Below, one piece after another: positions 1-64,000 of a stretch of 64,000 bases of DNA. The stretch's first letter is position 1, and each line of letters begins with the position of its first letter. The position numbers were made by a program, and so were the translations under genes. The stretch is taken from assembly GCF_027622875.1 (NCBI RefSeq), contig NZ_JAPZVP010000003.1:6627-70626 (forward strand), given 5' to 3'. The notes under the pieces are model-generated. The model was not told the DNA's origin and searched no databases. It worked only from the letters and a program-made list of their open reading frames with translations. This DNA comes from Glycomyces luteolus (GTDB lineage Bacteria; Actinomycetota; Actinomycetes; Mycobacteriales; Micromonosporaceae).

Positions 1-42
1 CACGGGGTGTCAAAACCATTTGTGGGGGGTGGGGTCGCGTGG

Positions 43-68
43 GGGCCCGGCGCGCACGCGCCGGGCCC
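43..68 (-). terminator. Terminator hairpin downstream of xylA
   Basis: A perfect 11-bp GC stem with a 4-base loop (GCAC) lies just past the xylA stop codon. No T-run follows on the reverse strand, so it would act as a strong hairpin without a classical tail. It closes the three-gene xylose operon. Confidence 0.6.
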
Positions 69-85
69 GATCGCATTTTCACGGT

Positions 86-1258
86 CTAGCGAACGCCGTA
101 GAGGTGCTCGAGGGCGAGCTGGTCGAGGTGCTCGAAGGCCATGCCCTTGGCGGCGAGGCCTTCGACGTCGACCTTGACGTCCTTGAGGTCGGCCCAGGTC
201 TCGCCTTCGCTCAGGGTCGGGGTCGCGAGCTCGTCGACGCGGGCGGCCTTCAGGGCCTCCTGCACTTCGGGGTCGGCGCGGAAGGCGCGGACCTTGGCCT
301 GCAGGATCTTGTAGTTGCGCATGCAGGCGGCGGCCGAGACCCACACGCCGTTGTCGTCTTCGACGCGCGGGGGCTTGTAGTCGAAGTGGACGGGGCCGGT
401 GTACTGGCCCTTGGCGATGCCCTCTTCGACGGCGTCGACGGTCCAGAACGCGCCGCCGACGTTGCCGGCGCCGAAGCGCAGGTCCTGGTCGAAGCGCGGA
501 CCGGTCTGGCCGTTGAGGTCGATGTGGTAGAGCTTGCCGTGCCACATGGCCTGGCGGATGCCGGCGGCGTAGTCGAGCCCGGCCATCTCCTCGTGCCCGA
601 TCTCGGGGTTGATGCCGACCAGTTCGGGGCGCTCGAGCTCGTTGATGAACGCGAGGGCGTGGCCGAGGGTCGGCAGCAGGATGTTGCCGCGGGGCTCGTT
701 CGGCTTGGGCTCGATGGCGAAGCGGATGTCGTAGCCCTGCTCGGTGACGTAGTCGCCGAGCGTGTCGAAGGCTTCCTTCATGCGGGCCATGGCGGACTGG
801 ATGTCCTTGGAGCCGCCGAACTCGGCGCCTTCGCGGCCGCCCCAGGCGACGTAGATCTCGGCGCCGAGTTCGGCGGCGAGGTCGATGTTGCGCATGACCT
901 TGCTGATCGCGAAGCGGCGCACGTCGCGGTCGTTGTGCGTGAAGCCGCCGTCTTTGAAGATCGGGTGGCTGAAGAGGTTGGTGGTCGCGGTGGTGACCTT
1001 GAGGCCGGTCTCGTCGAGGGCCTTGCGGAACGCGCCGACCTTGGCGTCGCGCTCGGCTTCCGAGGCGTCGAAGTCGAACACGTCGTTGTCGTGGAAGTTG
1101 ACGCCGTAGGCGCCGAGCTCGGCGAGCTTGCGCACGGCGCGGTCGGCGGCCATGGAGGCGCGGGTGGCCGAGCCGAAGACGTCCTGAGCCGCCCAGCCGA
1201 CCGTCCAGATGCCGAAGGAGAACTTGTCCTCGGGCACCGGTGCGTATTTGTCGGTCAT
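86..1258 (-). CDS. xylA: Xylose isomerase
   Basis: Converts D-xylose to D-xylulose in the cytoplasm, the first step of the isomerase route. The 390-residue length fits the actinomycete class I enzymes. Visible family features are FHDND near residues 55-59 (catalytic His and Asp), the metal-site stretch [24 protein letters not shown], and DLNGQTG near the metal-binding C-terminal region. The start is the ATG at 1258 with an AAAGGA ribosome site; the longer open frame upstream is only overlap with xylB. It is the third gene of an operon, 14 bases after xylB, so it is co-transcribed with the kinase and a xylosidase. Confidence 0.97.
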
Positions 1259-1272
1259 GATCGATCCTTTTC

Positions 1273-2667
1273 TCATTGGTGTGCGGCCCAGGACGAGGTC
1301 TCGTCCCGGAGGCTCGCGTACTGCTCGGACACGTTTGCGGCGGCAGTGCCGGTGAGCCGCGCGGTGTCGCCTGTCTTCCACTGTGGCGGGGTCTTGGAGC
1401 CGGTGAGCGCCCAGGCGGCCTGCTTGGCGGCGCCGAGGGCGACGTATTCGGCCGTGGGGGGCACGTCCACGTCGACGCCGAACACGCTCGGGGCGATGCG
1501 GCGCACGGCCTCGGAGGCGGACGCGCCGCCGATGAGGAGTACGCGCTGGGCCTGGAGCCCTTGGGCCGCGAGGGCGGCGAGGCCGTCGGCCTGGGCCGAG
1601 AGCATGCCTTCGACGGCGGCGCGGGCGAGGTCTTCGCGGGTCGCACCGGTCGTGAGCCCGGAGAGGACCCCGGTCGCGTCGGGGCGGTTGGGGGTCCGTT
1701 CGCCGTCGAGATACGGCAGGAGGGTGAGGCCTCCGGCGCCGGGCTCGGCGGCGAGCGCGAGGCGGTCGAACTCGGCGTGGTCGACGCCGAGGAGCGCGCG
1801 GAAGGTGTCGAGGACGCGGGCGGCGTTGAGGGTGCACACGAGCGGCAGGTACCGGCCGGTGGCGTCGGCGAACCCGGCCACGAGCCCGGAGGGGTCGGCG
1901 GCGGGGACGTCGGAGACGCCGAAGACGGTGCCGGAGGTGCCGAGGGAGACGACCACGTCGCCGGGTCCGAGGCCGAGGCCGAGCGCGGCGCCGGCGTTGT
2001 CGCCGGTGCCGGGGGCCACGGCCGCGCCGGAGGCGGTGCGCCCGACGACCTCGTTCGGGGCGGCCACGCGCGGGAGCGCGAGTTCGCGGCCGAAGGCCTG
2101 GACGAGGCGGCTCCGCACATAGTCGCCGGTGGCGGGCGACCAGTAGCCGGTGCCCGAGGCGTCCGAGCGGTCGGTCGCGGCTTCGGCGGCGGAGACCCCG
2201 CGGAGCTTCATGGTGAGCCAGTCGTGCGGGAGCATGACTGAAACAGTTTTCGCCGCGTTCTCAGGCTCGTTCTCGGCCATCCAGGCGAGTTTCGTGGCGG
2301 TGAAGGAGGCGGCGAGGACGAGGCCGGTGTCGGCGGCCCAGGCCTCGGGGCCGCCGTGCTCGGCGGTGAGCCGCCCGGCCTGCGGGGCCGAGCGGGTGTC
2401 GTTCCACAGCAGCGCGTCCCGCACGACCTGGTCGTCCGCGTCGAGGGCGACCATGCCGTGCTGCTGCCCGGCGACGGCCACGGCCTCGGCGCGTTCGAGC
2501 AGGCCCTTGCCGGCCTCTTGGAGCGCCTCCCACCAGGCTTCGGGCGGGCACTCGGTCCCGTCCGGGTGGGAGGCGCGACCGGAGTCGACGATCTCGCCGG
2601 TCTCGGCTTCGACCAACAACACTTTCGTCGACTGCGTCGATGAGTCGACTCCGGCCACCAAGGTCAT
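1273..2667 (-). CDS. xylB: Xylulokinase
   Basis: Phosphorylates D-xylulose to D-xylulose 5-phosphate, feeding the pentose phosphate pathway. The protein has 464 residues, as usual for bacterial XylB. It shows the FGGY-family N-terminal phosphate loop ([10 protein letters not shown], residues 6-15), the substrate region GQQHGMV and the nucleotide-site motif [10 protein letters not shown], followed by a DGERTPN segment and the C-terminal LLIGGASAS region. Its ATG directly follows the stop codon of the alpha-xylosidase gene (TAG ATG, no gap), which implies translational coupling. It lies in one operon with xylA. Confidence 0.96.
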
Positions 2668-4965
2668 CTAGTTACGCTCCAGCTCCACGTTCGCGGGCTT
2701 GCCCGCAACATCTACGACGCTCACATTAGCGATGTCCGCCGGGCCTGTCGACACCAGGGTCACAACAGTTTCTGAAACTGTTTCAAGAGACACGGTAGTG
2801 TCGCCGTCGACGTCGGAAATCGTGATCCCGCGGTCCGGCGTACCCCACACCTCGAGGGTGATGCCCTCGAATGCGCCGTCGCCGATCTGGAGGCCGGGCT
2901 CGACGCGCGGCAGGATCGCGCCGAAGCGCACGAACACCGGGAAGGTCTCCAGGCCGTGCTTCGTGTCGATGTAGCGTCCGCCCTCGTGGACCTCCTTGGT
3001 CCAGAAGTCGATCCAGCGGCCCTCGGGCAGGTACACCTTGCGCTCGCCCGACGGGTCGTTCACCGGGGCGACGAGGAGGTCCTTGCCGAAGCGGTACTCC
3101 TGGTCGGCGTTCCACGCCACCGGGTCGCCCGGGTTGTCCACATTGAGCGCGCGCAGCACCGGCTCACCGGTGCGCGAGGCGTGCACGGCCGCCGAGTAGA
3201 TGTACGGCATCAGCGAGTACCGCAGCTTCAGCGACTCGACCGCGAGGCGCTCGGCCTCCTCGGAGAACTCCCACAGCTCGCGGGTCGTCGTGCCGTGGTA
3301 GCGCAGCAGCGGCGACAAGGCGCCGAACTGGGCCCAGCGGATGTACAGGTCGTCGGTCGGGGTGCCGTTGAAGCCGCCGGTGTCGTGCGACCAGAACGGG
3401 ACGCCCGACAGGCCGTGCGAGAGCCCGCCGCGGATGGTGCCGCCCAGGCCCGCCCACGTGGTCTGCACGTCGCCCGACCACTGCGCGGAGTGGCGCTGGC
3501 CGCCGAGGAACGACGAGCGCGCCCAGACGAGCTCGTGGCCGTTGATCTCGCGGGTCACCTCGACCACCGCGTCGTTGTACAGCAGCGTGTACGCGTTGTG
3601 CAGCTCGGTGCCGGTCATGCCGTTGTGCGCCACCGCGTCAGCGGGCACGCCCTCGGCGAAGTCGGTCTTGTACAGGGCCGCGCCCGCCTGCAGCGGACCG
3701 CGCAGCAGGTCCTTCCACCACGCGACCGCGTCGGGGTTGGTGAAGTCGACGATGCCGCTGGCCTGGTGCGAGCCGTGCCAGACGTCCGCCACGTACGTCT
3801 CGCCCTTGGCGTTCTTCAGGAAGTAGCCGCGCTCGTCGCCCTCGGCGAAGACCGGCGACTTGTGGGAGATGTAGGAGTTCATCCACAGGCAGACCTTGAA
3901 GCCCTGCGCGGTGAGCTCGGCGAGCATCCGCTCGGGTTCGGGGAAGTTCTCGCGGTCCCACTGCATGTCGGACCAGTGCGGCTCGTGCTGCCAGAACGTG
4001 TCGAGGTGCAGCACGTCGCAGGGGATGCCGCGCTCGCGGATCTTCTTGGCCCGCTCCATGACCCGCTCCTCGGAGTCCACGAAGAAGCCCGAGGAGATCC
4101 AGGTGCCGAAGGCCCATTTCGGAGGGAGCGAGGGCCGGGAGGTGAGGCCGTCGAAGCGGTCCAGGACCTCGACGGGCGTGCCGCCCAGCACGAAGTACTC
4201 GAGCGCGTCGTCGGGCACGATGAACTCGACGGCCGCGTGGGTCTGCTGGGCCACGTCGAACTCGACGGGGGCGCCCGAGTTGACGACGATCCCGTAGCCG
4301 CGGTCGGAGACGTAGATCGGGGCGTTCTTGTACATGCGGATCGACTCGGACCCGAAGGCGTCGAAGTTCCACATGAGGGGGCGCTGGCCGCGCGCGTTGA
4401 GCGGCGCGAAGCGCTCGCCGAACCCGGCGAAGGCCTCGTCCGGCGCGGCGGTGAACGACTCGTGGTAGGCGACCGGCTGGCCGTCGACGAGGGAGCGGCC
4501 GAAGGGGAGCGAGCGCAGGCGGCCCGAGATGTCGGTCTCGCCGGGGTTCTGGGAGACGAGGCGCTTCCCGGCGGCGTCGGTGTACGTCAGGGACCAGGTG
4601 TCGAGGGTGGCGACGGCGCGGACCGAGCCGGCGTCGACGACCACGGTGCCGTCCTCGACCAGGACCTTCGCGTCGCCGTAAGCGCCGGCGTGGACCAGTT
4701 CGATGATCTTCTCGACGGAGGGGCGCGCGGCCCGGTCGGCCGACAGCCGGGCGCGGATGACGCCCTCGGCGACGGCGGCGAGCCCGATGTACAGCTCCTC
4801 CCCCGCGCTCGTCACGGCCTTGAGGAGGACCGAAGCGGGGCCGGTCTCGGCGACCTCGGCGCTCGTGACGGCGGACAGACCCTGCTCGCCGACGGCTCGC
4901 TGGGGAAGCTCCGGGGGGTCGGCGACGAAGAACTCGCGGGCGACCAGCGGCGGGCGGTAAGGCAT
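2668..4965 (-). CDS. GH31 alpha-xylosidase (YicI-like)
   Basis: Predicted intracellular retaining glycosidase that releases alpha-linked xylose, for example from isoprimeverose-type xyloglucan fragments. It has no signal peptide. The 765 residues match YicI (about 770). The GH31 nucleophile Asp is in YKTDFAEG (about residue 435) and the probable acid/base Asp in WSGDVQTTW (about residue 497). SGVPFWSHDTGGF and LRYHGTTTRE are also family-typical. An N-terminal beta-sandwich precedes the barrel. The start is ATG with a GGCAGGAG site. It is the first gene of the xylosidase-xylB-xylA operon, so the xylose it frees is fed straight to the isomerase route. Alpha-glucosidase activity cannot be excluded from sequence alone. 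Confidence 0.9.
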   Translation of the reverse strand: MPYRPPLVAREFFVADPPELPQRAVGEQGLSAVTSAEVAETGPASVLLKAVTSAGEELYIGLAAVAEGVIRARLSADRAARPSVEKIIELVHAGAYGDAKVLVEDGTVVVDAGSVRAVATLDTWSLTYTDAAGKRLVSQNPGETDISGRLRSLPFGRSLVDGQPVAYHESFTAAPDEAFAGFGERFAPLNARGQRPLMWNFDAFGSESIRMYKNAPIYVSDRGYGIVVNSGAPVEFDVAQQTHAAVEFIVPDDALEYFVLGGTPVEVLDRFDGLTSRPSLPPKWAFGTWISSGFFVDSEERVMERAKKIRERGIPCDVLHLDTFWQHEPHWSDMQWDRENFPEPERMLAELTAQGFKVCLWMNSYISHKSPVFAEGDERGYFLKNAKGETYVADVWHGSHQASGIVDFTNPDAVAWWKDLLRGPLQAGAALYKTDFAEGVPADAVAHNGMTGTELHNAYTLLYNDAVVEVTREINGHELVWARSSFLGGQRHSAQWSGDVQTTWAGLGGTIRGGLSHGLSGVPFWSHDTGGFNGTPTDDLYIRWAQFGALSPLLRYHGTTTRELWEFSEEAERLAVESLKLRYSLMPYIYSAAVHASRTGEPVLRALNVDNPGDPVAWNADQEYRFGKDLLVAPVNDPSGERKVYLPEGRWIDFWTKEVHEGGRYIDTKHGLETFPVFVRFGAILPRVEPGLQIGDGAFEGITLEVWGTPDRGITISDVDGDTTVSLETVSETVVTLVSTGPADIANVSVVDVAGKPANVELERN

Positions 4966-5030
4966 TGGATGCTCCTGCCTGTTGAGGGTTCGTACGACAG
5001 CGCGCGAGCCGGTGGGGCGGCACGACGACT

Positions 5031-5060
5031 ATTAGTTTATCGACTATCCCAACAAATTGC
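5031..5060 (-). promoter_or_regulatory. Candidate XylR (ROK-type) operator upstream of the xylose operon
   Basis: Read on the plus strand, TTAGTTTAT is followed by CAACAAATTG. These resemble the two half-sites of the Bacillus-type XylR operator (TTAGTTT...CAACAAACTAA), with about four extra bases of spacing. It sits 66-95 bases before the xylosidase start, a promoter-proximal position. It is an AT-rich island in GC-rich DNA. No xylR gene lies in the window. Confidence 0.4.
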
Positions 5061-5309
5061 GACCGGGGTCCACAGGATTCCACCCGGCTTTCCATTTTCC
5101 GCCGGGTCGGCGGCAACCGCTCACTTTCCACTCCGCAATTCGCCGGTTTCCTCGCGCGCGTCCACTCCGTGCGCCGAGTCGCCAGCGCCGCGGGCGCGGG
5201 AAAGCTACCCTGGGCGGTGCGACCGCCCGAAGCTCACTGTCGCACACCGCGTTCAAGAAGCACTGCCACCAGCCGCAGCCACAAGCACAGTCCGATGCGA
5301 GGTACCGAG

Positions 5310-5780
5310 ATGTCCACCGTCCGCTCCAGCCTTTCCGACGAGAACCGCGAGACCACCGCGAAGGCCCTCCAGGGCGCACTCGTCGACCTCATCGACCTCT
5401 CCCTCGTCGGCAAGCAGGCGCACTGGAACGTCTACGGCAAGAACTTCCGATCGCTCCACCTCCAGCTCGACGAGATCGTCGTGTCGGCGCGCAACGCCAC
5501 CGACCTCGTCGCCGAGCGGGCCATCGCGATCGGCGTCAGCGCGGACGGGCGCGCGGGCACCGTCGCCGAGACCTCCTCGGTCCCCAAGATCCACGACGGC
5601 CAGATCAGCGACACCGAGGTCGTCTCGCTGTTCATCGAGGCCTACACCGCGATCATCGCCAACATGCGCGAGCGCATCGAGGTCACCGAGTCGGCCGACC
5701 CGGTCACCCAGGACCTCCTCATCGGCGTCACCGCCGAACTCGAGAAGCAGAGCTGGATGTTCCAGGCCGAGCTGGCCTAG
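5310..5780 (+). CDS. dps: Dps-family DNA-protecting ferritin
   Basis: Mini-ferritin that stores iron, consumes hydrogen peroxide and usually binds DNA in stress or stationary phase. The 156 residues fit the family. The inter-subunit ferroxidase site is visible: KQAHWNVYG supplies the His and Trp, and LHLQLDEIV supplies the second His-containing turn with Asp and Glu. The ATG at 5310 is preceded by GAGGT at a good distance; an in-frame ATG at 5295 is possible but has a poorer site. It stands alone, divergent from the xylose operon, with a shared terminator downstream. Confidence 0.93.
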   Translation: MSTVRSSLSDENRETTAKALQGALVDLIDLSLVGKQAHWNVYGKNFRSLHLQLDEIVVSARNATDLVAERAIAIGVSADGRAGTVAETSSVPKIHDGQISDTEVVSLFIEAYTAIIANMRERIEVTESADPVTQDLLIGVTAELEKQSWMFQAELA

Positions 5781-5791
5781 CGGTACTCGCG

Positions 5792-5828
5792 GTCGGGGCC
5801 GGGACGCTTGCGGCGACCCGGCCCCGAC
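5792..5828. terminator. Bidirectional terminator between dps and xylanase
   Basis: A perfect 12-bp GC stem (GTCGGGGCCGGG and its complement) with a 13-base loop lies between the convergent dps and xylanase genes. It probably serves both. Confidence 0.7.
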
Positions 5829-5846
5829 CTGTGCGAAGAGTGAGGT

Positions 5847-7268
5847 CTAGGCGGGTGTGCAGGTCACCGTGGGGGTCGACGCGGTCGAGCCGTCGGCCTT
5901 GGTGATGTTGAAGCCGAACGTGGTCGACTGGCCCGCGGCGAGCGTGCCGTTGTAACTCTCGTTCGCGCCGTTCACCGTCGCACCGGTGAGCGTCCCGGTC
6001 ACGCTCCAGGCGTTGGAGATCCGCTCCGAGCCTGGCCAGGTCCACGTCACCTTCCAGCCGTTCAGGTTCTGGTTGGCCTTGACGGTGGCCGAGTAGGTCG
6101 CACCGGTGTTCCACGGACTCGAGACGGAGAGCGTCGCGGTGCAGCCCGAGCCGGTGGGCGGGGGCGAGGTGGTCGCCGGGTCCGAAGTGGCCGGAGTCGT
6201 GGTCGGGTTGCCGGTGCCGCCGCCGCCGAGGGCGTTCAGCACCGCGGTGTAGGCGGGCTTCTTGGCGTAGTCCTCGAAGAACAGCAGCGCCGCACCGGTG
6301 CCGGGGAAGGTGCCGGGCACCCACGAGTCGTTGTCGCGCAGGCCCCAGACGGTGATGCCGGAGCAGTCGGCGAGTTCGGCGCAGATCTCGGTCACGCGCC
6401 GGTAGTCCTCCGCCTGCTGTGCCAGTTCATTGGCGTCAGCCGGCGTGTTGAGCCGGATGTCCAGCTCGGTGATGCGCACCTTCAGGCCCAGGTCCACGAA
6501 CCGCTGCAGGTTCGCCTCCATCGTGGAGGGCACCTGACCGAGGATGAGGTGGGACTGGAAGCCGACGCCGTCGAGGATGTTCTGCGACTTCAAGCCCTGC
6601 GCGATCCGGTAGATCGTGTCGGACTTGGCGTTGTCGCCCTCGATCGAGTAGTCGTTGATGTAGAGGTCGGCGTTCGGATCGGCCGCGCGGGCGGTCTGGA
6701 ACGCGGTGGTGATGAACCCTTCGCCCATGGTGCGCAGCCAGAACGAGTCGCGCATGGCGCCGTTGTTGTCGCTGACGACCTCGTTCACGACGTCCCAGGA
6801 GTCGACCCGGCCCTCGTAGCGGTTCGCGACGGTGTTGATGTGGTCGACCATGGCGGTGCGCATGGCCGTGGCGTTGAGGCCTTGCACCCAGCTGGGGGTC
6901 TGAGCGTGCCATACGAAGGTGTGCCCGTGGACGGACTGGCCGTTGTCCTCCGCGAAGTTCACGAGGGTGTCGGCCTGGGAGAAGGTGTAGTTGCCGTCCT
7001 GCGGTTCGGTCGCGTCCCACTTCATCGCGTTCTCGGCGGTGAGGGAGTTGAACTCGGTGGCGATGGTGTTGCGGTACTGCGCATTGTTCTGGAGCTTGTT
7101 CACGTCCACTGCGACGCCGATGTCCTTGCCGATGGCGTCTGCCGCGGCGCGCAGCGTGGTGGCCTGGGCGCCTGCGAACTGGGTCGAGAGCCCGATGCCG
7201 AGCGCCGCGGTCGCGAGGGTGACGGCCCCCGCGATCACCGCGCGACGGCGTTGACGGTTAAGCAGCAC
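5847..7268 (-). CDS. Secreted GH10 endo-1,4-beta-xylanase with C-terminal CBM2
   Basis: Extracellular xylanase. The preprotein has 473 residues: signal peptide (RRR, hydrophobic stretch, cleavage near FAGAQA, residue about 32), GH10 barrel, Pro/Thr/Ser linker (about 350-372) and a family 2 carbohydrate-binding module of about 100 residues with the paired Cys at its ends. The acid/base Glu is in WDVVNEVV (about residue 160) and the nucleophile Glu in ITELDIR (about 267). HGHTFVWH is GH10-typical. The GTG at 7268 is chosen because GAGGAG lies just upstream; the longer frame adds 32 residues with no ribosome site. A CebR-like operator lies 70-83 bases upstream. Confidence 0.95.
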   Translation of the reverse strand: MLLNRQRRRAVIAGAVTLATAALGIGLSTQFAGAQATTLRAAADAIGKDIGVAVDVNKLQNNAQYRNTIATEFNSLTAENAMKWDATEPQDGNYTFSQADTLVNFAEDNGQSVHGHTFVWHAQTPSWVQGLNATAMRTAMVDHINTVANRYEGRVDSWDVVNEVVSDNNGAMRDSFWLRTMGEGFITTAFQTARAADPNADLYINDYSIEGDNAKSDTIYRIAQGLKSQNILDGVGFQSHLILGQVPSTMEANLQRFVDLGLKVRITELDIRLNTPADANELAQQAEDYRRVTEICAELADCSGITVWGLRDNDSWVPGTFPGTGAALLFFEDYAKKPAYTAVLNALGGGGTGNPTTTPATSDPATTSPPPTGSGCTATLSVSSPWNTGATYSATVKANQNLNGWKVTWTWPGSERISNAWSVTGTLTGATVNGANESYNGTLAAGQSTTFGFNITKADGSTASTPTVTCTPA

Positions 7269-7337
7269 GAAGAACTCCTCAAGGTGGTGCCGCGCCGTGA
7301 GGGAACGAGGCTGTAGGAAGGATGGGATCCGCGGGGA

Positions 7338-7351
7338 GCGGAGCGCTCCCA
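7338..7351. promoter_or_regulatory. CebR-like LacI-family operator of the GH10 xylanase
   Basis: GCGGAGCGCTCCCA matches 12 of 14 bases of the cellobiose regulator box TGGGAGCGCTCCCA known from Streptomyces. It lies 70-83 bases upstream of the xylanase GTG, so cello-oligosaccharide control of this xylanase is plausible. It is a site-level match only; no LacI-family gene is in the window. Confidence 0.6.
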
Positions 7352-7434
7352 GCGAGGTGAGCACAGCCTAGCGAATGCATCGATGTTGGTCAATGCTCAC
7401 CGTTCGGTGTACCTCGCGAAGCGGAGGAGAACTC

Positions 7435-7447
7435 TAATATCCCCGGT
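7435..7447 (+). promoter_or_regulatory. Leaderless promoter (-10 TAATAT)
   Basis: TAATAT ends seven bases before the ATG at 7448, so the transcript should start at or next to the start codon. No clear -35 is visible. Confidence 0.55.
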
Positions 7448-7859
7448 ATGGACAACCCGGCAATCGAAGATCCCCCTGGGACCAAACCCGTCTACCAGCG
7501 CCCTATGCCTTGGCAGATCATCGCCGCACTCGTGCTCATCGGCCTCGACGTCCTGTCCTCCGCCATGACGGCGGCACTGACGTTCTCGGTCGTGGCGGCA
7601 CTGTCGGCCCTCATCTGGATCGCGCTCGGCGTGTGCATCGCCGCGCGCCTGGACAGGGCCCGGAACCTCGCGATGGCGTTCAACCTCGTCAACATCCTGA
7701 TCGCCGTACTGCTCACCGTGGCGTTCGCCGCTCTCGGGCCGATCGCCGCGTTGACGGCCGCGAGCGTCGCGTTCTCGCTCGGCATGATCTTCCTGCTCGG
7801 CAGCGACGCGTCCAAGGCCTACACCTACAAGGGTCGGCCTGAGGTCGTCCCAGGACTGA
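7448..7859 (+). CDS. Small membrane protein, reading frame without its own stop codon
   Basis: Unrecognised membrane protein. From the ATG it has a short polar N-terminus (DNPAIEDPPGTKPVYQRPM) and then four hydrophobic segments in about 110 residues, ending in a basic stretch (SKAYTYKGRPEV). The frame stays open through the terminator at 7864-7887 and on into the antisense of leuS. Stop codons exist only in the other two frames (TGA at 7840 and at 7857), so the end given here is a guess. A one-base error or natural frameshift near 7830-7857 would restore a protein of about 130-137 residues. No function is assigned. Confidence 0.55.
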
Positions 7860-7863
7860 CGAA

Positions 7864-7887
7864 GGCGGGACCGATTCCGGTCCCGCC
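7864..7887. terminator. Bidirectional terminator between membrane protein gene and leuS
   Basis: A perfect 10-bp stem (GGCGGGACCG and its complement) with a 4-base loop lies 14 bases past the leuS stop, between convergent genes. Confidence 0.75.
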
Positions 7888-7900
7888 CTTGCCCTCTGCG

Positions 7901-10714
7901 TTACTTGGCGACGATGGAGACCATCTTGCCCGCCACCACGATGACCTTCTTGACGTCCTTGCCCGCCAGGTTCGCGGCGACCTTCTCCTCGGCCAGCGCG
8001 GCGGCCTTCACGGCCTCCTCGCCGGCGTCCGCGGCGACCTCGACGCGGCCGCGGACCTTGCCGTTGATCTGCACCGGGTAGGTGACCGTGTCCTCCACCA
8101 GGTGGCGCTCGTCGGCGACCGGGAAGTCCACATAGGCGATGCCGCCCTCGTGGCCCAGCCGCTCCCACAGCTCCTCGGCGATGTGCGGGGCGATCGGCGC
8201 GGCCATGGCGACCAGCGCCTCGGCCGCCTCGCGCGGCACCGGGTTCACGCCGGTCAGGTGGTTGTTGAACGTGATCAGCTTCGCGACGGCGGTGTTCATC
8301 CGCAGGTGCTCGTAGTCCTCGCGGACGCCGGCGATGGCCTTGTGCATCTCGCGCAGCGTCGCGGCGTCGGGCGCGGTGTCGGCGACGGTGACCTCGCCGG
8401 TCTCCTCGTCGACGATGTTGCGCCACAGGCGCTGCAGGAACCGCTGGGAGCCCACGATCGCCCGGGTCTCCCAGGGCTTGGAGTCGGCCAGGGGCCCCAT
8501 GGACATCTCGTAGACGCGGAAGGTGTCGGCGCCGTAGGAGGCGCAGACCTCGTCGGGGGTGACGACGTTCTTCAGGGACTTGCCCATCTTGCCGTACTCG
8601 CGGTTCACCTTCTGGCCGTTGTAGGTGTAGACGCCCTCGGACTCCTCCTGCACCTCTTCGGCCGGGACGTAGACGCCGCGGTCGTCGGTGTAGGCGTACG
8701 CCTGGATGTAGCCCTGGTTGAACAGGCGGCGGAAGGGCTCGCGGCTGGAGACGTGGCCCAGGTCGAACAGGACCTTCTGCCAGAAGCGGGCGTACAGCAG
8801 GTGCAGGACGGCGTGCTCGACGCCGCCGATGTACAGGTCGACGCCGCCGACGTCCTCAGCGTCCTGCGGGCCCATCCAGTACGACTCGTTGGCCGGGTCG
8901 GCCAGGGCCGCGGCCGACTCCGGGTCGGTGTAGCGCAGCTCGTACCAGGAGGAGCCGGCCCAGTTGGGCATGGTGTTCAGCTCGCGGGTGTAGGTCTTGG
9001 GCCCGTCGCCCAGGTCCAGTTCGACCTCGACCCAGTCCTTGGCGCGGCCCAGGGGCGGCTCCGGGGCGGAGTCGGCGTCCTCGGGGTCGAAGGTCTTGGG
9101 CGAGAAGTCGTCCATCTGCGGCAGCTCGACGGGCAGGTGCTCGTCGGTCAGGGCCACCGGCAGGCCGGTCTCGTCGTAGACGATCGGGAAGGGCTCGCCC
9201 CAGTAGCGCTGGCGGCTGAACAGCCAGTCGCGCAGGCGGAAGGTGGTGGCGCCCTCGCCGCGGCCGTGCTCGGCCAGCCAGTCGATGATGCGGGCCTTGG
9301 CCTCCAGGACGCGCAGGCCGTCCAGGATGCCGGAGTTCACGGCGACGCCGTCGCTGGTGTAGGCGCCCTCGCCGTCCCAGGGGGCCTCGCCGGAGATGAC
9401 CTGGCGGATCGGCAGGTCGAAGGCCTTGGCGAACGCGAAGTCGCGCTCGTCGTGGGCGGGCACGGCCATGATCGCGCCGGTGCCGTAGCCGGCCAGCACG
9501 TAATCGGCGATGAAGACCGGGACGGTCTCGCCGTTGACCGGGTTGGTCGCATAGCCGCCGGTGAAGACGCCGGTCTTCTCCTTGGCGTCGGCCTGGCGCT
9601 CCACATCGGTCTTGGCGGCGGCGAACGCGCGGTAGGCGGCGACGGCCCCGGCCGGCGTGTCGTGCCCGCCGGTCCAGGAGGTCGGGACGCCGGCGGGCCA
9701 GGACTCGGCGGTCAGCGCCTCGACCAGCGGGTGCTCGGGGGCCAGGACCATGTAGGTGGCGCCGAACAGCGTGTCGGGGCGGGTGGTGAAGACGCGGATG
9801 TCCCCCGCGTAGGTCCCGAAGTCGACGTACGCGCCGGTGGATTTGCCGATCCAGTTGCGCTGCATGGACTTCAGGGACTCGGTCCACTCCAGGCCGTCCA
9901 GGTCGGACAGCAGGCGGTCCGCGTAGGCGGTGATGCGCATCATCCACTGCTTCAGCGTGCGGGTGTAGACCGGGAAGTTGCCGCGCTCGGAGCGCCCCTC
10001 GGAGGTGACCTCCTCGTTCGACAGCACGGTGCCCAGGCCCGGGCACCAGTTCACGGGCGCTTCGGTGACGTACGCCAAACGGTGGCCGTCGATGACGCGG
10101 CGGCGCTCGACCGCGCCCAGCTCCGACCACGGGCGGCCGTCGGGTGTGGCCCGCTCACCGGACTCGAACGCGGCGATCAGCTCGTCGATCGGCCGGGCCT
10201 TGTCGGCCTCGGTGTCGTACCAGGAGTTGAAGATCTGCAGGAAGATCCACTGCGTCCACTTGAAGTAGTCCGGGTCGGTGGTGGCGAACGCGCGGCGGTT
10301 GTCGTAGCCCATGCCCACCAGGCGCAGCTGGCGCCGGTACCGGTCGATGTTCTCGGCGGTGATCTCGGCGGGCTGGCGGCCCGTGGCGATCGCGTACTGC
10401 TCGGTGGGCAGGCCGAACGCGTCGAAGCCCATCGGGTGCAGCACGTTGAACCCGGCCATGCGCAGGTAGCGCGAGTACGCGTCCGTGGCGATGAAGCCCA
10501 GCGGGTGGCCCACGTGCAGCCCCGCCCCGGACGGGTAGGGGAACATGTCCATCACGAACTTCTTGGGCGCCCCGGCGCGCGGGTGGCCCGGCTCGGCCAG
10601 CGAACCGGCCGGGTTGGGGGCGCGGAAGGTCTGCTCGGCCTCCCAGCGCTCCTGCCAGCGCGGTTCGATCTCGTTGGCCAGCTTGGCGTCGTAGCGGTGT
10701 GCGGGTTCGGTCAT
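7901..10714 (-). CDS. leuS: Leucyl-tRNA synthetase
   Basis: Charges tRNA-Leu; class I synthetase with CP1 editing domain. The 937 residues match actinobacterial LeuRS. The HIGH-type signature is in [14 protein letters not shown] (residues about 56-70) and the KMSKS-type loop is [11 protein letters not shown], with Gly in place of the middle Ser. The editing region contains [13 protein letters not shown] and [11 protein letters not shown]. The ATG at 10714 is chosen from protein homology; longer frames are leader sequence. It is monocistronic, and its transcript leader holds a leader peptide and a terminator-like hairpin (10783-10862). Confidence 0.97.
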
Positions 10715-10782
10715 GGCTCGTCCTGTGGTCCGGTGGTGGCTCTGGGTTCGGGCTCGGGTTTCCGGGTTAGACCCTAGACAGC

Positions 10783-10806
10783 AAAAAACCCCTGGCATGC
10801 AGGGGT
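10783..10806 (-). terminator. Intrinsic terminator in the leuS leader (attenuator candidate)
   Basis: On the reverse strand ACCCCTG-CATGC-CAGGGGT forms a 7-bp stem followed by six T residues. It lies inside the leuS leader, about 70 bases before the start codon and downstream of the only visible promoter. It therefore must be read through for leuS expression, which is the arrangement of an attenuator. Confidence 0.7.
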
Positions 10807-10807
10807 G

Positions 10808-10833
10808 GCCGTGCTGGTTCTCTCCAGCACGGC
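10808..10833 (-). promoter_or_regulatory. Leader hairpin next to the leuS leader peptide
   Basis: GCCGTGCTGG and its exact complement form a 10-bp stem with a 6-base loop. It starts at the stop codon of the leader peptide, so a ribosome paused on the Leu codons would cover its 5-prime arm. A clear alternative antiterminator pairing was not found by eye. Confidence 0.55.
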
Positions 10834-10862
10834 TATCTAAGGAGCGCGATCGCCCGGGACAT
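10833..10862 (-). CDS. Putative leuS leader peptide MSRAIALLR
   Basis: A nine-codon open frame (M-S-R-A-I-A-L-L-R) carries tandem Leu codons CTC CTT just before its stop. The reverse strand has TACACT six bases before the ATG, so the peptide would be leaderless, starting at the first base of the transcript. Hairpin, terminator and leuS follow in that order. The layout fits Leu-tRNA-sensing attenuation. This is inference from arrangement; the peptide is too short for homology. Confidence 0.5.
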
Positions 10863-10874
10863 GCCCCCAGTGTA
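10863..10874 (-). promoter_or_regulatory. Promoter -10 element for the leuS transcript
   Basis: TACACT on the reverse strand is followed by six bases and the leader-peptide ATG, the standard actinobacterial leaderless spacing. The -35 region is weak. Confidence 0.45.
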
Positions 10875-11002
10875 GCGGAGGCCCCTACGGCGGCGCATGA
10901 CATGGTCACTGGGCGCGTCCGAGTAGGATGGCGGACAGGCGACCGTAACGCGGGACGGCGTGTCAGGTCGCGCATTCCCACAGACTTCCCCCGGGAGGAC
11001 CA

Positions 11003-12007
<1,005 letters not shown>

Positions 12008-12009
12008 GC

Positions 12010-13254
12010 GTGGAGCTCACCGGGCGCGGCAAGACGCTGCTGGCGGTGAGCGTGGTGGTCGGCCTCGTCGCGCTGATGGTGGGCGAAGGCGATCTGCTGC
12101 GCGCGGCGCTCCTGGCGCTCATCGCGCCTTTGGGCGGGCTCGTGCTGCTGCGCTGGTCGCGTCCTTCGCTGGAGTCGAACCGGGTGCTGAACCCGGCGCA
12201 GGTCGAGGCGGGGCAGTCCACGCAGGTGCGCCTGGGCATCCAGAACACCGGCCGGGGCCGTCCCCCGGCGCTGATGCTGGAGGACCGCATCCCCTACCGG
12301 CTGGGCAACCGCCCGCGGCTGGTCCTGGAGCGGCTCGCGCCGGGCGCGCGCAGCGTCGTGAACTACACGATCACTCCCGGGACGAGGGGCGCCTACGAGC
12401 TCGGCCCGCTGACGGTGCGCACTTCGGACCCGTTCGGCCTGGCGGTCTCCGTGCAGGAGTTCCCGCTCACGACCGAGCTCATCGTGACCCCGCGCATCCA
12501 GCCGCTGCGCAGCCTGCTGCTGCCGGGCGGGGCCGGGATGTCCTCAGGGGAGTCCGCCGCGCACGCGGTCGCGATCACCGGCAACGACGACATCGCCGTG
12601 CGCGAGTACCGGCACGGGGACGACATGCGGCGCGTGCACTGGAAGGCCAGCGCCCACCGCGGCCAGCTCATGGTGCGCCGCGAGGAGCAGCCGTGGGAGA
12701 ACAACGCGGCGGTGCTGCTCGACGTGCGCCGGGGCGCGCACCGCGGGGAGCTCTCGAGCTTCGAGTGGATGGTGGACGCGGCCGCTTCGGCGACAGTGCG
12801 GCTCTCGCGCGACGGCATCGACCCGTGGCTCATCACCGCGCACCGCGACTTCGAGTGCCGCCAAGGCGATTACAGCCAGGTGATGCGGTACCTCGCGACG
12901 GTGGCCGCCGCCCCCGAGGCCCCGATCTCGCACCTGGTGGAGAAGGCGCAGCGGTCGCGGTCGGTCTCGGGGATCATCGCGTTCCTCGGGCACGTGACCC
13001 CGGAGGAGGCGGCCTCGCTGGGGCGCCTCGCCAAGCGCGGCGGGGCATGCACGGCGCTCGTGGTCGACCCGGTGCGGTGGATCCCGAAGGCGCCGACGAG
13101 CCGCTCCGACCCGCGCGAGCGGGCGTTCGCCGAGCAGCACGTCGCGGCCGTCTCGACGCTGTCGAACGCGGGCTGGCAGGTGATCCCGGTGGTCGCCGGG
13201 ACCGAGCTGCGCCGGGTGTGGACCCGCCTGGGCGCGTGGAGGACTCTCGCATGA
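12010..13254 (+). CDS. DUF58 domain protein
   Basis: Membrane-anchored partner of the MoxR ATPase. The 414 residues begin with two hydrophobic segments (about residues 5-50), then a beta-rich section, then the DUF58 core with the typical [24 protein letters not shown] motif region (about 195-220) and a following VWA-like fold (AVLLDVRR). The GTG start lies two bases after the MoxR stop, and the 3-prime end overlaps the next gene by ATGA. Function follows from operon context only. Confidence 0.92.
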
Positions 13255-15602
13255 GCGGACAGCGGCACGCCACCATGGTCGCGGCGGCCACCCTGGCCTT
13301 GACGCTGACGCCGCTCATCGGCATCTTCGAAGGCGTCGGCTGGACGGTCCCGGTGCTGCTCACCATCACGGTGATCGCCACCGCCGGGTCGCTCATCCGC
13401 GCGGCCGGGCGCGGGCAGGGCCTGCAGACCGTGGCCATGTGCGCGGGGCTGCTGGTGGTCTTGACGGCGGGCTTCGGCGACGGCACCGCGCTCCTGTTCA
13501 TCATCCCGCTGCCCGCCACGTTCGAGCATTTCGGCGTGCTCGCCAGTGAAGGCGTCGCGGGGATCGTCACGGAGGCCCCGCCGGTGGCCGCCGAGGGCGG
13601 CATCCTGTTCCTCACCCTGCTCGGGATCGGGCTCGTCGCGGTCCTGCACGACATGTTCGTGGTCGGCCTGCGCACCCCGGCGCTCGCCGGGCTGACGCTC
13701 CTCACGATGTACCTGGTGCCGGTCTCGGTCGCGCCGGACGCGACGGCCTGGTTCTGGTTCATCCTCCCCGCCGTCTCCTACCTGTGGCTGCTCGCGGACG
13801 ACAACCTGCGGCGCGTGTCCGCGTTCGGGCACCGGTTCACCGGCACGGGCCAGCTCGTCTCGCAGAAGTTCCCCTCGCCGATGGCGCGCACCGCGCGCTG
13901 GTCGGCGCTCGGCTTCATCGTTCTCACGCTCGTGTCCCTGACCGTGGTGCCGACGAACACCTCCGGGTTCATCGACCGGGTCGCCGAGGACTGGGAGGGC
14001 GGCGGCGACGCCGGGCTCGGCGACGTCAACCCGTGGGCGCAGCTGTCCGGGTCGCTCAACCGGCCCGAGGAGGTCGACGTCCTCCGCGTCTCGACCGACG
14101 ACCCCAGCCCGCCCTACCTGCGGATGCACGTGCTCGACGAGCTCGATTCGGACGGCTTCGGCCCCAACGACTACGACGACCACCAGTCCCTCGACCTGGA
14201 AGAGGCCGAGGGCGAGACGTTCACCGCGGACATCGAGAACCTCCGCATGGAGGCGCCGGTCGTGCCCGTCTACGGGACCCCGGTGGACCTGTCGATCGAC
14301 GGGAACTGGGACCGCGACGCCGACACCGGCGTCATCATCGGCGACAACAGCGACATGGGCGACGTGGAGGAGTACACCCTCACGTATACCGACCAGGAGC
14401 CCGACGCCGAGACGCTCGCGAACGCCGACGGCATGGACCCCTCGGACGAGCGGTGGGAGGCCAACACCGAGCACCCGGAGGTGGCCGAGGTGAGCTCGCA
14501 CGTGGACGAGGCGCTCGGGGACGCGGACACGGTCCACGAGAAGGTCCTCGCCGTCTACAAGTACCTGTCGATCGGCAACGGCTTCCGGTACTCGCTGGAG
14601 ACCACCGAAGCGGGCAACGACGAGGCGATCGTCGACTTCCTGGAGACCAAGGAGGGCTACTGCCAGCAGTACGCGGCCGCCATGGCGTGGATGCTGCGCG
14701 AGGCCGACGTCGCCGCCCGCGTCGTCATCGGCATGTCGCAGGGCTCCAGGGACGGGGACGAATGGGTGCTCACCAGCCACGACTACCACGCGTGGGTCGA
14801 GGTCTACTACGACGGGCCCGGCTGGGTCATGTACGACCCGACGCCGTCCGCGGGCGTGCCCGGCGCGGTGTCGACCCCGTGGGCGACCGAGCCCGCGCCG
14901 GAGGGCGAGCCGACTCAGGAGCCCGACGCGACCGCCGACCCCAGCGAAGCCCCCAGCGACGCGACCCCGTCCGCCGAGGGCGGCCCGACGGCCGGCGCGG
15001 AGCAGCCCACCGACAGCCCCTCCCTGCAGGGCGCCGAGGACGGCTCCGAGGGCGGTTCCGGCTTCAACCCGGCCTGGCTGCTCCTCCTGATCGTCGCGGC
15101 CCTGCCGTTCCTGCCGGCGCTCGCGCGCGGGCTCCTGCGCCGCAGGCGGCTCGACCCCGCCCGCCTCACGGCCAAGACCGCGTGGGACGAAGTGCTCGAC
15201 CTGGCCCTCGACTACGGTGTGGGCCTGAGCGATTCGCTCACTCCGCGGCAGGCCGCCGGAGTGCTCGGCCAGGCCGCGCCGGGCGCGCGCGAAGCCGCGA
15301 CGGTCCTCGGCTCGGCCATGGCCCGCCACCGGTACTCCCCCAGCGGGGCCGACCCGACCGGCCTGGCCGACGCCGTGCGCGACCTCCACACCGAACTGGA
15401 CAAGAACGCCGAACCGCGCCGCCGCTACCAGGCGATGTTCTGGCCCGCGTCGCTCCTCGCGAAGGCGAGCGCAAAGCAGGCCGAGGAAAGCGCCCGCCTG
15501 GCCCGGCGCTCGGCCCGCGCCACGGACCGGGTCCGCTCGGCCGTGCGGCGCCCGCGACGTTCGAACAGCCGCAAGGACCGGTCTGTCACAGGTCGCCCTT
15601 AG
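13251..15602 (+). CDS. TgpA-like membrane transglutaminase
   Basis: Membrane protein with a periplasmic-side transglutaminase-like domain. The 783 residues start with about six hydrophobic segments (to residue 235). The catalytic core follows, with the Cys in EGYCQQYAAAMAW (about 468), the His in SHDYHAWVEVYY (about 512) and the Asp in MYDPTPS (about 527). Then come an acidic Pro/Thr/Ser linker, one more transmembrane segment (about 607-630) and a DUF4129-like basic tail. It overlaps the DUF58 gene by four bases (ATGA). MoxR, DUF58 and transglutaminase in this order form a known conserved actinobacterial operon, probably acting on envelope proteins. Confidence 0.92.
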   Translation: MSGQRHATMVAAATLALTLTPLIGIFEGVGWTVPVLLTITVIATAGSLIRAAGRGQGLQTVAMCAGLLVVLTAGFGDGTALLFIIPLPATFEHFGVLASEGVAGIVTEAPPVAAEGGILFLTLLGIGLVAVLHDMFVVGLRTPALAGLTLLTMYLVPVSVAPDATAWFWFILPAVSYLWLLADDNLRRVSAFGHRFTGTGQLVSQKFPSPMARTARWSALGFIVLTLVSLTVVPTNTSGFIDRVAEDWEGGGDAGLGDVNPWAQLSGSLNRPEEVDVLRVSTDDPSPPYLRMHVLDELDSDGFGPNDYDDHQSLDLEEAEGETFTADIENLRMEAPVVPVYGTPVDLSIDGNWDRDADTGVIIGDNSDMGDVEEYTLTYTDQEPDAETLANADGMDPSDERWEANTEHPEVAEVSSHVDEALGDADTVHEKVLAVYKYLSIGNGFRYSLETTEAGNDEAIVDFLETKEGYCQQYAAAMAWMLREADVAARVVIGMSQGSRDGDEWVLTSHDYHAWVEVYYDGPGWVMYDPTPSAGVPGAVSTPWATEPAPEGEPTQEPDATADPSEAPSDATPSAEGGPTAGAEQPTDSPSLQGAEDGSEGGSGFNPAWLLLLIVAALPFLPALARGLLRRRRLDPARLTAKTAWDEVLDLALDYGVGLSDSLTPRQAAGVLGQAAPGAREAATVLGSAMARHRYSPSGADPTGLADAVRDLHTELDKNAEPRRRYQAMFWPASLLAKASAKQAEESARLARRSARATDRVRSAVRRPRRSNSRKDRSVTGRP

Positions 15603-15611
15603 GGTGGCTTC
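15600..15611 (+). promoter_or_regulatory. Leaderless promoter (-10 TAGGGT) overlapping an upstream stop codon
   Basis: TAGGGT, whose TAG is also the transglutaminase stop codon, ends six bases before the ATG at 15612. No -35 was recognised. Confidence 0.4.
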
Positions 15612-17399
15612 ATGTACAGAAGCGGCGCCGCCGAGAGCGACAGTGCACTCACCGACGGCGCGTTCAATGCCGAAGGCTTCAGCCAGCCGACCCTCGACAG
15701 CCTGGGGACCCCGCTCTCGGAGGTGACGTTCTGCGTCGTCGACCTCGAGACGACGGGGCTCGCCGCCGACGCGTGCGGCATCACCGAGATCGGCGCGGTC
15801 AAGGTCAGGGGCGGCGAGGTCATCGGCGAGTTCGGGACCCTCGTCAACCCCGGCGAGTCCATCGATCCGCGCGTCACCCGCCTCACGGGCATCACCGACG
15901 AGATGGTCGCCGACGCCCCCGGCATCGAGGCGGTGCTCCCCGCGTTCCTCGAGTTCGCGCGCGGCGCGACCCTCGTCGCGCACAACGCGGGCTTCGACAT
16001 CGGGTTCCTCCGCCACGCCTGCGAGCTCACCGACACCCGCTGGCCCCGCCCGCCGGTCGTCGACACCGTCGTCCTGGCCCGGCGCCTCACCGAGAAGAGC
16101 GAGGTGCCCAACCGCAGGCTCGGCACCCTCGCTCGGCTCTTCGGCTCGCCCGTCACCCCGAACCACCGGGCCCTCGACGACGCCCGCGCCACCGTCACGG
16201 TGCTGCACGGTCTCATCGAGCGCGCCTCCGGGCACGGCGTGGTCACCGACGCCGAGCTCGTCGAGTTCTGCCGCGCCATTCCCTCTGAGCTGCAACGCCG
16301 CAAGAAGCACCTCGCCGACGGGCTCCCGCACGCCCCCGGCGTCTACATCTTCCGCGACGCCGACGACCGGGCGCTGTACATCGGCGTCTCCGTCGACGTC
16401 GCCGCCCGCGTCCGCAGCTACTTCTCGGCGGCCGAGCAGCGGCGGCGGCTGCGCGACATGCTCGCGTCCGCCGAACGGGTCGAGGTCGTCGAATGCGCCC
16501 ACCGGCTCGAAGCGGGCGTCGCCGAACTGCGGCTCATCTCCGGCGGCAAACCGCCCTACAACCGGGCCGCAAAGTTCCCTGAGCACCGCTCCTGGGTGCG
16601 CCTCACCGACGAGCCGTACCCGCGCCTGCAGATCTCCCGCAACCCGCCTGGCCCCGGCACCCCGCGCCTCGGCCCGACCTCGGGGACGCAGGCGCAGGCC
16701 GCGATCGGCGCGATCGAGGCGGCCCTGCCGATCCGTTCGTGCCGGACCCGCTTGTCCCCCAAGCGGTTGTCGCCCTCGTGCGTGCTCGGCGAGATCGGCA
16801 AGTGCGTCGAGCCGTGCCGCCACAGCGTGAGCGTCGAGGAGTACGCGGCGGTAGCCGAGCGCGCCGCCCGCGCGATGGACGGCGACCCGGCCCCGATCGC
16901 GGCGGCCGTCGCCGAGCGCCTCGCCGAGCTCTCGGCGGCCGAGCGCTTCGAGACCGCCGCCGAACGCCGCGACGAGCTCGGGGCGTACCTCCAACTCGCC
17001 GCCGCCACGCACCGCACCAGGAGCCTCGTGGCGGCCGGGGAGATCGTGGCCGCCGGTCGGGCCAAGGGCGGCGGCTGGGAGATCGCCGTGATCCGCCACG
17101 GACTGCTCGCCGGGGCCGCCCGCACCCCGCCCAGGGCGGATCCGATGCCGCACATCGCGAGACTCCGCGAGACCTCCCGGGTCGTCGAAGCGCTCGACGA
17201 CGTCGCCGACGCCGCCCACGCCGCCGAGTCGCGGCTCCTCCTCGAATGGCTCGCCCGCCCCGACGTCCGCCTCGTCATGGTCGAGCGCGCATGGGCCAGC
17301 CGCCTCGACGGCGCCGAACGCTGGGACGGCGCCATCCCGCACGACCCGTCCCCTTGGCGCCGATCCAACGGCGAACGCTTACCGCATGGTGGGACGTGA
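15612..17399 (+). CDS. DEDDh exonuclease fused to GIY-YIG (UvrC-like) domain
   Basis: Two-part nuclease of 595 residues. The N-terminal half is a DnaQ-type 3-prime to 5-prime exonuclease: Exo I VVDLETTG (about 40), Exo II HNAGFDIGF (about 128), and Exo III with the catalytic His in NHRALDDAR (about 190). The second half begins with a GIY-YIG domain (PHAPGVYIFRD...ALYIGVS, about 238-260) and a UvrC-like region, with cysteines in SCVLGEIGKCVEPC. It lacks the UvrB-binding and C-terminal nuclease parts of UvrC. This DnaQ-Cho-type fusion is known in actinobacteria and is probably a DNA repair enzyme. The promoter looks leaderless. Confidence 0.9.
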   Translation: MYRSGAAESDSALTDGAFNAEGFSQPTLDSLGTPLSEVTFCVVDLETTGLAADACGITEIGAVKVRGGEVIGEFGTLVNPGESIDPRVTRLTGITDEMVADAPGIEAVLPAFLEFARGATLVAHNAGFDIGFLRHACELTDTRWPRPPVVDTVVLARRLTEKSEVPNRRLGTLARLFGSPVTPNHRALDDARATVTVLHGLIERASGHGVVTDAELVEFCRAIPSELQRRKKHLADGLPHAPGVYIFRDADDRALYIGVSVDVAARVRSYFSAAEQRRRLRDMLASAERVEVVECAHRLEAGVAELRLISGGKPPYNRAAKFPEHRSWVRLTDEPYPRLQISRNPPGPGTPRLGPTSGTQAQAAIGAIEAALPIRSCRTRLSPKRLSPSCVLGEIGKCVEPCRHSVSVEEYAAVAERAARAMDGDPAPIAAAVAERLAELSAAERFETAAERRDELGAYLQLAAATHRTRSLVAAGEIVAAGRAKGGGWEIAVIRHGLLAGAARTPPRADPMPHIARLRETSRVVEALDDVADAAHAAESRLLLEWLARPDVRLVMVERAWASRLDGAERWDGAIPHDPSPWRRSNGERLPHGGT

Positions 17400-17653
17400 C
17401 CGCGAACCCTCCGCTGTCCCAACGGAACCCACCGTGCCATCCGCCGAGACGCGGCCAATCCGGCGAATCGGACGTGAGTCGTCTCGCATCCATTTGCGGC
17501 GCTTGGGGTTTCCGCCGACCGCCAAGCGCGGGTACTGTGTGTCATCCGCCGATTGCGGCGGCCCTGCCGAAATCCGACAGTGTCTAGTGTCGATTCTCTC
17601 CAAGAATCGTTGTACATCTAGAATGCGGTCAACCTTGGGCATCGGAGGCTTTC

Positions 17654-19381
17654 ATGTTGCGCGCATTGCTTTCGGCTACTCGGTCTGCCAAACCTGACGA
17701 TCCGTGGGACCTCGCGGGGAAGGTGGCGCAGCTCGAAGCGGCTCACCGTGCGCACTTCGAGCAGCCCGACATGCTCCTCGTCCGCCGCGCCTACCGCATC
17801 GCCGAGCAGATGCACCGGGGCCAGGCCCGCCGCTCCGGCGAGCCCTACATCACCCACCCGATCGCGGTCTCCACCATCCTCGCCGAGCTCGGCGTCGACA
17901 CCGCCACCATCGCGGCCGGGCTCCTCCACGACACCGTCGAGGACACCAGCTACTCCCTCGAAGCCCTCCGCGGCGACTTCGGCGACGAGATCGCCGTCAT
18001 GGTCGACGGCGTCACCAAGCTCGACAAGATCCACCTCGGCTCCGCCGCCGAGGCCGAGACGTTCCGCAAGCTGGTGCTGACCGCCGGGCGCGACATCCGC
18101 GTCATGGTCATCAAGCTCGCCGACCGCCTCCACAACATGCGGACCATCAAGTTCAAGAAGCGCCCCAGCCAGATCCGCATCGCCGAGGCCACCAAGGACG
18201 TCCTCATCCCCCTCGCCGACCGCCTCGGCCTGTACGTCATCAAGCGCGAGCTCGAGGACATCGTCCTCGAGACCCTCGAACCCGAGATCTTCCAGCGCAT
18301 CCACGAGCACCTCGGCTCCGACTCCGACCGCAAGCGCCAGGTCGCCGTCATCGCCCCGCAGGTCCGCAAGGCGTTGCGCGAGTTCAAGGTCGCCGCGACC
18401 CTCCACGACCGGCCCCGGCACCCGTACTCGATCTACCGCGAGATGCAGAAGCACCCCGGCACCGGCCCCGCCGACCCGCCGCGCCTCGTGATCGTGGTCG
18501 AGGGCCCTGCCACCGACTGCTACGCCGCGCTCGGCGCGATCCACAAGCTCTGGAAACCCATCGGCGGCAAGTTCCGCGACCTGATCGCGGCCAAGAAGTT
18601 CAACCTCTACCAGTCGATCCACACCGCGGTCGTCGGTCCCGGCGGCACACCCGTCGAGTTCCTGATCCGCACCAAGGAGATGCACGAGACCGCCGAGGTC
18701 GGCATCGTCGCCGGCCTGCGCCAGTCGGGCGCCAACCCGGTCGAGATCCAACTCCCCTGGCTGCAACGGCTCCTCGACTGGCAGAACGAGATCGCCGACT
18801 CCGGCCAGTTCCTCGACTCGCTCCGCTGCGACCTCGCCGACCAGGACATCCTCGTCTTCACCCGCGACGGCGGCCAGCTCATGGTCCCCAAGGCCTCCAC
18901 CCCCGTCGACGTCGCGTACTGCTCCGGCCCGGCCACGGGCCACCGGCTCATCGCCGCCTACGTCAACGGCGAGATCGCCCCGCTCGCCCAGGCCCTGCGC
19001 GACGGCGACACCGTCGAGCTCGTCCTCACCAACGAACAGCCCTACGGCCCTTCGAAGCAGTGGCTCGACCACGCCAAGACCCCCGAAGCGCAGCTCCACA
19101 TCAACGATTGGTTCGGCTCGGTCGAGGACGTCGACTCGACCGGCGAGCTCCCGATCATCCCGATGCAGCGCTTCGAGGACGAACTCAAGGCCGGAAAGAA
19201 CCGCCTGTGGCGCTCCCTGATCGCCCGCGGGCGCGGTCTCGCGGGGGAACAACCGCTCCACGGCGTCGCGTCGTCTCTTGGCTTCCCAGACCTCGACTCG
19301 CTCTATCTCGCCCTCGCCCGCGAGAAGCTCGACCCCGACGAGCTCGCCGAGAAGCTCATCACCACGGTCGACCGCTTCTGA
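17654..19381 (+). CDS. RelA/SpoT homologue with intact hydrolase and degenerate synthetase
   Basis: RSH-family protein of 575 residues, shorter than full-length Rel (about 750-800). The HD hydrolase domain (about 45-170) keeps all expected residues: THP, LLHDTVED, and KLADRLHNMRT. The synthetase region (about 250-345) keeps YSIYREM, KFNLYQSIHT and VEFLIRT, but the strand that normally reads D-L-x-G-x-R and carries the magnesium-binding Asp reads PPRLVIVV. A TGS domain follows (about 395-460); the helical, zinc-finger and ACT domains are missing. The likely role is (p)ppGpp hydrolysis, with a bifunctional Rel elsewhere. ATG has GGAGG upstream. Confidence 0.85.
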   Translation: MLRALLSATRSAKPDDPWDLAGKVAQLEAAHRAHFEQPDMLLVRRAYRIAEQMHRGQARRSGEPYITHPIAVSTILAELGVDTATIAAGLLHDTVEDTSYSLEALRGDFGDEIAVMVDGVTKLDKIHLGSAAEAETFRKLVLTAGRDIRVMVIKLADRLHNMRTIKFKKRPSQIRIAEATKDVLIPLADRLGLYVIKRELEDIVLETLEPEIFQRIHEHLGSDSDRKRQVAVIAPQVRKALREFKVAATLHDRPRHPYSIYREMQKHPGTGPADPPRLVIVVEGPATDCYAALGAIHKLWKPIGGKFRDLIAAKKFNLYQSIHTAVVGPGGTPVEFLIRTKEMHETAEVGIVAGLRQSGANPVEIQLPWLQRLLDWQNEIADSGQFLDSLRCDLADQDILVFTRDGGQLMVPKASTPVDVAYCSGPATGHRLIAAYVNGEIAPLAQALRDGDTVELVLTNEQPYGPSKQWLDHAKTPEAQLHINDWFGSVEDVDSTGELPIIPMQRFEDELKAGKNRLWRSLIARGRGLAGEQPLHGVASSLGFPDLDSLYLALAREKLDPDELAEKLITTVDRF

Positions 19382-19700
19382 CCCGCTCCCGCGCCGGTCC
19401 ATATCGCAAGGCCGCCCATTCAAGCCCCGCCGATGATGCCGAATTAGCTACGTTCGTTCTCCGGCCCGCCCTTCTGGCAGTTCACCCTTCGATTCGCTGC
19501 CCAAGTGCGCTCCCGAGTACTGCTCATGCCCTCCCGAGCCAGTTCCCAGCGGAACAACCCACACGAGAGAGGTGGGGGCAGGGCTTGGGTCCCTCTCCGG
19601 CTTCCCAGCCCGATCGAGTCCAGGCTCAGGCAGGCAGCGACAACAAGGCAGGGGCAGGGCTTGGGTCCCTCTCCGGCTTCCCAGCCCGATCGGGCCCGGG
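19382..19700. other. Gene-free stretch after the RSH gene, with part of a tandem repeat
   Basis: No convincing coding sequence is seen on either strand. The right half holds most of the 76-base tandem repeat described separately. Composition is GC-rich like the core genome. Confidence 0.5.
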
Positions 19701-19728
19701 TCAGGCAGGCAGCGACAGATGGGTGTGG
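19577..19728. repeat. Two tandem copies of a 76-base repeat
   Basis: The units share GGGCTTGGGTCCCTCTCCGG, then CTTCCCAGCCCGATCG, then TCAGGCAGGCAGCGACA, offset by 76 bases (GGGCTTGGG at 19581 and 19657), with a few substitutions. It overlaps the 3-prime end of the left DUF222 fragment. Confidence 0.8.
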
Positions 19729-20250
19729 GCTGAGGTGGGTGGACTGTCTTGGGCATGCTGAGGGGCCCGGACCCGTTCGGGTTCGGGCTGCGCTGCTTGG
19801 CGTTGCGGCGCTTCCCCCAGCGGTCGCCCGCTGGGGCAGCCTAAGACCGGCACCGGGGATCGACTTCCGAACTGCTCTCGGCATTTGGCCTTGGCGGCCT
19901 TGATCGCCGCCAGGCACCGTTCCTGTTCGATGGCCTCGGCTCTGGAGTCGAGATCGAACTTCAAGTTCGGTGACCATTCCGACCGGTACAGCCCGGTCGG
20001 GAAGTAGTCGAAGTCATCAGCCCGGTGGTCGGCATCCAGATCGGCATCGGTGCGCCAGTCTGAGCACCCGCAGCCATTGCGGTCAGTGGTGTCATGGCCC
20101 TCATGGTGGGTGATGACCGCAGTGCCCGGGCCGGTCTTCTCGACCGTCCAGCCGGGAGTGTGGATGCGGCCGTGGTGGAAGCGGCACAGCAGGATCAGGT
20201 TCTCAGCGACGGTCGGTCCGCCGTCGGCCCATTCCGAGATGTGATGTACT
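19701..20250 (-). pseudogene. C-terminal fragment of a DUF222/HNH endonuclease gene
   Basis: Translating the reverse strand from about 20250 gives HHISEWADGGPT, then ENLILLCRFHHGRIHTPGW, the second part of the HNH nuclease motif of DUF222 (13E12-repeat) proteins, followed by a normal acidic tail to a stop at 19701. A stop codon and AT-rich sequence lie directly upstream of the HH, so the whole DUF222 part and the first Cys pair are missing. No start codon serves this fragment. Its missing half has a counterpart at 33051-34220, in the same orientation, on the other side of the Rhs island. Confidence 0.75.
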
Positions 20251-20795
20251 CATATATCGGAATATATCACTTGATTCTCCCTGGTGACGCCTAATCCATG
20301 ACGGAGTCGGTACGTCAAGATCAAGCGTGGCGCGATCGGCACCATTTACCAAGGGGCTCAAGGGCCTCATTTCTGGCGTTGGCGCGTCGAAGCCCGAGGT
20401 CGCCATGCTCTCTACTCAGTCTTGTTGCCGTGCGGCCAACCTGAGTTCGCCTCCGAAGCCGTGCCCGCTGTCGCGTGGGCGAGATCGACATGCTTGTTAT
20501 TGAACTGTGATGCTTCCTGATGTCGGGTGATGCTCGGGGCCGGTGGTCTCTGGTCGAGATCCGGATGATTGTGGCGCTGGCCTGGCCGTGCGCTGAAGCC
20601 GGAGGTCAACAGCGGTGGCTGTGGCCGGAAGCTTTGACGCGATTCGCACTGAGTGATCGATAGGGTTTGTCCTTTTTGGCATCGTTGTTGTAGGTGGACT
20701 CGGTCTTGACAGGACGGTTCGGCAACCGCTAACTTTCCGTACCGTTGCGGTCGGTGTTCGACTGCTCGCTGAGCCCACAACTGAAAGCGACCCCT
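20251..20795. other. Left edge of the Rhs island, non-coding
   Basis: The edge is marked by an AT-rich near-palindrome (ATATAT-CGGA-ATATAT type, 20252-20268) in otherwise GC-rich DNA. No supported gene lies in the rest; only the promoter near 20706-20735 is recognisable. Confidence 0.5.
20706..20735 (+). promoter_or_regulatory. Sigma-70 type promoter of the LamG/Rhs genes
   Basis: TTGACA at 20706-20711 and TAACTT at 20730-20735 with an 18-base spacer. It lies about 60 bases before the GTG at 20796 and would transcribe the LamG pseudogene and perhaps the Rhs gene. Confidence 0.6.
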
Positions 20796-23700
20796 GTGAA
20801 GCCCCATCTTCCCCCCATCGCGGTGTTGCGCACCCGTCGTCGGCCCGCGGCCGCAGCCCTTCCACGCAACCACTCCCGTCCCGGTGCGGTGCGTTGGAGG
20901 GTTCGCTTGTGGACTGCTGTGGCGGTCGCTGCCCTCGGTTCGGTGCTGTTGGCGGTCCCGGCTGCTGCCGAGGATGGTGTGGCGGCTGATTGCCTGATCG
21001 CGACCGGTGAGACTGCAGCACTGGAAGGTGAGCTTGCGGCGATCGAGCAGGCAGGGGCGTGCGGGCGCGAGGTCGAGGTGATTGACCAGCGCGATGAGTT
21101 CGGCACCGTGACGGCATTGCCTACTGGTGAGCTCAAAGCGGAAATCGGTGTGGAGCCGATCCAGGCGCAGGATGAGTCCGGGCAGTGGGCGCCGATCGAC
21201 ACCACGCTTGAGGTCGCCGAGGACGGGTCGATCCGGCCGGTGAACATCACCGAGGACTTGATCCTCTCGGCGGGTGGCACCGATCCTCTGGCCGCTGTGG
21301 GCTACGGAGCGGAAGGTGCGTTCAGCCTGTCGTGGCCGGGCGAGTTGCCGGTGCCGGTTCTTTCAGGGCCGCTGGCGGTCTACAACGAGGTGTTTGCCGG
21401 GGTGGACTAGGTGGTCGAGGCGACCGCGCAGGGCTTCCGGTACGACCTGGTCGTGGCTGATGCCGAGGCGGCGCGGAATCCGGATCTCGAGGCGATCGCG
21501 TTCGCGGTCGAGGCCGCGGGCGTTGAGGTAGCGGAAACTGCGACCGGTGAGGTCGAGGTCAAGGTCGCCGGTCAAGCTGAGATGGCGTCTGGGGAAGCGC
21601 TCATGTGGGAGGCGCCCTCGTCCCACGACGGGACCGAGACCGTCCCGGACCTGACCGCGATCACCGACACTCCCGCCGATCCGGATCAGGAAGTCGCACC
21701 GGTCGACGTGACTCTAGAGTCTGACGACTTGGTGCTGCGCCCGGACCTGGAGTTGCTGCGTGGCGCGGATACCCGCTACCCGGTGGTGATCGACCCGCAA
21801 TGGAACGGCGGCATCCAAGACAACCTGTGGGGATTGGTGAACACCAAGTACCCGGACTCGGTCTTCTACCGGGGCAAGAACACCTCGGGCGACTACTTCA
21901 TGTCCAACACAAGCACCTGGGGTAACGCCGGAGCCGGGCAGACCTGCGACTCCTGGAGCGGCCTGGACTGCTACTCCAGCACCTACGACATGCGGTCGAT
22001 GTTCCGGATGGACACCGACACCATCACGCAGAACGCCTACAAGATCCCCAATAAGGGCCTCTTCAAGATCGTCCAGCGGCACTCGGCGTCGTGCTCGAAC
22101 GGGACGGCGAGGGTCTACCGCACCGGCGGCTACAACTCGAACGACACCTGGGACACCCAGCCGGCGTGGCATGAGTCGGTAACGATCTCGAACGCCAACA
22201 ACGGGGCTACATGCGACGGCTCGGCGTACGTGTCGTTCAACGTCACCTCGATGGTCAAGATGGCCGACGACAACGAGTGGGCGAACCTCACCCTCGGCCT
22301 GCGAGCACCCGACGAATCGCCCTCACCAGAACTACTGGAGTGGAACCGCTTCGACTCCTACACGGCGGTGCTGGAGATCTACTACGACGTGATGCCCTAT
22401 GCGGTTTCGAACCGGAAACTCAACGGCGTCTTCTGCACGACCTCGGTGGAGAATGCGCCGTGGACGAACAGTCGCACTCCACGAATGAGCGCACTGTACC
22501 GGTCGCAGGACACCTCGCTCCTGTACCAGGCACGGCTGCGCTCCTCGACCCCGGTCGACGCCATCGTCTACGACTACACCTCTGCTGCGCCACTGACGGC
22601 CAACAAGGAGTACGGGAACACGCTGCCGACCAAGTACGCGCTGGGTGACGGGCTGTACTACTGGCTGGCCCGAAGCTTCTCCAGTACCAACAGTGACCTG
22701 GCCTCGGCCTGGTCGGCCCCCTGTCGGTTCAAAGTCGACGGGACGAAACCATTGACACCGACCGTCACCCCAGCGAGCGCGGCACCATATGAGGTCGACG
22801 GCACGCTCAACCTGACACTGAAATCGACCGACCCGACCGTGAACGGCTTCGTCTCCGGGATCGACCACTTCGAGTACTCCTGGCAGACCAACAGCTACAA
22901 CAAGGAAGTCGCTTCGACCGGGACGGCGACGATCACCAGAACCCTGTCGGCCGGAAGGCACGTGCTGTACGTCCGCTCGGTCGACAACGCCGGCAACGAA
23001 TCCGAACCGCGGACCTACACCTTCTTCGTCGGCCGGGACATTCTCACCACCCCGATGGCGACCTGGCGGTTCGAAGGCGACACCGCCGACGACACCGGCC
23101 ACCGCCACAACCTCGCGCTCGCCAGCGGCACCTCGATTGCCTACACCGCCGACCGCGACGGGCGGGCCAACGCGGCACTGGCACTAGACGGCTCGACCTG
23201 CCTGACGGGCACAGGATCCGATCATGCGCACGGACGCGGCCTATTCGCTGTCGGCATGGGTGCGCATGGACGCGGTCGACGGGGCCACCGAGCGGCCGAT
23301 CACGCAGGTGAACGATTCGCACTCGGCCTTCCAAGTCTGGTACTCGGCGACCGCCGACCTCTGGTATTTCTCGGTGTTGGACGCGAACAAGAACTGGAAC
23401 AGCATCGGCGCGGCCCCGACCGTCGCGCTTGGCTCGTGGGAGCACATCCGGGCGGTCTACGACCCGGACAAGAACGTGATCCGCCTCTACCTCGGCGGCA
23501 ACCTGGTCGGGGAGAAGACCATCAACTTCACGCCCTGGAACGCCGACAAGGTCTTCAGCCTCGGATGCCTGATGAACGCCGGGACGCCGCAGTACCACGT
23601 CTCGGGCGCGATCGACCAGGTCGGCCTCTGGCAGGGCGTGTTGAGCCAAGCCCAAATCAAAGCCGCGATGACCGACCTGCCCACCGCGAGCGTCCAGGCG

Positions 23701-25002
23701 CAGTGGACTTTCCGCAGCGACGGCACCGACGACTCCGGTCACGGACGGGACTTGAATACCGACGGCATTACCGTCGGCGCCGACCCGTACAACCGGCCCT
23801 CCGGAGCGATCGAACTCAACGGCGAGACCTGCCTCGAATACCCCGAATCTGTCGTGGCCACTGACCGGTCGTTCACCGTCGCTTCCTGGGTCAACATCGA
23901 AGACCCGGCTCGCTTGGAGACGATCATGTCCATCGCGGGCGAGAACAACATGGGATTGCGCCTGCGGCACTTGGAGAACGGGGTCTTCCAGTTCCGGCTG
24001 GTCTCTGCCGACGCCGCCGAAGGCGCAGGCGCAACAGTTCGGCAGCGTTCTTCCACCACGACCGCTGAAGCGGGACAGTGGTACCACATCGCCGGCGTGT
24101 ACGACGCGTCCGTAGGACAAATGCACCTGTATGTCAACGGTGTCCTTGAAGGATCTCTGACCGTCGGAAAGCAATGGCAAGCGACCGGGGCCACGCTCAT
24201 CGGCTGCGCGGGCACCGAATCCGACGCCACCCGCGGCGAGTACTTCACCGGCTCACTTCACGACGTCAGGTTCTGGCGCGGTGCCGTCGAATCCTACGAG
24301 CTCGCCGACATGATGGCCGCCCCACCTGCCGAGACTGCAGCGCGGTGGGATTTCAACAATTTTGACGAGCCGCTCACGCCGAGGGCAGATGTCACCGGCA
24401 ACGGCAACGATCTCGCGATAACCGGCACCGAGTTCTACGACCCTGTCGGATACAACAAGGCCCCGGACAATGCGCTGCTCTTCGAGGGCACCAGTCATGC
24501 CCGCACCACCGGACCGGTGATCGCGACCGACGAGTCGTTCACGATCGCGACATGGATGCGGGCCGACGATGTCACTCGCGATGGCGTCGCAGTGAGCATC
24601 ACCGGCGGCAGCCGCAGCACCATCGTCGTCAAGTACTCCGTCGCGAACGCCCGTTGGGAATTCGCCGCCCCGCCAACCGCCGAGCACCCATGGCACGTGG
24701 CAGGTGCCGCAGCTACGCCGTCAGATACCCATATGGGGTACCTCTTTCTCGTCGGGGTGTATGACCTGCCCTCCAACGAATTGCGGCTGTACATCGACGG
24801 TGCCCCCGTAGCGACCGCTACGGACGTCGTGATGCCCTCCTCGACCGGCTCGGTGGTGATCGGTGCTGAGGGCAACGCTGATGGCACCATCCGCGATGGG
24901 CTGATCGGCGCGGTCGACGACACCATAATCTGGCAAGGCGCCCTCGAATGCGCGACCATCGCCAGCATCTTCTTGCCGACCCTTCCCGAGGAGGTGTGTT
25001 GA
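20796..25002 (+). pseudogene. Secreted DNRLRE/LamG-domain protein, broken by an amber codon and a frameshift
   Basis: Once a protein of about 1400 residues. It has a signal peptide (basic start, then AVAVAALGSVLLAVPAAAE), a DNRLRE-type middle section (VVIDPQWNG...SMFRMDTDT) and three LamG jelly-roll domains (each opening with a WRF/WTF/WDF strand and carrying a SAWV/ASWV/ATWM motif). An in-frame TAG at 21408-21410 interrupts AGVD-stop-VVEATAQGF. A one-base insertion near 23217 (GGATCCG, where GGACCG would give TGPIMRTD, like TGPVIATD in a later LamG repeat) shifts the frame. Such genes usually sit directly upstream of Rhs toxins in streptomycetes. The start (GTG at 20796) is uncertain; no strong ribosome site. 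Confidence 0.85.
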
Positions 25003-25004
25003 CC

Positions 25005-28000
25005 GTGACCAGACGCCTCCCGATCACGCCTGACCCGACCCTGCTTCGGAGCCCCTACGTGCACACCTCCCCGCGGCACCGCATCCGCCTCCTGCTTGCC
25101 ATGACCGCCGCCGCGGTGGTGACCATGGCCGGGCTGACTACCGGCCCGGCTTGGGCTGCTGACTTCCAGCGCGGTGCTCAGACGTTCGCCTCTAATCCCG
25201 TCTCTAGCGTGGGCGCGGCTGAGTCGGCATTCGATGACAATGCCGCCGACTGGGCCGGTGGCACCACCGAGACGGGGGAAGGCGCGGGGCAGTGGACGGC
25301 GACGGACTTGTCTTCGGCAGGGTCATGGTCGCAGGGAGGCTCATCCGGAGCGTATTCGTACTCCTACGCGATGCGCGTGCCACCGGCCGCCGGTCCGACC
25401 CCGTCGTTGGCGCTGTCGTATTCTTCGGCCGCGCATGATGGGTTGACATCCGGCACGAACAACCAGGCGTCGTGGATCGGGGATGGCTGGGGATACTCGC
25501 CCGGGTTCATCGAACGGTCCTACTCGGGCTGCGCCTCTGAACTTGAACAGGACGGCAATAACGGCACCGACCAGACCGGCGACCTGTGCTGGGACGGGGG
25601 CTCGCCCTCGGTCACCATGGCTTTGGGCGGCATCAACACCGCACTGGTCCTGGACGATGATTCCGGGGTTTGGCACGCTGCTGGCGATGCGAACTGGCAC
25701 ATCGAGAAGCTCGGCACTCCGGCATCGGCTACTGCGGCGACTTCGGAGCGATGGAAGGTCACCGGGACCGACGGCACGCAGTACTTCTTCGCTGCCGACC
25801 CGGCTACGACCGGATCTCGGTGGACGGTCCCGGTGTTCGGCAACCACTCCGGCGAGGCCTGCTACAAATCAGGTGACTTCAAGGGATCTCGCTGCACCCA
25901 GGCGTATCGGTGGATGCTTGACAAGGTCGTCGACCTCAACGGGAACATGACCCGCTACGTCTACGGCACCGAAACCGGCTACTACTCACCGGCCGCTGAC
26001 AGCACGAAGGACGCGGTCGCGTTCACCCGTTCGGGCTGGCTCAAGCGCATCGAGTACGGGCTGCGATCCGACGATCCTGCAGTGTCGGCGACCGGCCGTG
26101 TCCAACTTGTCGCCGGCGACCGGTGCCTGTCGGACTGCTACGACACTTCAGGCGATCCAAAGGAAAGCAAGTGGGCCGACACGCCTTGGGAGCTGAACTG
26201 CAAGGCCGGGACCGGTTGCGAGCAGTACGCGCCGGTGTTCTTCTCCACCAAGCGACTCACTGAAGTCCAAGCTGAAGTCTGGAACACCGGGGCAGGTGTG
26301 TTCGACACCGTCGACACCTGGAAGCTCACCCACGAGTTCAAGGACTACGGGGACAAGTCCCAGGTAGTGATGTGGCTGGCCGCGATCCGGCACACCGGGC
26401 ACGTGGGCGACGGGGAACAGTCCACGCCTGCGGTTGAATTCGGCGGCACGTTCATGCCCAACCGGGTCGAGGACGGCTCGGCCGACCCGATGATCCAACG
26501 ACCCCGCCTGACCTCGATCAAGAACGAGACCGGCGGTGTCACCACGGTCAACTACTCCGCACCCGACTGCGGCGTCGGTGATCTGCCGACTGTCGGCGAG
26601 TCGAACACCCAGCGGTGCTACCCGGCCAAATGGGTCCCCGAAGGTACCTACAACGCTGTTGACGCCTACTTCCATAAGTACGTGGTCACCTCGGTTGCCG
26701 AAACCGACACCACTGCCGGTGCTGACACGGCCTGGACCTTTTACGAGTACTCCACCTCTGGCGGTGGCACCAATGTTCTCTGGGCCTGGAACGACTCCGA
26801 GTTCACTCCTGACGACCTCCGCACCTACAACCAATGGCGCGGCTACACGCAGGTGACCACCCTCGTCGGCGACCCCGCCGACCCTGAACCGCAACTGCGA
26901 ACCGCCTCCCGGTACTACCGGGGCATGGACGGCGAACCGCTCCCGGGCGGCACCGAGCGCGACGTCACGCTCACCAGCACCCGGGGCGACACCGTTGCCG
27001 ACCATGAAGCGCTAGCGGGACAGGCCTGGGAGCAGATCACCTACGACAACACCACGGTCGTCGGTTCCACCATCACCCGGTACTGGACGAAGAACACCGC
27101 CATTCGCGCCTACGACGGCGGTGAGCTCAAAGCCTGGATGACCGGTCCAAATCAAACCATGGCGCGCACCAAACTCTCCGACACGTCCTGGCAGACCGTC
27201 CGTGCCGACACCACCTATGACGCCCGCGGCCGTGTGGAAACCCTCAGCAACCACGGTGACATCAGCACATCCGGTGACGAGATGTGCACTACAACTGAGT
27301 ACGTCGACAACACCGACAAATGGATCCTCAAGGCCCCCTCGAGGATCGAGACTGTCGCCGTCACCTGCGACCAGCCGGTGTCCAGGCCCGACGATGTCTT
27401 GAGCGACGTCCGCGCTTACTACGATGGGCACGATTTCGGTGCGGTGCCCACGTACGCCCGGATGACGAAGTCCGAGACCATCGACGGCTGGGACGCGGGC
27501 CCGAAGTACGCGACCCTCGCCGAATCCACTTACGACTCGCTCGGCCGCGAGAAAACCGCGACCGACGCGCTCGGCGATGTCACCACGACCGCCTACACCC
27601 CAACGGGCGCCGGTCCGGTCACTGCCGTGTCGACGACCAACCCGCTCGGCCACATCGACGCGGTCACCATCAGCCCTGCCTGGGGGTCCGTAACGTCGGC
27701 GACCAGCGCTGCCGGTCGCAAGACCACGCTCACCTACGACGCGCTCGGTCGTGCGACAGCGGTCTGGTATCCCGGTCAGGACGCGCCGACCGAGGTCCCG
27801 AACCTGAAATTCTCTTACACCGTCTCCGACACGGCCCCCAGCACCACCACCACTGAGACGATGATCTGGGACCAGTCCTATCTGACCGAGATCAAGATCT
27901 TCGACGCGCTCATGCGGCCCCGTCAGACCCAGGCCGAGACTTACGGCGGGCGGTTGATCAACCAGAGTGAGTACAACTCCTACGGTCAGGTCGTCTACTC

Positions 28001-31000
28001 TTCCGGCGCGAACTTCAATAACGATTCCGGGCCCACCGGTGACCTCGTGCGTATCTCCCGTTCCAACGACGTCGCCCGCACCGAATACGTCTACGACACC
28101 GCCGGACGCGTCACGGCCGAGGTCTTCGTCGTCAAGGACGAGGAGCAATGGCGCACCACCACCGCTTACGGTGGCAACGACGACTACTGGCAGACGACCG
28201 TCACACCGCCTGAAGGGGCGTCAGCCTCTGGCACGCTCACCGACGCGCGCGGCCTCGTCGTCGAGGCCCTCCAGTACCACGGCAACACCCCGGCAGGTGA
28301 GCCGGACCGGACGCATTACACCTACACGCCTGCAGGTCTGCTGGAATCCGTGACGGACCCGGCCGGACAGCAGTGGAGCTTCGGATACGACCTGCGCGGC
28401 CGCCAAATCACCGCCGACGATCCCGACACCGGGCACACCAGCATGACCTACGACGACGCTGGACAACTGGTCACCACCACCGCCAATGCCGGGACGAGCG
28501 CCGAGACCACACTGTCGTACGAGTACGACGCCCTGGGCCGCAAGACGGCGAAGTGGGAAGGGGCAGTTGACGGCGACAAGCTCCTCTCAGAGTGGACGTA
28601 CGATACCGCCTCTGCATACGGGAAGGGCGCACTGCACAAGTCGATTAACTACGTCGACAACCAAGCCTGGACCACCGAGTACCGCCGCTACGACATCACT
28701 GGGCAACCCACTCAAGTCCTGACCACGCTGCCGTCGGCCGCGGGCAGCCTCGCCGGCTCCTACTACGAGGCGTTCACCTACCACCCCGACGGCAGCATGA
28801 AGACCTCGGTCGCCAGTGCCACCGCCGGACTTACGTCCGAGACCATGACCTACGGCTACGACGCCATGGGGCAGCCCTCGCGGGTCGCAGGCAACAGCTC
28901 TACCTTTGGCGCGGCCCAGATCTACGTCGACGAGGCCCTCTACTCCCCGTACGGGCAACTGCTGCAGCTGCGCCTCGGAGACCCTGCCGACGTCGGCGGC
29001 ACTTCCGGACAAGCGTGGCAGACCTGGATTTACGAGGAAGGCACCGGACGGCTCGCGGAGTTCTACTTCGACAAAGACACCGCCGGTGAATTCGATGGCA
29101 CCAACTACGGCATCGCCGCCCTCTCCTACGAATACGACCAGGCCGGCAAGATCACCTCGATCACCGACCAGCCCGTGCACAACGCCGACGCGCTCCAACC
29201 CGAAACCCAGTGCTTCCAGTACGACTACCTCAACCGTCTCACCGAAGCATGGGCGCAATCCGGAGCCGACGCCTGCGCCACAACCCCGACCGAAGAGGCC
29301 GTCGGCGGACCCGGCGCATACTGGTCCTCCTACCAGTACGACCTCTCCGGCAACCGCACCGCCGAGACTCGATCGACCGTCGCGGGGCGCTTCACCGACA
29401 CGTACACCTACGAGACCGACAGCCACGCCCTCACCTCGATAGCCACCACCGAGAACGGCGCAGACCGCACCAACTACACCTACAACGAAACCGGCTACGC
29501 GACCTCCATATCCCGCGCCGGCGATCTCTCAACCCTGGAATGGAACAGCTCCGGCCGCCTTAAGGCTGTCAAAAATGGCGAGAAAACCACGAGCTTCTAT
29601 GACGATGCCGAGGGCAACCGGCTCGCCCGCAAGGACCCCGATGGCAGCATCACCGCCTGGGTCGCCGGGTACGAGCTGCACTACGACGCCACCGCCAACA
29701 CCAAACAGGCCACCCGCTACTACACCCACGGCGGCAACGTCATCGCCCAGCGCGTCGGCATCGGCGACATCCTCTTCGTCGCAGGCGACCACCACGGCAC
29801 CGGACAATGGATCGTCAACGGAGGCACCCTCACTGCTACCGTGCGCCGCTTCGACCCCTTCGGCAACGAACGAGGTCTCACCCAAGGCACCTGGCCCGAC
29901 GACCGCGGCTTCATCGGCGGCATCGACAACACCACCACCGGCCTGACCACCCTCGGCGCCAGAGAATACGACCCCACCACCGGCCGATTCGTCTCCGTCG
30001 ACCCCATCGCTGACTACGCCAATCCGCAACAGCTCAACGGCTACGCATACTCCAACAACAACCCCGTCAATCTCTCTGACCCCTCCGGGCTCTGCGCAAC
30101 CGGGCCCAGTGTTGACCCCGACACCTGGCAAGGCCCTTGTGCAGGAACCGGGCCGAGCACCGGCGGCAGCGAGCCGAGCGGAGGCCCCGCCAGCGACCCC
30201 GTCGCTGTCGCGGTAAGTGACGGCGACACGATCTGGGGAGAGCAATACGACGGGGATGAAGGGGGATGCGTCTATGTGCTCCAAGGAGCAGTGGGCGTTC
30301 CGTGCGACATGTGGGAAGGCGACCTCCAAGACCTTGTAAACGAGGTTGAGGAGTATCTATACGAAATTGGGGAGAACCCCGACCAATACACCGAAACCTT
30401 TGACCCAACTCAAATTGCTTGGGCAACTACTGATCTCTGCCATGGCGGGTCCGATTTCAATTCGATGGTTGCCGACAACTGTCAGATGGAGTACCTCGAA
30501 ACCCTCGACGACCAACGAATGATGCTCGACCAGGCATGGGCAACCGACGCCGCCGAACGCAACCCGATGGCAGGCGCGCTTATCGCAGACCTCTCGGGGG
30601 GCATCTTGCAGGCGGGGAGCGCATCGTTCACGGCCCCTTGGATGAAAGGCACTATCGGTCTCAGGTCTTACTTCCGAAACTCCTGCAAATCTTTTGAGGC
30701 CGGAACACTGGTCGTAATGGCCGATGGGACTGCTAAGCCAATTGAGGAGATCCTGCCGGGCGAGCAGGTGCGTTCCATTGATTTGGAGTCTGGCGAAGCG
30801 ACTAGTGCAACAGTCTCGGATACATTCACTACACCCGAGCAACTCCGAAACATTGTCAACCTAGGTTTCGATCATGACGGTGACGGAGAGGCTGAAAGCG
30901 ATATTTCGTCCACTGCAGGCCATGCTTTCTGGGCAATAGATTCGAGTGATACTTCCAGGCTGCTGTCTTCAGGTACTTGGATGCTGGCGAGCGAGCTATC

Positions 31001-31445
31001 AGCAGGATCGTTGATCAAATCAGTCAGCAGCGGTTGGGTGCAGACGGTCGAAGTCGGCCAATCTATCGAGTCGGTCGCCACGCATAATCTCGCAGTTCCG
31101 AATACCCACAACTATCTTGTCCGCGTAGGAGGCAGCGATGTTCTTACTCATAACTGCAGCGCGGATAGTATTCGTTCAGCTTTCGGCAAGTTGGCCAAGG
31201 GGGACTCCAAGTACACCAGATTGGTTGACAGCGAGGATGAAATGAGGGCGTTCTTTGATAAATATGTCTGCACCTGCAACGGCGCCGTGAAGAATGCGAC
31301 GTACAAAGACGGAACAATTCAAGAATGGCTTCTTACCGATGGCACAGTTGTAAAATGGAAAGACTGGTCGGGTTCGGGAGGGGTTACAATCGAATTTCAG
31401 TACGGAGGAACAGGTAGGTGGAGGAAGGTGCATCTTGCCCCATAA
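25005..31445 (+). CDS. Rhs/YD-repeat polymorphic toxin with Hint domain and C-terminal toxin
   Basis: Secreted toxin-delivery protein of 2146 residues. In order: signal peptide (LLLAMTAAAVVTMAG...AWAAD), SpvB-like N-terminal region, long YD-repeat shell, Rhs core motif (YDPTTGRFVSVDPI...NLSDPSGL, about 1655-1695), a spacer, a Hint autoprotease (SCKSFEAGTLVVMADG to VLTHNC, about 1892-2050), and a toxin tip of about 95 residues with two Cys (YVCTCNG), DGTVVKWKDW and a C-terminal KVHLAP. The tip family is not recognised; a BECR-type RNase is only a guess. The GTG at 25005 follows GAGGAGG; TTG at 24999 is an alternative. Base composition drops in GC from about 30.3 kb, the variable end. Confidence 0.9.
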   Translation: MTRRLPITPDPTLLRSPYVHTSPRHRIRLLLAMTAAAVVTMAGLTTGPAWAADFQRGAQTFASNPVSSVGAAESAFDDNAADWAGGTTETGEGAGQWTATDLSSAGSWSQGGSSGAYSYSYAMRVPPAAGPTPSLALSYSSAAHDGLTSGTNNQASWIGDGWGYSPGFIERSYSGCASELEQDGNNGTDQTGDLCWDGGSPSVTMALGGINTALVLDDDSGVWHAAGDANWHIEKLGTPASATAATSERWKVTGTDGTQYFFAADPATTGSRWTVPVFGNHSGEACYKSGDFKGSRCTQAYRWMLDKVVDLNGNMTRYVYGTETGYYSPAADSTKDAVAFTRSGWLKRIEYGLRSDDPAVSATGRVQLVAGDRCLSDCYDTSGDPKESKWADTPWELNCKAGTGCEQYAPVFFSTKRLTEVQAEVWNTGAGVFDTVDTWKLTHEFKDYGDKSQVVMWLAAIRHTGHVGDGEQSTPAVEFGGTFMPNRVEDGSADPMIQRPRLTSIKNETGGVTTVNYSAPDCGVGDLPTVGESNTQRCYPAKWVPEGTYNAVDAYFHKYVVTSVAETDTTAGADTAWTFYEYSTSGGGTNVLWAWNDSEFTPDDLRTYNQWRGYTQVTTLVGDPADPEPQLRTASRYYRGMDGEPLPGGTERDVTLTSTRGDTVADHEALAGQAWEQITYDNTTVVGSTITRYWTKNTAIRAYDGGELKAWMTGPNQTMARTKLSDTSWQTVRADTTYDARGRVETLSNHGDISTSGDEMCTTTEYVDNTDKWILKAPSRIETVAVTCDQPVSRPDDVLSDVRAYYDGHDFGAVPTYARMTKSETIDGWDAGPKYATLAESTYDSLGREKTATDALGDVTTTAYTPTGAGPVTAVSTTNPLGHIDAVTISPAWGSVTSATSAAGRKTTLTYDALGRATAVWYPGQDAPTEVPNLKFSYTVSDTAPSTTTTETMIWDQSYLTEIKIFDALMRPRQTQAETYGGRLINQSEYNSYGQVVYSSGANFNNDSGPTGDLVRISRSNDVARTEYVYDTAGRVTAEVFVVKDEEQWRTTTAYGGNDDYWQTTVTPPEGASASGTLTDARGLVVEALQYHGNTPAGEPDRTHYTYTPAGLLESVTDPAGQQWSFGYDLRGRQITADDPDTGHTSMTYDDAGQLVTTTANAGTSAETTLSYEYDALGRKTAKWEGAVDGDKLLSEWTYDTASAYGKGALHKSINYVDNQAWTTEYRRYDITGQPTQVLTTLPSAAGSLAGSYYEAFTYHPDGSMKTSVASATAGLTSETMTYGYDAMGQPSRVAGNSSTFGAAQIYVDEALYSPYGQLLQLRLGDPADVGGTSGQAWQTWIYEEGTGRLAEFYFDKDTAGEFDGTNYGIAALSYEYDQAGKITSITDQPVHNADALQPETQCFQYDYLNRLTEAWAQSGADACATTPTEEAVGGPGAYWSSYQYDLSGNRTAETRSTVAGRFTDTYTYETDSHALTSIATTENGADRTNYTYNETGYATSISRAGDLSTLEWNSSGRLKAVKNGEKTTSFYDDAEGNRLARKDPDGSITAWVAGYELHYDATANTKQATRYYTHGGNVIAQRVGIGDILFVAGDHHGTGQWIVNGGTLTATVRRFDPFGNERGLTQGTWPDDRGFIGGIDNTTTGLTTLGAREYDPTTGRFVSVDPIADYANPQQLNGYAYSNNNPVNLSDPSGLCATGPSVDPDTWQGPCAGTGPSTGGSEPSGGPASDPVAVAVSDGDTIWGEQYDGDEGGCVYVLQGAVGVPCDMWEGDLQDLVNEVEEYLYEIGENPDQYTETFDPTQIAWATTDLCHGGSDFNSMVADNCQMEYLETLDDQRMMLDQAWATDAAERNPMAGALIADLSGGILQAGSASFTAPWMKGTIGLRSYFRNSCKSFEAGTLVVMADGTAKPIEEILPGEQVRSIDLESGEATSATVSDTFTTPEQLRNIVNLGFDHDGDGEAESDISSTAGHAFWAIDSSDTSRLLSSGTWMLASELSAGSLIKSVSSGWVQTVEVGQSIESVATHNLAVPNTHNYLVRVGGSDVLTHNCSADSIRSAFGKLAKGDSKYTRLVDSEDEMRAFFDKYVCTCNGAVKNATYKDGTIQEWLLTDGTVVKWKDWSGSGGVTIEFQYGGTGRWRKVHLAP

Positions 31446-32346
31446 GGCTAACGACAAATGGGTTATCCGAGGCGTGCTTCAAAGCGCCGCGGCCGACTGG
31501 ACATCGAGCTATGAGATCCTCGGTATTGCGGAGGAGGCTGCGCGGAGAAAAGATGAAATCGAAGATCCAACCGTTCTTTCAAAGACCAACGATTCCTCTG
31601 ACCATGGCAAAATTTCTAGTGCATATGGACATTGGGATGCTGAGATTATTTCTCAAGTTTTCAATGTCACACGCACCATGCTCAGCCAGGGCCTTGTAAA
31701 TGTAGGCGTAACTGCACCATTTGTCACATGGCCTGGAAATCTGGAAGACTGGCTACATGCCTTGAATGAAATTGAGCTCTCGCTCGCTTCCTGCCATGCG
31801 CATGATGATTGGTTTGACCTGGAAATTACGGAGAAGGGAATCTTGGCGTATGACAATCGCATGCTCATGATTGCATCAAAGTTGATACTTTCGGAGGGTG
31901 TAAATCGAGAAACCACCTTGATGTCAACTGAAGTGTCATATCGAAATACGGTTTACGGCTTCGACGACGATGACCGGAGCATGCTGCATCAACGTTTGTC
32001 TGAGCAGATCGTGAATGATCCAACTCAAATACTGGACTCGATAGTAGAATGTCGCGATCGCTGGTGGGAGGATAATCGTAAGCAGACGATTCGTCGTTCT
32101 ATTGCTTGCCTAAATCATTTGATCTCCCTTGGCCTGATTTATGTTGCCAATGGTGGGAGCGTGGTTTCCGTGATCGAGTTTCCAGAATCGTCTACACAGA
32201 ACGACTTGCTGCAATGGCAAGCTAACGTCTCAAGCGAAACTAAGATCCAGCTATCTGATCTTGCAAGACATATTGGTCTAGAATACTTGAGAGAGCCACT
32301 AAAGGATCGAGTGAATTTCATGACCTCGGAATGGTCCATTCACTGA
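31435..32346 (+). CDS. Candidate immunity protein of the Rhs toxin
   Basis: Soluble protein of 303 residues with no recognised domain. It overlaps the toxin stop by 11 bases (TTG start at 31435), so it is translated with the toxin. Notable segments are HAHDDWFDLEITEKG, a Trp-rich CRDRWWEDNRKQ and a hydrophobic LNHLISLGLIYV stretch. It is markedly AT-richer than neighbouring genes and uses codons such as ATA, AAA and TTG that the core genes avoid. Position directly after a toxin tip is the usual place for the matching immunity gene. No homology is claimed. Confidence 0.6.
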   Translation: MPHKANDKWVIRGVLQSAAADWTSSYEILGIAEEAARRKDEIEDPTVLSKTNDSSDHGKISSAYGHWDAEIISQVFNVTRTMLSQGLVNVGVTAPFVTWPGNLEDWLHALNEIELSLASCHAHDDWFDLEITEKGILAYDNRMLMIASKLILSEGVNRETTLMSTEVSYRNTVYGFDDDDRSMLHQRLSEQIVNDPTQILDSIVECRDRWWEDNRKQTIRRSIACLNHLISLGLIYVANGGSVVSVIEFPESSTQNDLLQWQANVSSETKIQLSDLARHIGLEYLREPLKDRVNFMTSEWSIH

Positions 32347-33050
32347 GCCTTTTTCAAACTCGCCTGCGAGATCATCCGTCGCGGCGGGCACGCCCGACGC
32401 TGGGCATTCCTCGCTACGGGCATCTTCCTGGCCGGCGATGCGCTCGTGCTGATATCTCGGGTTGACCGACGTCGCCGAATATCAGTTCGGGCTACTGGGC
32501 TCCCTCGGCGCCGTGGCGAACCTCGTCGCCTTTGCCCTGCTGTGGCCTATTCGCTCAGAAAATTGTGCGATTGCTAAACCGGCGGCCGAACTCAGTCGTT
32601 CCCGGACATTATCGGTTCCCGCCTGCAGCGAGATAGGCGTGCAGGATCGGACCGTGCCGATTACGTGCCGACGTTTTCCCGACGGTCGGTGGGTTCGCGG
32701 CATTGTCGCAGGTAGACGGATACATGTGACGAAATGGTGCACCCGCTTTGGGAGCGGAGAGTTGATTGCCTTTATGGATTCACGGCTGCACCAGCGTAAT
32801 TGAGGCACCTCTTGACGGCGCTGGTGCTGACGACGTGATGTCAGGTCGGTGCGAATTGGATCGTGCCGGCGATCGTAAAGACGCGGATGATGGCGTCTCG
32901 TTGGTCGAGGGAGAGGCGTTCGGCCGCTGGTTGCGATTGCTGACATCCAACGAGCTGACATCAACAGATCTCCGACAAGAACCCGCAACCATGCTGGGCC
33001 GGATGTAGCTTTTGGCCTGAGTTATGTCACACATCACAATATGTAGGGGC
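32347..33050. other. Right end of the island, decayed sequence
   Basis: Apart from the membrane-protein remnant at its start, no frame shows recognisable protein sequence. GC content returns to genome level. AT-rich bases (33020-33045) precede the DUF222 fragment. Confidence 0.45.
32354..32560 (+). pseudogene. Remnant of a membrane protein gene
   Basis: Two adjoining frames read like one hydrophobic protein. The first gives FKLACEIIRRGGHARRW, AFLATGIFLAGDALVLIS. After a one-base shift near 32462 the other gives LTDVAEYQFGLLG, then ANLVAFALLWPI. No start, stop or ribosome site supports an intact gene. The parent family is not recognised. Confidence 0.35.
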
Positions 33051-34220
33051 TCACGGGCCATGATAGGCTATGACCTGGGAAAACGTGGGCCGTAAATCCG
33101 TGACCTTAGACCAGTGCCGGAGGTGGTGGGCCTCGGTCCAGGCAACCGGCCGGTCGCAGCCGTGCCAGGCGCAACCATCAGGCTGCTCGAGCTCGAGCTT
33201 CCGGCGGAGCGCGGTGTTGGGGAGGCGCTCGGCGCGGCCCAGTTCGACCGCTTCGCCGGTGCGGTAGTTGAAGACGGCGGGGATGATGGCGGCTTCGCAG
33301 GCGAGGAGGCGGGCCCGGGCGACGCTGATCGGCTGGCCCTCGAGGAGGGGCAGGCGGCCGGTGTCCTTGCCCTGCAGCGTCTCGATGTCCACCGTCAAAT
33401 TGAGGGTGGCGGTGTGCCCGTGCCGGGTCGATGCCTGCGGGGAGGCACCGTAGCCGGCAAGGAGCTGGTGCAGAGCCTCGGCGTGGCGGTTCGCCTGCGG
33501 GGGCAGCACCCCGTCGGTGTCGGTCTCGTCCTGGCGGGGCGGGGGGCAGGCGGTCTTGAGGTACTTGTCGAGGAGCCGCCCGGTCTCATCGGAGAGTTCC
33601 CCGGAGAGCGACCAGAGGCCGTTGCCCTGTTCGCCCAGTTCGATCCACTGCAGGGACTGCTCGCCGAGGCTGTCGAGGAGTTCGGATTCGTCGGCCAGGT
33701 TGGCGGCCAGTTCTTCGAGGTGGCGTTGCAGGTCCTTGAAGGGCGCGTGGGTGCAGTACTGGGCGATGAGCGCTTCGGGTGTCTCGCACGTGACGGAGGC
33801 GTCGAAGGGCGAGGCGACCGGGGCCTTGAAGGGGGTGCGGGCGAACAGGCGCATCGCCGGGGTCTTCTCGAGCTGGCGGACAGCGTAGGCGACCTGGTCG
33901 ATCCGGGCTTCCCCTGTCGTTGCCGCCGCTGCCAGGAGGGGGAACGTGCTTGCGAGGCGGGCGATGGCCGCAATGGCGCCTGCGGTGTTGAACGTGAAGT
34001 CGAACTGGGAGACCAGGAGATCGCGGAGGGCGGAGAAGCCGAACGCGGAGCGGTGGAGGTTCTGCTCTTTCATCGCGATCACCGTCGACAGGACCTGGGC
34101 GTGCTGGGTGTTGATGAGGGCGGCGGCCTCGTCGAGGGTGGAGCGGATGGCTGCGGCCTGGGAGGGCCGGTCGGAGGCCAAGGGAGGGAAGGGGTTCGGG
34201 GTGGTGGTGCAGTGGCTCAT
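33051..34220 (-). pseudogene. DUF222 gene truncated inside its HNH motif
   Basis: From the ATG at 34220 (GAAGGA site upstream) about 370 residues match the DUF222 (13E12-repeat) layout: helical N-terminal part (DEAAALINTQHAQVLSTV), central DUF222 core (LSDETGRLLDKYLKTA...NRHAEALHQLL), then the first half of an HNH nuclease with the Cys pair and His-His (CAWHGCDRPVAWTEAHHLRHW). The expected GGPT...NLVLLCRxHH half is replaced by unrelated sequence that runs to a chance stop at 33051. As the nuclease motif is cut, the product should be inactive. It matches the complementary fragment at 19701-20250. Confidence 0.8.
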
Positions 34221-34660
34221 GGGTCCTTCGCCTCCGTTCCGCATTCTCGAATGATCTGGCTGTTTTCGGTTTCTTGTTCGGTAGTTCAATAATGACAGAC
34301 CAGGATGGCGGTGTCATCACCCAATGGAGTGAACATTCCATGAGGGACACTCACAGGGAGTGCCCGACCTGCCTGGGCGGCAACGCGAACCGACGAATCC
34401 TCCGGCCTTCGCCGCTCGCGCCGACACGCTGCCAGGCGGCCACAGGGCACGCCCCGACCGACTACCGCCCCTTTGTCGCTGCCCGCTTGAACTCCGCACG
34501 GCTCGCACCTCGCAGCCGAATCGAGTCCCCGCCCAACCCACCACCGCTTCGTCGCTGCCCGATCCAAATCCGGCCTCACACCGCGCCCGCATAGGCATCA
34601 CACGCACACGCAAAGCAAAGCGGGGCCGCACCTTCCGGTGCGGCCCCGCTTTGCAATCGC
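34221..34660. other. Gene-free stretch between DUF222 fragment and qcrB
   Basis: No supported coding sequence. GTCGCTGCCCG occurs twice (near 34473 and 34552), suggesting a degenerate repeat. The right end holds the qcrB terminator. Confidence 0.5.
34615..34654. terminator. Strong terminator downstream of qcrB
   Basis: A perfect 18-bp stem with loop TTCC lies just past the qcrB stop. On the reverse strand the stem ends in T-rich sequence (TTTGCTTTGC). It ends the ctaE-qcrCAB transcript. Confidence 0.85.
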
Positions 34661-36247
34661 TTAGTGCTTGCCCGACTCGATCTCGTCGCGCCGCTCGGCG
34701 CGGCCGTCCTCCGACGGCTCCTCGATCGACTTGAAGAAGCCCTTGTCGGCGGGCGGCAGCGCGCCGATGCGGTTCATCTTCTTCGGCACCACCCAGCCGT
34801 TGTACTCCAGCTCGGTGTGGCCGTGCTCGTCCGGCTCGGCCAGCGGCTGGTGCACCTCGTAGAAGCGGCCGTTCGGGTCGCGCATCAGGATGCCCGTCTC
34901 CAGGCCGTGCGCGAGGACCTCGCGGTCGTGCTGCTGCAGGCCCAGGCAGATCCGGTACGTCACGTAGTACGCGATGATCGGCATGACCACGAGTCCGATG
35001 CGGCCCGCCCAGGTCATGGCGTTCAGGCTGATGTCGAACTGCTCGGCGAACACGTCGTTGCCGCCGGAGATCACGCCGATGATCCAGAAGACCACGACCA
35101 TGACGCCGAGGCTGGTGCGGCCCGCGTTGTCGCGGGGACGCTGCAGCAGGTTGTGGTGCCCGCGGTCCTTCGTGAACCGCCGCTCCAGCGCCGGGTACAG
35201 CAGCGGCAGCATGACGGAGAGGCCCATGCCCACGATGCCCGGCCAGAACACCGGCGGCAGCGTGAAGTACGGCGGGATGCGCAGTTCCCACGCGGGGAAC
35301 AGGCGGATCAGGCCGTCCAGGTACATGACGTAGAAGTCGGGCTGCGAGGCCGAGGAGACGACCGAGACCTCGTAGGGGCCGAAGAGCCAGATCGGGTTGA
35401 TCTGGAACAGGCCCGCCATCGCCCCGAGGACGCCCCAGATGAACAGCATGAAGCCGACCTGCTTCATGACGTAGTTCGGGAACATCCGGAAGCCGACCAC
35501 GTTGTGCTCGGTGCGGCCCGGGCCGGGCCACTGCGTGTGCTTCTGCGCGAATACGAGCCCGATGTGGACCGTGATCAGCGCCAGGATCAGCAGCGGGAAC
35601 ACGAAGACGTGGATGATGTAGAGCATCGAGATCACGCTGGTGCCCGGGAACTGGCCGCCGAACAGCGCCGCCGAGGCCCAGGGACCGATGAACGGGATCG
35701 ACTCGGTCATGCCCTCCATGATGCGGAGGCCGGTGCCCGAGAGGCCGTCGTCCGGCAGCGAGTAGCCGAAGAAGCCCTCGAAGAAGCCGAGCCAGAACAG
35801 CACGATGCCGATCATCCAGTTCGTCTCGCGCGGCGCGCGGAACGCGCCGGTGAAGAAGATCCGGAGCATGTGGACCAGGATCGAGGCCATGAACAGCAGC
35901 GTCGACCAGTGGTGCAGCTGGCGCATGAAGAGGCCGCCGCGCACCTCGAACGAGAGGTCCAGGGCCGAGTGGTAGGCCTGCGACATCTCGACGCCCTGCA
36001 GCGGCACGTACACGCCGTTGTAGGTCACCTCGACCATCGACGGCTCGAAGAACAGCGCGAGGAAGGTGCCCGAGAGCAGCAGCAGGATGAACGAGAACAG
36101 CGCGATCTCGCCCAGGAGGAAGGACCAGTGGTCCGGGAAGACCTTGTTGAACAGGATCCGGGCCGGGAGCGCGAGCTTGAACCGGTCGTCGAGCTCGCCG
36201 CCTGCCTTGGTCAGCAGGCTGTCGCTCGTGCCTTTGCGGCGTTTCAC
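34661..36247 (-). CDS. qcrB: Cytochrome bc1 complex cytochrome b subunit
   Basis: Menaquinol-oxidising cytochrome b of the actinobacterial bcc-aa3 supercomplex, in the plasma membrane. The 528 residues contain eight or more hydrophobic segments. Heme-ligand His pairs lie in FMRQLHHWSTLLFMASILVHMLR (two, about residues 110-128) and in LYIIHVFVFPLLILALITVHIG. A PEW-type quinol-site motif is replaced by NPIWLFGPYE. There is a long C-terminal cytoplasmic tail, as in mycobacterial QcrB. The GTG start overlaps the qcrA stop (GTGA). Confidence 0.96.
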   Translation of the reverse strand: MKRRKGTSDSLLTKAGGELDDRFKLALPARILFNKVFPDHWSFLLGEIALFSFILLLLSGTFLALFFEPSMVEVTYNGVYVPLQGVEMSQAYHSALDLSFEVRGGLFMRQLHHWSTLLFMASILVHMLRIFFTGAFRAPRETNWMIGIVLFWLGFFEGFFGYSLPDDGLSGTGLRIMEGMTESIPFIGPWASAALFGGQFPGTSVISMLYIIHVFVFPLLILALITVHIGLVFAQKHTQWPGPGRTEHNVVGFRMFPNYVMKQVGFMLFIWGVLGAMAGLFQINPIWLFGPYEVSVVSSASQPDFYVMYLDGLIRLFPAWELRIPPYFTLPPVFWPGIVGMGLSVMLPLLYPALERRFTKDRGHHNLLQRPRDNAGRTSLGVMVVVFWIIGVISGGNDVFAEQFDISLNAMTWAGRIGLVVMPIIAYYVTYRICLGLQQHDREVLAHGLETGILMRDPNGRFYEVHQPLAEPDEHGHTELEYNGWVVPKKMNRIGALPPADKGFFKSIEEPSEDGRAERRDEIESGKH

Positions 36248-37359
36248 TTCTCATCCTCCTCGGGGAGGGACGGGCGGTTCCAGAACGCCGGCCCCGGGGG
36301 CACCAGGAAGTCCGACTTCGCGATGAAGAAGCCTTCCTCGTCGACGGTGAACGGCAGCATCGGCAGGTGCCGGGTGGCCGGGCCGAAGACGGGGGCGGCG
36401 TTGTCGACCACGTTGAACTGCGACTGGTGGCACGGGCACAGCAGCCGCTGGCTCTGCTGCTCGTAGAGGCTGGTCGGGCAGCCGACGTGGGTGCAGATCT
36501 TCGAATAGGCCACGAAGTTGCCCCAGAGCGCGTCGACGTCCTGGTACATCGGGTACAGGTTCCCCCGCAGGACTTCGGCGTCGGCGTCGCGCAGGTGGAT
36601 CAGCAGCACCGGCGAGGTCGGGTGCTGGTTGGTCGCGCCGTGGTCGATCGCCGGGTAGACGGTGATCTGACCACCGACGGAGACCATGTCGGGGCGCACC
36701 AGGGCGCCGTCCTTCATCATGAAGCGGATCGGCTCGCCGTCGTTGTGCTTCTCGGCGTTCCAGCCGGTGACGGTGAGCATGTCGCCCGGGTCCTTGATGA
36801 GCGCGCCCAGCGGGGCGATCGCGGCCAGGCCGAGCGGCGCGGCGCCCAGGAGGGCGGCCTTCACCAGGAACGGCCGGCGCTTGAGGCCCATGTCCTCGAC
36901 CATGTTGTCCACGGTCGCCTCGGCGATCTTGCGGTCGTCCGAAGACGAGCCGCCGTCGTGGCGGTCCTGGATCAGCTCCTCGACCGGGAGCAGCTTCTTC
37001 GCCCAGGTGAGCACGCCGACGGCGAAGAACAGCAGCGAGAGTCCGAGCGTGGTGCCGAGCACCGGCGTGTACCAGGTCTGGAGGTCGCGCCAGGTGGCCG
37101 CGCCCTCGTACTCCCAGGGCCACCAGATGTAGGCCGCCACGAACGCGGTCGCGAAGAGGCCGGAGAACAGGAACAGGCCGCTGACGATGCGCTCCATGCG
37201 CTTCTCGGCTTTGGTCCCCGGCTTCGCGAAACGCGGCTCGTAGTGAATGATCTCGATGTCGTCGCGACGCAGGCCCTCTTTGTAGACCTCGAAGCGGCTG
37301 AGCTTCGGGTTGCTCAGGTCCACCGGTTCGGGCGGGTTGCTGTCGTTGTGGGCACTCAC
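36244..37359 (-). CDS. qcrA: Rieske iron-sulfur subunit of the bc1 complex
   Basis: Carries the [2Fe-2S] cluster that passes electrons from menaquinol to cytochrome c. The 371 residues include three hydrophobic segments (about 60-80, 105-125, 170-190), typical of actinobacterial QcrA. The cluster motifs are CTHVGCPT and CPCHQSQF near residues 295 and 317. The GTG start overlaps the qcrC stop by four bases and the 3-prime end overlaps qcrB by four, so the three are translated together. Confidence 0.96.
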   Translation of the reverse strand: MSAHNDSNPPEPVDLSNPKLSRFEVYKEGLRRDDIEIIHYEPRFAKPGTKAEKRMERIVSGLFLFSGLFATAFVAAYIWWPWEYEGAATWRDLQTWYTPVLGTTLGLSLLFFAVGVLTWAKKLLPVEELIQDRHDGGSSSDDRKIAEATVDNMVEDMGLKRRPFLVKAALLGAAPLGLAAIAPLGALIKDPGDMLTVTGWNAEKHNDGEPIRFMMKDGALVRPDMVSVGGQITVYPAIDHGATNQHPTSPVLLIHLRDADAEVLRGNLYPMYQDVDALWGNFVAYSKICTHVGCPTSLYEQQSQRLLCPCHQSQFNVVDNAAPVFGPATRHLPMLPFTVDEEGFFIAKSDFLVPPGPAFWNRPSLPEEDEK

Positions 37360-38165
37360 GATTTACCTGCAATCCAGAGCGTGGTCAGCAGGAGCGCGGT
37401 CATGCCGACCAGGAAGATGGCCAGTCCTTCGGTGGCCGGTCCGAAACGGCCGAGAGTGAACACCCCGCCCGGGTCCCTGTCCTCGTTCACGAGGTACTGG
37501 ACGTAGGCGATGAGTTCGGCCTTCTGCTCGGGGGTGAGCTCGTTGTCGGCGAAGACCGGCATGTTCTGCGGGCCGGTGAGCATCGCCTGGTAGATCTCGT
37601 CGTTGCTGACGCCCTCCAGGGAGGGGGCGTGCGCACCTGAGGAGAGGGCGCCGCCGCCGCCGGCGTAGCCGTGGCAGGAGGAGCAGTTGACGCGGTAGAG
37701 CTCGCCGCCCGCGGCCACGTCGGCATCCTCGACCATCGCGTCGAGGTCGTCGGGGGTCCCGGCGCCGCCGCCGAGGTACTCGATGTAGGCCCCGAGCCAC
37801 GCGGCCTCTTCTTCGGTGAAGACCGGGTAGTTCGTGCTGGGGGCCTGAGCGCCCTGCGCGGCCATCGGCATGCGGCCGGTGTTCACCTGGAACTCGACGG
37901 CGGCGGAGCCGACGCCGATGAGGCTCGGTCCGCGCCCTTCGACGCCTTCGCCGTTATCGCCGTGGCAGGTGATGCAGCTGGTGTCGTAGAGTTCCTGGCC
38001 CTTGACGGCCTCGGAGTCGATCGCGTTGGCCTCGGACTCCTGGGCGTACAGGCTCGGGGAGAACGCCGAGTAGAGCCCTCCGACGATGACCAGTGCGCCG
38101 GTGAACCTGGCCAGCGCGCCGAGGCGCTTGCGCCAGCCTCGCCGGCGTTTCGCTGATGCAGCCAC
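37356..38165 (-). CDS. qcrC: Diheme cytochrome c subunit of the bc1 complex
   Basis: Membrane-anchored diheme cytochrome c that replaces soluble cytochrome c in actinobacteria. The 269 residues have an N-terminal anchor (about 20-38), two c-type domains with CITCH (about 64-68) and CSSCH (about 162-166) heme motifs, Met-containing loops, and a C-terminal transmembrane helix (about 245-265). The start is GTG. It overlaps qcrA by four bases and follows ctaE after a hairpin-rich gap of about 170 bases. Confidence 0.96.
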   Translation of the reverse strand: MAASAKRRRGWRKRLGALARFTGALVIVGGLYSAFSPSLYAQESEANAIDSEAVKGQELYDTSCITCHGDNGEGVEGRGPSLIGVGSAAVEFQVNTGRMPMAAQGAQAPSTNYPVFTEEEAAWLGAYIEYLGGGAGTPDDLDAMVEDADVAAGGELYRVNCSSCHGYAGGGGALSSGAHAPSLEGVSNDEIYQAMLTGPQNMPVFADNELTPEQKAELIAYVQYLVNEDRDPGGVFTLGRFGPATEGLAIFLVGMTALLLTTLWIAGKS

Positions 38166-38273
38166 GGTTGTTGCCTCACCTTTTATCTAGCTCTCGGACC
38201 GGACGGGGCCCTGTTCGGTCCCGGTTCGGCCGGCGGCCGCCTCCGGGCGGCGGCCGTCGCATTTCTCGGATGC

Positions 38274-38294
38274 GGCTCCGGCGGGGCCGGAGCC
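38274..38294. terminator. Hairpin between ctaE and qcrC
   Basis: A perfect 9-bp stem GGCTCCGGC with a 3-base loop, without a T-run. It lies inside a gene cluster usually transcribed together, so it may cause partial termination or mark an RNA-processing point. A second GC-rich hairpin (CGGCCGCC region, about 38240-38267) is adjacent. Confidence 0.5.
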
Positions 38295-38338
38295 TGACTT
38301 GCTTCGGGTCAGTTCACAGGCGAACCGGCCGGGGTGTT

Positions 38339-38953
38339 TCAGTACTGGGCCATCGGAAGGAAGTAGATCACGGCGAAGAGCGCGATCCAGACCACGTCGA
38401 CGAAGTGCCAGTAGTAGGACACCACGATGGACGCGGTGGCCTGGGCGGGGTTGAAGCGCCCCATCGTCGTGCGGATGAGGTAGACGATGAAGGCGACGAG
38501 GCCGCCGGTCACGTGGAGACCGTGGAAGCCGGTCGTCAGGTAGAACATCGTCCAGTAGCCGTCGGCCGAGATCGAGTGGCCTTCGGTGACCAGGTTCCGG
38601 TACTCGTTCACCTGGCCCAGGACGAAGACGAGCCCCATCACGAACGTGACCGCGAACCAGAGCCGCAGCTTGTACACGTCGCCACGCTCGGCGGCGAAGA
38701 CGCCCAGCTGGCAGGTGATCGAGGAGGCCACGAGGATCACGGTGAACACCAGCGCGTACGGGATCGTCAGGTGCTCGTATCCGGCCTCGTACATCGCGGG
38801 GGCGGCGGCCTGGATGGAGAAGTACATCGCGAACAGGCCCGCAAAGAACATCAGTTCGCTGCTCAACCACACGATGGTGCCGACACTGACGACGTTGGGC
38901 CGCGTCAGTGAGTGGATACGGCTGGGGTCGATAGTTGCTTCGGCGGCAGTCAC
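38339..38953 (-). CDS. ctaE: Cytochrome c oxidase subunit III
   Basis: Subunit III of the aa3 oxidase, partner of the bcc complex. The 204 residues contain five to six transmembrane segments and family motifs: [17 protein letters not shown] (about 32-48), [10 protein letters not shown] and [15 protein letters not shown]. The GTG at 38953 is preferred because TAATAA lies seven bases upstream, giving a leaderless transcript; GTG at 38959 is two codons longer. It is the first gene of the ctaE-qcrCAB group, divergent from the receiver-like gene. Confidence 0.94.
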
Positions 38954-39138
38954 GCGCACATTATTACGGTCCGGCGGGCCCAAGCTGCGCATGGGGTGTG
39001 TTTTTCGCGCGTGTCGAGCGGTTGTAGGCTCCCAGGCTTCTCACATCAAGTGCCCAGGTCATTCCAGGTTCGGCCAATGTGGGCACTCGGTTCGGGGGAA
39101 GTGGCCGCGCCGGTCTTCCCATTTCAGTGTGGCCGGTT

Positions 39139-39151
39139 TAATATGCGAGGC
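39139..39151 (+). promoter_or_regulatory. Leaderless promoter (-10 TAATAT)
   Basis: TAATAT ends seven bases before the GTG at 39152. This spacing decides the start of the receiver-like protein, because the longer frame has no ribosome site. Confidence 0.6.
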
Positions 39152-39577
39152 GTGACTACCTCAACGTCTGAGTACGCGGTCCTGCTGTACAGCCATCGAC
39201 CCGCGGTCATCGAGCAGATGCGCTCGGCGATCGGCGAGGAGCCGGTGGAGGGGGTGAAGATCGAGTACGCCGTCGCGAGCGAGTACGACGAGGCGGTGTC
39301 GCTGATCGACAAGTACGCCGTGGACCTGGTGCTGCTCGACGGCGAGGCGCAGCCCGCGGGCGGGCTGGGGATCGCCCGGCAGCTGCGGGACGAGTTCGAC
39401 GAGCCGCCGACGCTGGCCGTCGTGGTGGCTCGTGCCGCGGACCGGTGGCTGGCGGCGTGGTCGCGGGCGGATGCGGTGCTCATGCACCCCCTTAACCCCG
39501 TGACAACCGGGCAGACGGTTGTAGACTTGCTGGTCAGCCGCGCAGAAGGCGTGGCGCCGGCGCAGCGCGCCGCCTGA
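39152..39577 (+). CDS. Response-regulator receiver-like protein
   Basis: Protein of 141 residues resembling a single receiver domain. It opens with a strand (YAVLLYSHRP), has an Asp at the end of a buried strand (DLVLLDGEAQPAGG, about residue 64) where a phosphoacceptor would be, and ends with a helix after LMHPLNP. The usual acidic pair near the N-terminus and the conserved Lys are not evident, so phosphorylation is doubtful. No output domain and no kinase nearby. It is 22 bases upstream of trpD, possibly co-transcribed, and is a conserved neighbour of ctaE in related actinobacteria as far as I recall. Confidence 0.75.
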   Translation: MTTSTSEYAVLLYSHRPAVIEQMRSAIGEEPVEGVKIEYAVASEYDEAVSLIDKYAVDLVLLDGEAQPAGGLGIARQLRDEFDEPPTLAVVVARAADRWLAAWSRADAVLMHPLNPVTTGQTVVDLLVSRAEGVAPAQRAA

Positions 39578-39599
39578 CCTCCCCTTTTCAGGAGTCCTT

Positions 39600-40661
39600 A
39601 TGTCTAGTGCGACCTGGCCTGACGTTCTCGGCCGCCTTTCGAACGGCGACCATCTCGATGAGGCCAGCGCGGACTGGGCGATGGCCCAGATCATGGCGGG
39701 GAACGCCGATCCGGCGCAGTTGGCGGCGTTCGCGGTGCTGCTGCGCTCAAAGGGTGAGACGCCCGAGGAGATCGGGGCGATCGCGGGCCGGATGCTGGCG
39801 GAGACGACGCGTCTGGACCTGTCGGACCTGGGCGTCGCGGTGGACATCGTGGGGACCGGCGGCGACGGGTCGAACTCGGTGAACATCTCGACGATGGCGG
39901 CGATCGTGGTCGCCGCGTCGGGTGTGCCGGTGATCAAGCACGGTAACCGTTCGGCGTCGTCGAGCGTGGGTTCGGCGGACCTGCTGGAGGCGCTGGGCGT
40001 GGACCTGGAGGCCACGGCCGAGCGGGTGGAGGCCTCGGTGCGCGAGATCGGCATCGGCTTCGCGTTCGCGCGGACGTTCCACCCGGGGATGCGGCATGCG
40101 GGCCCGGTGCGGGCCGCGCTGGGTATTCCGACGGTGTTCAACCTGCTCGGGCCGCTGACGAACCCGGGTCAGCCGGCGGCGGGCCTGATCGGCTGCGCGG
40201 ACCCGGTGAAGGCGCCGCTCATGGCGCAGGTGTTCGCGGCGCGGGGCGCTTCGGTGTTCGTGGTGCGCGGCGACGACGGCCTGGACGAGATCTCGACCTC
40301 GGCGACGACCTCCGAGTGGGTGGTGTCGGGCGGGCGGGTCTCGCAGGGCTCGATCGACATCGAGGAGTTCGGCCTGATGCAGGCCGGGCCGGAGGCGCTT
40401 CGCGGCGGCGACATCGTGTTCAACACGGCGGTGGCGCGCGAGGTGTTCGCGGGCGGGAACCGACCGGTGCGGGACGCGGTGCTCATCAACGCGGCGGCGG
40501 CCCTGGCGTCGCGGCAGGGCCTGATCGATGGCGTCGATCTGCATGACGTGAAGACCCGCAAGGGCCTGCTGGAGTCGAACCTCGTCCTGGCGGCGAAGGC
40601 CATCGACGAGGGCAAGGCGACCGAGCTGATCGAGCGCTGGGCCGAGTTCAGCAAGCAGTAA
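39600..40661 (+). CDS. trpD: Anthranilate phosphoribosyltransferase
   Basis: Transfers the phosphoribosyl group from PRPP to anthranilate, the second step of tryptophan synthesis. The 353 residues match the family. The PRPP-binding motif GTGGDGSNSVNIST (about 83-96) and the anthranilate-site region KHGNRSASSSVGSADLLEALG are complete, followed by FLFA-like IGFAFARTFHP and GPLTNP. AGGAG lies upstream of the ATG. It is isolated from other trp genes, as is common in actinobacteria where trpD sits next to ctaE. Confidence 0.97.
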   Translation: MSSATWPDVLGRLSNGDHLDEASADWAMAQIMAGNADPAQLAAFAVLLRSKGETPEEIGAIAGRMLAETTRLDLSDLGVAVDIVGTGGDGSNSVNISTMAAIVVAASGVPVIKHGNRSASSSVGSADLLEALGVDLEATAERVEASVREIGIGFAFARTFHPGMRHAGPVRAALGIPTVFNLLGPLTNPGQPAAGLIGCADPVKAPLMAQVFAARGASVFVVRGDDGLDEISTSATTSEWVVSGGRVSQGSIDIEEFGLMQAGPEALRGGDIVFNTAVAREVFAGGNRPVRDAVLINAAAALASRQGLIDGVDLHDVKTRKGLLESNLVLAAKAIDEGKATELIERWAEFSKQ

Positions 40662-40675
40662 CGCGAAACGTCAAG

Positions 40676-40706
40676 GGCGGGGGGCGCATTGCGCCTCCCG
40701 CCTTTT
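40676..40706. terminator. Terminator of trpD
   Basis: A 12-bp stem with one G-T pair and a 3-base loop, followed by TTTT on the plus strand, between convergent trpD and the zinc-ribbon gene. Confidence 0.85.
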
Positions 40707-40717
40707 CGCGTGTCCGG

Positions 40718-41500
40718 CTACGTGTACTTCTTGAGCTCGCCCTCGGAGGGGAGCGAGGTCGGCTTGGATTGCGGCAGTTCGGTTCTGATGAGGACGCAGC
40801 CGCATTCCTCGCAGCGGATGACCTCGTCGATCGGGGCGGACTTGATCGGGATCATGTCGGCCGGGGACTTCTCGAGCCGGCAGGAGCCGCACCGGCGGCC
40901 GACGAGTTCGGCGGCGGCGATGGGCTGCTTCGCGTGGATGCGCTCGTAGAGCTCCACGAGCCGGTCGGGGATGTTGATGACGAGCGCCTCGCGCGTGGAG
41001 GTCGCGTCGGCGGTCTCGGCGTCGATCTCCCCGAGCTGGCGGCCGCGGTCGGCCTCGGCGTCGGCGAGGACCTGGCGCGACTCCTCGACCTGGCGGCGGA
41101 TGTCGGTGAGCTCGGCTTCGAGGCCTTCGCGGCGCTCCATGAGCTCGAGCTCGTCGTCTTCGAGGCTGCCCTGGCGCCGGGCGAGGGACTCGAGTTCGCT
41201 CTGCAGCCCTTCGAGTTCCTTCGCGGTGGCGGCGCCGGACGCCATGCGGGCGCGGTCGTTTTCGGCGCGTTTGGTGACGAGCTCGACCTCGCGTTCGACG
41301 CGTTCGATGTCGCGGTCGAGGTCGGCGAGGTCGCCCGTGAGGTTCGCGGCCTTGTCGGCGAGGGCGCGCTGGCGCTGGACGGCCGTGGCGTAGGCCGGGT
41401 CGGCGTCGAGCTTCTTGCGGCGCTGGCCCAGCTGGGTGAGCTGGGTGTCGACCGCCTGGAGTTCGAGCAGTCGGCGCTGATCGAAAAGGTCGGCTTTCAA
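40718..41500 (-). CDS. Coiled-coil protein with C4 zinc ribbon (DUF164 family)
   Basis: Protein of 260 residues with a long Ala/Glu/Arg-rich coiled coil (about 10-175) and a C-terminal zinc ribbon formed by CGSC (about 205-208) and CEEC (about 231-234). This family is widespread in actinobacteria, and its molecular role is not settled. It starts at a TTG two bases after the Nif3-family gene, a coupling conserved in the phylum, and follows it in the same transcript. Confidence 0.88.
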   Translation of the reverse strand: MKADLFDQRRLLELQAVDTQLTQLGQRRKKLDADPAYATAVQRQRALADKAANLTGDLADLDRDIERVEREVELVTKRAENDRARMASGAATAKELEGLQSELESLARRQGSLEDDELELMERREGLEAELTDIRRQVEESRQVLADAEADRGRQLGEIDAETADATSTREALVINIPDRLVELYERIHAKQPIAAAELVGRRCGSCRLEKSPADMIPIKSAPIDEVIRCEECGCVLIRTELPQSKPTSLPSEGELKKYT

Positions 41501-41501
41501 C

Positions 41502-42326
41502 CTAGTTCACCCCGGTTTTCTGATGGATGGTCCACGGATCGGTGTCGAGGTCGGAGACGAGGACGTCGTCGACCAGACGGGACAGTTGCTCGGCAACGAT
41601 ATCGAGCCACGGTCGCTCGGTGGCCCAGTGGGCGGCGTCGATGAGGGCCGGGCCGCTCCGGGCGAGGTGCTCGCTCGCCGGATGGTGGCGGAGATCGGCG
41701 GTCAGATAGGCGTTGGCGCCCGCCGCGAGGGCGTCGGCGAGGTAGGAGTCGCCGGCGCCGCCGCAGACGGCGACGGTGCTGACCTGCCGGTCGGGGTCGC
41801 CCGCGGCGCGGACGCCGCTGACCGTCGAAGGGAGGGCCTTCGCGGCGCGTTCGAGGAGCGCGCCGAGGGTGAGCGGGGCGGGGAGGCGCCCGATGCGGCC
41901 GATGCCGCGGCCGGAGCCGTGGTGCTCGGCGTCGGTGAGCGGCCGCAGGGGCCTGAGGTCGACGAGACCGAGCCGGTCGGCGAGGGCGTCGGAGACCCCG
42001 GGGTTCGCGACGTCGGCGTTGGTGTGGGCGACGTAGAGGCCCATGCCGGACTCGATGAGGGTGTGGACGAGGTCGCCCTTGTAGTCGGCGGCGGGGTCGA
42101 GGCTGGAGACGCCGCGCAGGAGGAGGGGGTGGTGGGCGACGATGAGGTCGCAGTCGTTCTCGATGGCTTCGATGACGGTGGCGGGCACGACGTCCACGAC
42201 GCAGAGGATTCTGCGGACGGAGTTGCCGCCGCGGCCGCAGACGAGTCCGACCCGGTCCCAGTCCTCGGCCCAGCGACGCGGGTACAGGTCGTCGAGTGCA
42301 GCGGTGATCTCGCTGAGCGTGCGCAT
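41502..42326 (-). CDS. Nif3-like dinuclear metal-centre hexameric protein (DUF34)
   Basis: Member of the NIF3/DUF34 family, toroidal hexamers with two metal ions per subunit. The reported link is to GTP cyclohydrolase I type 2-like activity, but this is not established. The 274 residues carry the metal ligands: IVAHHPLLLRG (about 62-72), YVAHTNAD (about 99-106), and a C-terminal DAAHWATE, where Glu and His complete the site. The ATG at 42326 follows TAAACT by six bases, so the message is leaderless. It is translationally close to the zinc-ribbon protein. Confidence 0.92.
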   Translation of the reverse strand: MRTLSEITAALDDLYPRRWAEDWDRVGLVCGRGGNSVRRILCVVDVVPATVIEAIENDCDLIVAHHPLLLRGVSSLDPAADYKGDLVHTLIESGMGLYVAHTNADVANPGVSDALADRLGLVDLRPLRPLTDAEHHGSGRGIGRIGRLPAPLTLGALLERAAKALPSTVSGVRAAGDPDRQVSTVAVCGGAGDSYLADALAAGANAYLTADLRHHPASEHLARSGPALIDAAHWATERPWLDIVAEQLSRLVDDVLVSDLDTDPWTIHQKTGVN

Positions 42327-42338
42327 CTTTGCAGTTTA
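42327..42338 (-). promoter_or_regulatory. Leaderless promoter (-10 TAAACT)
   Basis: On the reverse strand TAAACT is followed by GCAAAG and the ATG of the Nif3-family gene. Confidence 0.6.
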
Positions 42339-42412
42339 GGGCGGTGCCCGGAGCTCGAGCAGCTTGGCTCCGGACACCGTCCAACGCACCTTGCCGGTGC
42401 AGCCGATGGCGA

Positions 42413-43651
42413 CTAGTTCAGGGCGCCGACCTCCTCGGCGAGGCGGCGCAGGTCTTGGGCCGGTTCGCCCTTGGTGCGATGCAGGATCTGATCGATGAGC
42501 TCGATCGCGACCGGGCGGCAGCGCACCTCGGCCGGGGCGTGGCGGTCGGCCGTCACGAGGTGGCGGCTGGCCCGTTCCATGTCCCCCACCTGGACGCACG
42601 CGCGCGTCATGTCGAGGTGGTGGTGCGCGCGCCGCTCGGCCACGAGATCGGCCAAGGCGGCGGGCGGGATGCGGTCGTGGACGGCGAGGGCGTCGCCGCC
42701 TTCGCCGAGTTCGACGAACGCGGCGGCGCGGTGGACCATGACATTGGTCGGACCGAAGGACGTGTAGTAGTAGTTGGCGTCGCGGCCGAGGATGTTGGCG
42801 GCGCGCGAGGCGCTGTCGAGCAGGTCGCCGCTGGTGGTGCCGTCGCCGGCGAGGGCGGCGGCCATGGCGCCTTGGAGGAGGAGGGCGCCGTAGACGCTGA
42901 TCTGGGCAGGGGTGGAGTTCTCGCCGCCGAACTCTGAGATGAGGCCGTGGGCGACTTGGACGTTGAGGTCGAGTGCGGCCTGGTGGCGCCCGAGTGCCCT
43001 GAGCGCGTTGGCGACCCGTGTCGTGGCGATGCCGGCGAGGAGCGGGTCGTTGCCGCGGTTGGCGGCGGAGATGGCGCGGTCGGCGGCGAGCCAGGCGAGT
43101 TGGGCCTCACCGAGTTTGCGGAGCACGGTCGAGGCGATCTGGTAGACCTGCGTCATGAGTTCGGCGGCGTCGGCGCTGCTCCCGCCGACGGGGCGGTCTT
43201 CGGCGACGGGAGTGTCGCGCAGGAGCTGGATGAGCGAGCGGGCGACGACCGGGTAGTGGCCCTTCTCGAAGGCGAGCCAGCAGTAGTTGACGGATCCGCG
43301 GAGTTCGGGGATCGGGGTGGATTCGATCGGTGCGGCTTCGAGGAAGCGTCCGAGGCGTTCGTAGCGTTCGAGCGATTGCCGGATGGATTCGACTTCGACC
43401 TGGTCGAGGCAGCCGCCGAGGCCGGGGCGCCGTCGGGGTTCGCGGCCGAGCAGCTGCCCGGCGTCGATGCTGAGGGCTTCGGCGAGTTCGGTGATGACCG
43501 AGTACTTGTCGAGGCGGCGGACGCCGCGTTCGATCTTGTCGACCCAGCTCTTGGACTTGCCGATGCGGTCGGCGAAGACTTGCTGGGACATGCCTCGGCG
43601 TTGTCGCCAATAGGCGACGCGCCGTCCCATCGGTTGTGTTTCGGACTCCAT
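42413..43651 (-). CDS. XRE-family regulator with tetratricopeptide-like C-terminal region
   Basis: DNA-binding protein of 412 residues. An N-terminal helix-turn-helix (RVAYWRQRRGMSQQVFADRIGKSKSWVDKIERG, about 10-42, given here only as landmarks) is followed by about 340 residues of Ala/Leu-rich paired helices resembling tetratricopeptide repeats. This architecture is common in actinobacterial signalling regulators that bind a small protein or peptide. The ATG at 43651 has GGTGGGG upstream; a GTG four codons earlier is possible. It is divergent from the small membrane protein, across a region with an exact inverted repeat. Confidence 0.88.
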   Translation of the reverse strand: MESETQPMGRRVAYWRQRRGMSQQVFADRIGKSKSWVDKIERGVRRLDKYSVITELAEALSIDAGQLLGREPRRRPGLGGCLDQVEVESIRQSLERYERLGRFLEAAPIESTPIPELRGSVNYCWLAFEKGHYPVVARSLIQLLRDTPVAEDRPVGGSSADAAELMTQVYQIASTVLRKLGEAQLAWLAADRAISAANRGNDPLLAGIATTRVANALRALGRHQAALDLNVQVAHGLISEFGGENSTPAQISVYGALLLQGAMAAALAGDGTTSGDLLDSASRAANILGRDANYYYTSFGPTNVMVHRAAAFVELGEGGDALAVHDRIPPAALADLVAERRAHHHLDMTRACVQVGDMERASRHLVTADRHAPAEVRCRPVAIELIDQILHRTKGEPAQDLRRLAEEVGALN

Positions 43652-44059
43652 GTCAGACCCCACCGTCTATATAGGAGTTGGATGCGGATGGCCGTGTCGT
43701 TCGGTGTTCGGTGTGGCGGCCGTTCCTCCGGCCATGAGTCACGGCCGCCTCGTCGGAGCGCCTGCGCTTGTCAGCTGTGCTCGGTTGTCTTGACCCGCAC
43801 GGGCCCGGTGTCCTTTGGGGGCCGTGCCCTTTGGAGACTCCGGGTCTGTCGCCTTTGGCGTTCCGACACTAACTGTTTACCGTCTTTTACCTTCCGGCAC
43901 AACGGCCGCCAGCTGCCAATATCACGCTGCGCTTGAAGACGCTTACAGTGTTACTCGGCTGCAGCGCGTAGTAGCCGGTTATCAGGGGTTATGCCGGGTT
44001 TCGGTCGCCCGTTCGCGGGAAATCTGCACATGCAACGTGTCGATTCAAGGGCCTCCCTC
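43652..44059. other. Intergenic stretch between the XRE regulator and small membrane protein
   Basis: No supported gene. It includes TATATA about 20 bases upstream of the regulator start and imperfect direct repeats (GGTTATCAGGGGTTATG, about 43976-43992). The exact inverted repeat at 44060 ends it. Confidence 0.45.
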
Positions 44060-44083
44060 GTTGTGTCAGATATGAGACACAAC
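44060..44083. promoter_or_regulatory. Inverted repeat GTTGTGTC-N8-GACACAAC
   Basis: An exact 8-bp inverted repeat with an 8-base spacer, overlapping the predicted start of the small membrane protein. The half-site spacing suits a dimeric regulator, and the divergent XRE gene is the obvious candidate. An RNA hairpin over the start codon is an alternative. Confidence 0.5.
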
Positions 44084-44326
44084 CGAGTCGTCGCGCGTCG
44101 CGAACATCGACGCGCCTTCCGCAGGGCCTTCTTGACGGCCGCCATCGCCACCGCGGCGGCTTCCGCGCTGGGCTACGCGATCGCCTTCTCTCCGCTCGCC
44201 GGGTGGGTGACGACGGGCATCGCCGCGGCGGTCGCCGCGACCCTCTGGGTGGAGTCGCGCGGCCGGGCCGTATCGGCCCCGCCGGTCACCCCCGTCTACT
44301 ACTTCGGGCAGCAGGGCGACGACTGA
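44072..44326 (+). CDS. Small two-helix membrane protein
   Basis: Protein of about 84 residues of unknown function. A very basic N-terminus (RHNRVVARREHRRAFRRAF) is followed by two hydrophobic segments (about 22-40 and 43-60) and a C-terminal tail with VYYFGQQG. The start is uncertain: in-frame ATG at 44072, GTG at 44063 or ATG at 44030, none with a clear ribosome site. The inverted repeat spans the first two. Confidence 0.6.
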   Translation: MRHNRVVARREHRRAFRRAFLTAAIATAAASALGYAIAFSPLAGWVTTGIAAAVAATLWVESRGRAVSAPPVTPVYYFGQQGDD

Positions 44327-44397
44327 GAACGGACCCGCGGGCCATCGGCGCCTCCCGGCCCGCGGGCACCGCTCTCCCCGAAGGCCGGGCACGGACA

Positions 44398-44427
44398 GCG
44401 GCGGCCGCTCCACCAGGCGGCCGCCGC
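44398..44427. terminator. Bidirectional terminator
   Basis: A perfect 11-bp stem GCGGCGGCCGC with an 8-base loop between the convergent small membrane protein and metallophosphoesterase genes. Confidence 0.65.
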
Positions 44428-44440
44428 GTCGCGGTCTGGA

Positions 44441-45235
44441 TCAGTTGAGGCGGACCACCAGGCACTTGCCGCCCTGGTAGACGCCGCCGTCGACGTTGAG
44501 CACGAGTCCGTCGCAGTAGCGGCGGGCCTGCGTGACCTGGCTCGGCTCCAGCTCGGTCGTATCCGGGATCGTTGAATGGCCGTGCACGAGCTCCTCGCCG
44601 CCGAACGAGCGGAGCATCCCGCGCACCCGCGCGGGCCCGTCGGGGCCCATGAACTCGTGGCGGCGGGTCAGCTCGCGGAACAGCTGCCACCACTCCTCCG
44701 GCTCGTCCGCGGCCATGATCTTGCGGACAGCCGAGTTCACCGCCTCTTCGCTGCGGCCGTAGGCGAGATACGACTCGGTGTCGGCGTGCACGAGGAGGAC
44801 GTCGCTCGCGACGTGGAGCACGCGCCGGGTCTCGAGCCACTTCACCTCGTCGTCGGTGAGGTCGCCGAGCTCGTCCTCGAAGCCGCCGTTGAGGACCCAC
44901 CAGTGCAGGAACTGCCGGTCCTGGCCGTCGACGTCGGTGAAGGACACGTCGCCGAAGCGGCGCGAGCCGAGCAGCAGCACCTCGTGGTTGCCGATGAGCG
45001 TGTCGACGTGCCCGCCCTCGGCGGCCGCCTGGTCCGCGAGCTTGCGCAGCAGCCGCACGACGGCCACGCCCTCCTCGCCGCGGTCGAACAGGTCCCCGAG
45101 AATCCACAATCGAGCGGGGCCGCCCGCCCATTCGGCGTTCTCGTCCACCAGTCCGTGACCTCGCAGCGACTCGACGAGCGCGTCGTAGTGGCCGTGGATG
45201 TCGCTGGCCACGAACAGCGGACTGGTATCAGACAT
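44441..45235 (-). CDS. Calcineurin-like metallophosphoesterase
   Basis: Cytoplasmic dimetal phosphoesterase of 264 residues. The motifs are complete: SDIHGHYD (about 10-17), GDLFDRG (about 52-58), GNHE (about 89-92), and GHS near the C-terminus (LVHGHST). The long insertion with a DDEVKWLE helix is like bacterial PP1/ApaH-like proteins, so a protein or nucleotide phosphatase role is plausible; the substrate is unknown. The ATG at 45235 follows TAATAT by seven bases (leaderless). The much longer upstream frame is antisense to the peptidase gene. Confidence 0.88.
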   Translation of the reverse strand: MSDTSPLFVASDIHGHYDALVESLRGHGLVDENAEWAGGPARLWILGDLFDRGEEGVAVVRLLRKLADQAAAEGGHVDTLIGNHEVLLLGSRRFGDVSFTDVDGQDRQFLHWWVLNGGFEDELGDLTDDEVKWLETRRVLHVASDVLLVHADTESYLAYGRSEEAVNSAVRKIMAADEPEEWWQLFRELTRRHEFMGPDGPARVRGMLRSFGGEELVHGHSTIPDTTELEPSQVTQARRYCDGLVLNVDGGVYQGGKCLVVRLN

Positions 45236-45248
45236 GGGCTCGATATTA
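45236..45248 (-). promoter_or_regulatory. Leaderless promoter (-10 TAATAT)
   Basis: On the reverse strand TAATAT, then CGAGCCC, then the ATG of the metallophosphoesterase. Confidence 0.6.
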
Positions 45249-45472
45249 ATCCGGCGCGGACCCCTTCGGTGAAGTTGCGGGCCGCTCTCTGCTCCGGCCG
45301 CATCCGCCGCGGGTCGCCCGCCCCATTGCGCTTGCCGACCGGCAAGGGCCCAGAATAGGATTCGGCCACCGCCATTTTGGGCAGCACCGTCGGCGGCCTT
45401 GCCGGCGAGCCGGCGAAGCCGGCCCGCCCGCCGCTGATGCCAGCGCCGGTCCGACCGCAGCGAGGAGCCTCC

Positions 45473-47512
45473 GTGACCGAGAACCCGTTCCTGTCCCCTT
45501 CCGAACTCCCCTACCAGCTCCCGCCGTTCGCGGCGGTCGCGACCGAGCACTACCTGCCCGCGTTCGAGCAGGGCATGGCCGAGCAGCTCAAGGCCGTCGA
45601 TGCGATCGCCGGGAACGGCGAGGAGCCGACGTTCGCGAACACGGTCGTGGCGCTGGAGCGGTCCGGTCTCGGCACGCTCAAGCGGGTCGCCCTGGTGTTC
45701 TTCAACAAGCTCTCCTCGGACACCGACGACGACCTGAACGCGATCGAGTCCGAGATCAGCCCCAAGCTCGCCGCGCACGCGGACAAGATCCTGCTCAACG
45801 CGGCGCTGTTCGCGCGCATCGAGGCGCTCTGGGAGCAGCGGGACAAGCTGGGTCTCGACGAGCAGGACGAGCGGCTGCTCGAGCGGTACCGGACCGAGTT
45901 CGTGCGCGGCGGCGCCGCGCTCGACGCGGACGGCAAAGAGCGGCTCTCGGCGATCAACACCGAGCTGGCCGAGCTCGCCTCCAAGTTCAACCAGCAGATC
46001 CTCACCGACATCAACGACGCGGCCGTGCACGTCACGGACCGCGCCGAGCTCGACGGGCTCGGGGAGGACCAGATCGGGGCCGCCGCGGCGGCCGCGAAGG
46101 AGCGCGGCCTCGACGGCTGGCTCATCACGCAGTCGAACTTCTCGCGCCACCCGCTCCTGGAGGACCTGAAGGACCGGGGCCTGCGGGAGCGGCTGTACAA
46201 GGCCACGATCGGGCGCGGCGCCGGGAACGCCGAGACGCTGCTGCGGATGGTGCGGCTGCGCGCCGAGAAGGCGCGGCTGCTCGGCTTCGAGCACTTCGCC
46301 GCGTACATCGCCGCGGACCAGACCGCCGGGAACGCCGGGATCATCGGCGAGCGCCTCGCCGGGCTCGCCGAGGCCTCGGTGCGCAACGCGCGCCGCGAGG
46401 CCGCCGAGCTGCAGGAGGTCATCGACGCCGACGGCGACGGCTTCCAGCTCGCCGCGTGGGACTGGTCGTTCTACGCCAAGCAGGTGCGCCAGGCCAAGTA
46501 CGGCTTCGACGCCGAAGCGCTCAAGCCGTACCTCGAACTCGACCGCGTGCTCGTGGACGGGGTCTTCTACGCCGCCGAGCAGGAGTTCGGCCTCACCTTC
46601 GAAGAACGCAAGGACCTCGCCGGGTACCACCCGGAGGCCACGGTGTGGGAGGTCTTCGACAGCGGCGAGCCGCTGGGGCTGTTCGTGGGCGACTTCTTCA
46701 CGCGCGACTCGAAGAAGGGCGGCGCGTGGATGAACCCGCTCGTCGTCCAGTCCGACCTCACGGGCGACAGACCGGTCGTGGTGAACAACCTCAACGTGGT
46801 CAAGCCCTCCGAGGGGCAGCCGGCGCTCGTCACCGTCGACAACGTGACGACGCTGTTCCACGAGTTCGGGCACGCCCTCCACGGGCTGCTCTCGGCCTGC
46901 CGCTACCCGAAGACCTCGATGACCTCGACGCCGCGCGACTTCGTCGAGTACCCGTCGCAGGTCAACGAGATGTGGGAGGACTGGCCGGAGGTCACCGCGA
47001 ACTACATGCGCCACTACGAGACCGGCGAGCCCGCCCCGGCCGAGCTGATCGCGCAGTGGAAGGCCGCAGGCAAGTTCGGCGAGGGCTTCGCGTCCACCGA
47101 GTACCTCGGTGCGGCGCTGCTCGACCAGGCCTGGCACCGGCTCACCCCCGAGGACGTGCCCGACGGCGGCGACGACCCGCACGCGGTCGTGGAGGCCTTC
47201 GAGCGCAAGGCTCTTGAGGACGCCGGGATCTACTTGCCGGAGATCGCCCCGCGCTACCGCTCGGGCTACTTCGCGCACATCTCGATCGGCTACGCCGCCG
47301 GGTACTACTCCTACATCTGGTCGGAGATCCTCGACGCCGACACGGTGGAGTGGTTCAAGGAGAACGGCGGCCTCACCCGCGAGAACGGCGACCACTTCCG
47401 TGCCACGCTGCTCAGCAAGGGCGGCTCGATCGACCCGATGGAGTCCTACCGCCGCTTCCGAGGCAGGGACGCCGAGATCGAACCGCTGCTGGAGCGCAGG
47501 GGCCTGAAGTAG
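45473..47512 (+). CDS. M3-family metallopeptidase (Dcp/oligopeptidase A type)
   Basis: Zinc oligopeptidase of the thimet family, probably cytoplasmic, degrading short peptides; many relatives release dipeptides from the C-terminus. The 679 residues match Dcp. The zinc motif HEFGHALH (about 462-469) and the downstream Glu ligand in FVEYPSQVNEMW are present. YRSGYFAHISIGYAAGYYSYIWSE near the C-terminus is the substrate-binding Tyr/Gly loop. The GTG at 45473 follows GAGGAG. No signal peptide. Confidence 0.94.
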   Translation: MTENPFLSPSELPYQLPPFAAVATEHYLPAFEQGMAEQLKAVDAIAGNGEEPTFANTVVALERSGLGTLKRVALVFFNKLSSDTDDDLNAIESEISPKLAAHADKILLNAALFARIEALWEQRDKLGLDEQDERLLERYRTEFVRGGAALDADGKERLSAINTELAELASKFNQQILTDINDAAVHVTDRAELDGLGEDQIGAAAAAAKERGLDGWLITQSNFSRHPLLEDLKDRGLRERLYKATIGRGAGNAETLLRMVRLRAEKARLLGFEHFAAYIAADQTAGNAGIIGERLAGLAEASVRNARREAAELQEVIDADGDGFQLAAWDWSFYAKQVRQAKYGFDAEALKPYLELDRVLVDGVFYAAEQEFGLTFEERKDLAGYHPEATVWEVFDSGEPLGLFVGDFFTRDSKKGGAWMNPLVVQSDLTGDRPVVVNNLNVVKPSEGQPALVTVDNVTTLFHEFGHALHGLLSACRYPKTSMTSTPRDFVEYPSQVNEMWEDWPEVTANYMRHYETGEPAPAELIAQWKAAGKFGEGFASTEYLGAALLDQAWHRLTPEDVPDGGDDPHAVVEAFERKALEDAGIYLPEIAPRYRSGYFAHISIGYAAGYYSYIWSEILDADTVEWFKENGGLTRENGDHFRATLLSKGGSIDPMESYRRFRGRDAEIEPLLERRGLK

Positions 47513-47525
47513 GCAGACGAAAAGG

Positions 47526-47561
47526 CCCGCACGACTTCCCCCGAGGTCGTGCGGGTTTGTT
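47526..47561. terminator. Terminator between the M3 peptidase and Stealth genes
   Basis: A perfect 10-bp stem CCCGCACGAC with a 10-base loop, followed by TTTGTT on the plus strand. Confidence 0.8.
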
Positions 47562-47564
47562 CGC

Positions 47565-49286
47565 CTACAGCGCCATGGCCTTCTCCCACGGTGAGGGCAC
47601 CGGGAAGTACGACTCGAGGAAGCGCCGCATCATCGCCGAGCGCTCGTCCGCGAGGTCCTCGGGGAGCCCGGCGTCGTTGATGCAGAACGTGTCCCGGTCG
47701 CGCCGCTCCAGCAGGAGCTCCAACCGCTCGGCCACGTCGGGCATCCCCAGCTCCACGTACGCGTCCTGGGCCTCGCCCGCCACCGCGCGGCCGGTGAAGG
47801 ACGCGTAGTAGTGCTGCAGGGTCACCGTCGAGACGTCCGTGACGTTCCGGAACGAGCTCCGGGCGGTGCGCGTCAGGTCCTCCGAGAACTCCTTCTCGAC
47901 CTCGGCGAGCACGCTGCGCTGCAACGGGTACGGCACGTGCTTCATCATCCGCGAGATGGTCCGCCCGAACGCCCGCTCCAGCAGCGCCCGGTCGTTCTTG
48001 AACGCCGCGTTCGGCGGCGAGTCGGCCGTGCTCACCGGGTCCATCCCGATGAACGTCTGCGCCGGGAAGAACCGCGCGATCCCGCTCGGCTCGAAGAACA
48101 GCCGCGGGTCGAGCGGCTTCCCGACGAACATGTCGTCGTTGAAGTACAGGAAGTGCTCCGAGAGCCCCTCGATGCGGTGCAGCTGCGTCTCGATCGCGTG
48201 CGAGTTGAAGGTGGGCAGGCAGTCCGGGTCGTCGAACAGGTCGCGGTGGTCCACCACCGTGATCCCCGGGGCGTCCGCGTCGAGCCAGTGCGGTCGCTGC
48301 TGGTCGGTCACCAGGTACACGTGCCGCACCCAAGGCGCGTTCAAGTGCAGGGACCGCAGCGAGAACCGCAGCTCCTCGCGGTCGTGGAAGCGCGCCGCGT
48401 TGGCGGACTCGGCGTGGTACGGCGACTGGTCGGCCTCGGCGCGGCGGCGCAGCCAGGCGTGGTCCGCGCCGTCCACCCACGTGTAGACCACGTCGATCGG
48501 GAAGTCCACCAGGTCGAGCCCCGGCCGCGCGAACTCCGGCCGCGTCGACACGCGCGGCAGGCCCGCGCGCGGCCCGGCCGCCAGCGCCGTGAAGAGGCGC
48601 CCGGGGGCGGTGACCCGGGCGCCGTCGTCGCGGACGACGGGACTGATGCGGTTGTGTCTGGGGGCCAGGAGGTGTCCGTCGCCGGTGGACGTCCAGAACT
48701 CGACGTCGCAGCCGTAGTCGGCGCCGAAGAGGAGCTCGCGGGCGGCGTCGGTCCAGAGCCAGGAGGCGCGGACCATCGGCACGTCGCCCATGTCGGCGCG
48801 GCGGGCCCACTGGGGACGGTTGAGGCCGAGCTCGGATTCGCGGAAAGCGGGTTCGGGCGCGGCGAGGCGTCCGCCGGTGGAGTCGCAGAGCATGGCGAGG
48901 GCGGTGAGGACGCGCTGGCGGTCGGCGGCGTTGACGGCGAGCACCGGCCGGGTCAGGCTGAAGCCGGGCACGGCGAAGGAGTCGACGCCGGCGGCGGTGA
49001 GGATCGCGGTGACGATCTCGAGGTTGCGGCGCCAGACTTCGAGCGGTGTGGGTTCGGCGAGCGTGTAGGCCGGGCGGATCTCGCCCTGGTGGAGGAGATG
49101 GGCGGCGGCGAGGTCGGAGAAGTAGCCGTACGGTTCGGTGACTTCGGTGCGGGCCTTGGCACTCGGTCGCGCGTGGGCGCTGTGCGGTTCCATGGGCCGG
49201 GGGTCGGTGAGTTCCACCGCTTCGTGAAGCGGGGGGATGCATTCGGCCGCTCGGGTTGCGATGCGACGGTCATTGTCTGCGAACAA
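47565..49286 (-). CDS. Stealth-family sugar-phosphate transferase
   Basis: Predicted hexose-1-phosphoryl transferase that builds phosphoglycan polymers of the cell surface. The 573 residues contain the four Stealth regions in order: CR1 DVVYTWVDGAD (about 264-274), CR2 REELRFSLRSLHLNAPWVRHVYLVTD (landmarks REELR and VYLVTD), CR3 FNSHAIE...HFLYFNDDMF, and CR4 DTFCINDAG near the C-terminus. The N-terminal 240 residues are a separate nucleotidyltransferase-like extension. The TTG at 49286 is chosen because AGGAGG lies six bases upstream; ATG at 49193 has no such site. No neighbouring polysaccharide genes. Confidence 0.88.
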   Translation of the reverse strand: MFADNDRRIATRAAECIPPLHEAVELTDPRPMEPHSAHARPSAKARTEVTEPYGYFSDLAAAHLLHQGEIRPAYTLAEPTPLEVWRRNLEIVTAILTAAGVDSFAVPGFSLTRPVLAVNAADRQRVLTALAMLCDSTGGRLAAPEPAFRESELGLNRPQWARRADMGDVPMVRASWLWTDAARELLFGADYGCDVEFWTSTGDGHLLAPRHNRISPVVRDDGARVTAPGRLFTALAAGPRAGLPRVSTRPEFARPGLDLVDFPIDVVYTWVDGADHAWLRRRAEADQSPYHAESANAARFHDREELRFSLRSLHLNAPWVRHVYLVTDQQRPHWLDADAPGITVVDHRDLFDDPDCLPTFNSHAIETQLHRIEGLSEHFLYFNDDMFVGKPLDPRLFFEPSGIARFFPAQTFIGMDPVSTADSPPNAAFKNDRALLERAFGRTISRMMKHVPYPLQRSVLAEVEKEFSEDLTRTARSSFRNVTDVSTVTLQHYYASFTGRAVAGEAQDAYVELGMPDVAERLELLLERRDRDTFCINDAGLPEDLADERSAMMRRFLESYFPVPSPWEKAMAL

Positions 49287-49517
49287 TCGACACCTCCTGA
49301 CACTCACGGCTTTCGCCGTTCCGGGGTGGACCGGGGATGGGACCGGCGGGCGCGGGCAGGTCGTCGCTGACCACGCCTGAACGCCACGTGGCCGGACATT
49401 GACACTGCTACCAACAGTAGGCCACAGGCCGGTGACAGCATCGTGTCAGATTCGCGTCGGGGACGTCAACCGCAACGGGCGCCGCTCGCGGCGACGCCCG
49501 TTCACAGATTGAGATCG

Positions 49518-50159
49518 CTACTCCCCCAAGGGGATTCGCGCGATGTGTTCCCAGGTGTACGTGGAGGCGTCCTCGGATTGGATGACTCGGACGAGATCCA
49601 CTCCACTGACGGTGATTTCGGTCCTACCCGGTCGAACGTCGCGGAGCTTGTTCTGGATGGCGCCGCGGCGCGGGTCGGCCTCGACGTCGGCGGAGCGGTA
49701 GGACAGCGAGACGTGCCCGGGACCGCCGCAGGGGCGGCCGTAGTCGCCTTCGACGATCTCGTTGACGGCGTCCACACAGGCGTCCACGAGGCTCCGGAAC
49801 GCGGTGTCGGGGAAGGTGTCGAGCATGATCGCGCCGGTCGCGGCGAGCGCCGGGCCGATGGTGAGCGGGAAGGCCTTGATCTGGGCGGTCTTCTCGCGGA
49901 GTCGGTTGATGAGCTTCTCGCGGGTCGCGTCGTCGATCGTCGCGGCGTCGCATTCGACGGAGGCGATGGTGGCGTGGAGCCATTCGAGCGGGACGTGCCG
50001 GTCGCCTTCGGCCCGGTCGATGACCCCGCGGTAGGACTCGGCGACCGCCTTGACCTGGTCGAGGTCGGTCAGGTACACGTGGAGTTTGGTCCACCCCTCG
50101 GGCCAGCGCTGCCCCGAGTTCGGGGCTTTCGGTCCGGTTGCGGGTGCGGATGTGTTCAC
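49518..50159 (-). CDS. 2H phosphoesterase / 2'-5' RNA ligase family protein
   Basis: Protein of 213 residues with the two H-x-T/S motifs of the 2H superfamily: LHATIASVE (about 62-70) and GHVSLSYRS (about 147-155). Members act on cyclic phosphates of RNA or small molecules; the substrate here cannot be told. An N-terminal Ala/Pro-rich tail precedes the fold. It is a single gene, 110 bases downstream of cydC in the opposite sense of numbering but on the same strand. Confidence 0.82.
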   Translation of the reverse strand: MNTSAPATGPKAPNSGQRWPEGWTKLHVYLTDLDQVKAVAESYRGVIDRAEGDRHVPLEWLHATIASVECDAATIDDATREKLINRLREKTAQIKAFPLTIGPALAATGAIMLDTFPDTAFRSLVDACVDAVNEIVEGDYGRPCGGPGHVSLSYRSADVEADPRRGAIQNKLRDVRPGRTEITVSGVDLVRVIQSEDASTYTWEHIARIPLGE

Positions 50160-50270
50160 GGCTGCATCAATGCCTTAGCGCGATGAGTGCGGCGGGAGCC
50201 CGGGCGGGCGCCGCCGTCGGTCGTTTCCACCGGCACGGAGTACGCGTCCTGGTGGCACCGTTTCGGGAGT

Positions 50271-51965
50271 CTACCCAGGAGGAGCCGCGCTGAATAGTCG
50301 GTTGTCCGGCGCGTCACGTCGGGGAGTCGGGACCGGGCCGCGCAGGTGCACGACGCGGTCGACGACGCCGTCCGGGAGCGGCCGGTGGGTGATCACGATG
50401 GTGGTCTTGCCTTCAAGAGCCGCGGCGGCGGTGCGGAGTACGCGTTCGGCGGTGGCGGCGTCGAGATGCGCGTCGGGTTCGTCGAGGACGAGCACGTCGC
50501 GGTCGGCGAGGAGGCAGCGGGCGAGGGCGATGCGGCCGCGCTCGCCGCCGGAGACGGCCCGGCCGTGCTCGCCGAGGGGGGTCTGAAGGCCGTCGGGCAG
50601 GGCTTCGAGCCAGTCGCGGAGGCCGGCCCAGCGGAGGGCGCGGGCGAGGTCCTCGTCGGTGGCGGCGGGCCGGGCGAGGCGGAGGTTCTCGGCGAGCGTG
50701 GTGTCGAAGACGTGGGCGTCCTGGGAGCAGAGGCCGACGGTGCGGCGGAGGTCGTCGCCGTCGTACTCGGCGAGTTCGACGCCGCCGAAGCGGAGGCTCC
50801 CTTCATAGGGCAGGAAGCCCATGAGGGCGGCGGCGAGCGTGGACTTGCCGGAGCCGGACGGGCCCATGATGGCGACGCGCTCGCCGGGCTGGACGGTGAG
50901 GTCGAAGCCGCGCAGTGCGGGCGTCTCGGCGCCGGGCCAGGTCACGGAGAGGCGCTTGATCTCGATGTAGGGCGGCCCGCCGAGCGGGTTCGGCTCGTAT
51001 TCCATGGGCTCGACCGGGTCGGGGCGCGGTTCGTCGGCCCAGGTGATCTCGAGGAGGCGGCGGTCGCAGGCTTTGGCGGCGGCGGTCTGCTGGGCGGCGG
51101 CGGGCAGTGCGAGCACGGGTTCGAACGCGGCCAGCGGGACGAGCGCGACGACGGCGAGGAGGACGCCGTCGAGGGTCCCGGCGGCGACCGCGGGGATGCC
51201 GGCCCACAGTGCGCCGACGAGCGCGACGGCGAGGGCGAGGAGACCGGCGGCCTCCCCGAGGCCGCCGGTCCAGGCGATGCGGGCGTGGGCGCGGCGGAGC
51301 CGGTCGTCGCCTTCCAGGACCCGTTCCAGGGCGGCGGCGTCGGTGCCCGCGGCGACGAGCTCTTCGCGGCCGTGGAGGCACGCGCGGACGCCTTCGGTGA
51401 GGTCGCCGCGCTCGCGGGCGGTGGCCCGCACCGCGTACCGGGAGGACCAGGTGGCGAGCGCGGGGCCGACGAGCGCGGCCGCGAGCAGGCTGGCGCCCAG
51501 GATGACCCCGGCGGCGGGCAGGAGCGTCGCTTGGAGGGCGACCGCGCAGACGGACACGATGATCGCGGAGGCGAGCGGCAGCGCGCCGCGCAGCCACCGG
51601 TCCCCCACGCCGTCCACGTCGTCGACGAGCCGGGCCTGGAGGTCGCCGGTGCGCCACACCGGGACCCCGGCGGGCGCGAGGCGCACGAGCTTGCGCCACA
51701 CGGCGATCCGCAGCCGCTCCAGGCCGCGGAAGGCCGCCTCGTGCGAGACGAGGCGTTCGCTGTAGCGGAGCAGGCCGCGGCTGATGCCGAACAGCCGCAC
51801 CGAGGTGATCGCGACCATCAGGTACAGGATCGGCGGCTGCTCCCAGGCGCGCGAGATGAGGTAGCCGGAGACGGCCAGGAGCGCCAGCGCGCAGAGCTGC
51901 GCGAGGGCGCCGAGGGTCGCGCCGAGGCCGAGCCTCAACGCGATCGTGTTGCGCGACAGCTTCAC
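50271..51965 (-). CDS. cydC: Thiol reductant ABC exporter subunit CydC
   Basis: Half of the heterodimeric CydDC exporter of glutathione/cysteine-type reductants, needed for cytochrome bd assembly. The 564 residues have an N-terminal membrane domain with six hydrophobic segments (to about 290) and a nucleotide-binding domain: Walker A GPSGSGKST (about 375), signature VSGGERGRIALAR, Walker B VLVLDEPDAHLD, H-loop VITHRPL. The GTG start lies 100 bases after cydD. It is the last gene of cydABDC. Confidence 0.92.
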   Translation of the reverse strand: MKLSRNTIALRLGLGATLGALAQLCALALLAVSGYLISRAWEQPPILYLMVAITSVRLFGISRGLLRYSERLVSHEAAFRGLERLRIAVWRKLVRLAPAGVPVWRTGDLQARLVDDVDGVGDRWLRGALPLASAIIVSVCAVALQATLLPAAGVILGASLLAAALVGPALATWSSRYAVRATARERGDLTEGVRACLHGREELVAAGTDAAALERVLEGDDRLRRAHARIAWTGGLGEAAGLLALAVALVGALWAGIPAVAAGTLDGVLLAVVALVPLAAFEPVLALPAAAQQTAAAKACDRRLLEITWADEPRPDPVEPMEYEPNPLGGPPYIEIKRLSVTWPGAETPALRGFDLTVQPGERVAIMGPSGSGKSTLAAALMGFLPYEGSLRFGGVELAEYDGDDLRRTVGLCSQDAHVFDTTLAENLRLARPAATDEDLARALRWAGLRDWLEALPDGLQTPLGEHGRAVSGGERGRIALARCLLADRDVLVLDEPDAHLDAATAERVLRTAAAALEGKTTIVITHRPLPDGVVDRVVHLRGPVPTPRRDAPDNRLFSAAPPG

Positions 51966-52065
51966 GTGACCTCCCGATCGTTGTCCCGGCCGGTAAGCCG
52001 GAGAGCAGTTGAGCTTGCCGCACGAACCGGGCTCCCGCGTGCGGTTTCTGACCCGGGGGCGGAAG

Positions 52066-53871
52066 TCACCAGTCCACCTCCCTGTCGGCGATCGCGCGCA
52101 CCGCGGAGCGGTGGGAGGCGATCAGGACGGTTCGCTGTGCGAGGTAGGGGGCGAACGAGTCGAGGACGGCCTGCTCGGTGTCGCCGTCGAGGTGCGCGGT
52201 CGGCTCGTCGAGGAGCAGCACCGGCGGGTCGAGGAGGTCGACGCGGAGCAGGAAGCGGGCCAGGCCGACCCGGGCGGCCTCCCCGGCGGAGAGCCCGGAG
52301 CCGTCGGCGGCGACCGTGCGGTTCGCGGCGGGCGCGTGCGCGGCGGCGATCGCCTTCGCCACAGCGGGATCCGAAGCGCGAGCGCCGCCACGGCTGTCGG
52401 GGACGGCGAGGCGCACGTTCTCGGCGACCGTGCCGTCGATGAGGACCGGCCGCTGCGGGAGCCACGCGATCGAGCGGCGCACCGCCGCGAGGTCGAGGCC
52501 GGACAGTTCGGTGTCGTCGAACGCGATCGAGCCCGAGACGGGCTGCCGGAATCCGACGAGGGCCGCCATGAGCGTCGACTTCCCGGCCCCGGACCTGGCG
52601 GTGAGGACCGTGGTCTGCCCGGCCGGAATCGTCAGGCTCAGCTCGGGGAGCGGTTGTCGGCCCGGGTAGGCGAAGACGGTGCGGCGGAACATGATCGCGG
52701 GCGCACGGTCCAGAGGCGGGTGCGACAGGGCGGGGGACGTGGTGAGCGCGGTGGGGCCGTGTCTGCCATGCCGCTGCGCGACGCCCGCTGCTCCGGCTTT
52801 GCCGGCGAGGGCGGCGCTTCGCTTCCCAAGCCACTGCGCGAACCCGCCCGCGCCCTGCGCGGTCGGCTCCGGCTCGGCCTCCGCGTCCTCCGGGGCCTCG
52901 GCGAGGATCGCGAAGACCTGCTCGGCGGCGGCCAGGCCCTCGGCGCTGGCGTGGTAGTGCGCGCCCGCATTGCGCAGCGGCAGGTAGGCCTCAGGAGCGA
53001 GGATCAGGACGAGCAGCGCGGTCCGGAGCCCGGCCTCGCCGGTCATGCCGCCGTCGACCAGGTCGACGCCCACGGTGACCGCGACGACCGCCACGGACAG
53101 GCTCGCGGCGAGCTCGAGCACCAGCGCCGAGCAGAAGGCCACGCGCAGCAGCGCCATCGACCGGCGGCGGTACGCGCCCGTCGTGACCTCGATGGCCTCG
53201 ACCTGCTTCCCGGCCCGCCCGAACGCCTTGAGCGTCGGCAGCCCGGCCACCAGGTCGGCGAAGTGGTGCGCGAGACGGGACGTGGACTCCCATTGGCGTT
53301 CCGCCCGGGTGCGCGTGTACAGGCCGATGAGGACTCCGAACAGCGGGATCAGCGGCAGCGTGACGAGGACGATCAGCGCGGCGGGCGGGTAGGCGGCGAG
53401 CATGACCGCGAGGACGCCCACCGGCACGACCACCGCGAGCACCAGCTGCGGCAGGTAGCGCGCGAAGTAGCCGTCCAGCGCGTCGATCCCGCGCACCAGC
53501 AGCGCCGCCGTCTCACCCGTATGGCGCTTCCCCGATGGCAGTCGCATGAGCTGCTGGAGCGCCTGGCGGCGCAGCCCGGATTTGACGCCCGCGCTGGCGC
53601 GGTGCGCGGCGGCTTCCTGCACCGAGGCGAGCAGCGCCCGGACGGCGAGGACCGCGCCCAGCGCGACCAGTTGCGGCCCAAGGGAACCGTTGCTCTGGCC
53701 GCCGGCGAACGCGCCCGCGATGAGGCTCGCGGTGAGCCAGGCGCCGGCGACGACGCACGCGGTGCGGGCGATGCCGAGCGCGGCGCATACGCCGATGAAG
53801 AGGGTCGCGCCGCGCGCCCGGTGCAGGAGGCGGCGGTCGAGGTTCGCGGGTTTCGATGCGAGGGTCGTCAT
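52066..53871 (-). CDS. cydD: Thiol reductant ABC exporter subunit CydD
   Basis: First half of CydDC. The 601 residues comprise a six-helix membrane domain (with the ABC EAA-like loop near GLPTLKAFGRAG), a long low-complexity linker (about 345-390) and a nucleotide-binding domain: Walker A ARSGAGKST, signature LSAGEAARVGLAR (Ala in place of the second Gly), Walker B VLLLDEPTAHLD and H-loop IASHR. The signature variant is on this half and the consensus one on CydC, as in asymmetric ABC dimers. It overlaps cydB by ATGA. Confidence 0.92.
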   Translation of the reverse strand: MTTLASKPANLDRRLLHRARGATLFIGVCAALGIARTACVVAGAWLTASLIAGAFAGGQSNGSLGPQLVALGAVLAVRALLASVQEAAAHRASAGVKSGLRRQALQQLMRLPSGKRHTGETAALLVRGIDALDGYFARYLPQLVLAVVVPVGVLAVMLAAYPPAALIVLVTLPLIPLFGVLIGLYTRTRAERQWESTSRLAHHFADLVAGLPTLKAFGRAGKQVEAIEVTTGAYRRRSMALLRVAFCSALVLELAASLSVAVVAVTVGVDLVDGGMTGEAGLRTALLVLILAPEAYLPLRNAGAHYHASAEGLAAAEQVFAILAEAPEDAEAEPEPTAQGAGGFAQWLGKRSAALAGKAGAAGVAQRHGRHGPTALTTSPALSHPPLDRAPAIMFRRTVFAYPGRQPLPELSLTIPAGQTTVLTARSGAGKSTLMAALVGFRQPVSGSIAFDDTELSGLDLAAVRRSIAWLPQRPVLIDGTVAENVRLAVPDSRGGARASDPAVAKAIAAAHAPAANRTVAADGSGLSAGEAARVGLARFLLRVDLLDPPVLLLDEPTAHLDGDTEQAVLDSFAPYLAQRTVLIASHRSAVRAIADREVDW

Positions 53872-54863
53872 GCCGGGATGCTCTCCGTGCTCACGCGCTT
53901 GCGGAAGACCCAGTACGACCAGCCCTGGTAGAGCAGGACCACCGGCAGGAACACCACCGCGGCCCAGGTCATGATCCCCAGGGTCTTGTCGGTGGCGGCG
54001 GCGTTCTCGCGGGTGAGGCTGTTCGCCACGTCAGAAGTGGACGGCAGCACGTTCGGCCACAGCGCGCAGAACAGGGCCGTCGAGGCGAGGCCGATCGTCA
54101 CCGCCGTCGCCGCGAACGCCCAGCCGCCGCGGCCCGTGTAGTCGAGCGCGAGGCCCGTCAGCAGCGCCAGCACCGCGAGGGCGATGAGCGCCAAGGTGAG
54201 TCCGTTCCCGTGCGCGGCCTGCGTCCAGATCAGGAACGCCAGCGCGGGGAGCGCGGTCGCGGCCCCGAGCTTGAGCCCGAGGGTCCGGGCCCGTTCGGAG
54301 AGCTCCCCGGAGGTCTTGAGGTGCAGGAAGTACGCGCCGTGGGTGGTGAAGAGCAGCAGCGTGGTCAGGCCGCCGAGGAGCGCGTAGCCGTTGAGCAGGC
54401 CCCAGACGGAGCCGGTGTAGTCGAAGCCCGCGTCGAGCGGGACGCCGCGCACGATGTTCGCGACCACGACGCCCCACAGGAACGCGGGCACGACCGAGCC
54501 GAACACGATGCACCGGTCCCAGCGGCGCCGCCACTCGGCCGTGTCGCCCTTGCCGCGGTACTCGAACGCGACGCCGCGGACGATGAGCCCGAGGAGGATC
54601 GCGAAGAGCAGCAGGTAGAACCCGGAGAACAGGCTCGCGTACCAGTGCGGGAACGCCGCGAACATGGCGCCGCCCGCGGTGATGATCCAGACTTCGTTGC
54701 CGTCCCAGACCGGGCCGATCGTGTTGATCAGCGCCCGCCGCTCGCGGTCGTCGCGGCCCAGCACCGGGAGCAGCGTCCCGACGCCGAAGTCGAAGCCCTC
54801 CAGGATGAAGTACCCGGTGAACAGGACCGCGACGGCCGTGAACCAGATCGTCGTCAATTCCAT
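53868..54863 (-). CDS. cydB: Cytochrome bd ubiquinol/menaquinol oxidase subunit II
   Basis: Membrane partner of CydA. The 331 residues are shorter than the E. coli protein (379), as in other actinobacteria. It has eight to nine hydrophobic segments and family motifs: GFDFGVGTLLP (about 24-34), GPVWDGNEVWIITAGGAMFAAFP (landmarks only) and the region GVPLDAGFDYTG. Its ATG lies 22 bases after cydA and its end overlaps cydD by four bases. Confidence 0.95.
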   Translation of the reverse strand: MELTTIWFTAVAVLFTGYFILEGFDFGVGTLLPVLGRDDRERRALINTIGPVWDGNEVWIITAGGAMFAAFPHWYASLFSGFYLLLFAILLGLIVRGVAFEYRGKGDTAEWRRRWDRCIVFGSVVPAFLWGVVVANIVRGVPLDAGFDYTGSVWGLLNGYALLGGLTTLLLFTTHGAYFLHLKTSGELSERARTLGLKLGAATALPALAFLIWTQAAHGNGLTLALIALAVLALLTGLALDYTGRGGWAFAATAVTIGLASTALFCALWPNVLPSTSDVANSLTRENAAATDKTLGIMTWAAVVFLPVVLLYQGWSYWVFRKRVSTESIPA

Positions 54864-54885
54864 GAGCGTCCTCAGTCGATGGTGG

Positions 54886-56292
54886 TCAGTAGGCGAAGGC
54901 CATGGGCTTGTCGGGGTCGTCCGAGGGGCCGACGCCCGCGAGCGCGGCCTCCTCGCTCGGCGGGCCCGCCTTGGCGTACTTCAGGAAGAGCTTGAGAGCG
55001 ACGACGGCGAGCACCAGGTAGACGAGGGTGAAGCCGATGAACGAGACGGCGACGGTGGGCAGCCCGACGCGCGGCGAGACCGCCTCGCTCGTCTCGTAGA
55101 GGCTGAACACCACCCACGGCTGGCGGCCCATCTCGGTGAAGATCCACCCGGCGGAGTTGGCGAGGAACGGGGTCACGGCCATCCACATGGCGACCGGCCA
55201 GAACAGGCGGTGCCGGGGCAGGCGGCCGCGGCGCGTGAACCACCAGACGATGACGGCCATGGCGACCGCGAGCATCCCGAAGCCGATCATCGCCCGGAAC
55301 GACCAGTAGGTGAGCGGGATGTACGGCATGTACTGCCCGGGCCCGTACAGCGCCTGGTACTCGGCGTTCAGGTCGTTGATGCCCTGCACCTCGCCGTTGA
55401 ACGAACCGGTGGCGAGATACGAGAGCAGGCCCGGGATCTCGATGATCGGGGTGCCGTGGCTGCCGTCGAGCGTGCCGATGGTGAGCACGGAGAACGGCGC
55501 GTTGTACGTGGTCTGGTAGAGCGCCTCGGCGGCGGCCATCTTCATCGGCTGCGTCGCGGTCATGACCTTCCCGAGCGAGTCGCCCGAGAGGATCAGGCCG
55601 AGGCCGCCCACGAGCGTGGTGAGGATGCCCAGTCGCATCGCCGGGCGGTGCACGTCGAGGTCGCGGCGGTGCATGAAGTGGTAGCCGGAGACGGCGACGA
55701 CGATGGTGCCCGCGGTGAGCCAGGCGGCGAAGATCGTGTGCGGGAAGGCGGCGAGCGCCACCGGATTGGTGATCACGGCGCTGAAGTCGGTGAGCTCGGC
55801 GCGTCCGGCGGTCTCGTTGAGCTGGTAGCCGACCGGGTTCTGCATGAACGCGTTGGCGGCGAGGATGAAGTAGGCGCTGGCCAGGGTCCCGAAGGCGACG
55901 AGCCAGATGCAGGCGAGGTGGAGGGAGGGTTTGAGGCGGTCCCAGCCGAAGATCCACACGCCGATGAACGTGGACTCGAGGAAGAACGCGACCAGCGCCT
56001 CGAACGCGAGCGGCGCGCCGAAGACGTCGCCGACGAACCGGGAGTAGGCCGACCAGTTCATGCCGAACTGGAACTCCTGGACGATGCCGGTGACGACGCC
56101 CATGGCGATGTTGATGAGGAAGAGCTTGCCCCAGAACTTGGTCGCGCGGAGGTAGGAGGTCTTGCGGGTGGTGCGCCACAGGGTCTGCAGGATCGCGACG
56201 AGGAGCGAGAGGCCGATGGTGACGGGTACGAAGAGGAAGTGGTAGACGGTCGTCACTCCGAACTGCATCCGGGCCAAGTCGAGAACGTCCAT
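54886..56292 (-). CDS. cydA: Cytochrome bd oxidase subunit I
   Basis: Catalytic heme-binding subunit that oxidises quinol and reduces oxygen at high affinity. The 468 residues carry the heme ligands: His-18 in VYHFLFVPVTIG (b595), the His of VSGYHFMHRR (about 186) and the Met of EMGRQPW (about 395) for b558, and the GRQPW quinol-site motif. A GWDR motif is present. The Q-loop is of the short type. The ATG at 56292 has GGGGCGAT upstream. It heads the cydABDC operon. The long C-terminal tail is Pro/Asp-rich. Confidence 0.96.
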   Translation of the reverse strand: MDVLDLARMQFGVTTVYHFLFVPVTIGLSLLVAILQTLWRTTRKTSYLRATKFWGKLFLINIAMGVVTGIVQEFQFGMNWSAYSRFVGDVFGAPLAFEALVAFFLESTFIGVWIFGWDRLKPSLHLACIWLVAFGTLASAYFILAANAFMQNPVGYQLNETAGRAELTDFSAVITNPVALAAFPHTIFAAWLTAGTIVVAVSGYHFMHRRDLDVHRPAMRLGILTTLVGGLGLILSGDSLGKVMTATQPMKMAAAEALYQTTYNAPFSVLTIGTLDGSHGTPIIEIPGLLSYLATGSFNGEVQGINDLNAEYQALYGPGQYMPYIPLTYWSFRAMIGFGMLAVAMAVIVWWFTRRGRLPRHRLFWPVAMWMAVTPFLANSAGWIFTEMGRQPWVVFSLYETSEAVSPRVGLPTVAVSFIGFTLVYLVLAVVALKLFLKYAKAGPPSEEAALAGVGPSDDPDKPMAFAY

Positions 56293-56446
56293 ATCGCCCC
56301 AATGGTTCGCGCGTGAGAGCCTGAGTGCGCTTATCGTGCCATTTCGACTGGTCTCAGCGGGTTGAAACGCGAGAGTGCACGGGTTTTTCGGGTTCGGGGA
56401 ACGCGAGGGACAATTGCCGAGGCCGTCGAACGGGAGAGGGGTACTG

Positions 56447-57253
56447 ATGCGGACTGTCGCGGTGCTGGGTGCGGGGAAGATGGGGCAGGCGATCGTGTCG
56501 GGCCTGCTGCGGGCCGGCTGGTCGGGCGACTCGGTGACGGCGACGGCGCGCAGCGCCGAGCGCGCCGCCGAGCTGCGCGAGACGTACGGGATCAGGGTCG
56601 AGCCGAACGCCGAGGCGGTGCGGCACGCCGACGTCGTGGTGGTCGCGGTGAAGCCGCAGGACGCCGGGGCGCTCCTGGAGGAGCTGGCCGGGGTGTTCGA
56701 GGGCGGCACGCCGCTCGTGAGCATCTGCGCGGGGCTTCCGGTGGCGTTCTTCGAGAAGCGCCTGCCCGACGCGACCCCGGTCATCCGGGCGATGCCGAAC
56801 ACGCCGGCGCTCGTCGACGAGGCGATGACCGTCCTCTCGCCCGGGACGCACGCCAGCGAGGCGCACCTGGCCGCGGTCGAGGAGCTGTTCAAGCCGCTCG
56901 GGCGCACGCTCGTGGTGGACGAGAAGCACCAGGACGCGGTCACGGCGATCTCCGGCTCGGGACCGGCGTACTTCTACTACCTGGCCGAGGCCATGACCGA
57001 AGCGGGCGTCCTCATGGGACTGCCGCGGGCCGTGTCGAAGGAGCTGGTCACGCAGACCGCGCTGGGCGCGGCCCGGATGCTGCGGGAGACGGACGCCTCG
57101 CCGGTGGAGCTGCGGGAGGCCGTGGAGTCCCCCGCGGGCACGACCATCAGTGCGGTGCGGCAGTTGGAGAATCACCGGGCGCGTTCGGCGGTGACCGACG
57201 CGATCGAGGCCGCTCGGGACCGGGCGCGGGAGATCGCGGAGGAATATGCGTAG
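56447..57253 (+). CDS. proC: Pyrroline-5-carboxylate reductase
   Basis: Reduces pyrroline-5-carboxylate to proline with NAD(P)H. The 268 residues fit the family. It has an N-terminal Rossmann motif LGAGKMGQAI (about 6-15), ADVVVVAVKPQD, MPNTPALVDEAMT, and the signature AVTAISGSGPAYFYYLAEAM (about 165-184) with GLPR. The C-terminus has SPAGTTISAVRQLE. The ATG at 56447 follows GAGAGGGG; an in-frame upstream extension lacks homology. It is divergent from cydA. Confidence 0.96.
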   Translation: MRTVAVLGAGKMGQAIVSGLLRAGWSGDSVTATARSAERAAELRETYGIRVEPNAEAVRHADVVVVAVKPQDAGALLEELAGVFEGGTPLVSICAGLPVAFFEKRLPDATPVIRAMPNTPALVDEAMTVLSPGTHASEAHLAAVEELFKPLGRTLVVDEKHQDAVTAISGSGPAYFYYLAEAMTEAGVLMGLPRAVSKELVTQTALGAARMLRETDASPVELREAVESPAGTTISAVRQLENHRARSAVTDAIEAARDRAREIAEEYA

Positions 57254-57287
57254 CCGGCGGAGCGCATCGGGAAGGGCAGGCGTGTAG

Positions 57288-57731
57288 ATGAGCGGGATCA
57301 AGCGGGGGAAGTTCGCCGAGCTGGACGGCGCGACGGTGTTCGCGCTGGCGCGGCTGCGGCAGGCGGTGTTCGTGGTCGAGCAGGCGTGCGCCTACCCGGA
57401 TCTGGACGACTGCGACCTGGACGCCGAGACCGTGCACTTCTGGGTCGAGGGCGAGACGCCGACCGAGGCGGTCGCGTGCGTGCGGGTGCTGCGGGACGGC
57501 GACGGCTGGAAGATCGGGAGGGTCTGCTGCGCGCTGCCCGCGCGCGGTACGGGCTTGAGCGCCAAGGTGTTCGGTGCCGCGATGGATTTCCTGGGCCCGG
57601 AGGCGGTGGTGACGCTCGGCGCGCAGACCTACGCGGCGGGCTTCTACCGCAGGTTCGGCTTCACCGAAGAGGGCGAGGAGTACGAGGAGGACGGCATCAT
57701 GCACATCACGATGCGCCGTCCCGCGACATGA
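57288..57731 (+). CDS. GNAT-family acetyltransferase (ElaA-like)
   Basis: Protein of 147 residues. The N-terminal part AVFVVEQACAYPDLDDCDLD is the ElaA hallmark. The acetyl-CoA motif region is GRVCCALPARGTGLSAKVF (about 79-97), with a C-terminal YRRFGFTEEGEEYEEDGIMHITM. The substrate is unknown. It lies 35 bases after proC and is probably co-transcribed with it. Confidence 0.88.
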   Translation: MSGIKRGKFAELDGATVFALARLRQAVFVVEQACAYPDLDDCDLDAETVHFWVEGETPTEAVACVRVLRDGDGWKIGRVCCALPARGTGLSAKVFGAAMDFLGPEAVVTLGAQTYAAGFYRRFGFTEEGEEYEEDGIMHITMRRPAT

Positions 57732-57876
57732 AACCCAGCATGACCGAAATGACGAATACATCTCCTCTCGGAAACGCGGGCTCGGCGAAGCTTGCGAGCC
57801 GTGACTTGGCAGGGCACAACCGTACGTAGCAGGTCCGACAAGCTCCCCGGACTCTCGCTCACTCTTTCGAGTGAAA

Positions 57877-57918
57877 GTCCGGGAGCGGGATCCCGGATCT
57901 ATCATCCCGCTCCCGGAC
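57877..57918. terminator. Terminator between GNAT and xylanase genes
   Basis: A perfect 14-bp stem (GTCCGGGAGCGGGA and complement) with a 14-base loop lies just past the GH10 xylanase stop. Confidence 0.75.
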
Positions 57919-57931
57919 GCCTTGTCCCCCT

Positions 57932-59533
57932 TTAGCTTTCGGGGAGCGGTTCAAGTTTCGTCGGGTCGACCACGCCCCAGTACGCCGACTTCGCCTGGAG
58001 GCGGTCGTCGAAGAACAGCGGCGCCTCGTGCGGGCGCGACACGGGCCAGGTCCGCAGCCACGAGACCGCGTCGTACAGGCCCCACATCGTCACCGACTCC
58101 AGGTCGTCCGCGCGTTCGCGCAGCACCTCGAAGAGCTCTTTGTAGTACCAGCCCTGCGCGACCAGCCGCTCCGGCGGCGTCGCGGGCAGGCTCTCCTCCA
58201 TGTGGTCGGAGACCGACACGTCGAGCTCGGTGATCGTCTGCAGCACCCCGAGCTCGCGGAACAGGTCGATCGACTCGCCCAGCAGGGCCGGATCGCGCTT
58301 GTAGTCCACGTGCGCCTGGTGCCCGATGCCGTCGACCGGCGCGCCCTCGCACTTGAGGTGCTGCACCAGGTTGAACATCGCCTCCCGCTTGTCCGGGAAC
58401 TCGGTGTTGTAGTCGTTGATGAAGAGCTTCACCTTGCGCGGGAAGGCCTTCCGGGCGATCTTGAACGCCTTCTCGATGTACTTCGGCCCGCCGAACACCT
58501 CGTACCAGCGCGAGTGCCGCAGTCCGTCCGGCTGCTCAGGGTCGACCACCTCGTTCACCACGTCCCACGCCCACACGCGGTCGCCGTAGTGGGCCGCGAT
58601 CGCCTTGACATGGGTCTCCAGGCGCTGCAGCAGGAGCGCCTGGTGGGCGCGGCTCTCCACGAGCGGCTCGCCGTTCTCGTCGAGGAACCACCAGGCCGGG
58701 GTCTGGTTGTGCCACAGGAGGGTGTGGCCCCAGATCTTCATGCCGTTGGCCTCGGCGAAGTCGACGATCTGGTCGGCCCGGCTGAAGTCGAAGACGCCTT
58801 CGGTGGGCTGGATCGACTCGGGCTTCATCTGGTTGCCGGTGGTCACCTGCGCGAAGTGCTTCGCGAGGAGCTCGGCGGGCTTGCCGACCACCTCAGGCGG
58901 CTCGACGGCGCAGCCGAAGGTGAAGTCGTCGGCGAGGAAGTCCTTGAGCGGCAGCAAGTCTTGAATCTCCGGTTCTGCGATGCGGGTGAGCGTGAAGGCG
59001 TCGAGGAGGATCGGGGTGAGGCTGGAGTCGGATTCGACGTAGAACTGCAGCTTGTCGGCGGCCTGGGCGATCGAGTACGTGCCGGAGAACTCGGTCCAGG
59101 CGGCGTCGGTGACGGCGGTGTTCCACTTGACGCCCTCGTAGTTCGAGACGCCGCCGACGTCGCGCTGCACGGTGGTGCGCAGGTCGGTGGCGCTCTCGCC
59201 CTCGGGCAGACGCAGGTAGACCTTGAGCTGGTAGCGGACGCCGACCTCGATGTGGGAGGTGATGTCGATGGCGGCGCCGTTCCAGGTGGCGGTGCGACCG
59301 GTGATGAGGAGTCGCTGCTCGGGGTCGACGGCGACGGAGGCGGCGCCGCGTCCGGCCCAGCCTTCCGTGGTGCCGGAGGAGAAGTCGGTGGAGAGCAGCA
59401 GGTCGTCAGCGTGGGCGGGGCTCGCGGCGAGAGTGATGAAGCCGGCCGGGAGGAGGGCGGCGCCGCCCGCGGCGGCAGCGGCCGTGAGCACGGAGCGGCG
59501 GCTCGCGGCAGGCGAGGAGGAGGTGGTCGGCAT
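57932..59533 (-). CDS. Tat-exported GH10 xylanase with N-terminal carbohydrate-binding domain
   Basis: Secreted endo-xylanase of 533 residues. The signal has a twin-arginine motif (SRRSVLTAAAAAGG, cleavage near SPAHAD, about residue 42). A CBM4/9-like beta-sandwich (about 45-190) precedes the GH10 barrel (about 195-520). The acid/base Glu is in WDVVNEVVD (about 328) and the nucleophile in ITELDVSVS (about 445). WGHTLLWHNQTPAW is GH10-typical. It differs from the first xylanase (Sec signal, CBM2 at the other end), so the two are not recent duplicates. A GAAACTTTC palindrome lies about 90 bases upstream. Confidence 0.94.
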   Translation of the reverse strand: MPTTSSSPAASRRSVLTAAAAAGGAALLPAGFITLAASPAHADDLLLSTDFSSGTTEGWAGRGAASVAVDPEQRLLITGRTATWNGAAIDITSHIEVGVRYQLKVYLRLPEGESATDLRTTVQRDVGGVSNYEGVKWNTAVTDAAWTEFSGTYSIAQAADKLQFYVESDSSLTPILLDAFTLTRIAEPEIQDLLPLKDFLADDFTFGCAVEPPEVVGKPAELLAKHFAQVTTGNQMKPESIQPTEGVFDFSRADQIVDFAEANGMKIWGHTLLWHNQTPAWWFLDENGEPLVESRAHQALLLQRLETHVKAIAAHYGDRVWAWDVVNEVVDPEQPDGLRHSRWYEVFGGPKYIEKAFKIARKAFPRKVKLFINDYNTEFPDKREAMFNLVQHLKCEGAPVDGIGHQAHVDYKRDPALLGESIDLFRELGVLQTITELDVSVSDHMEESLPATPPERLVAQGWYYKELFEVLRERADDLESVTMWGLYDAVSWLRTWPVSRPHEAPLFFDDRLQAKSAYWGVVDPTKLEPLPES

Positions 59534-59612
59534 TGAGGTCGCTCCTTGACGATGAGGGGTCCGGCCGCTCCGTCACGGGGTCGAGGAGCGGCCGGAGGAC
59601 TGCGTTGAATTC

Positions 59613-59632
59613 CGAAACTCTCGGAAACTTTC
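59613..59632 (-). promoter_or_regulatory. Xylanase operator candidate GAAACTTTC
   Basis: A 9-base palindrome GAAACTTTC (59624-59632) with a second half-site CGAAACTC beside it. It sits downstream of AT-rich promoter-like sequence (TACTTT on the reverse strand, near 59637-59642). GAAA-TTTC palindromes upstream of xylanase genes are known in streptomycetes. Confidence 0.45.
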
Positions 59633-59726
59633 ATCCAAAGTATTGATATGTTACGATCCTCTCGTCGGGGCTGTCAAGGCGCCGACCTACCACTGTGGCG
59701 GAGATGTGAGGGGCTCTGCCGCAATG

Positions 59727-59757
59727 AAAAAGGGGACCGGCCGCAAGGCCGGTCCCC
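59727..59757 (-). terminator. Terminator of bfr
   Basis: An 11-bp perfect stem GGGGACCGGCC with loop GCAA, followed on the reverse strand by five T residues, 28 bases past the bfr stop. Confidence 0.88.
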
Positions 59758-59784
59758 TCAAAGCGTTCGAGCGCTCGCCTGCGG

Positions 59785-60267
59785 CTATGCGCCGTCGGGC
59801 TGCTCGATGAGCGACTGGATGTACAGCGACTCGCCGATCTTCTCGAGGATGTCGAGCTGCGTGTCCAGGTAGTCGATGTGGTGCTCCTCGTCGGCGAGGA
59901 TGCTCTTGAAGAGGTCCCGCGAGACGTAGTCCTTGACCGACTCCATGTGCTCGATGCCGCGCTTGAGGCGGTCGATCGCCTCGACCTCGATCAAGCGGTC
60001 GCACTCGAAGATCTCCTTGACCGACTGGCCGATGCGCAGCGGGAACAGCCGCTGGTAGTTCGGCATGCCGTCGAGGAAGAGGATCCGGTCGGTCAGGACC
60101 TCGGCATGGCGCATCTCGTCGATCGACTCGGACTTGGTGTACTTCGCGAGCTTGGTGTAGCCCCAGTTCTCCTGCATCTTCGCGTGCAGGAAGTACTGGT
60201 TGATCGCGGTGAGCTCCGCCGTCAACTGCTCGTTGAGGAATTCGATGACCTGCTTATCGCCCTGCAT
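59785..60267 (-). CDS. bfr: Bacterioferritin
   Basis: 24-subunit iron-storage ferritin with interfacial heme. The 160 residues show all ferroxidase ligands: ELTAINQYF (Glu-18), DEMRHAE (Glu-51, His-54 and heme-ligand Met-52), ECDRLIEVEAI (Glu-94) and ADEEHHIDYL (Glu-127, His-130). The ATG at 60267 follows GGAAGGACG; the 9-residue longer frame is not needed. Iron control is suggested by an IdeR-like box about 100 bases upstream, next to bfd. Confidence 0.96.
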   Translation of the reverse strand: MQGDKQVIEFLNEQLTAELTAINQYFLHAKMQENWGYTKLAKYTKSESIDEMRHAEVLTDRILFLDGMPNYQRLFPLRIGQSVKEIFECDRLIEVEAIDRLKRGIEHMESVKDYVSRDLFKSILADEEHHIDYLDTQLDILEKIGESLYIQSLIEQPDGA

Positions 60268-60366
60268 TGCAATTCGTCCTTCCCGGTCCGTCAAGCGCCG
60301 GCTCCGTGACCGACGATCTCAGACTAGGACCAGGTGGGGGCCCATTTCCAGCCAGGAATGCCTAAA

Positions 60367-60385
60367 ATAGGACAACCTATCCTAA
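60367..60385. promoter_or_regulatory. IdeR/DtxR-like iron box upstream of bfr
   Basis: TTAGGATAGGTTGTCCTAT (reverse strand) matches about 14 of 19 bases of the consensus TTAGGTTAGGCTAACCTAA. It lies about 100 bases before the bfr start, a distance at which IdeR activates bfrA in mycobacteria. Confidence 0.6.
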
Positions 60386-60442
60386 CCGAGGACAACCTAA
60401 AGCGTCCGTCATTTCCGGAGAATCCGGTGGCTTAGGAGGGGC

Positions 60443-60628
60443 TCAGACCGCCGCGGGCACCGAGGAGGTGAAATAGCTCTCGATCATGTCGACCAGGCGC
60501 TCATGGCAGGTGCCGCAGCTCGTGCCGGCGTCGCAGGCCTCGCCGATGGCCTCTTCGGTGTGCGCGCCGGCGCTGATGCAGTCACGGACTTCGTTCTCGT
60601 GCACTGCGTGGCAGATGCAGGCGTACAC
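60443..60628 (-). CDS. bfd: Bacterioferritin-associated ferredoxin
   Basis: Small [2Fe-2S] protein that reduces bacterioferritin to release iron. The 61 residues contain the four cluster Cys as CIC (positions 4 and 6) and CGTC (about 39 and 42), with VHENEVRDCI as the Fer2_BFD signature. The GTG at 60628 is preferred because GGAGGT lies upstream; the longer frame has no such support. It is upstream of bfr on the same strand with an iron box in its promoter. Confidence 0.93.
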   Translation of the reverse strand: MYACICHAVHENEVRDCISAGAHTEEAIGEACDAGTSCGTCHERLVDMIESYFTSSVPAAV

Positions 60629-60662
60629 GCATCGACCTCCGAACAGGTAAGGCTTGACTAAT

Positions 60663-60681
60663 GAAGGCATGCCTAACCTAC
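60663..60681. promoter_or_regulatory. IdeR/DtxR-like iron box upstream of bfd
   Basis: GTAGGTTAGGCATGCCTTC (reverse strand) keeps the AGGTTAGGC half of the IdeR consensus and part of the other half. It lies about 35-53 bases before the bfd start, where binding would repress. Confidence 0.65.
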
Positions 60682-60775
60682 CTGGTTTTCGCCGCGTCCG
60701 GCAACCCCCGTTCCGGTGGATCACTCGAACCCGAACGGGCGACCCGCGCCCCGCCGGACGCAGGCCGCCCCTCGG

Positions 60776-61786
60776 TCAACGGACCAAGGTGCCGAGCACC
60801 TTCACGGCGTGCTCGATCCCGGCGTCGTCGACGTCCAGGTGGGTGAGCATCCGGCCCCGGTCGGGGCCGAGCACGGAGATCTTCACGCCCTGCTCGGCCG
60901 CGGCGCGGGCGACCTGGGCGATGTCGGGGATGCGCAGGAGCACGATGTTGGTCTCGACCTGGGCGGCGTCGCAGATGCCGAAGGGCTCGAGCGAGCGGGC
61001 GAGGCGCTGCGCGCGGGCGTGGTCCTCGGTGAGGCGGTCGATGTGGTTGGCGAGTGCGTAGCGCCCGGCCGCCGCGAGGAACCCGGCCTGGCGCATCCCG
61101 CCGCCGAGACGCTTGCGGATGACGCGGGCGCGCTCCGCGCGTTCGGCGTCGGTGATGAGGAGCGAGCCGACGGGCGCGCCGAGGCCCTTGGAGAGGCAGA
61201 CCGAGACGGTCTCGAAGAGGGCGCCGTATTCGCCGAGCGGGACGCCGGTGGCGGCGTGGGCGTTCCAGATGCGGGCGCCGTCGAGGTGGAGGCCGAGACT
61301 GTGGGCGTCGGCGAGGGCGCGCAGGGCGCGCAGCTCCTCGATGGGCTGCACGGTGCCGCCGCCCATGTTGTGGGTGTTCTCGACGGCGATCGCGCGGGTG
61401 GTGGTGGCGTACGGGTGGGGCCGGTTGATCATCGGCTCGATGAGCGCGGTGTCGAGGCGGCCGCTCGGGGCGTGCCAGGTGCGGGTGCTGATGCCGCCGA
61501 GCGCGGCGGCCGCGCCCATCTCGAAGTTGACGACGTGGGCCTTGACGTCGCAGAGGAGTTCGTCGCCGGGGCGCACGAGGAGCTGCAGGCCGATCTGGTT
61601 CGCCATGGAGCCGGTCGGCGTGAAGACCGCGGCCTCCTTGCCGAAGAGGGCGGCGGCCTCGGCTTCGAGGGCGTTGACGGACGGGTCCTCGCCGTACACG
61701 TCGTCGCCGACGTCGGCGCTGGTCATGGCTTCGAGCATGGCCGGGGTCGGCCGGGTCACGGTGTCGGAGCGGAGATCGACGATCAT
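60776..61786 (-). CDS. ltaE: Low-specificity L-threonine aldolase
   Basis: PLP enzyme that splits L-threonine or allo-threonine into glycine and acetaldehyde. The 336 residues start with the family signature VDLRSDTVTRPTPAM, then GDDVYGEDP, and the cofactor Lys lies in VCLSKGLGAPVGS (about 199). Other landmarks are HLDGARIWNA and RKRLGGGMRQAGFLAAAG. The ATG is at 61786. It is a single gene between bfd and the tetR gene. Confidence 0.95.
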   Translation of the reverse strand: MIVDLRSDTVTRPTPAMLEAMTSADVGDDVYGEDPSVNALEAEAAALFGKEAAVFTPTGSMANQIGLQLLVRPGDELLCDVKAHVVNFEMGAAAALGGISTRTWHAPSGRLDTALIEPMINRPHPYATTTRAIAVENTHNMGGGTVQPIEELRALRALADAHSLGLHLDGARIWNAHAATGVPLGEYGALFETVSVCLSKGLGAPVGSLLITDAERAERARVIRKRLGGGMRQAGFLAAAGRYALANHIDRLTEDHARAQRLARSLEPFGICDAAQVETNIVLLRIPDIAQVARAAAEQGVKISVLGPDRGRMLTHLDVDDAGIEHAVKVLGTLVR

Positions 61787-61823
61787 GGGCCGACCCTACT
61801 GCGGCCGATGGGGCGCGGCACGG

Positions 61824-62378
61824 TCAGGCGGACTCGGTGGACATCCCGTCGAGGACGAGGTCGAGCAGGAGTCCTTGGGCGCGTTCGGGTTCCCAGGAGT
61901 GGTGGCGGCGCAGGTGGACGTAGGGCCAGCAGACGGTGTTGAAGACGAGGTCGCCCGATTCCTCGGCGTCGGCTTGGGGCGCGAGGGAGCCGTCGGCGGC
62001 GCCGTCGAGGATGAGGCGCACGAGCGGGGCGACGACGTCCTCGATCGGCTCGTCGAACAGGCCGGTCTCGTGGAAGGCGGTGTCGAAGGCCGTGAGCAGC
62101 GCGAGGTGCCGGTCGAAGACGCCGCACATGGTTTCGAGCGCCTGCCGCAGCCGCTCGCGCCCGGTGCCGGTGGCGGTCAGGACGGGCCACAGCGAGGCGC
62201 GGTAGTCGAGGAGGAGGCGCCGGATGAGGGCGCGGCGCAGTTCCTCCTTGCCGCCGATCTGGCGCCAGAGGGTGGCGCGGGAGACGCCGGCGCGGTCGGC
62301 GACGTCGCCCATGGTGAGCCGGTCCCAGCCGGTCGTTCCGAGCACGTCGGTGGCGGCGGCCAGCAGCTTCTCGTCCAT
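61824..62378 (-). CDS. TetR-family transcriptional regulator
   Basis: DNA-binding repressor of 184 residues. The helix-turn-helix is LTMGDVADRAGVSRATLWRQIG (landmarks TMGDVA and SRATLWRQ, about 21-42). The C-terminal ligand-binding part is all-helical. The ATG at 62378 has GGAGGGACC upstream; a start at 62426 is not needed. It is divergent from an MFS exporter, with a palindrome in the shared region, so it most likely represses the exporter and itself. Confidence 0.92.
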   Translation of the reverse strand: MDEKLLAAATDVLGTTGWDRLTMGDVADRAGVSRATLWRQIGGKEELRRALIRRLLLDYRASLWPVLTATGTGRERLRQALETMCGVFDRHLALLTAFDTAFHETGLFDEPIEDVVAPLVRLILDGAADGSLAPQADAEESGDLVFNTVCWPYVHLRRHHSWEPERAQGLLLDLVLDGMSTESA

Positions 62379-62431
62379 CGTGGTCCCTCCGTGCGCGTGC
62401 AGCGCGATCTTCCCATGAAACACCATGTTGC

Positions 62432-62450
62432 ACCGATTGGAACGGTCGGT
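62432..62450. promoter_or_regulatory. Candidate operator of the TetR regulator
   Basis: ACCGA-N9-TCGGT forms an imperfect palindrome of 19 bases. It ends at the first base of the TATCAT -10 of the MFS gene, so binding would block that promoter. Confidence 0.45.
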
Positions 62451-62461
62451 ATCATCAGAGC
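62450..62461 (+). promoter_or_regulatory. Leaderless promoter of the MFS gene (-10 TATCAT)
   Basis: TATCAT ends six bases before the ATG at 62462. Confidence 0.55.
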
Positions 62462-63724
62462 ATGTCCCTTCGGCACCACCTGGTCGACACCACCCCCCTG
62501 CGGATCAGCCGCGACTTCCGCTGGCTCTACATCGGACGCACCGGCCTCCTGGTGGGCGCCATGCTCACCGAGACCGCCCTGATCTGGCAGATCTACCAGC
62601 TCAGCGGCTCCAACCTCGCCGTCGGCGCGGCCGCCGCCTCCGGCGGCATCGGCATCGTCGCCGGGCTCCTCGTCGGCGGCGTCCTCGCCGACCGCTTCGA
62701 CCGGCGCCGCATCCTCGTCACCGTGCGGGTGCCGGGGCTCCTGGTCGCCTTGGCGCTCTTGGTGAACGCCCTCCAGGACGAGCCGCTGCTGTGGTTCCTG
62801 TTCGCGGCCGTCGTCGCGGACACCTTCCTCGCCGGGCTCAGCATCCCCGCCTCGTTCGCGGCCGTCCCGTCCCTCGTCGGCCAGGAGAACGTCGCCAGCG
62901 CCTCGGCCCTCAACGGCCTCACCGGCCAGCTGACGGGCGTCGCCGGTCCGGCCCTCGCGGGCGTCGTCATCGCCGCGGGCGGCACCGAATGGTGCTACGG
63001 CCTCAACGTGGTCGGGTTCGCGGTCTTCGCCGTGGCGATGATCTTCGTCGGCCCGATGCCGCCCGACCACGGCGGCGAGGAGGGCAAGGAGGCGGACTCG
63101 TACTCGCTGCGGGACGCGTTCGCCTTCGTGCGGCGCAACAAGATCGTGGCCGGGGTGCTGCTCATCGACATCATGCCGATGCTGTTCGCGTACCCGAAGG
63201 GCCTGTTCCCGGCGCTCGCGACGGAGCAGTTCCACGGCGGGGCGGTCGCGTTCGGCCTGCTCTCGGCGGCGGCCGGGGTCGGCGCGTTCCTCGCCGCCGC
63301 GTTCAGCGGGAAGGTCACCAAGACGAAGCGGCCCGGCTTCGTCGTGGTCATCGCGGCGAGCCTGTGGGGCGCGGCGATGGTCGGGCTCGCGCTGTCGCCC
63401 TGGCTCGCATTGGGACTGGTGTTCCTGGCGGTCTCGGGCGCGAGCGACCTCGTCTCGGAGGTGCTGCGCACGGGCCTGCTCCAGAACCACACGCCGGACC
63501 GGCTGCGCGGGCGCGTCACGAGCCTGTGGCTGGCGCAGGCGACGTTCTCACCGGCACTGGGCAACCTGCAGGCGGGGGCGCTCGCGGGGCCGCTGGGGCT
63601 CGGCGGCGCGATCCTCGCGGGAGGTGTCGCGTGCGTCGCCGGTGTGGCGGTCGTCGGCTGGCGGCTCCCGGCGTTCCGGCGCGCGACGATGGAGGCGCCG
63701 CGGCCGGAGCCCGCGGCGGTCTGA
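62462..63724 (+). CDS. MFS exporter (EntS/MFS_3-like)
   Basis: Inner-membrane efflux protein of 420 residues with about twelve hydrophobic segments. The loop 2-3 motif is ADRFDRRRILVTVR (about 75-88), typical of the MFS_3 group that includes the enterobactin exporter EntS. A cytoplasmic loop (PPDHGGEEGKEADS) divides the halves. Substrate is unknown: a siderophore is possible given the nearby iron genes, a drug equally so. It is controlled by the divergent TetR gene. Confidence 0.88.
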   Translation: MSLRHHLVDTTPLRISRDFRWLYIGRTGLLVGAMLTETALIWQIYQLSGSNLAVGAAAASGGIGIVAGLLVGGVLADRFDRRRILVTVRVPGLLVALALLVNALQDEPLLWFLFAAVVADTFLAGLSIPASFAAVPSLVGQENVASASALNGLTGQLTGVAGPALAGVVIAAGGTEWCYGLNVVGFAVFAVAMIFVGPMPPDHGGEEGKEADSYSLRDAFAFVRRNKIVAGVLLIDIMPMLFAYPKGLFPALATEQFHGGAVAFGLLSAAAGVGAFLAAAFSGKVTKTKRPGFVVVIAASLWGAAMVGLALSPWLALGLVFLAVSGASDLVSEVLRTGLLQNHTPDRLRGRVTSLWLAQATFSPALGNLQAGALAGPLGLGGAILAGGVACVAGVAVVGWRLPAFRRATMEAPRPEPAAV

Positions 63725-63734
63725 GGAGGCGGCC

Positions 63735-64000
63735 CTAGTACGGGTTGTCGCCGTTGCCGATGCCGAGTACCGGCAGGTACATGCGCTCGCCGTCGGCGGT
63801 GAACCCGTCGTAGACGATGTCGAACAGGTCTTGGATACCGAAGGCGCGCAGGGCGTCGACCATCATGTGCGCGGCCTGGTTGGTGGCGGTGCGGTCGGTG
63901 GAGTTGAAGCTCCGCGACCAGTTCGGCTGCGTGCCGCTGGGGGCGCGGAAGCCCATGCTCGGCAGGTTCGACAGGCCCGAGCGCCAGGCGCCGCTCACGG
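63735..64000 (-). CDS. C-terminal end of an unrecognised protein (cut by the window edge)
   Basis: About 88 residues up to the stop at 63735. The N-terminal part lies outside the window. The visible part has SMGFRAPSGTQPNWSRSFNS, AAHMMVDALRAFGIQDLF and ends GIGNGDNPY. It has the look of an exported or surface enzyme, but no family is assigned. It is convergent with the MFS gene, ten bases apart. Confidence 0.6.
   Translation of the reverse strand, partial: VSGAWRSGLSNLPSMGFRAPSGTQPNWSRSFNSTDRTATNQAAHMMVDALRAFGIQDLFDIVYDGFTADGERMYLPVLGIGNGDNPY

Follow-up and report, generated by a model that had tools for sequence, protein, structure and literature searches.

A Rhs toxin island interrupting a DUF222/HNH gene at a tryptophan codon in Glycomyces luteolus: conserved island ends that suggest site-specific integration

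Organization of the locus

The DNA considered here, referred to as the window, is a stretch of 64,000 nucleotides from Glycomyces luteolus (genome label G000), in which an island of 12,879 bp, running from 20232 to 33110 between two TGG codons, carries an Rhs toxin gene and separates two parts of a DUF222/HNH gene. The features of the region are as follows; labels of the form G016 denote genomes, with contigs (C) given after a colon.

17654..19381, plus strand: RelA/SpoT-HD family gene, the left flank (Pfam HD_4, RelA_SpoT, TGS)
19701..20231, minus strand: C-terminal part of DUF222/HNH, starting at the TGG codon 20229-20231
20232..20281: left island end, some 50 bp that are conserved in G016 and hold most of an apparent HHISEW motif
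20796..24969, plus strand: companion of the Rhs protein, with a Laminin_G_3 and a weak Ig-like match; its frame is broken in the window
24948..31445, plus strand: Rhs/YD-repeat protein of 2165 aa, open, with a weak PT-HINT match and a variable tip
31435..32346, plus strand: ORF of 303 aa, its GC3 low, beginning just before rhs ends; a candidate immunity gene on the strength of its position alone
33061..33110: right island end, some 50 bp that G016, G013 and two G003 sites have as well
33111..34220, minus strand: N-terminal part of DUF222, ending at the TGG codon 33111-33113
34661..36247, minus strand: qcrB-like cytochrome b gene, the right flank (Pfam Cytochrom_B_N_2), adjoining QcrA_N

The minus-strand ORF at the right edge (34289-33051) is recognized as DUF222 by Pfam (PF02720, 47.3 bits against a cut-off of 24.4) and reads ...AWTEAHHLRHW, after which it continues as SKVTDLRPTF... 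to a stop. At the left edge, the minus strand from 20246 reads HHISEWADGGPTVAENLILLCRFHHGRIH... as far as the stop at 19701, and a stop codon stands immediately upstream of this DUF222 piece. One uninterrupted DUF222 protein from G017 spans both pieces, its residues 26-393 matching the right and 378-507 the left, and these ORFs together with the G017 protein bear out a preliminary description of the locus, which had noted two DUF222/HNH fragments with a toxin island between them.

The toxin cargo

With its RHS repeats and Rhs core (PF05593, TIGR01643, TIGR03696), a weakly matched HINT region and a C-terminal tip unrelated to that of G016, the large protein resembles the Rhs/YD-repeat polymorphic toxins that carry a pretoxin HINT domain; the window and G016 proteins are 68% identical over residues 46-1720 and 47% over 1911-2069, with no match beyond. 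The PT-HINT match of the window copy, at 24.2 bits, is below the curated cut-off of 27.7 (the G016 copy scores 47.8 bits), and the candidate immunity gene, named as such for its position downstream of rhs, matches no family and nothing in the G016 stretch L030. The GC3 of this 303-aa ORF is 0.49. The companion ORF has internal stops and occupies two frames in the window, while it is open in G016 and G018; at 49% identity or above, full-length companions are found at five loci (the window's in two pieces), only two of which lie inside DUF222. Pfam detected no phage family among ten ORFs scanned in the island, and no recombinase was found there either by Pfam on these ORFs or by a PF07508 search of the genome.

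The relA-qcrB gap and other DUF222 copies

A relA-type gene lies beside qcrB in 19 other Glycomyces genomes with both genes on one contig, and in 15 of these the gap between the flank matches is 55-203 bp. The intact DUF222 gene for which the preliminary description had proposed a search in relatives does exist, filling the gap without interruption in G009 and G017 and standing next to relA on a broken contig in G005; other genes occupy the gap elsewhere.

DUF222 is a multi-copy family, with eight matches in the window genome and 100 across 22 genomes, and in trees many copies group by genome, copies within a genome being alike. Orthology between the window N-half and the DUF222 copy that G005 has at this locus was rejected (AU p 0.0001 against their pairing), a mismatch that we infer to result from homogenization of DUF222 copies.

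Conserved island ends at a single codon

The ends of the island are short and sharply delimited. Comparing the left end with that of G016 in 10-bp bins outward from the TGG, which is itself counted in the first bin, gives 8, 9, 10, 7 and 8 identities of 10, followed by 6, 6, 4, 2, 5, 1 and 3, and at each island end about 50 bp are conserved, with similarity beyond at chance level. Five DUF222 cuts, spread over four Glycomyces genomes, have the right end (the window, G016, G013, and G003:C26 and G003:C6 of Glycomyces xiaoerkulensis), each 7-10/10 identical to the window per 10-bp bin across 50 bp and 1-6/10 thereafter; the same DUF222 docking codon is used in other Glycomyces species. When up to three mismatches were allowed, the right-end pattern occurred at four places in the 22 genomes, all at DUF222 (the fifth end, G003:C6, is too diverged for this search and retains only a short DUF222 match), and the left-end pattern at two, in the window and G016 alone; reversed controls gave no match for either, and neither end was found outside DUF222. 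The ends stop at the TGG and their 50-bp arms are kept at several loci, as in a conservative joining of fixed ends to a fixed target. Such conserved short ends, bordering the island at one codon, suggest site-specific integration.

Beyond the genus, a 63-base right-end query against 397 genomes of the order matched G000 and G013 only, a weak negative because, of G003 and G016, neither is among the ten Glycomyces genomes in that table. Viral contigs gave no matches to the right end or to the end at a second DUF222 cut point described below; two exact 19-base matches to the left end were seen in them.

In G016:C29, at a different locus, the same two junctions flank a second Rhs island, 12,756 bp long. 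Toxin islands flanked by DUF222, for which a search had been advocated earlier, therefore exist elsewhere, and the joint recurrence of both junctions exceeds what chance would give.

The preliminary description had also noted that each piece carries its own HHxxxW and took the halves for two paralogues, between which recombination of DUF222 copies would have delivered the island. The motif is indeed present in both, and the abundance of DUF222 copies and their grouping by genome are in keeping with homologous recombination between paralogues, but most of the left copy is island sequence: the DNA upstream of HHISEW matches the G016 island end for about 50 bp. The halves overlap by a single TGG (Trp) codon, and the same codon is cut in four genomes. 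In uninterrupted contexts, moreover, the codon before the W is CAC or CAT in 42 of 44 cases and GAA or GAG in none, whereas the two Rhs left junctions have GAA and GAG. These 44 contexts are distinct 72-base stretches found by motif pattern in DUF222 loci, with L051, L052 and L093-L095 omitted as repeats; they include a few copies that are truncated, stop-bearing or cut elsewhere (for example L063 and L104, the latter cut at the second point), and the pattern gave no context for three loci in the trees (G000_C13, G005_C34a and G004_C9). The codon counts led us to reject a two-paralogue origin, and with the one-codon join and the conserved 50-bp ends they make it very improbable that recombination between DUF222 copies brought the island; of the earlier interpretation, the interruption of a DUF222 gene stands, and the paralogous halves and their recombination are not supported.

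A TGG on both sides would also be expected of a transposon that duplicates a 3-bp target. Against this, insertion always falls in one codon of one gene family, neither end was found outside DUF222 in the 22 genomes at up to three mismatches, no transposase family was detected in the ten island ORFs scanned, and the Rhs-island ends have no inverted repeats above chance (left against inverted right, 8-11/24), all of which renders transposition the least credible account of the locus.

A serine integrase beside the same cut

An indication of the responsible enzyme comes from G. xiaoerkulensis, where a large serine recombinase (LSR; PF07508 and PF13408) at G003:C32 adjoins a DUF222 C-part that starts at the His-Trp pair of HHxxxW. 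When inverted, the integrase-side end agrees with the right ends at 18-20 of 24 positions (mean under the null 9.4-9.9, with 5 of 5000 draws reaching this level), so that related inverted half-sites are seen between this end and the right arms, unlike the two ends of the Rhs islands, which match at chance level. The enzyme resembles phage serine integrases, the best matches being to Arthrobacter phages, over 87% of the 395-aa query, and differs from them in its identity of about 31% among the matches listed, every one of which is below 60%.

PF07508 was searched in six of the 22 genomes; G000 has one LSR only, at C7 and of another group, and none was found in G016. LSRs akin to that of G003:C32 occur at 11 loci, only two of which have a DUF222 match in the surrounding DNA that was covered: L093, which is the G003:C32 locus itself, and L095, which lies at the second cut point; the other nine have no DUF222 match nearby. 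No complete LSR-bearing element at the TGG was seen among the genomes examined, because the integrase-side and right junctions of G003 sit on separate contigs. The island-side DNA next to the right ends of G003:C26 and G003:C6 includes a NACHT protein identified by Pfam; the remaining ORFs, judged by eye, show no clear prophage.

The second point of interruption, about 20 codons upstream of the TGG cut, was counted by direct reading of sequences in G000:C12, G006:C46, G007:C2 and G013:C25, and in G007 it comes with an LSR. A second-point pattern with its gap one base short had a single match in the genus, at G013:C25:5715.

A model for the origin of the island

We favour, with a probability of roughly 0.7, the integration of the Rhs island by site-specific recombination into a single DUF222 gene, cut at its TGG, the recombinase probably being an LSR. 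One DUF222/13E12-type gene would have stood between relA and qcrB, and an island with an Rhs polymorphic-toxin locus would then have integrated at the TGG (Trp) of its HHxxxW HNH motif, leaving the island's ends of about 50 bp as the element halves of the two attachment sites. What is observed is that the gene is cut at the TGG, that the island ends are conserved and recur at further copies of DUF222, and that in G. xiaoerkulensis an LSR adjoins the same cut, with an end that mirrors the right one; an LSR of that kind may have moved the Rhs island. As no recombinase was found within it, the island would be either a non-autonomous element mobilized in trans or the remnant of one whose integrase has been lost. 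Several observations weigh against this model: the chance-level match between the two ends of the Rhs islands, the failure to find a recombinase in the island, the nine related LSR loci with no DUF222 match nearby, the placement of the G003 junctions on separate contigs, the companion loci outside DUF222 and the rejected pairing of the window N-half with the G005 copy.

An alternative is that site-specific integration took place once and that the resulting DUF222-Rhs-DUF222 composite later spread by homology to other DUF222 loci. This is consistent with the likeness of copies within a genome, with a left end common to the window and G016 alone and with AU tests that do not reject the grouping of the window halves with those of G016 (p 0.093 for the N-part and 0.439 for the C-part). 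The N-part tree, by contrast, joins G016 to G000_C2 (80/96) and sets it away from the window copy, and non-coding island DNA past the 50-bp ends can hardly be aligned, as expected of reused sites and not of common descent of the whole stretch; we consider such spread unlikely.

Returning to repeated integration at one codon, a wider and more tentative proposal, which we regard as possible, is that the DUF222/HNH genes of Glycomyces form a genus-wide docking park for at least two serine-integrase specificities acting at points about 20 codons apart. Integrase-less cargo islands, with Rhs toxins or other genes, would all have one and the same right half-site at their border, so that integrases encoded by resident elements might shuttle them in trans from one copy to another.

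Relation to known systems

The preliminary description had drawn a parallel with phiRv1 and REP13E12, whose genes we take to be DUF222 and for which the primary paper is reportedly that of Bibb and Hatfull in 2002. The analogy is apt. As described in PMC9317374, phiRv1 is a prophage-like element of Mycobacterium tuberculosis that lies in a REP13E12 repeat and has a serine recombinase; the window island is likewise inserted into a repeated 13E12-family gene (PF02720), but it carries Rhs cargo and no integrase was found within it. PMC10083194 reports groups of LSRs converging on a single target gene, to which the different integrases at one gene family seen here are comparable, with the difference that DUF222 has no occurrence in the main text of that source. 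Our literature search returned no paper that connects DUF222 to a serine recombinase, and none that treats it together with HNH and attB.

The phiRv1/REP13E12 case is thereby extended to a recurrent pattern in which integrative elements, some of them toxin islands where no integrase was found, land in a multi-copy gene of unknown function. Split DUF222 genes become a concrete place to look for toxin islands, and an integrase is put forward together with its attachment site as a candidate pair.

An interrupted DUF222 gene between relA and qcrB

In the 5.7-Mb genome of Glycomyces luteolus, of which the window covers contig C23 from 6627 to 70626, two pieces of one DUF222/HNH gene lie between relA and qcrB, separated by a 12,879-bp island (20232-33110) that carries an Rhs toxin gene.

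Features of the interrupted gene and its flanks in the window
17654-19381, + strand: relA, left flank
20231-19701, - strand: DUF222 C-part, from the Trp of ...EWADGGPT
33111-34220, - strand: DUF222 N-part, last residues ...EAHHLRHW
34661-36247, - strand: qcrB, right flank

Short repeats with 76-bp spacing, partly mutually inverted, occur on either side of the DUF222 locus (19570-19723 and 34464-34572), and the right-hand one also matches another locus, L005, next to its DUF222 gene.

The relA-qcrB gap was compared in 19 other Glycomyces genomes with both flanks on a single contig, some flank matches ending before the gene end. The matches are 55-203 bp apart in 15 of these, with larger gaps in G002 (1424 bp), G006 (2113 bp), G017 (2590 bp) and G009 (3856 bp). 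In G009 and G017 the gap holds a DUF222 gene that is uninterrupted and oriented as in the window, and the two window halves match neighbouring parts of it; in G002 and G006 it holds genes other than DUF222. The ORFs there are unrelated, being glycoside-hydrolase-like in G002 (L003) and lipase-like and START-like in G006 (L009), as named by eye. In the closest relative, G005 (qcrB 98%, relA 96%), DUF222 adjoins relA and the contigs end before qcrB; G001 likewise has the two genes split over two contigs. The island-free site that the preliminary description had proposed to look for thus exists, with an uninterrupted DUF222 gene in some relatives and none at all in most, and the gap is an insertion-tolerant spot.

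A second island and Rhs loci elsewhere

The preliminary description also suggested that other toxin islands might be flanked by DUF222 fragments, and there is one in G016 (contig C29). Its 12,756 bp, encoding Rhs (2133 aa) and a companion (1394 aa), separate a DUF222 N-part (641-1726) from a C-part (14483-15151), next to sugar-transporter-like genes (by eye). The relA and qcrB matches of G016 are ~92 bp apart, placing its island at a different locus from the window's. The two Rhs proteins are 68% identical in the body (residues 46-1720) and 47% in the HINT regions, and no match was found between their tips; the companion gene has an open reading frame in G016 but a broken one in the window.

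Five loci carry a companion that is at least 49% identical over most of its length, the window's being in two pieces; two of the five lie inside DUF222. Since the other three (G018, G017:C2 and G021) are not near any listed DUF222 match, the Rhs locus is not tied to the DUF222 site. A close Rhs locus in G018 (L034/L037, C12:224.7-240 kb) aligns with the window over 4.7 kb at 87% DNA identity; it has no DUF222 match within L034 or L037, and a large serine recombinase (LSR) of another group lies ~3 kb downstream.

The cut codon and the island ends

Island-side DNA at the cut is conserved for ~50 bp and little beyond, and chromosome-side similarity continues as DUF222. Between the window and G016, identities per 10-bp bin are 8, 9, 10, 7, 8 and then 6, 6, 4, 2, 5, 1, 3 at the left end, and 8, 10, 8, 8, 9 and then 5, 6, 1, 2, 2, 5, 3 at the right. 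Right ends in G013 and in G. xiaoerkulensis (G003:C26) match the window's at 8-9/10 over 50 bp, and that of G003:C6 at 7-9/10, before falling to 1-5/10.

The two DUF222 halves overlap in TGG alone. In distinct uninterrupted contexts the codon preceding it is CAC or CAT in 42 of 44 and GAA or GAG in none, and the two Rhs left junctions have GAA (window) and GAG (G016); for this reason the left HHISEW is best read as island sequence as far as the Trp codon. An origin of the pieces from two paralogues, as first proposed, is then not needed. We put at roughly 70% the probability that the island integrated site-specifically at TGG, probably by means of an LSR. The precedent first invoked, phage phiRv1 inserted in REP13E12, is in print with a serine recombinase (PMC9317374). 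A search for literature on DUF222 with a serine recombinase, or with HNH and attB, found none, subscription journals lying mostly outside its reach.

Candidate recombinases

Which recombinase moved the island is something we infer. An LSR on G003:C32 (domains PF07508 and PF13408; the ORF taken also includes the end of PF00239) adjoins a DUF222 C-part that starts with the His-Trp pair of the cut (TGG at L040 position 2846); its 395-aa ORF begins ~440 bp, and its stop-free frame ~90 bp, from that C-part. The end there agrees with the inverse of the right ends at 18/24 (window), 20/24 (G016) and 19/24 (G003:C26) positions. The null means were 9.4-9.9, and in each comparison 5 of 5000 random draws, from DNA that included the sites themselves, scored at least as well. 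Rhs left ends compared in the same way with these right ends reach 8-11/24, which is chance. The right end would be a half-site of the G003:C32 integrase type, a scheme that does not account for the left end.

A PF07508 profile search that covered 6 of the 22 genomes gave nine matches. Of these, the pair in G003 (C32 and C26, 44% identical mutually) alone belongs to the G003:C32 type; the single G. luteolus LSR is of a different group, and no LSR was found in G016. Eleven loci in the genome collection are related to the G003:C32 LSR. A DUF222 match lies close to two of them, L093 (which is the G003:C32 locus itself) and L095 (G. lechevalierae), and to none of the other nine, which include those of G003:C26, G. 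terrestris and G. albidus; the group as a whole therefore shows no specificity for DUF222.

A second docking point

In four DUF222 genes (G. luteolus C12, G006:C46, G. lechevalierae G007:C2 and, in an altered version, G013:C25) the coding sequence gives way to a different conserved end. By G017 protein numbering this happens at residue ~364, ~20 codons upstream of the Trp codon at 384.

Positions of second-point ends of the CCCGTAGG type
L023 (G. luteolus C12:322500-333000): 4809
L104 (G. lechevalierae C2): 1922 and 15710
L107: 2351
L035: ~375

In G. lechevalierae the DUF222 halves flank ~13.8 kb with an LSR match starting ~420 bp from one junction, and the two ends share their first ~20 bases in inverted orientation. 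G. terrestris has an end of this type next to its LSR, without a DUF222 match, and no DUF222 C-part was found within ~25 kb of the G. luteolus C12 cut. Just inside the second-point end lie ORFs of 288 aa (L023:3813-4679) and 306 aa (L104:14662-15582) with alike beginnings by eye; the latter has no Pfam family match. The second docking point strengthens the general pattern.

Relationships among DUF222 copies

In trees, most DUF222 copies of G005, G007 and G009 cluster by genome (exceptions include G005_C16 and G005_C34a), and the copies therefore convert each other or were recently amplified. Among eight in-genome pairs compared, those of G005 and G007 align over ~1.75-2.3 kb with similar limits, two involving a contig end, and the G. 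luteolus pair over just 1.46 kb. The G005 and G007 copies resemble a dispersed module, similar within each genome, that measures at most ~2.3 kb and extends from about -1400 to +900 relative to the TGG codon. The window N-half stands alone in the tree, and the analysis neither supports nor rejects a clade uniting the window halves with those of G016. Spread of the island through homology between DUF222 copies is the less probable reading; the conserved arms favour repeated integration at DUF222.
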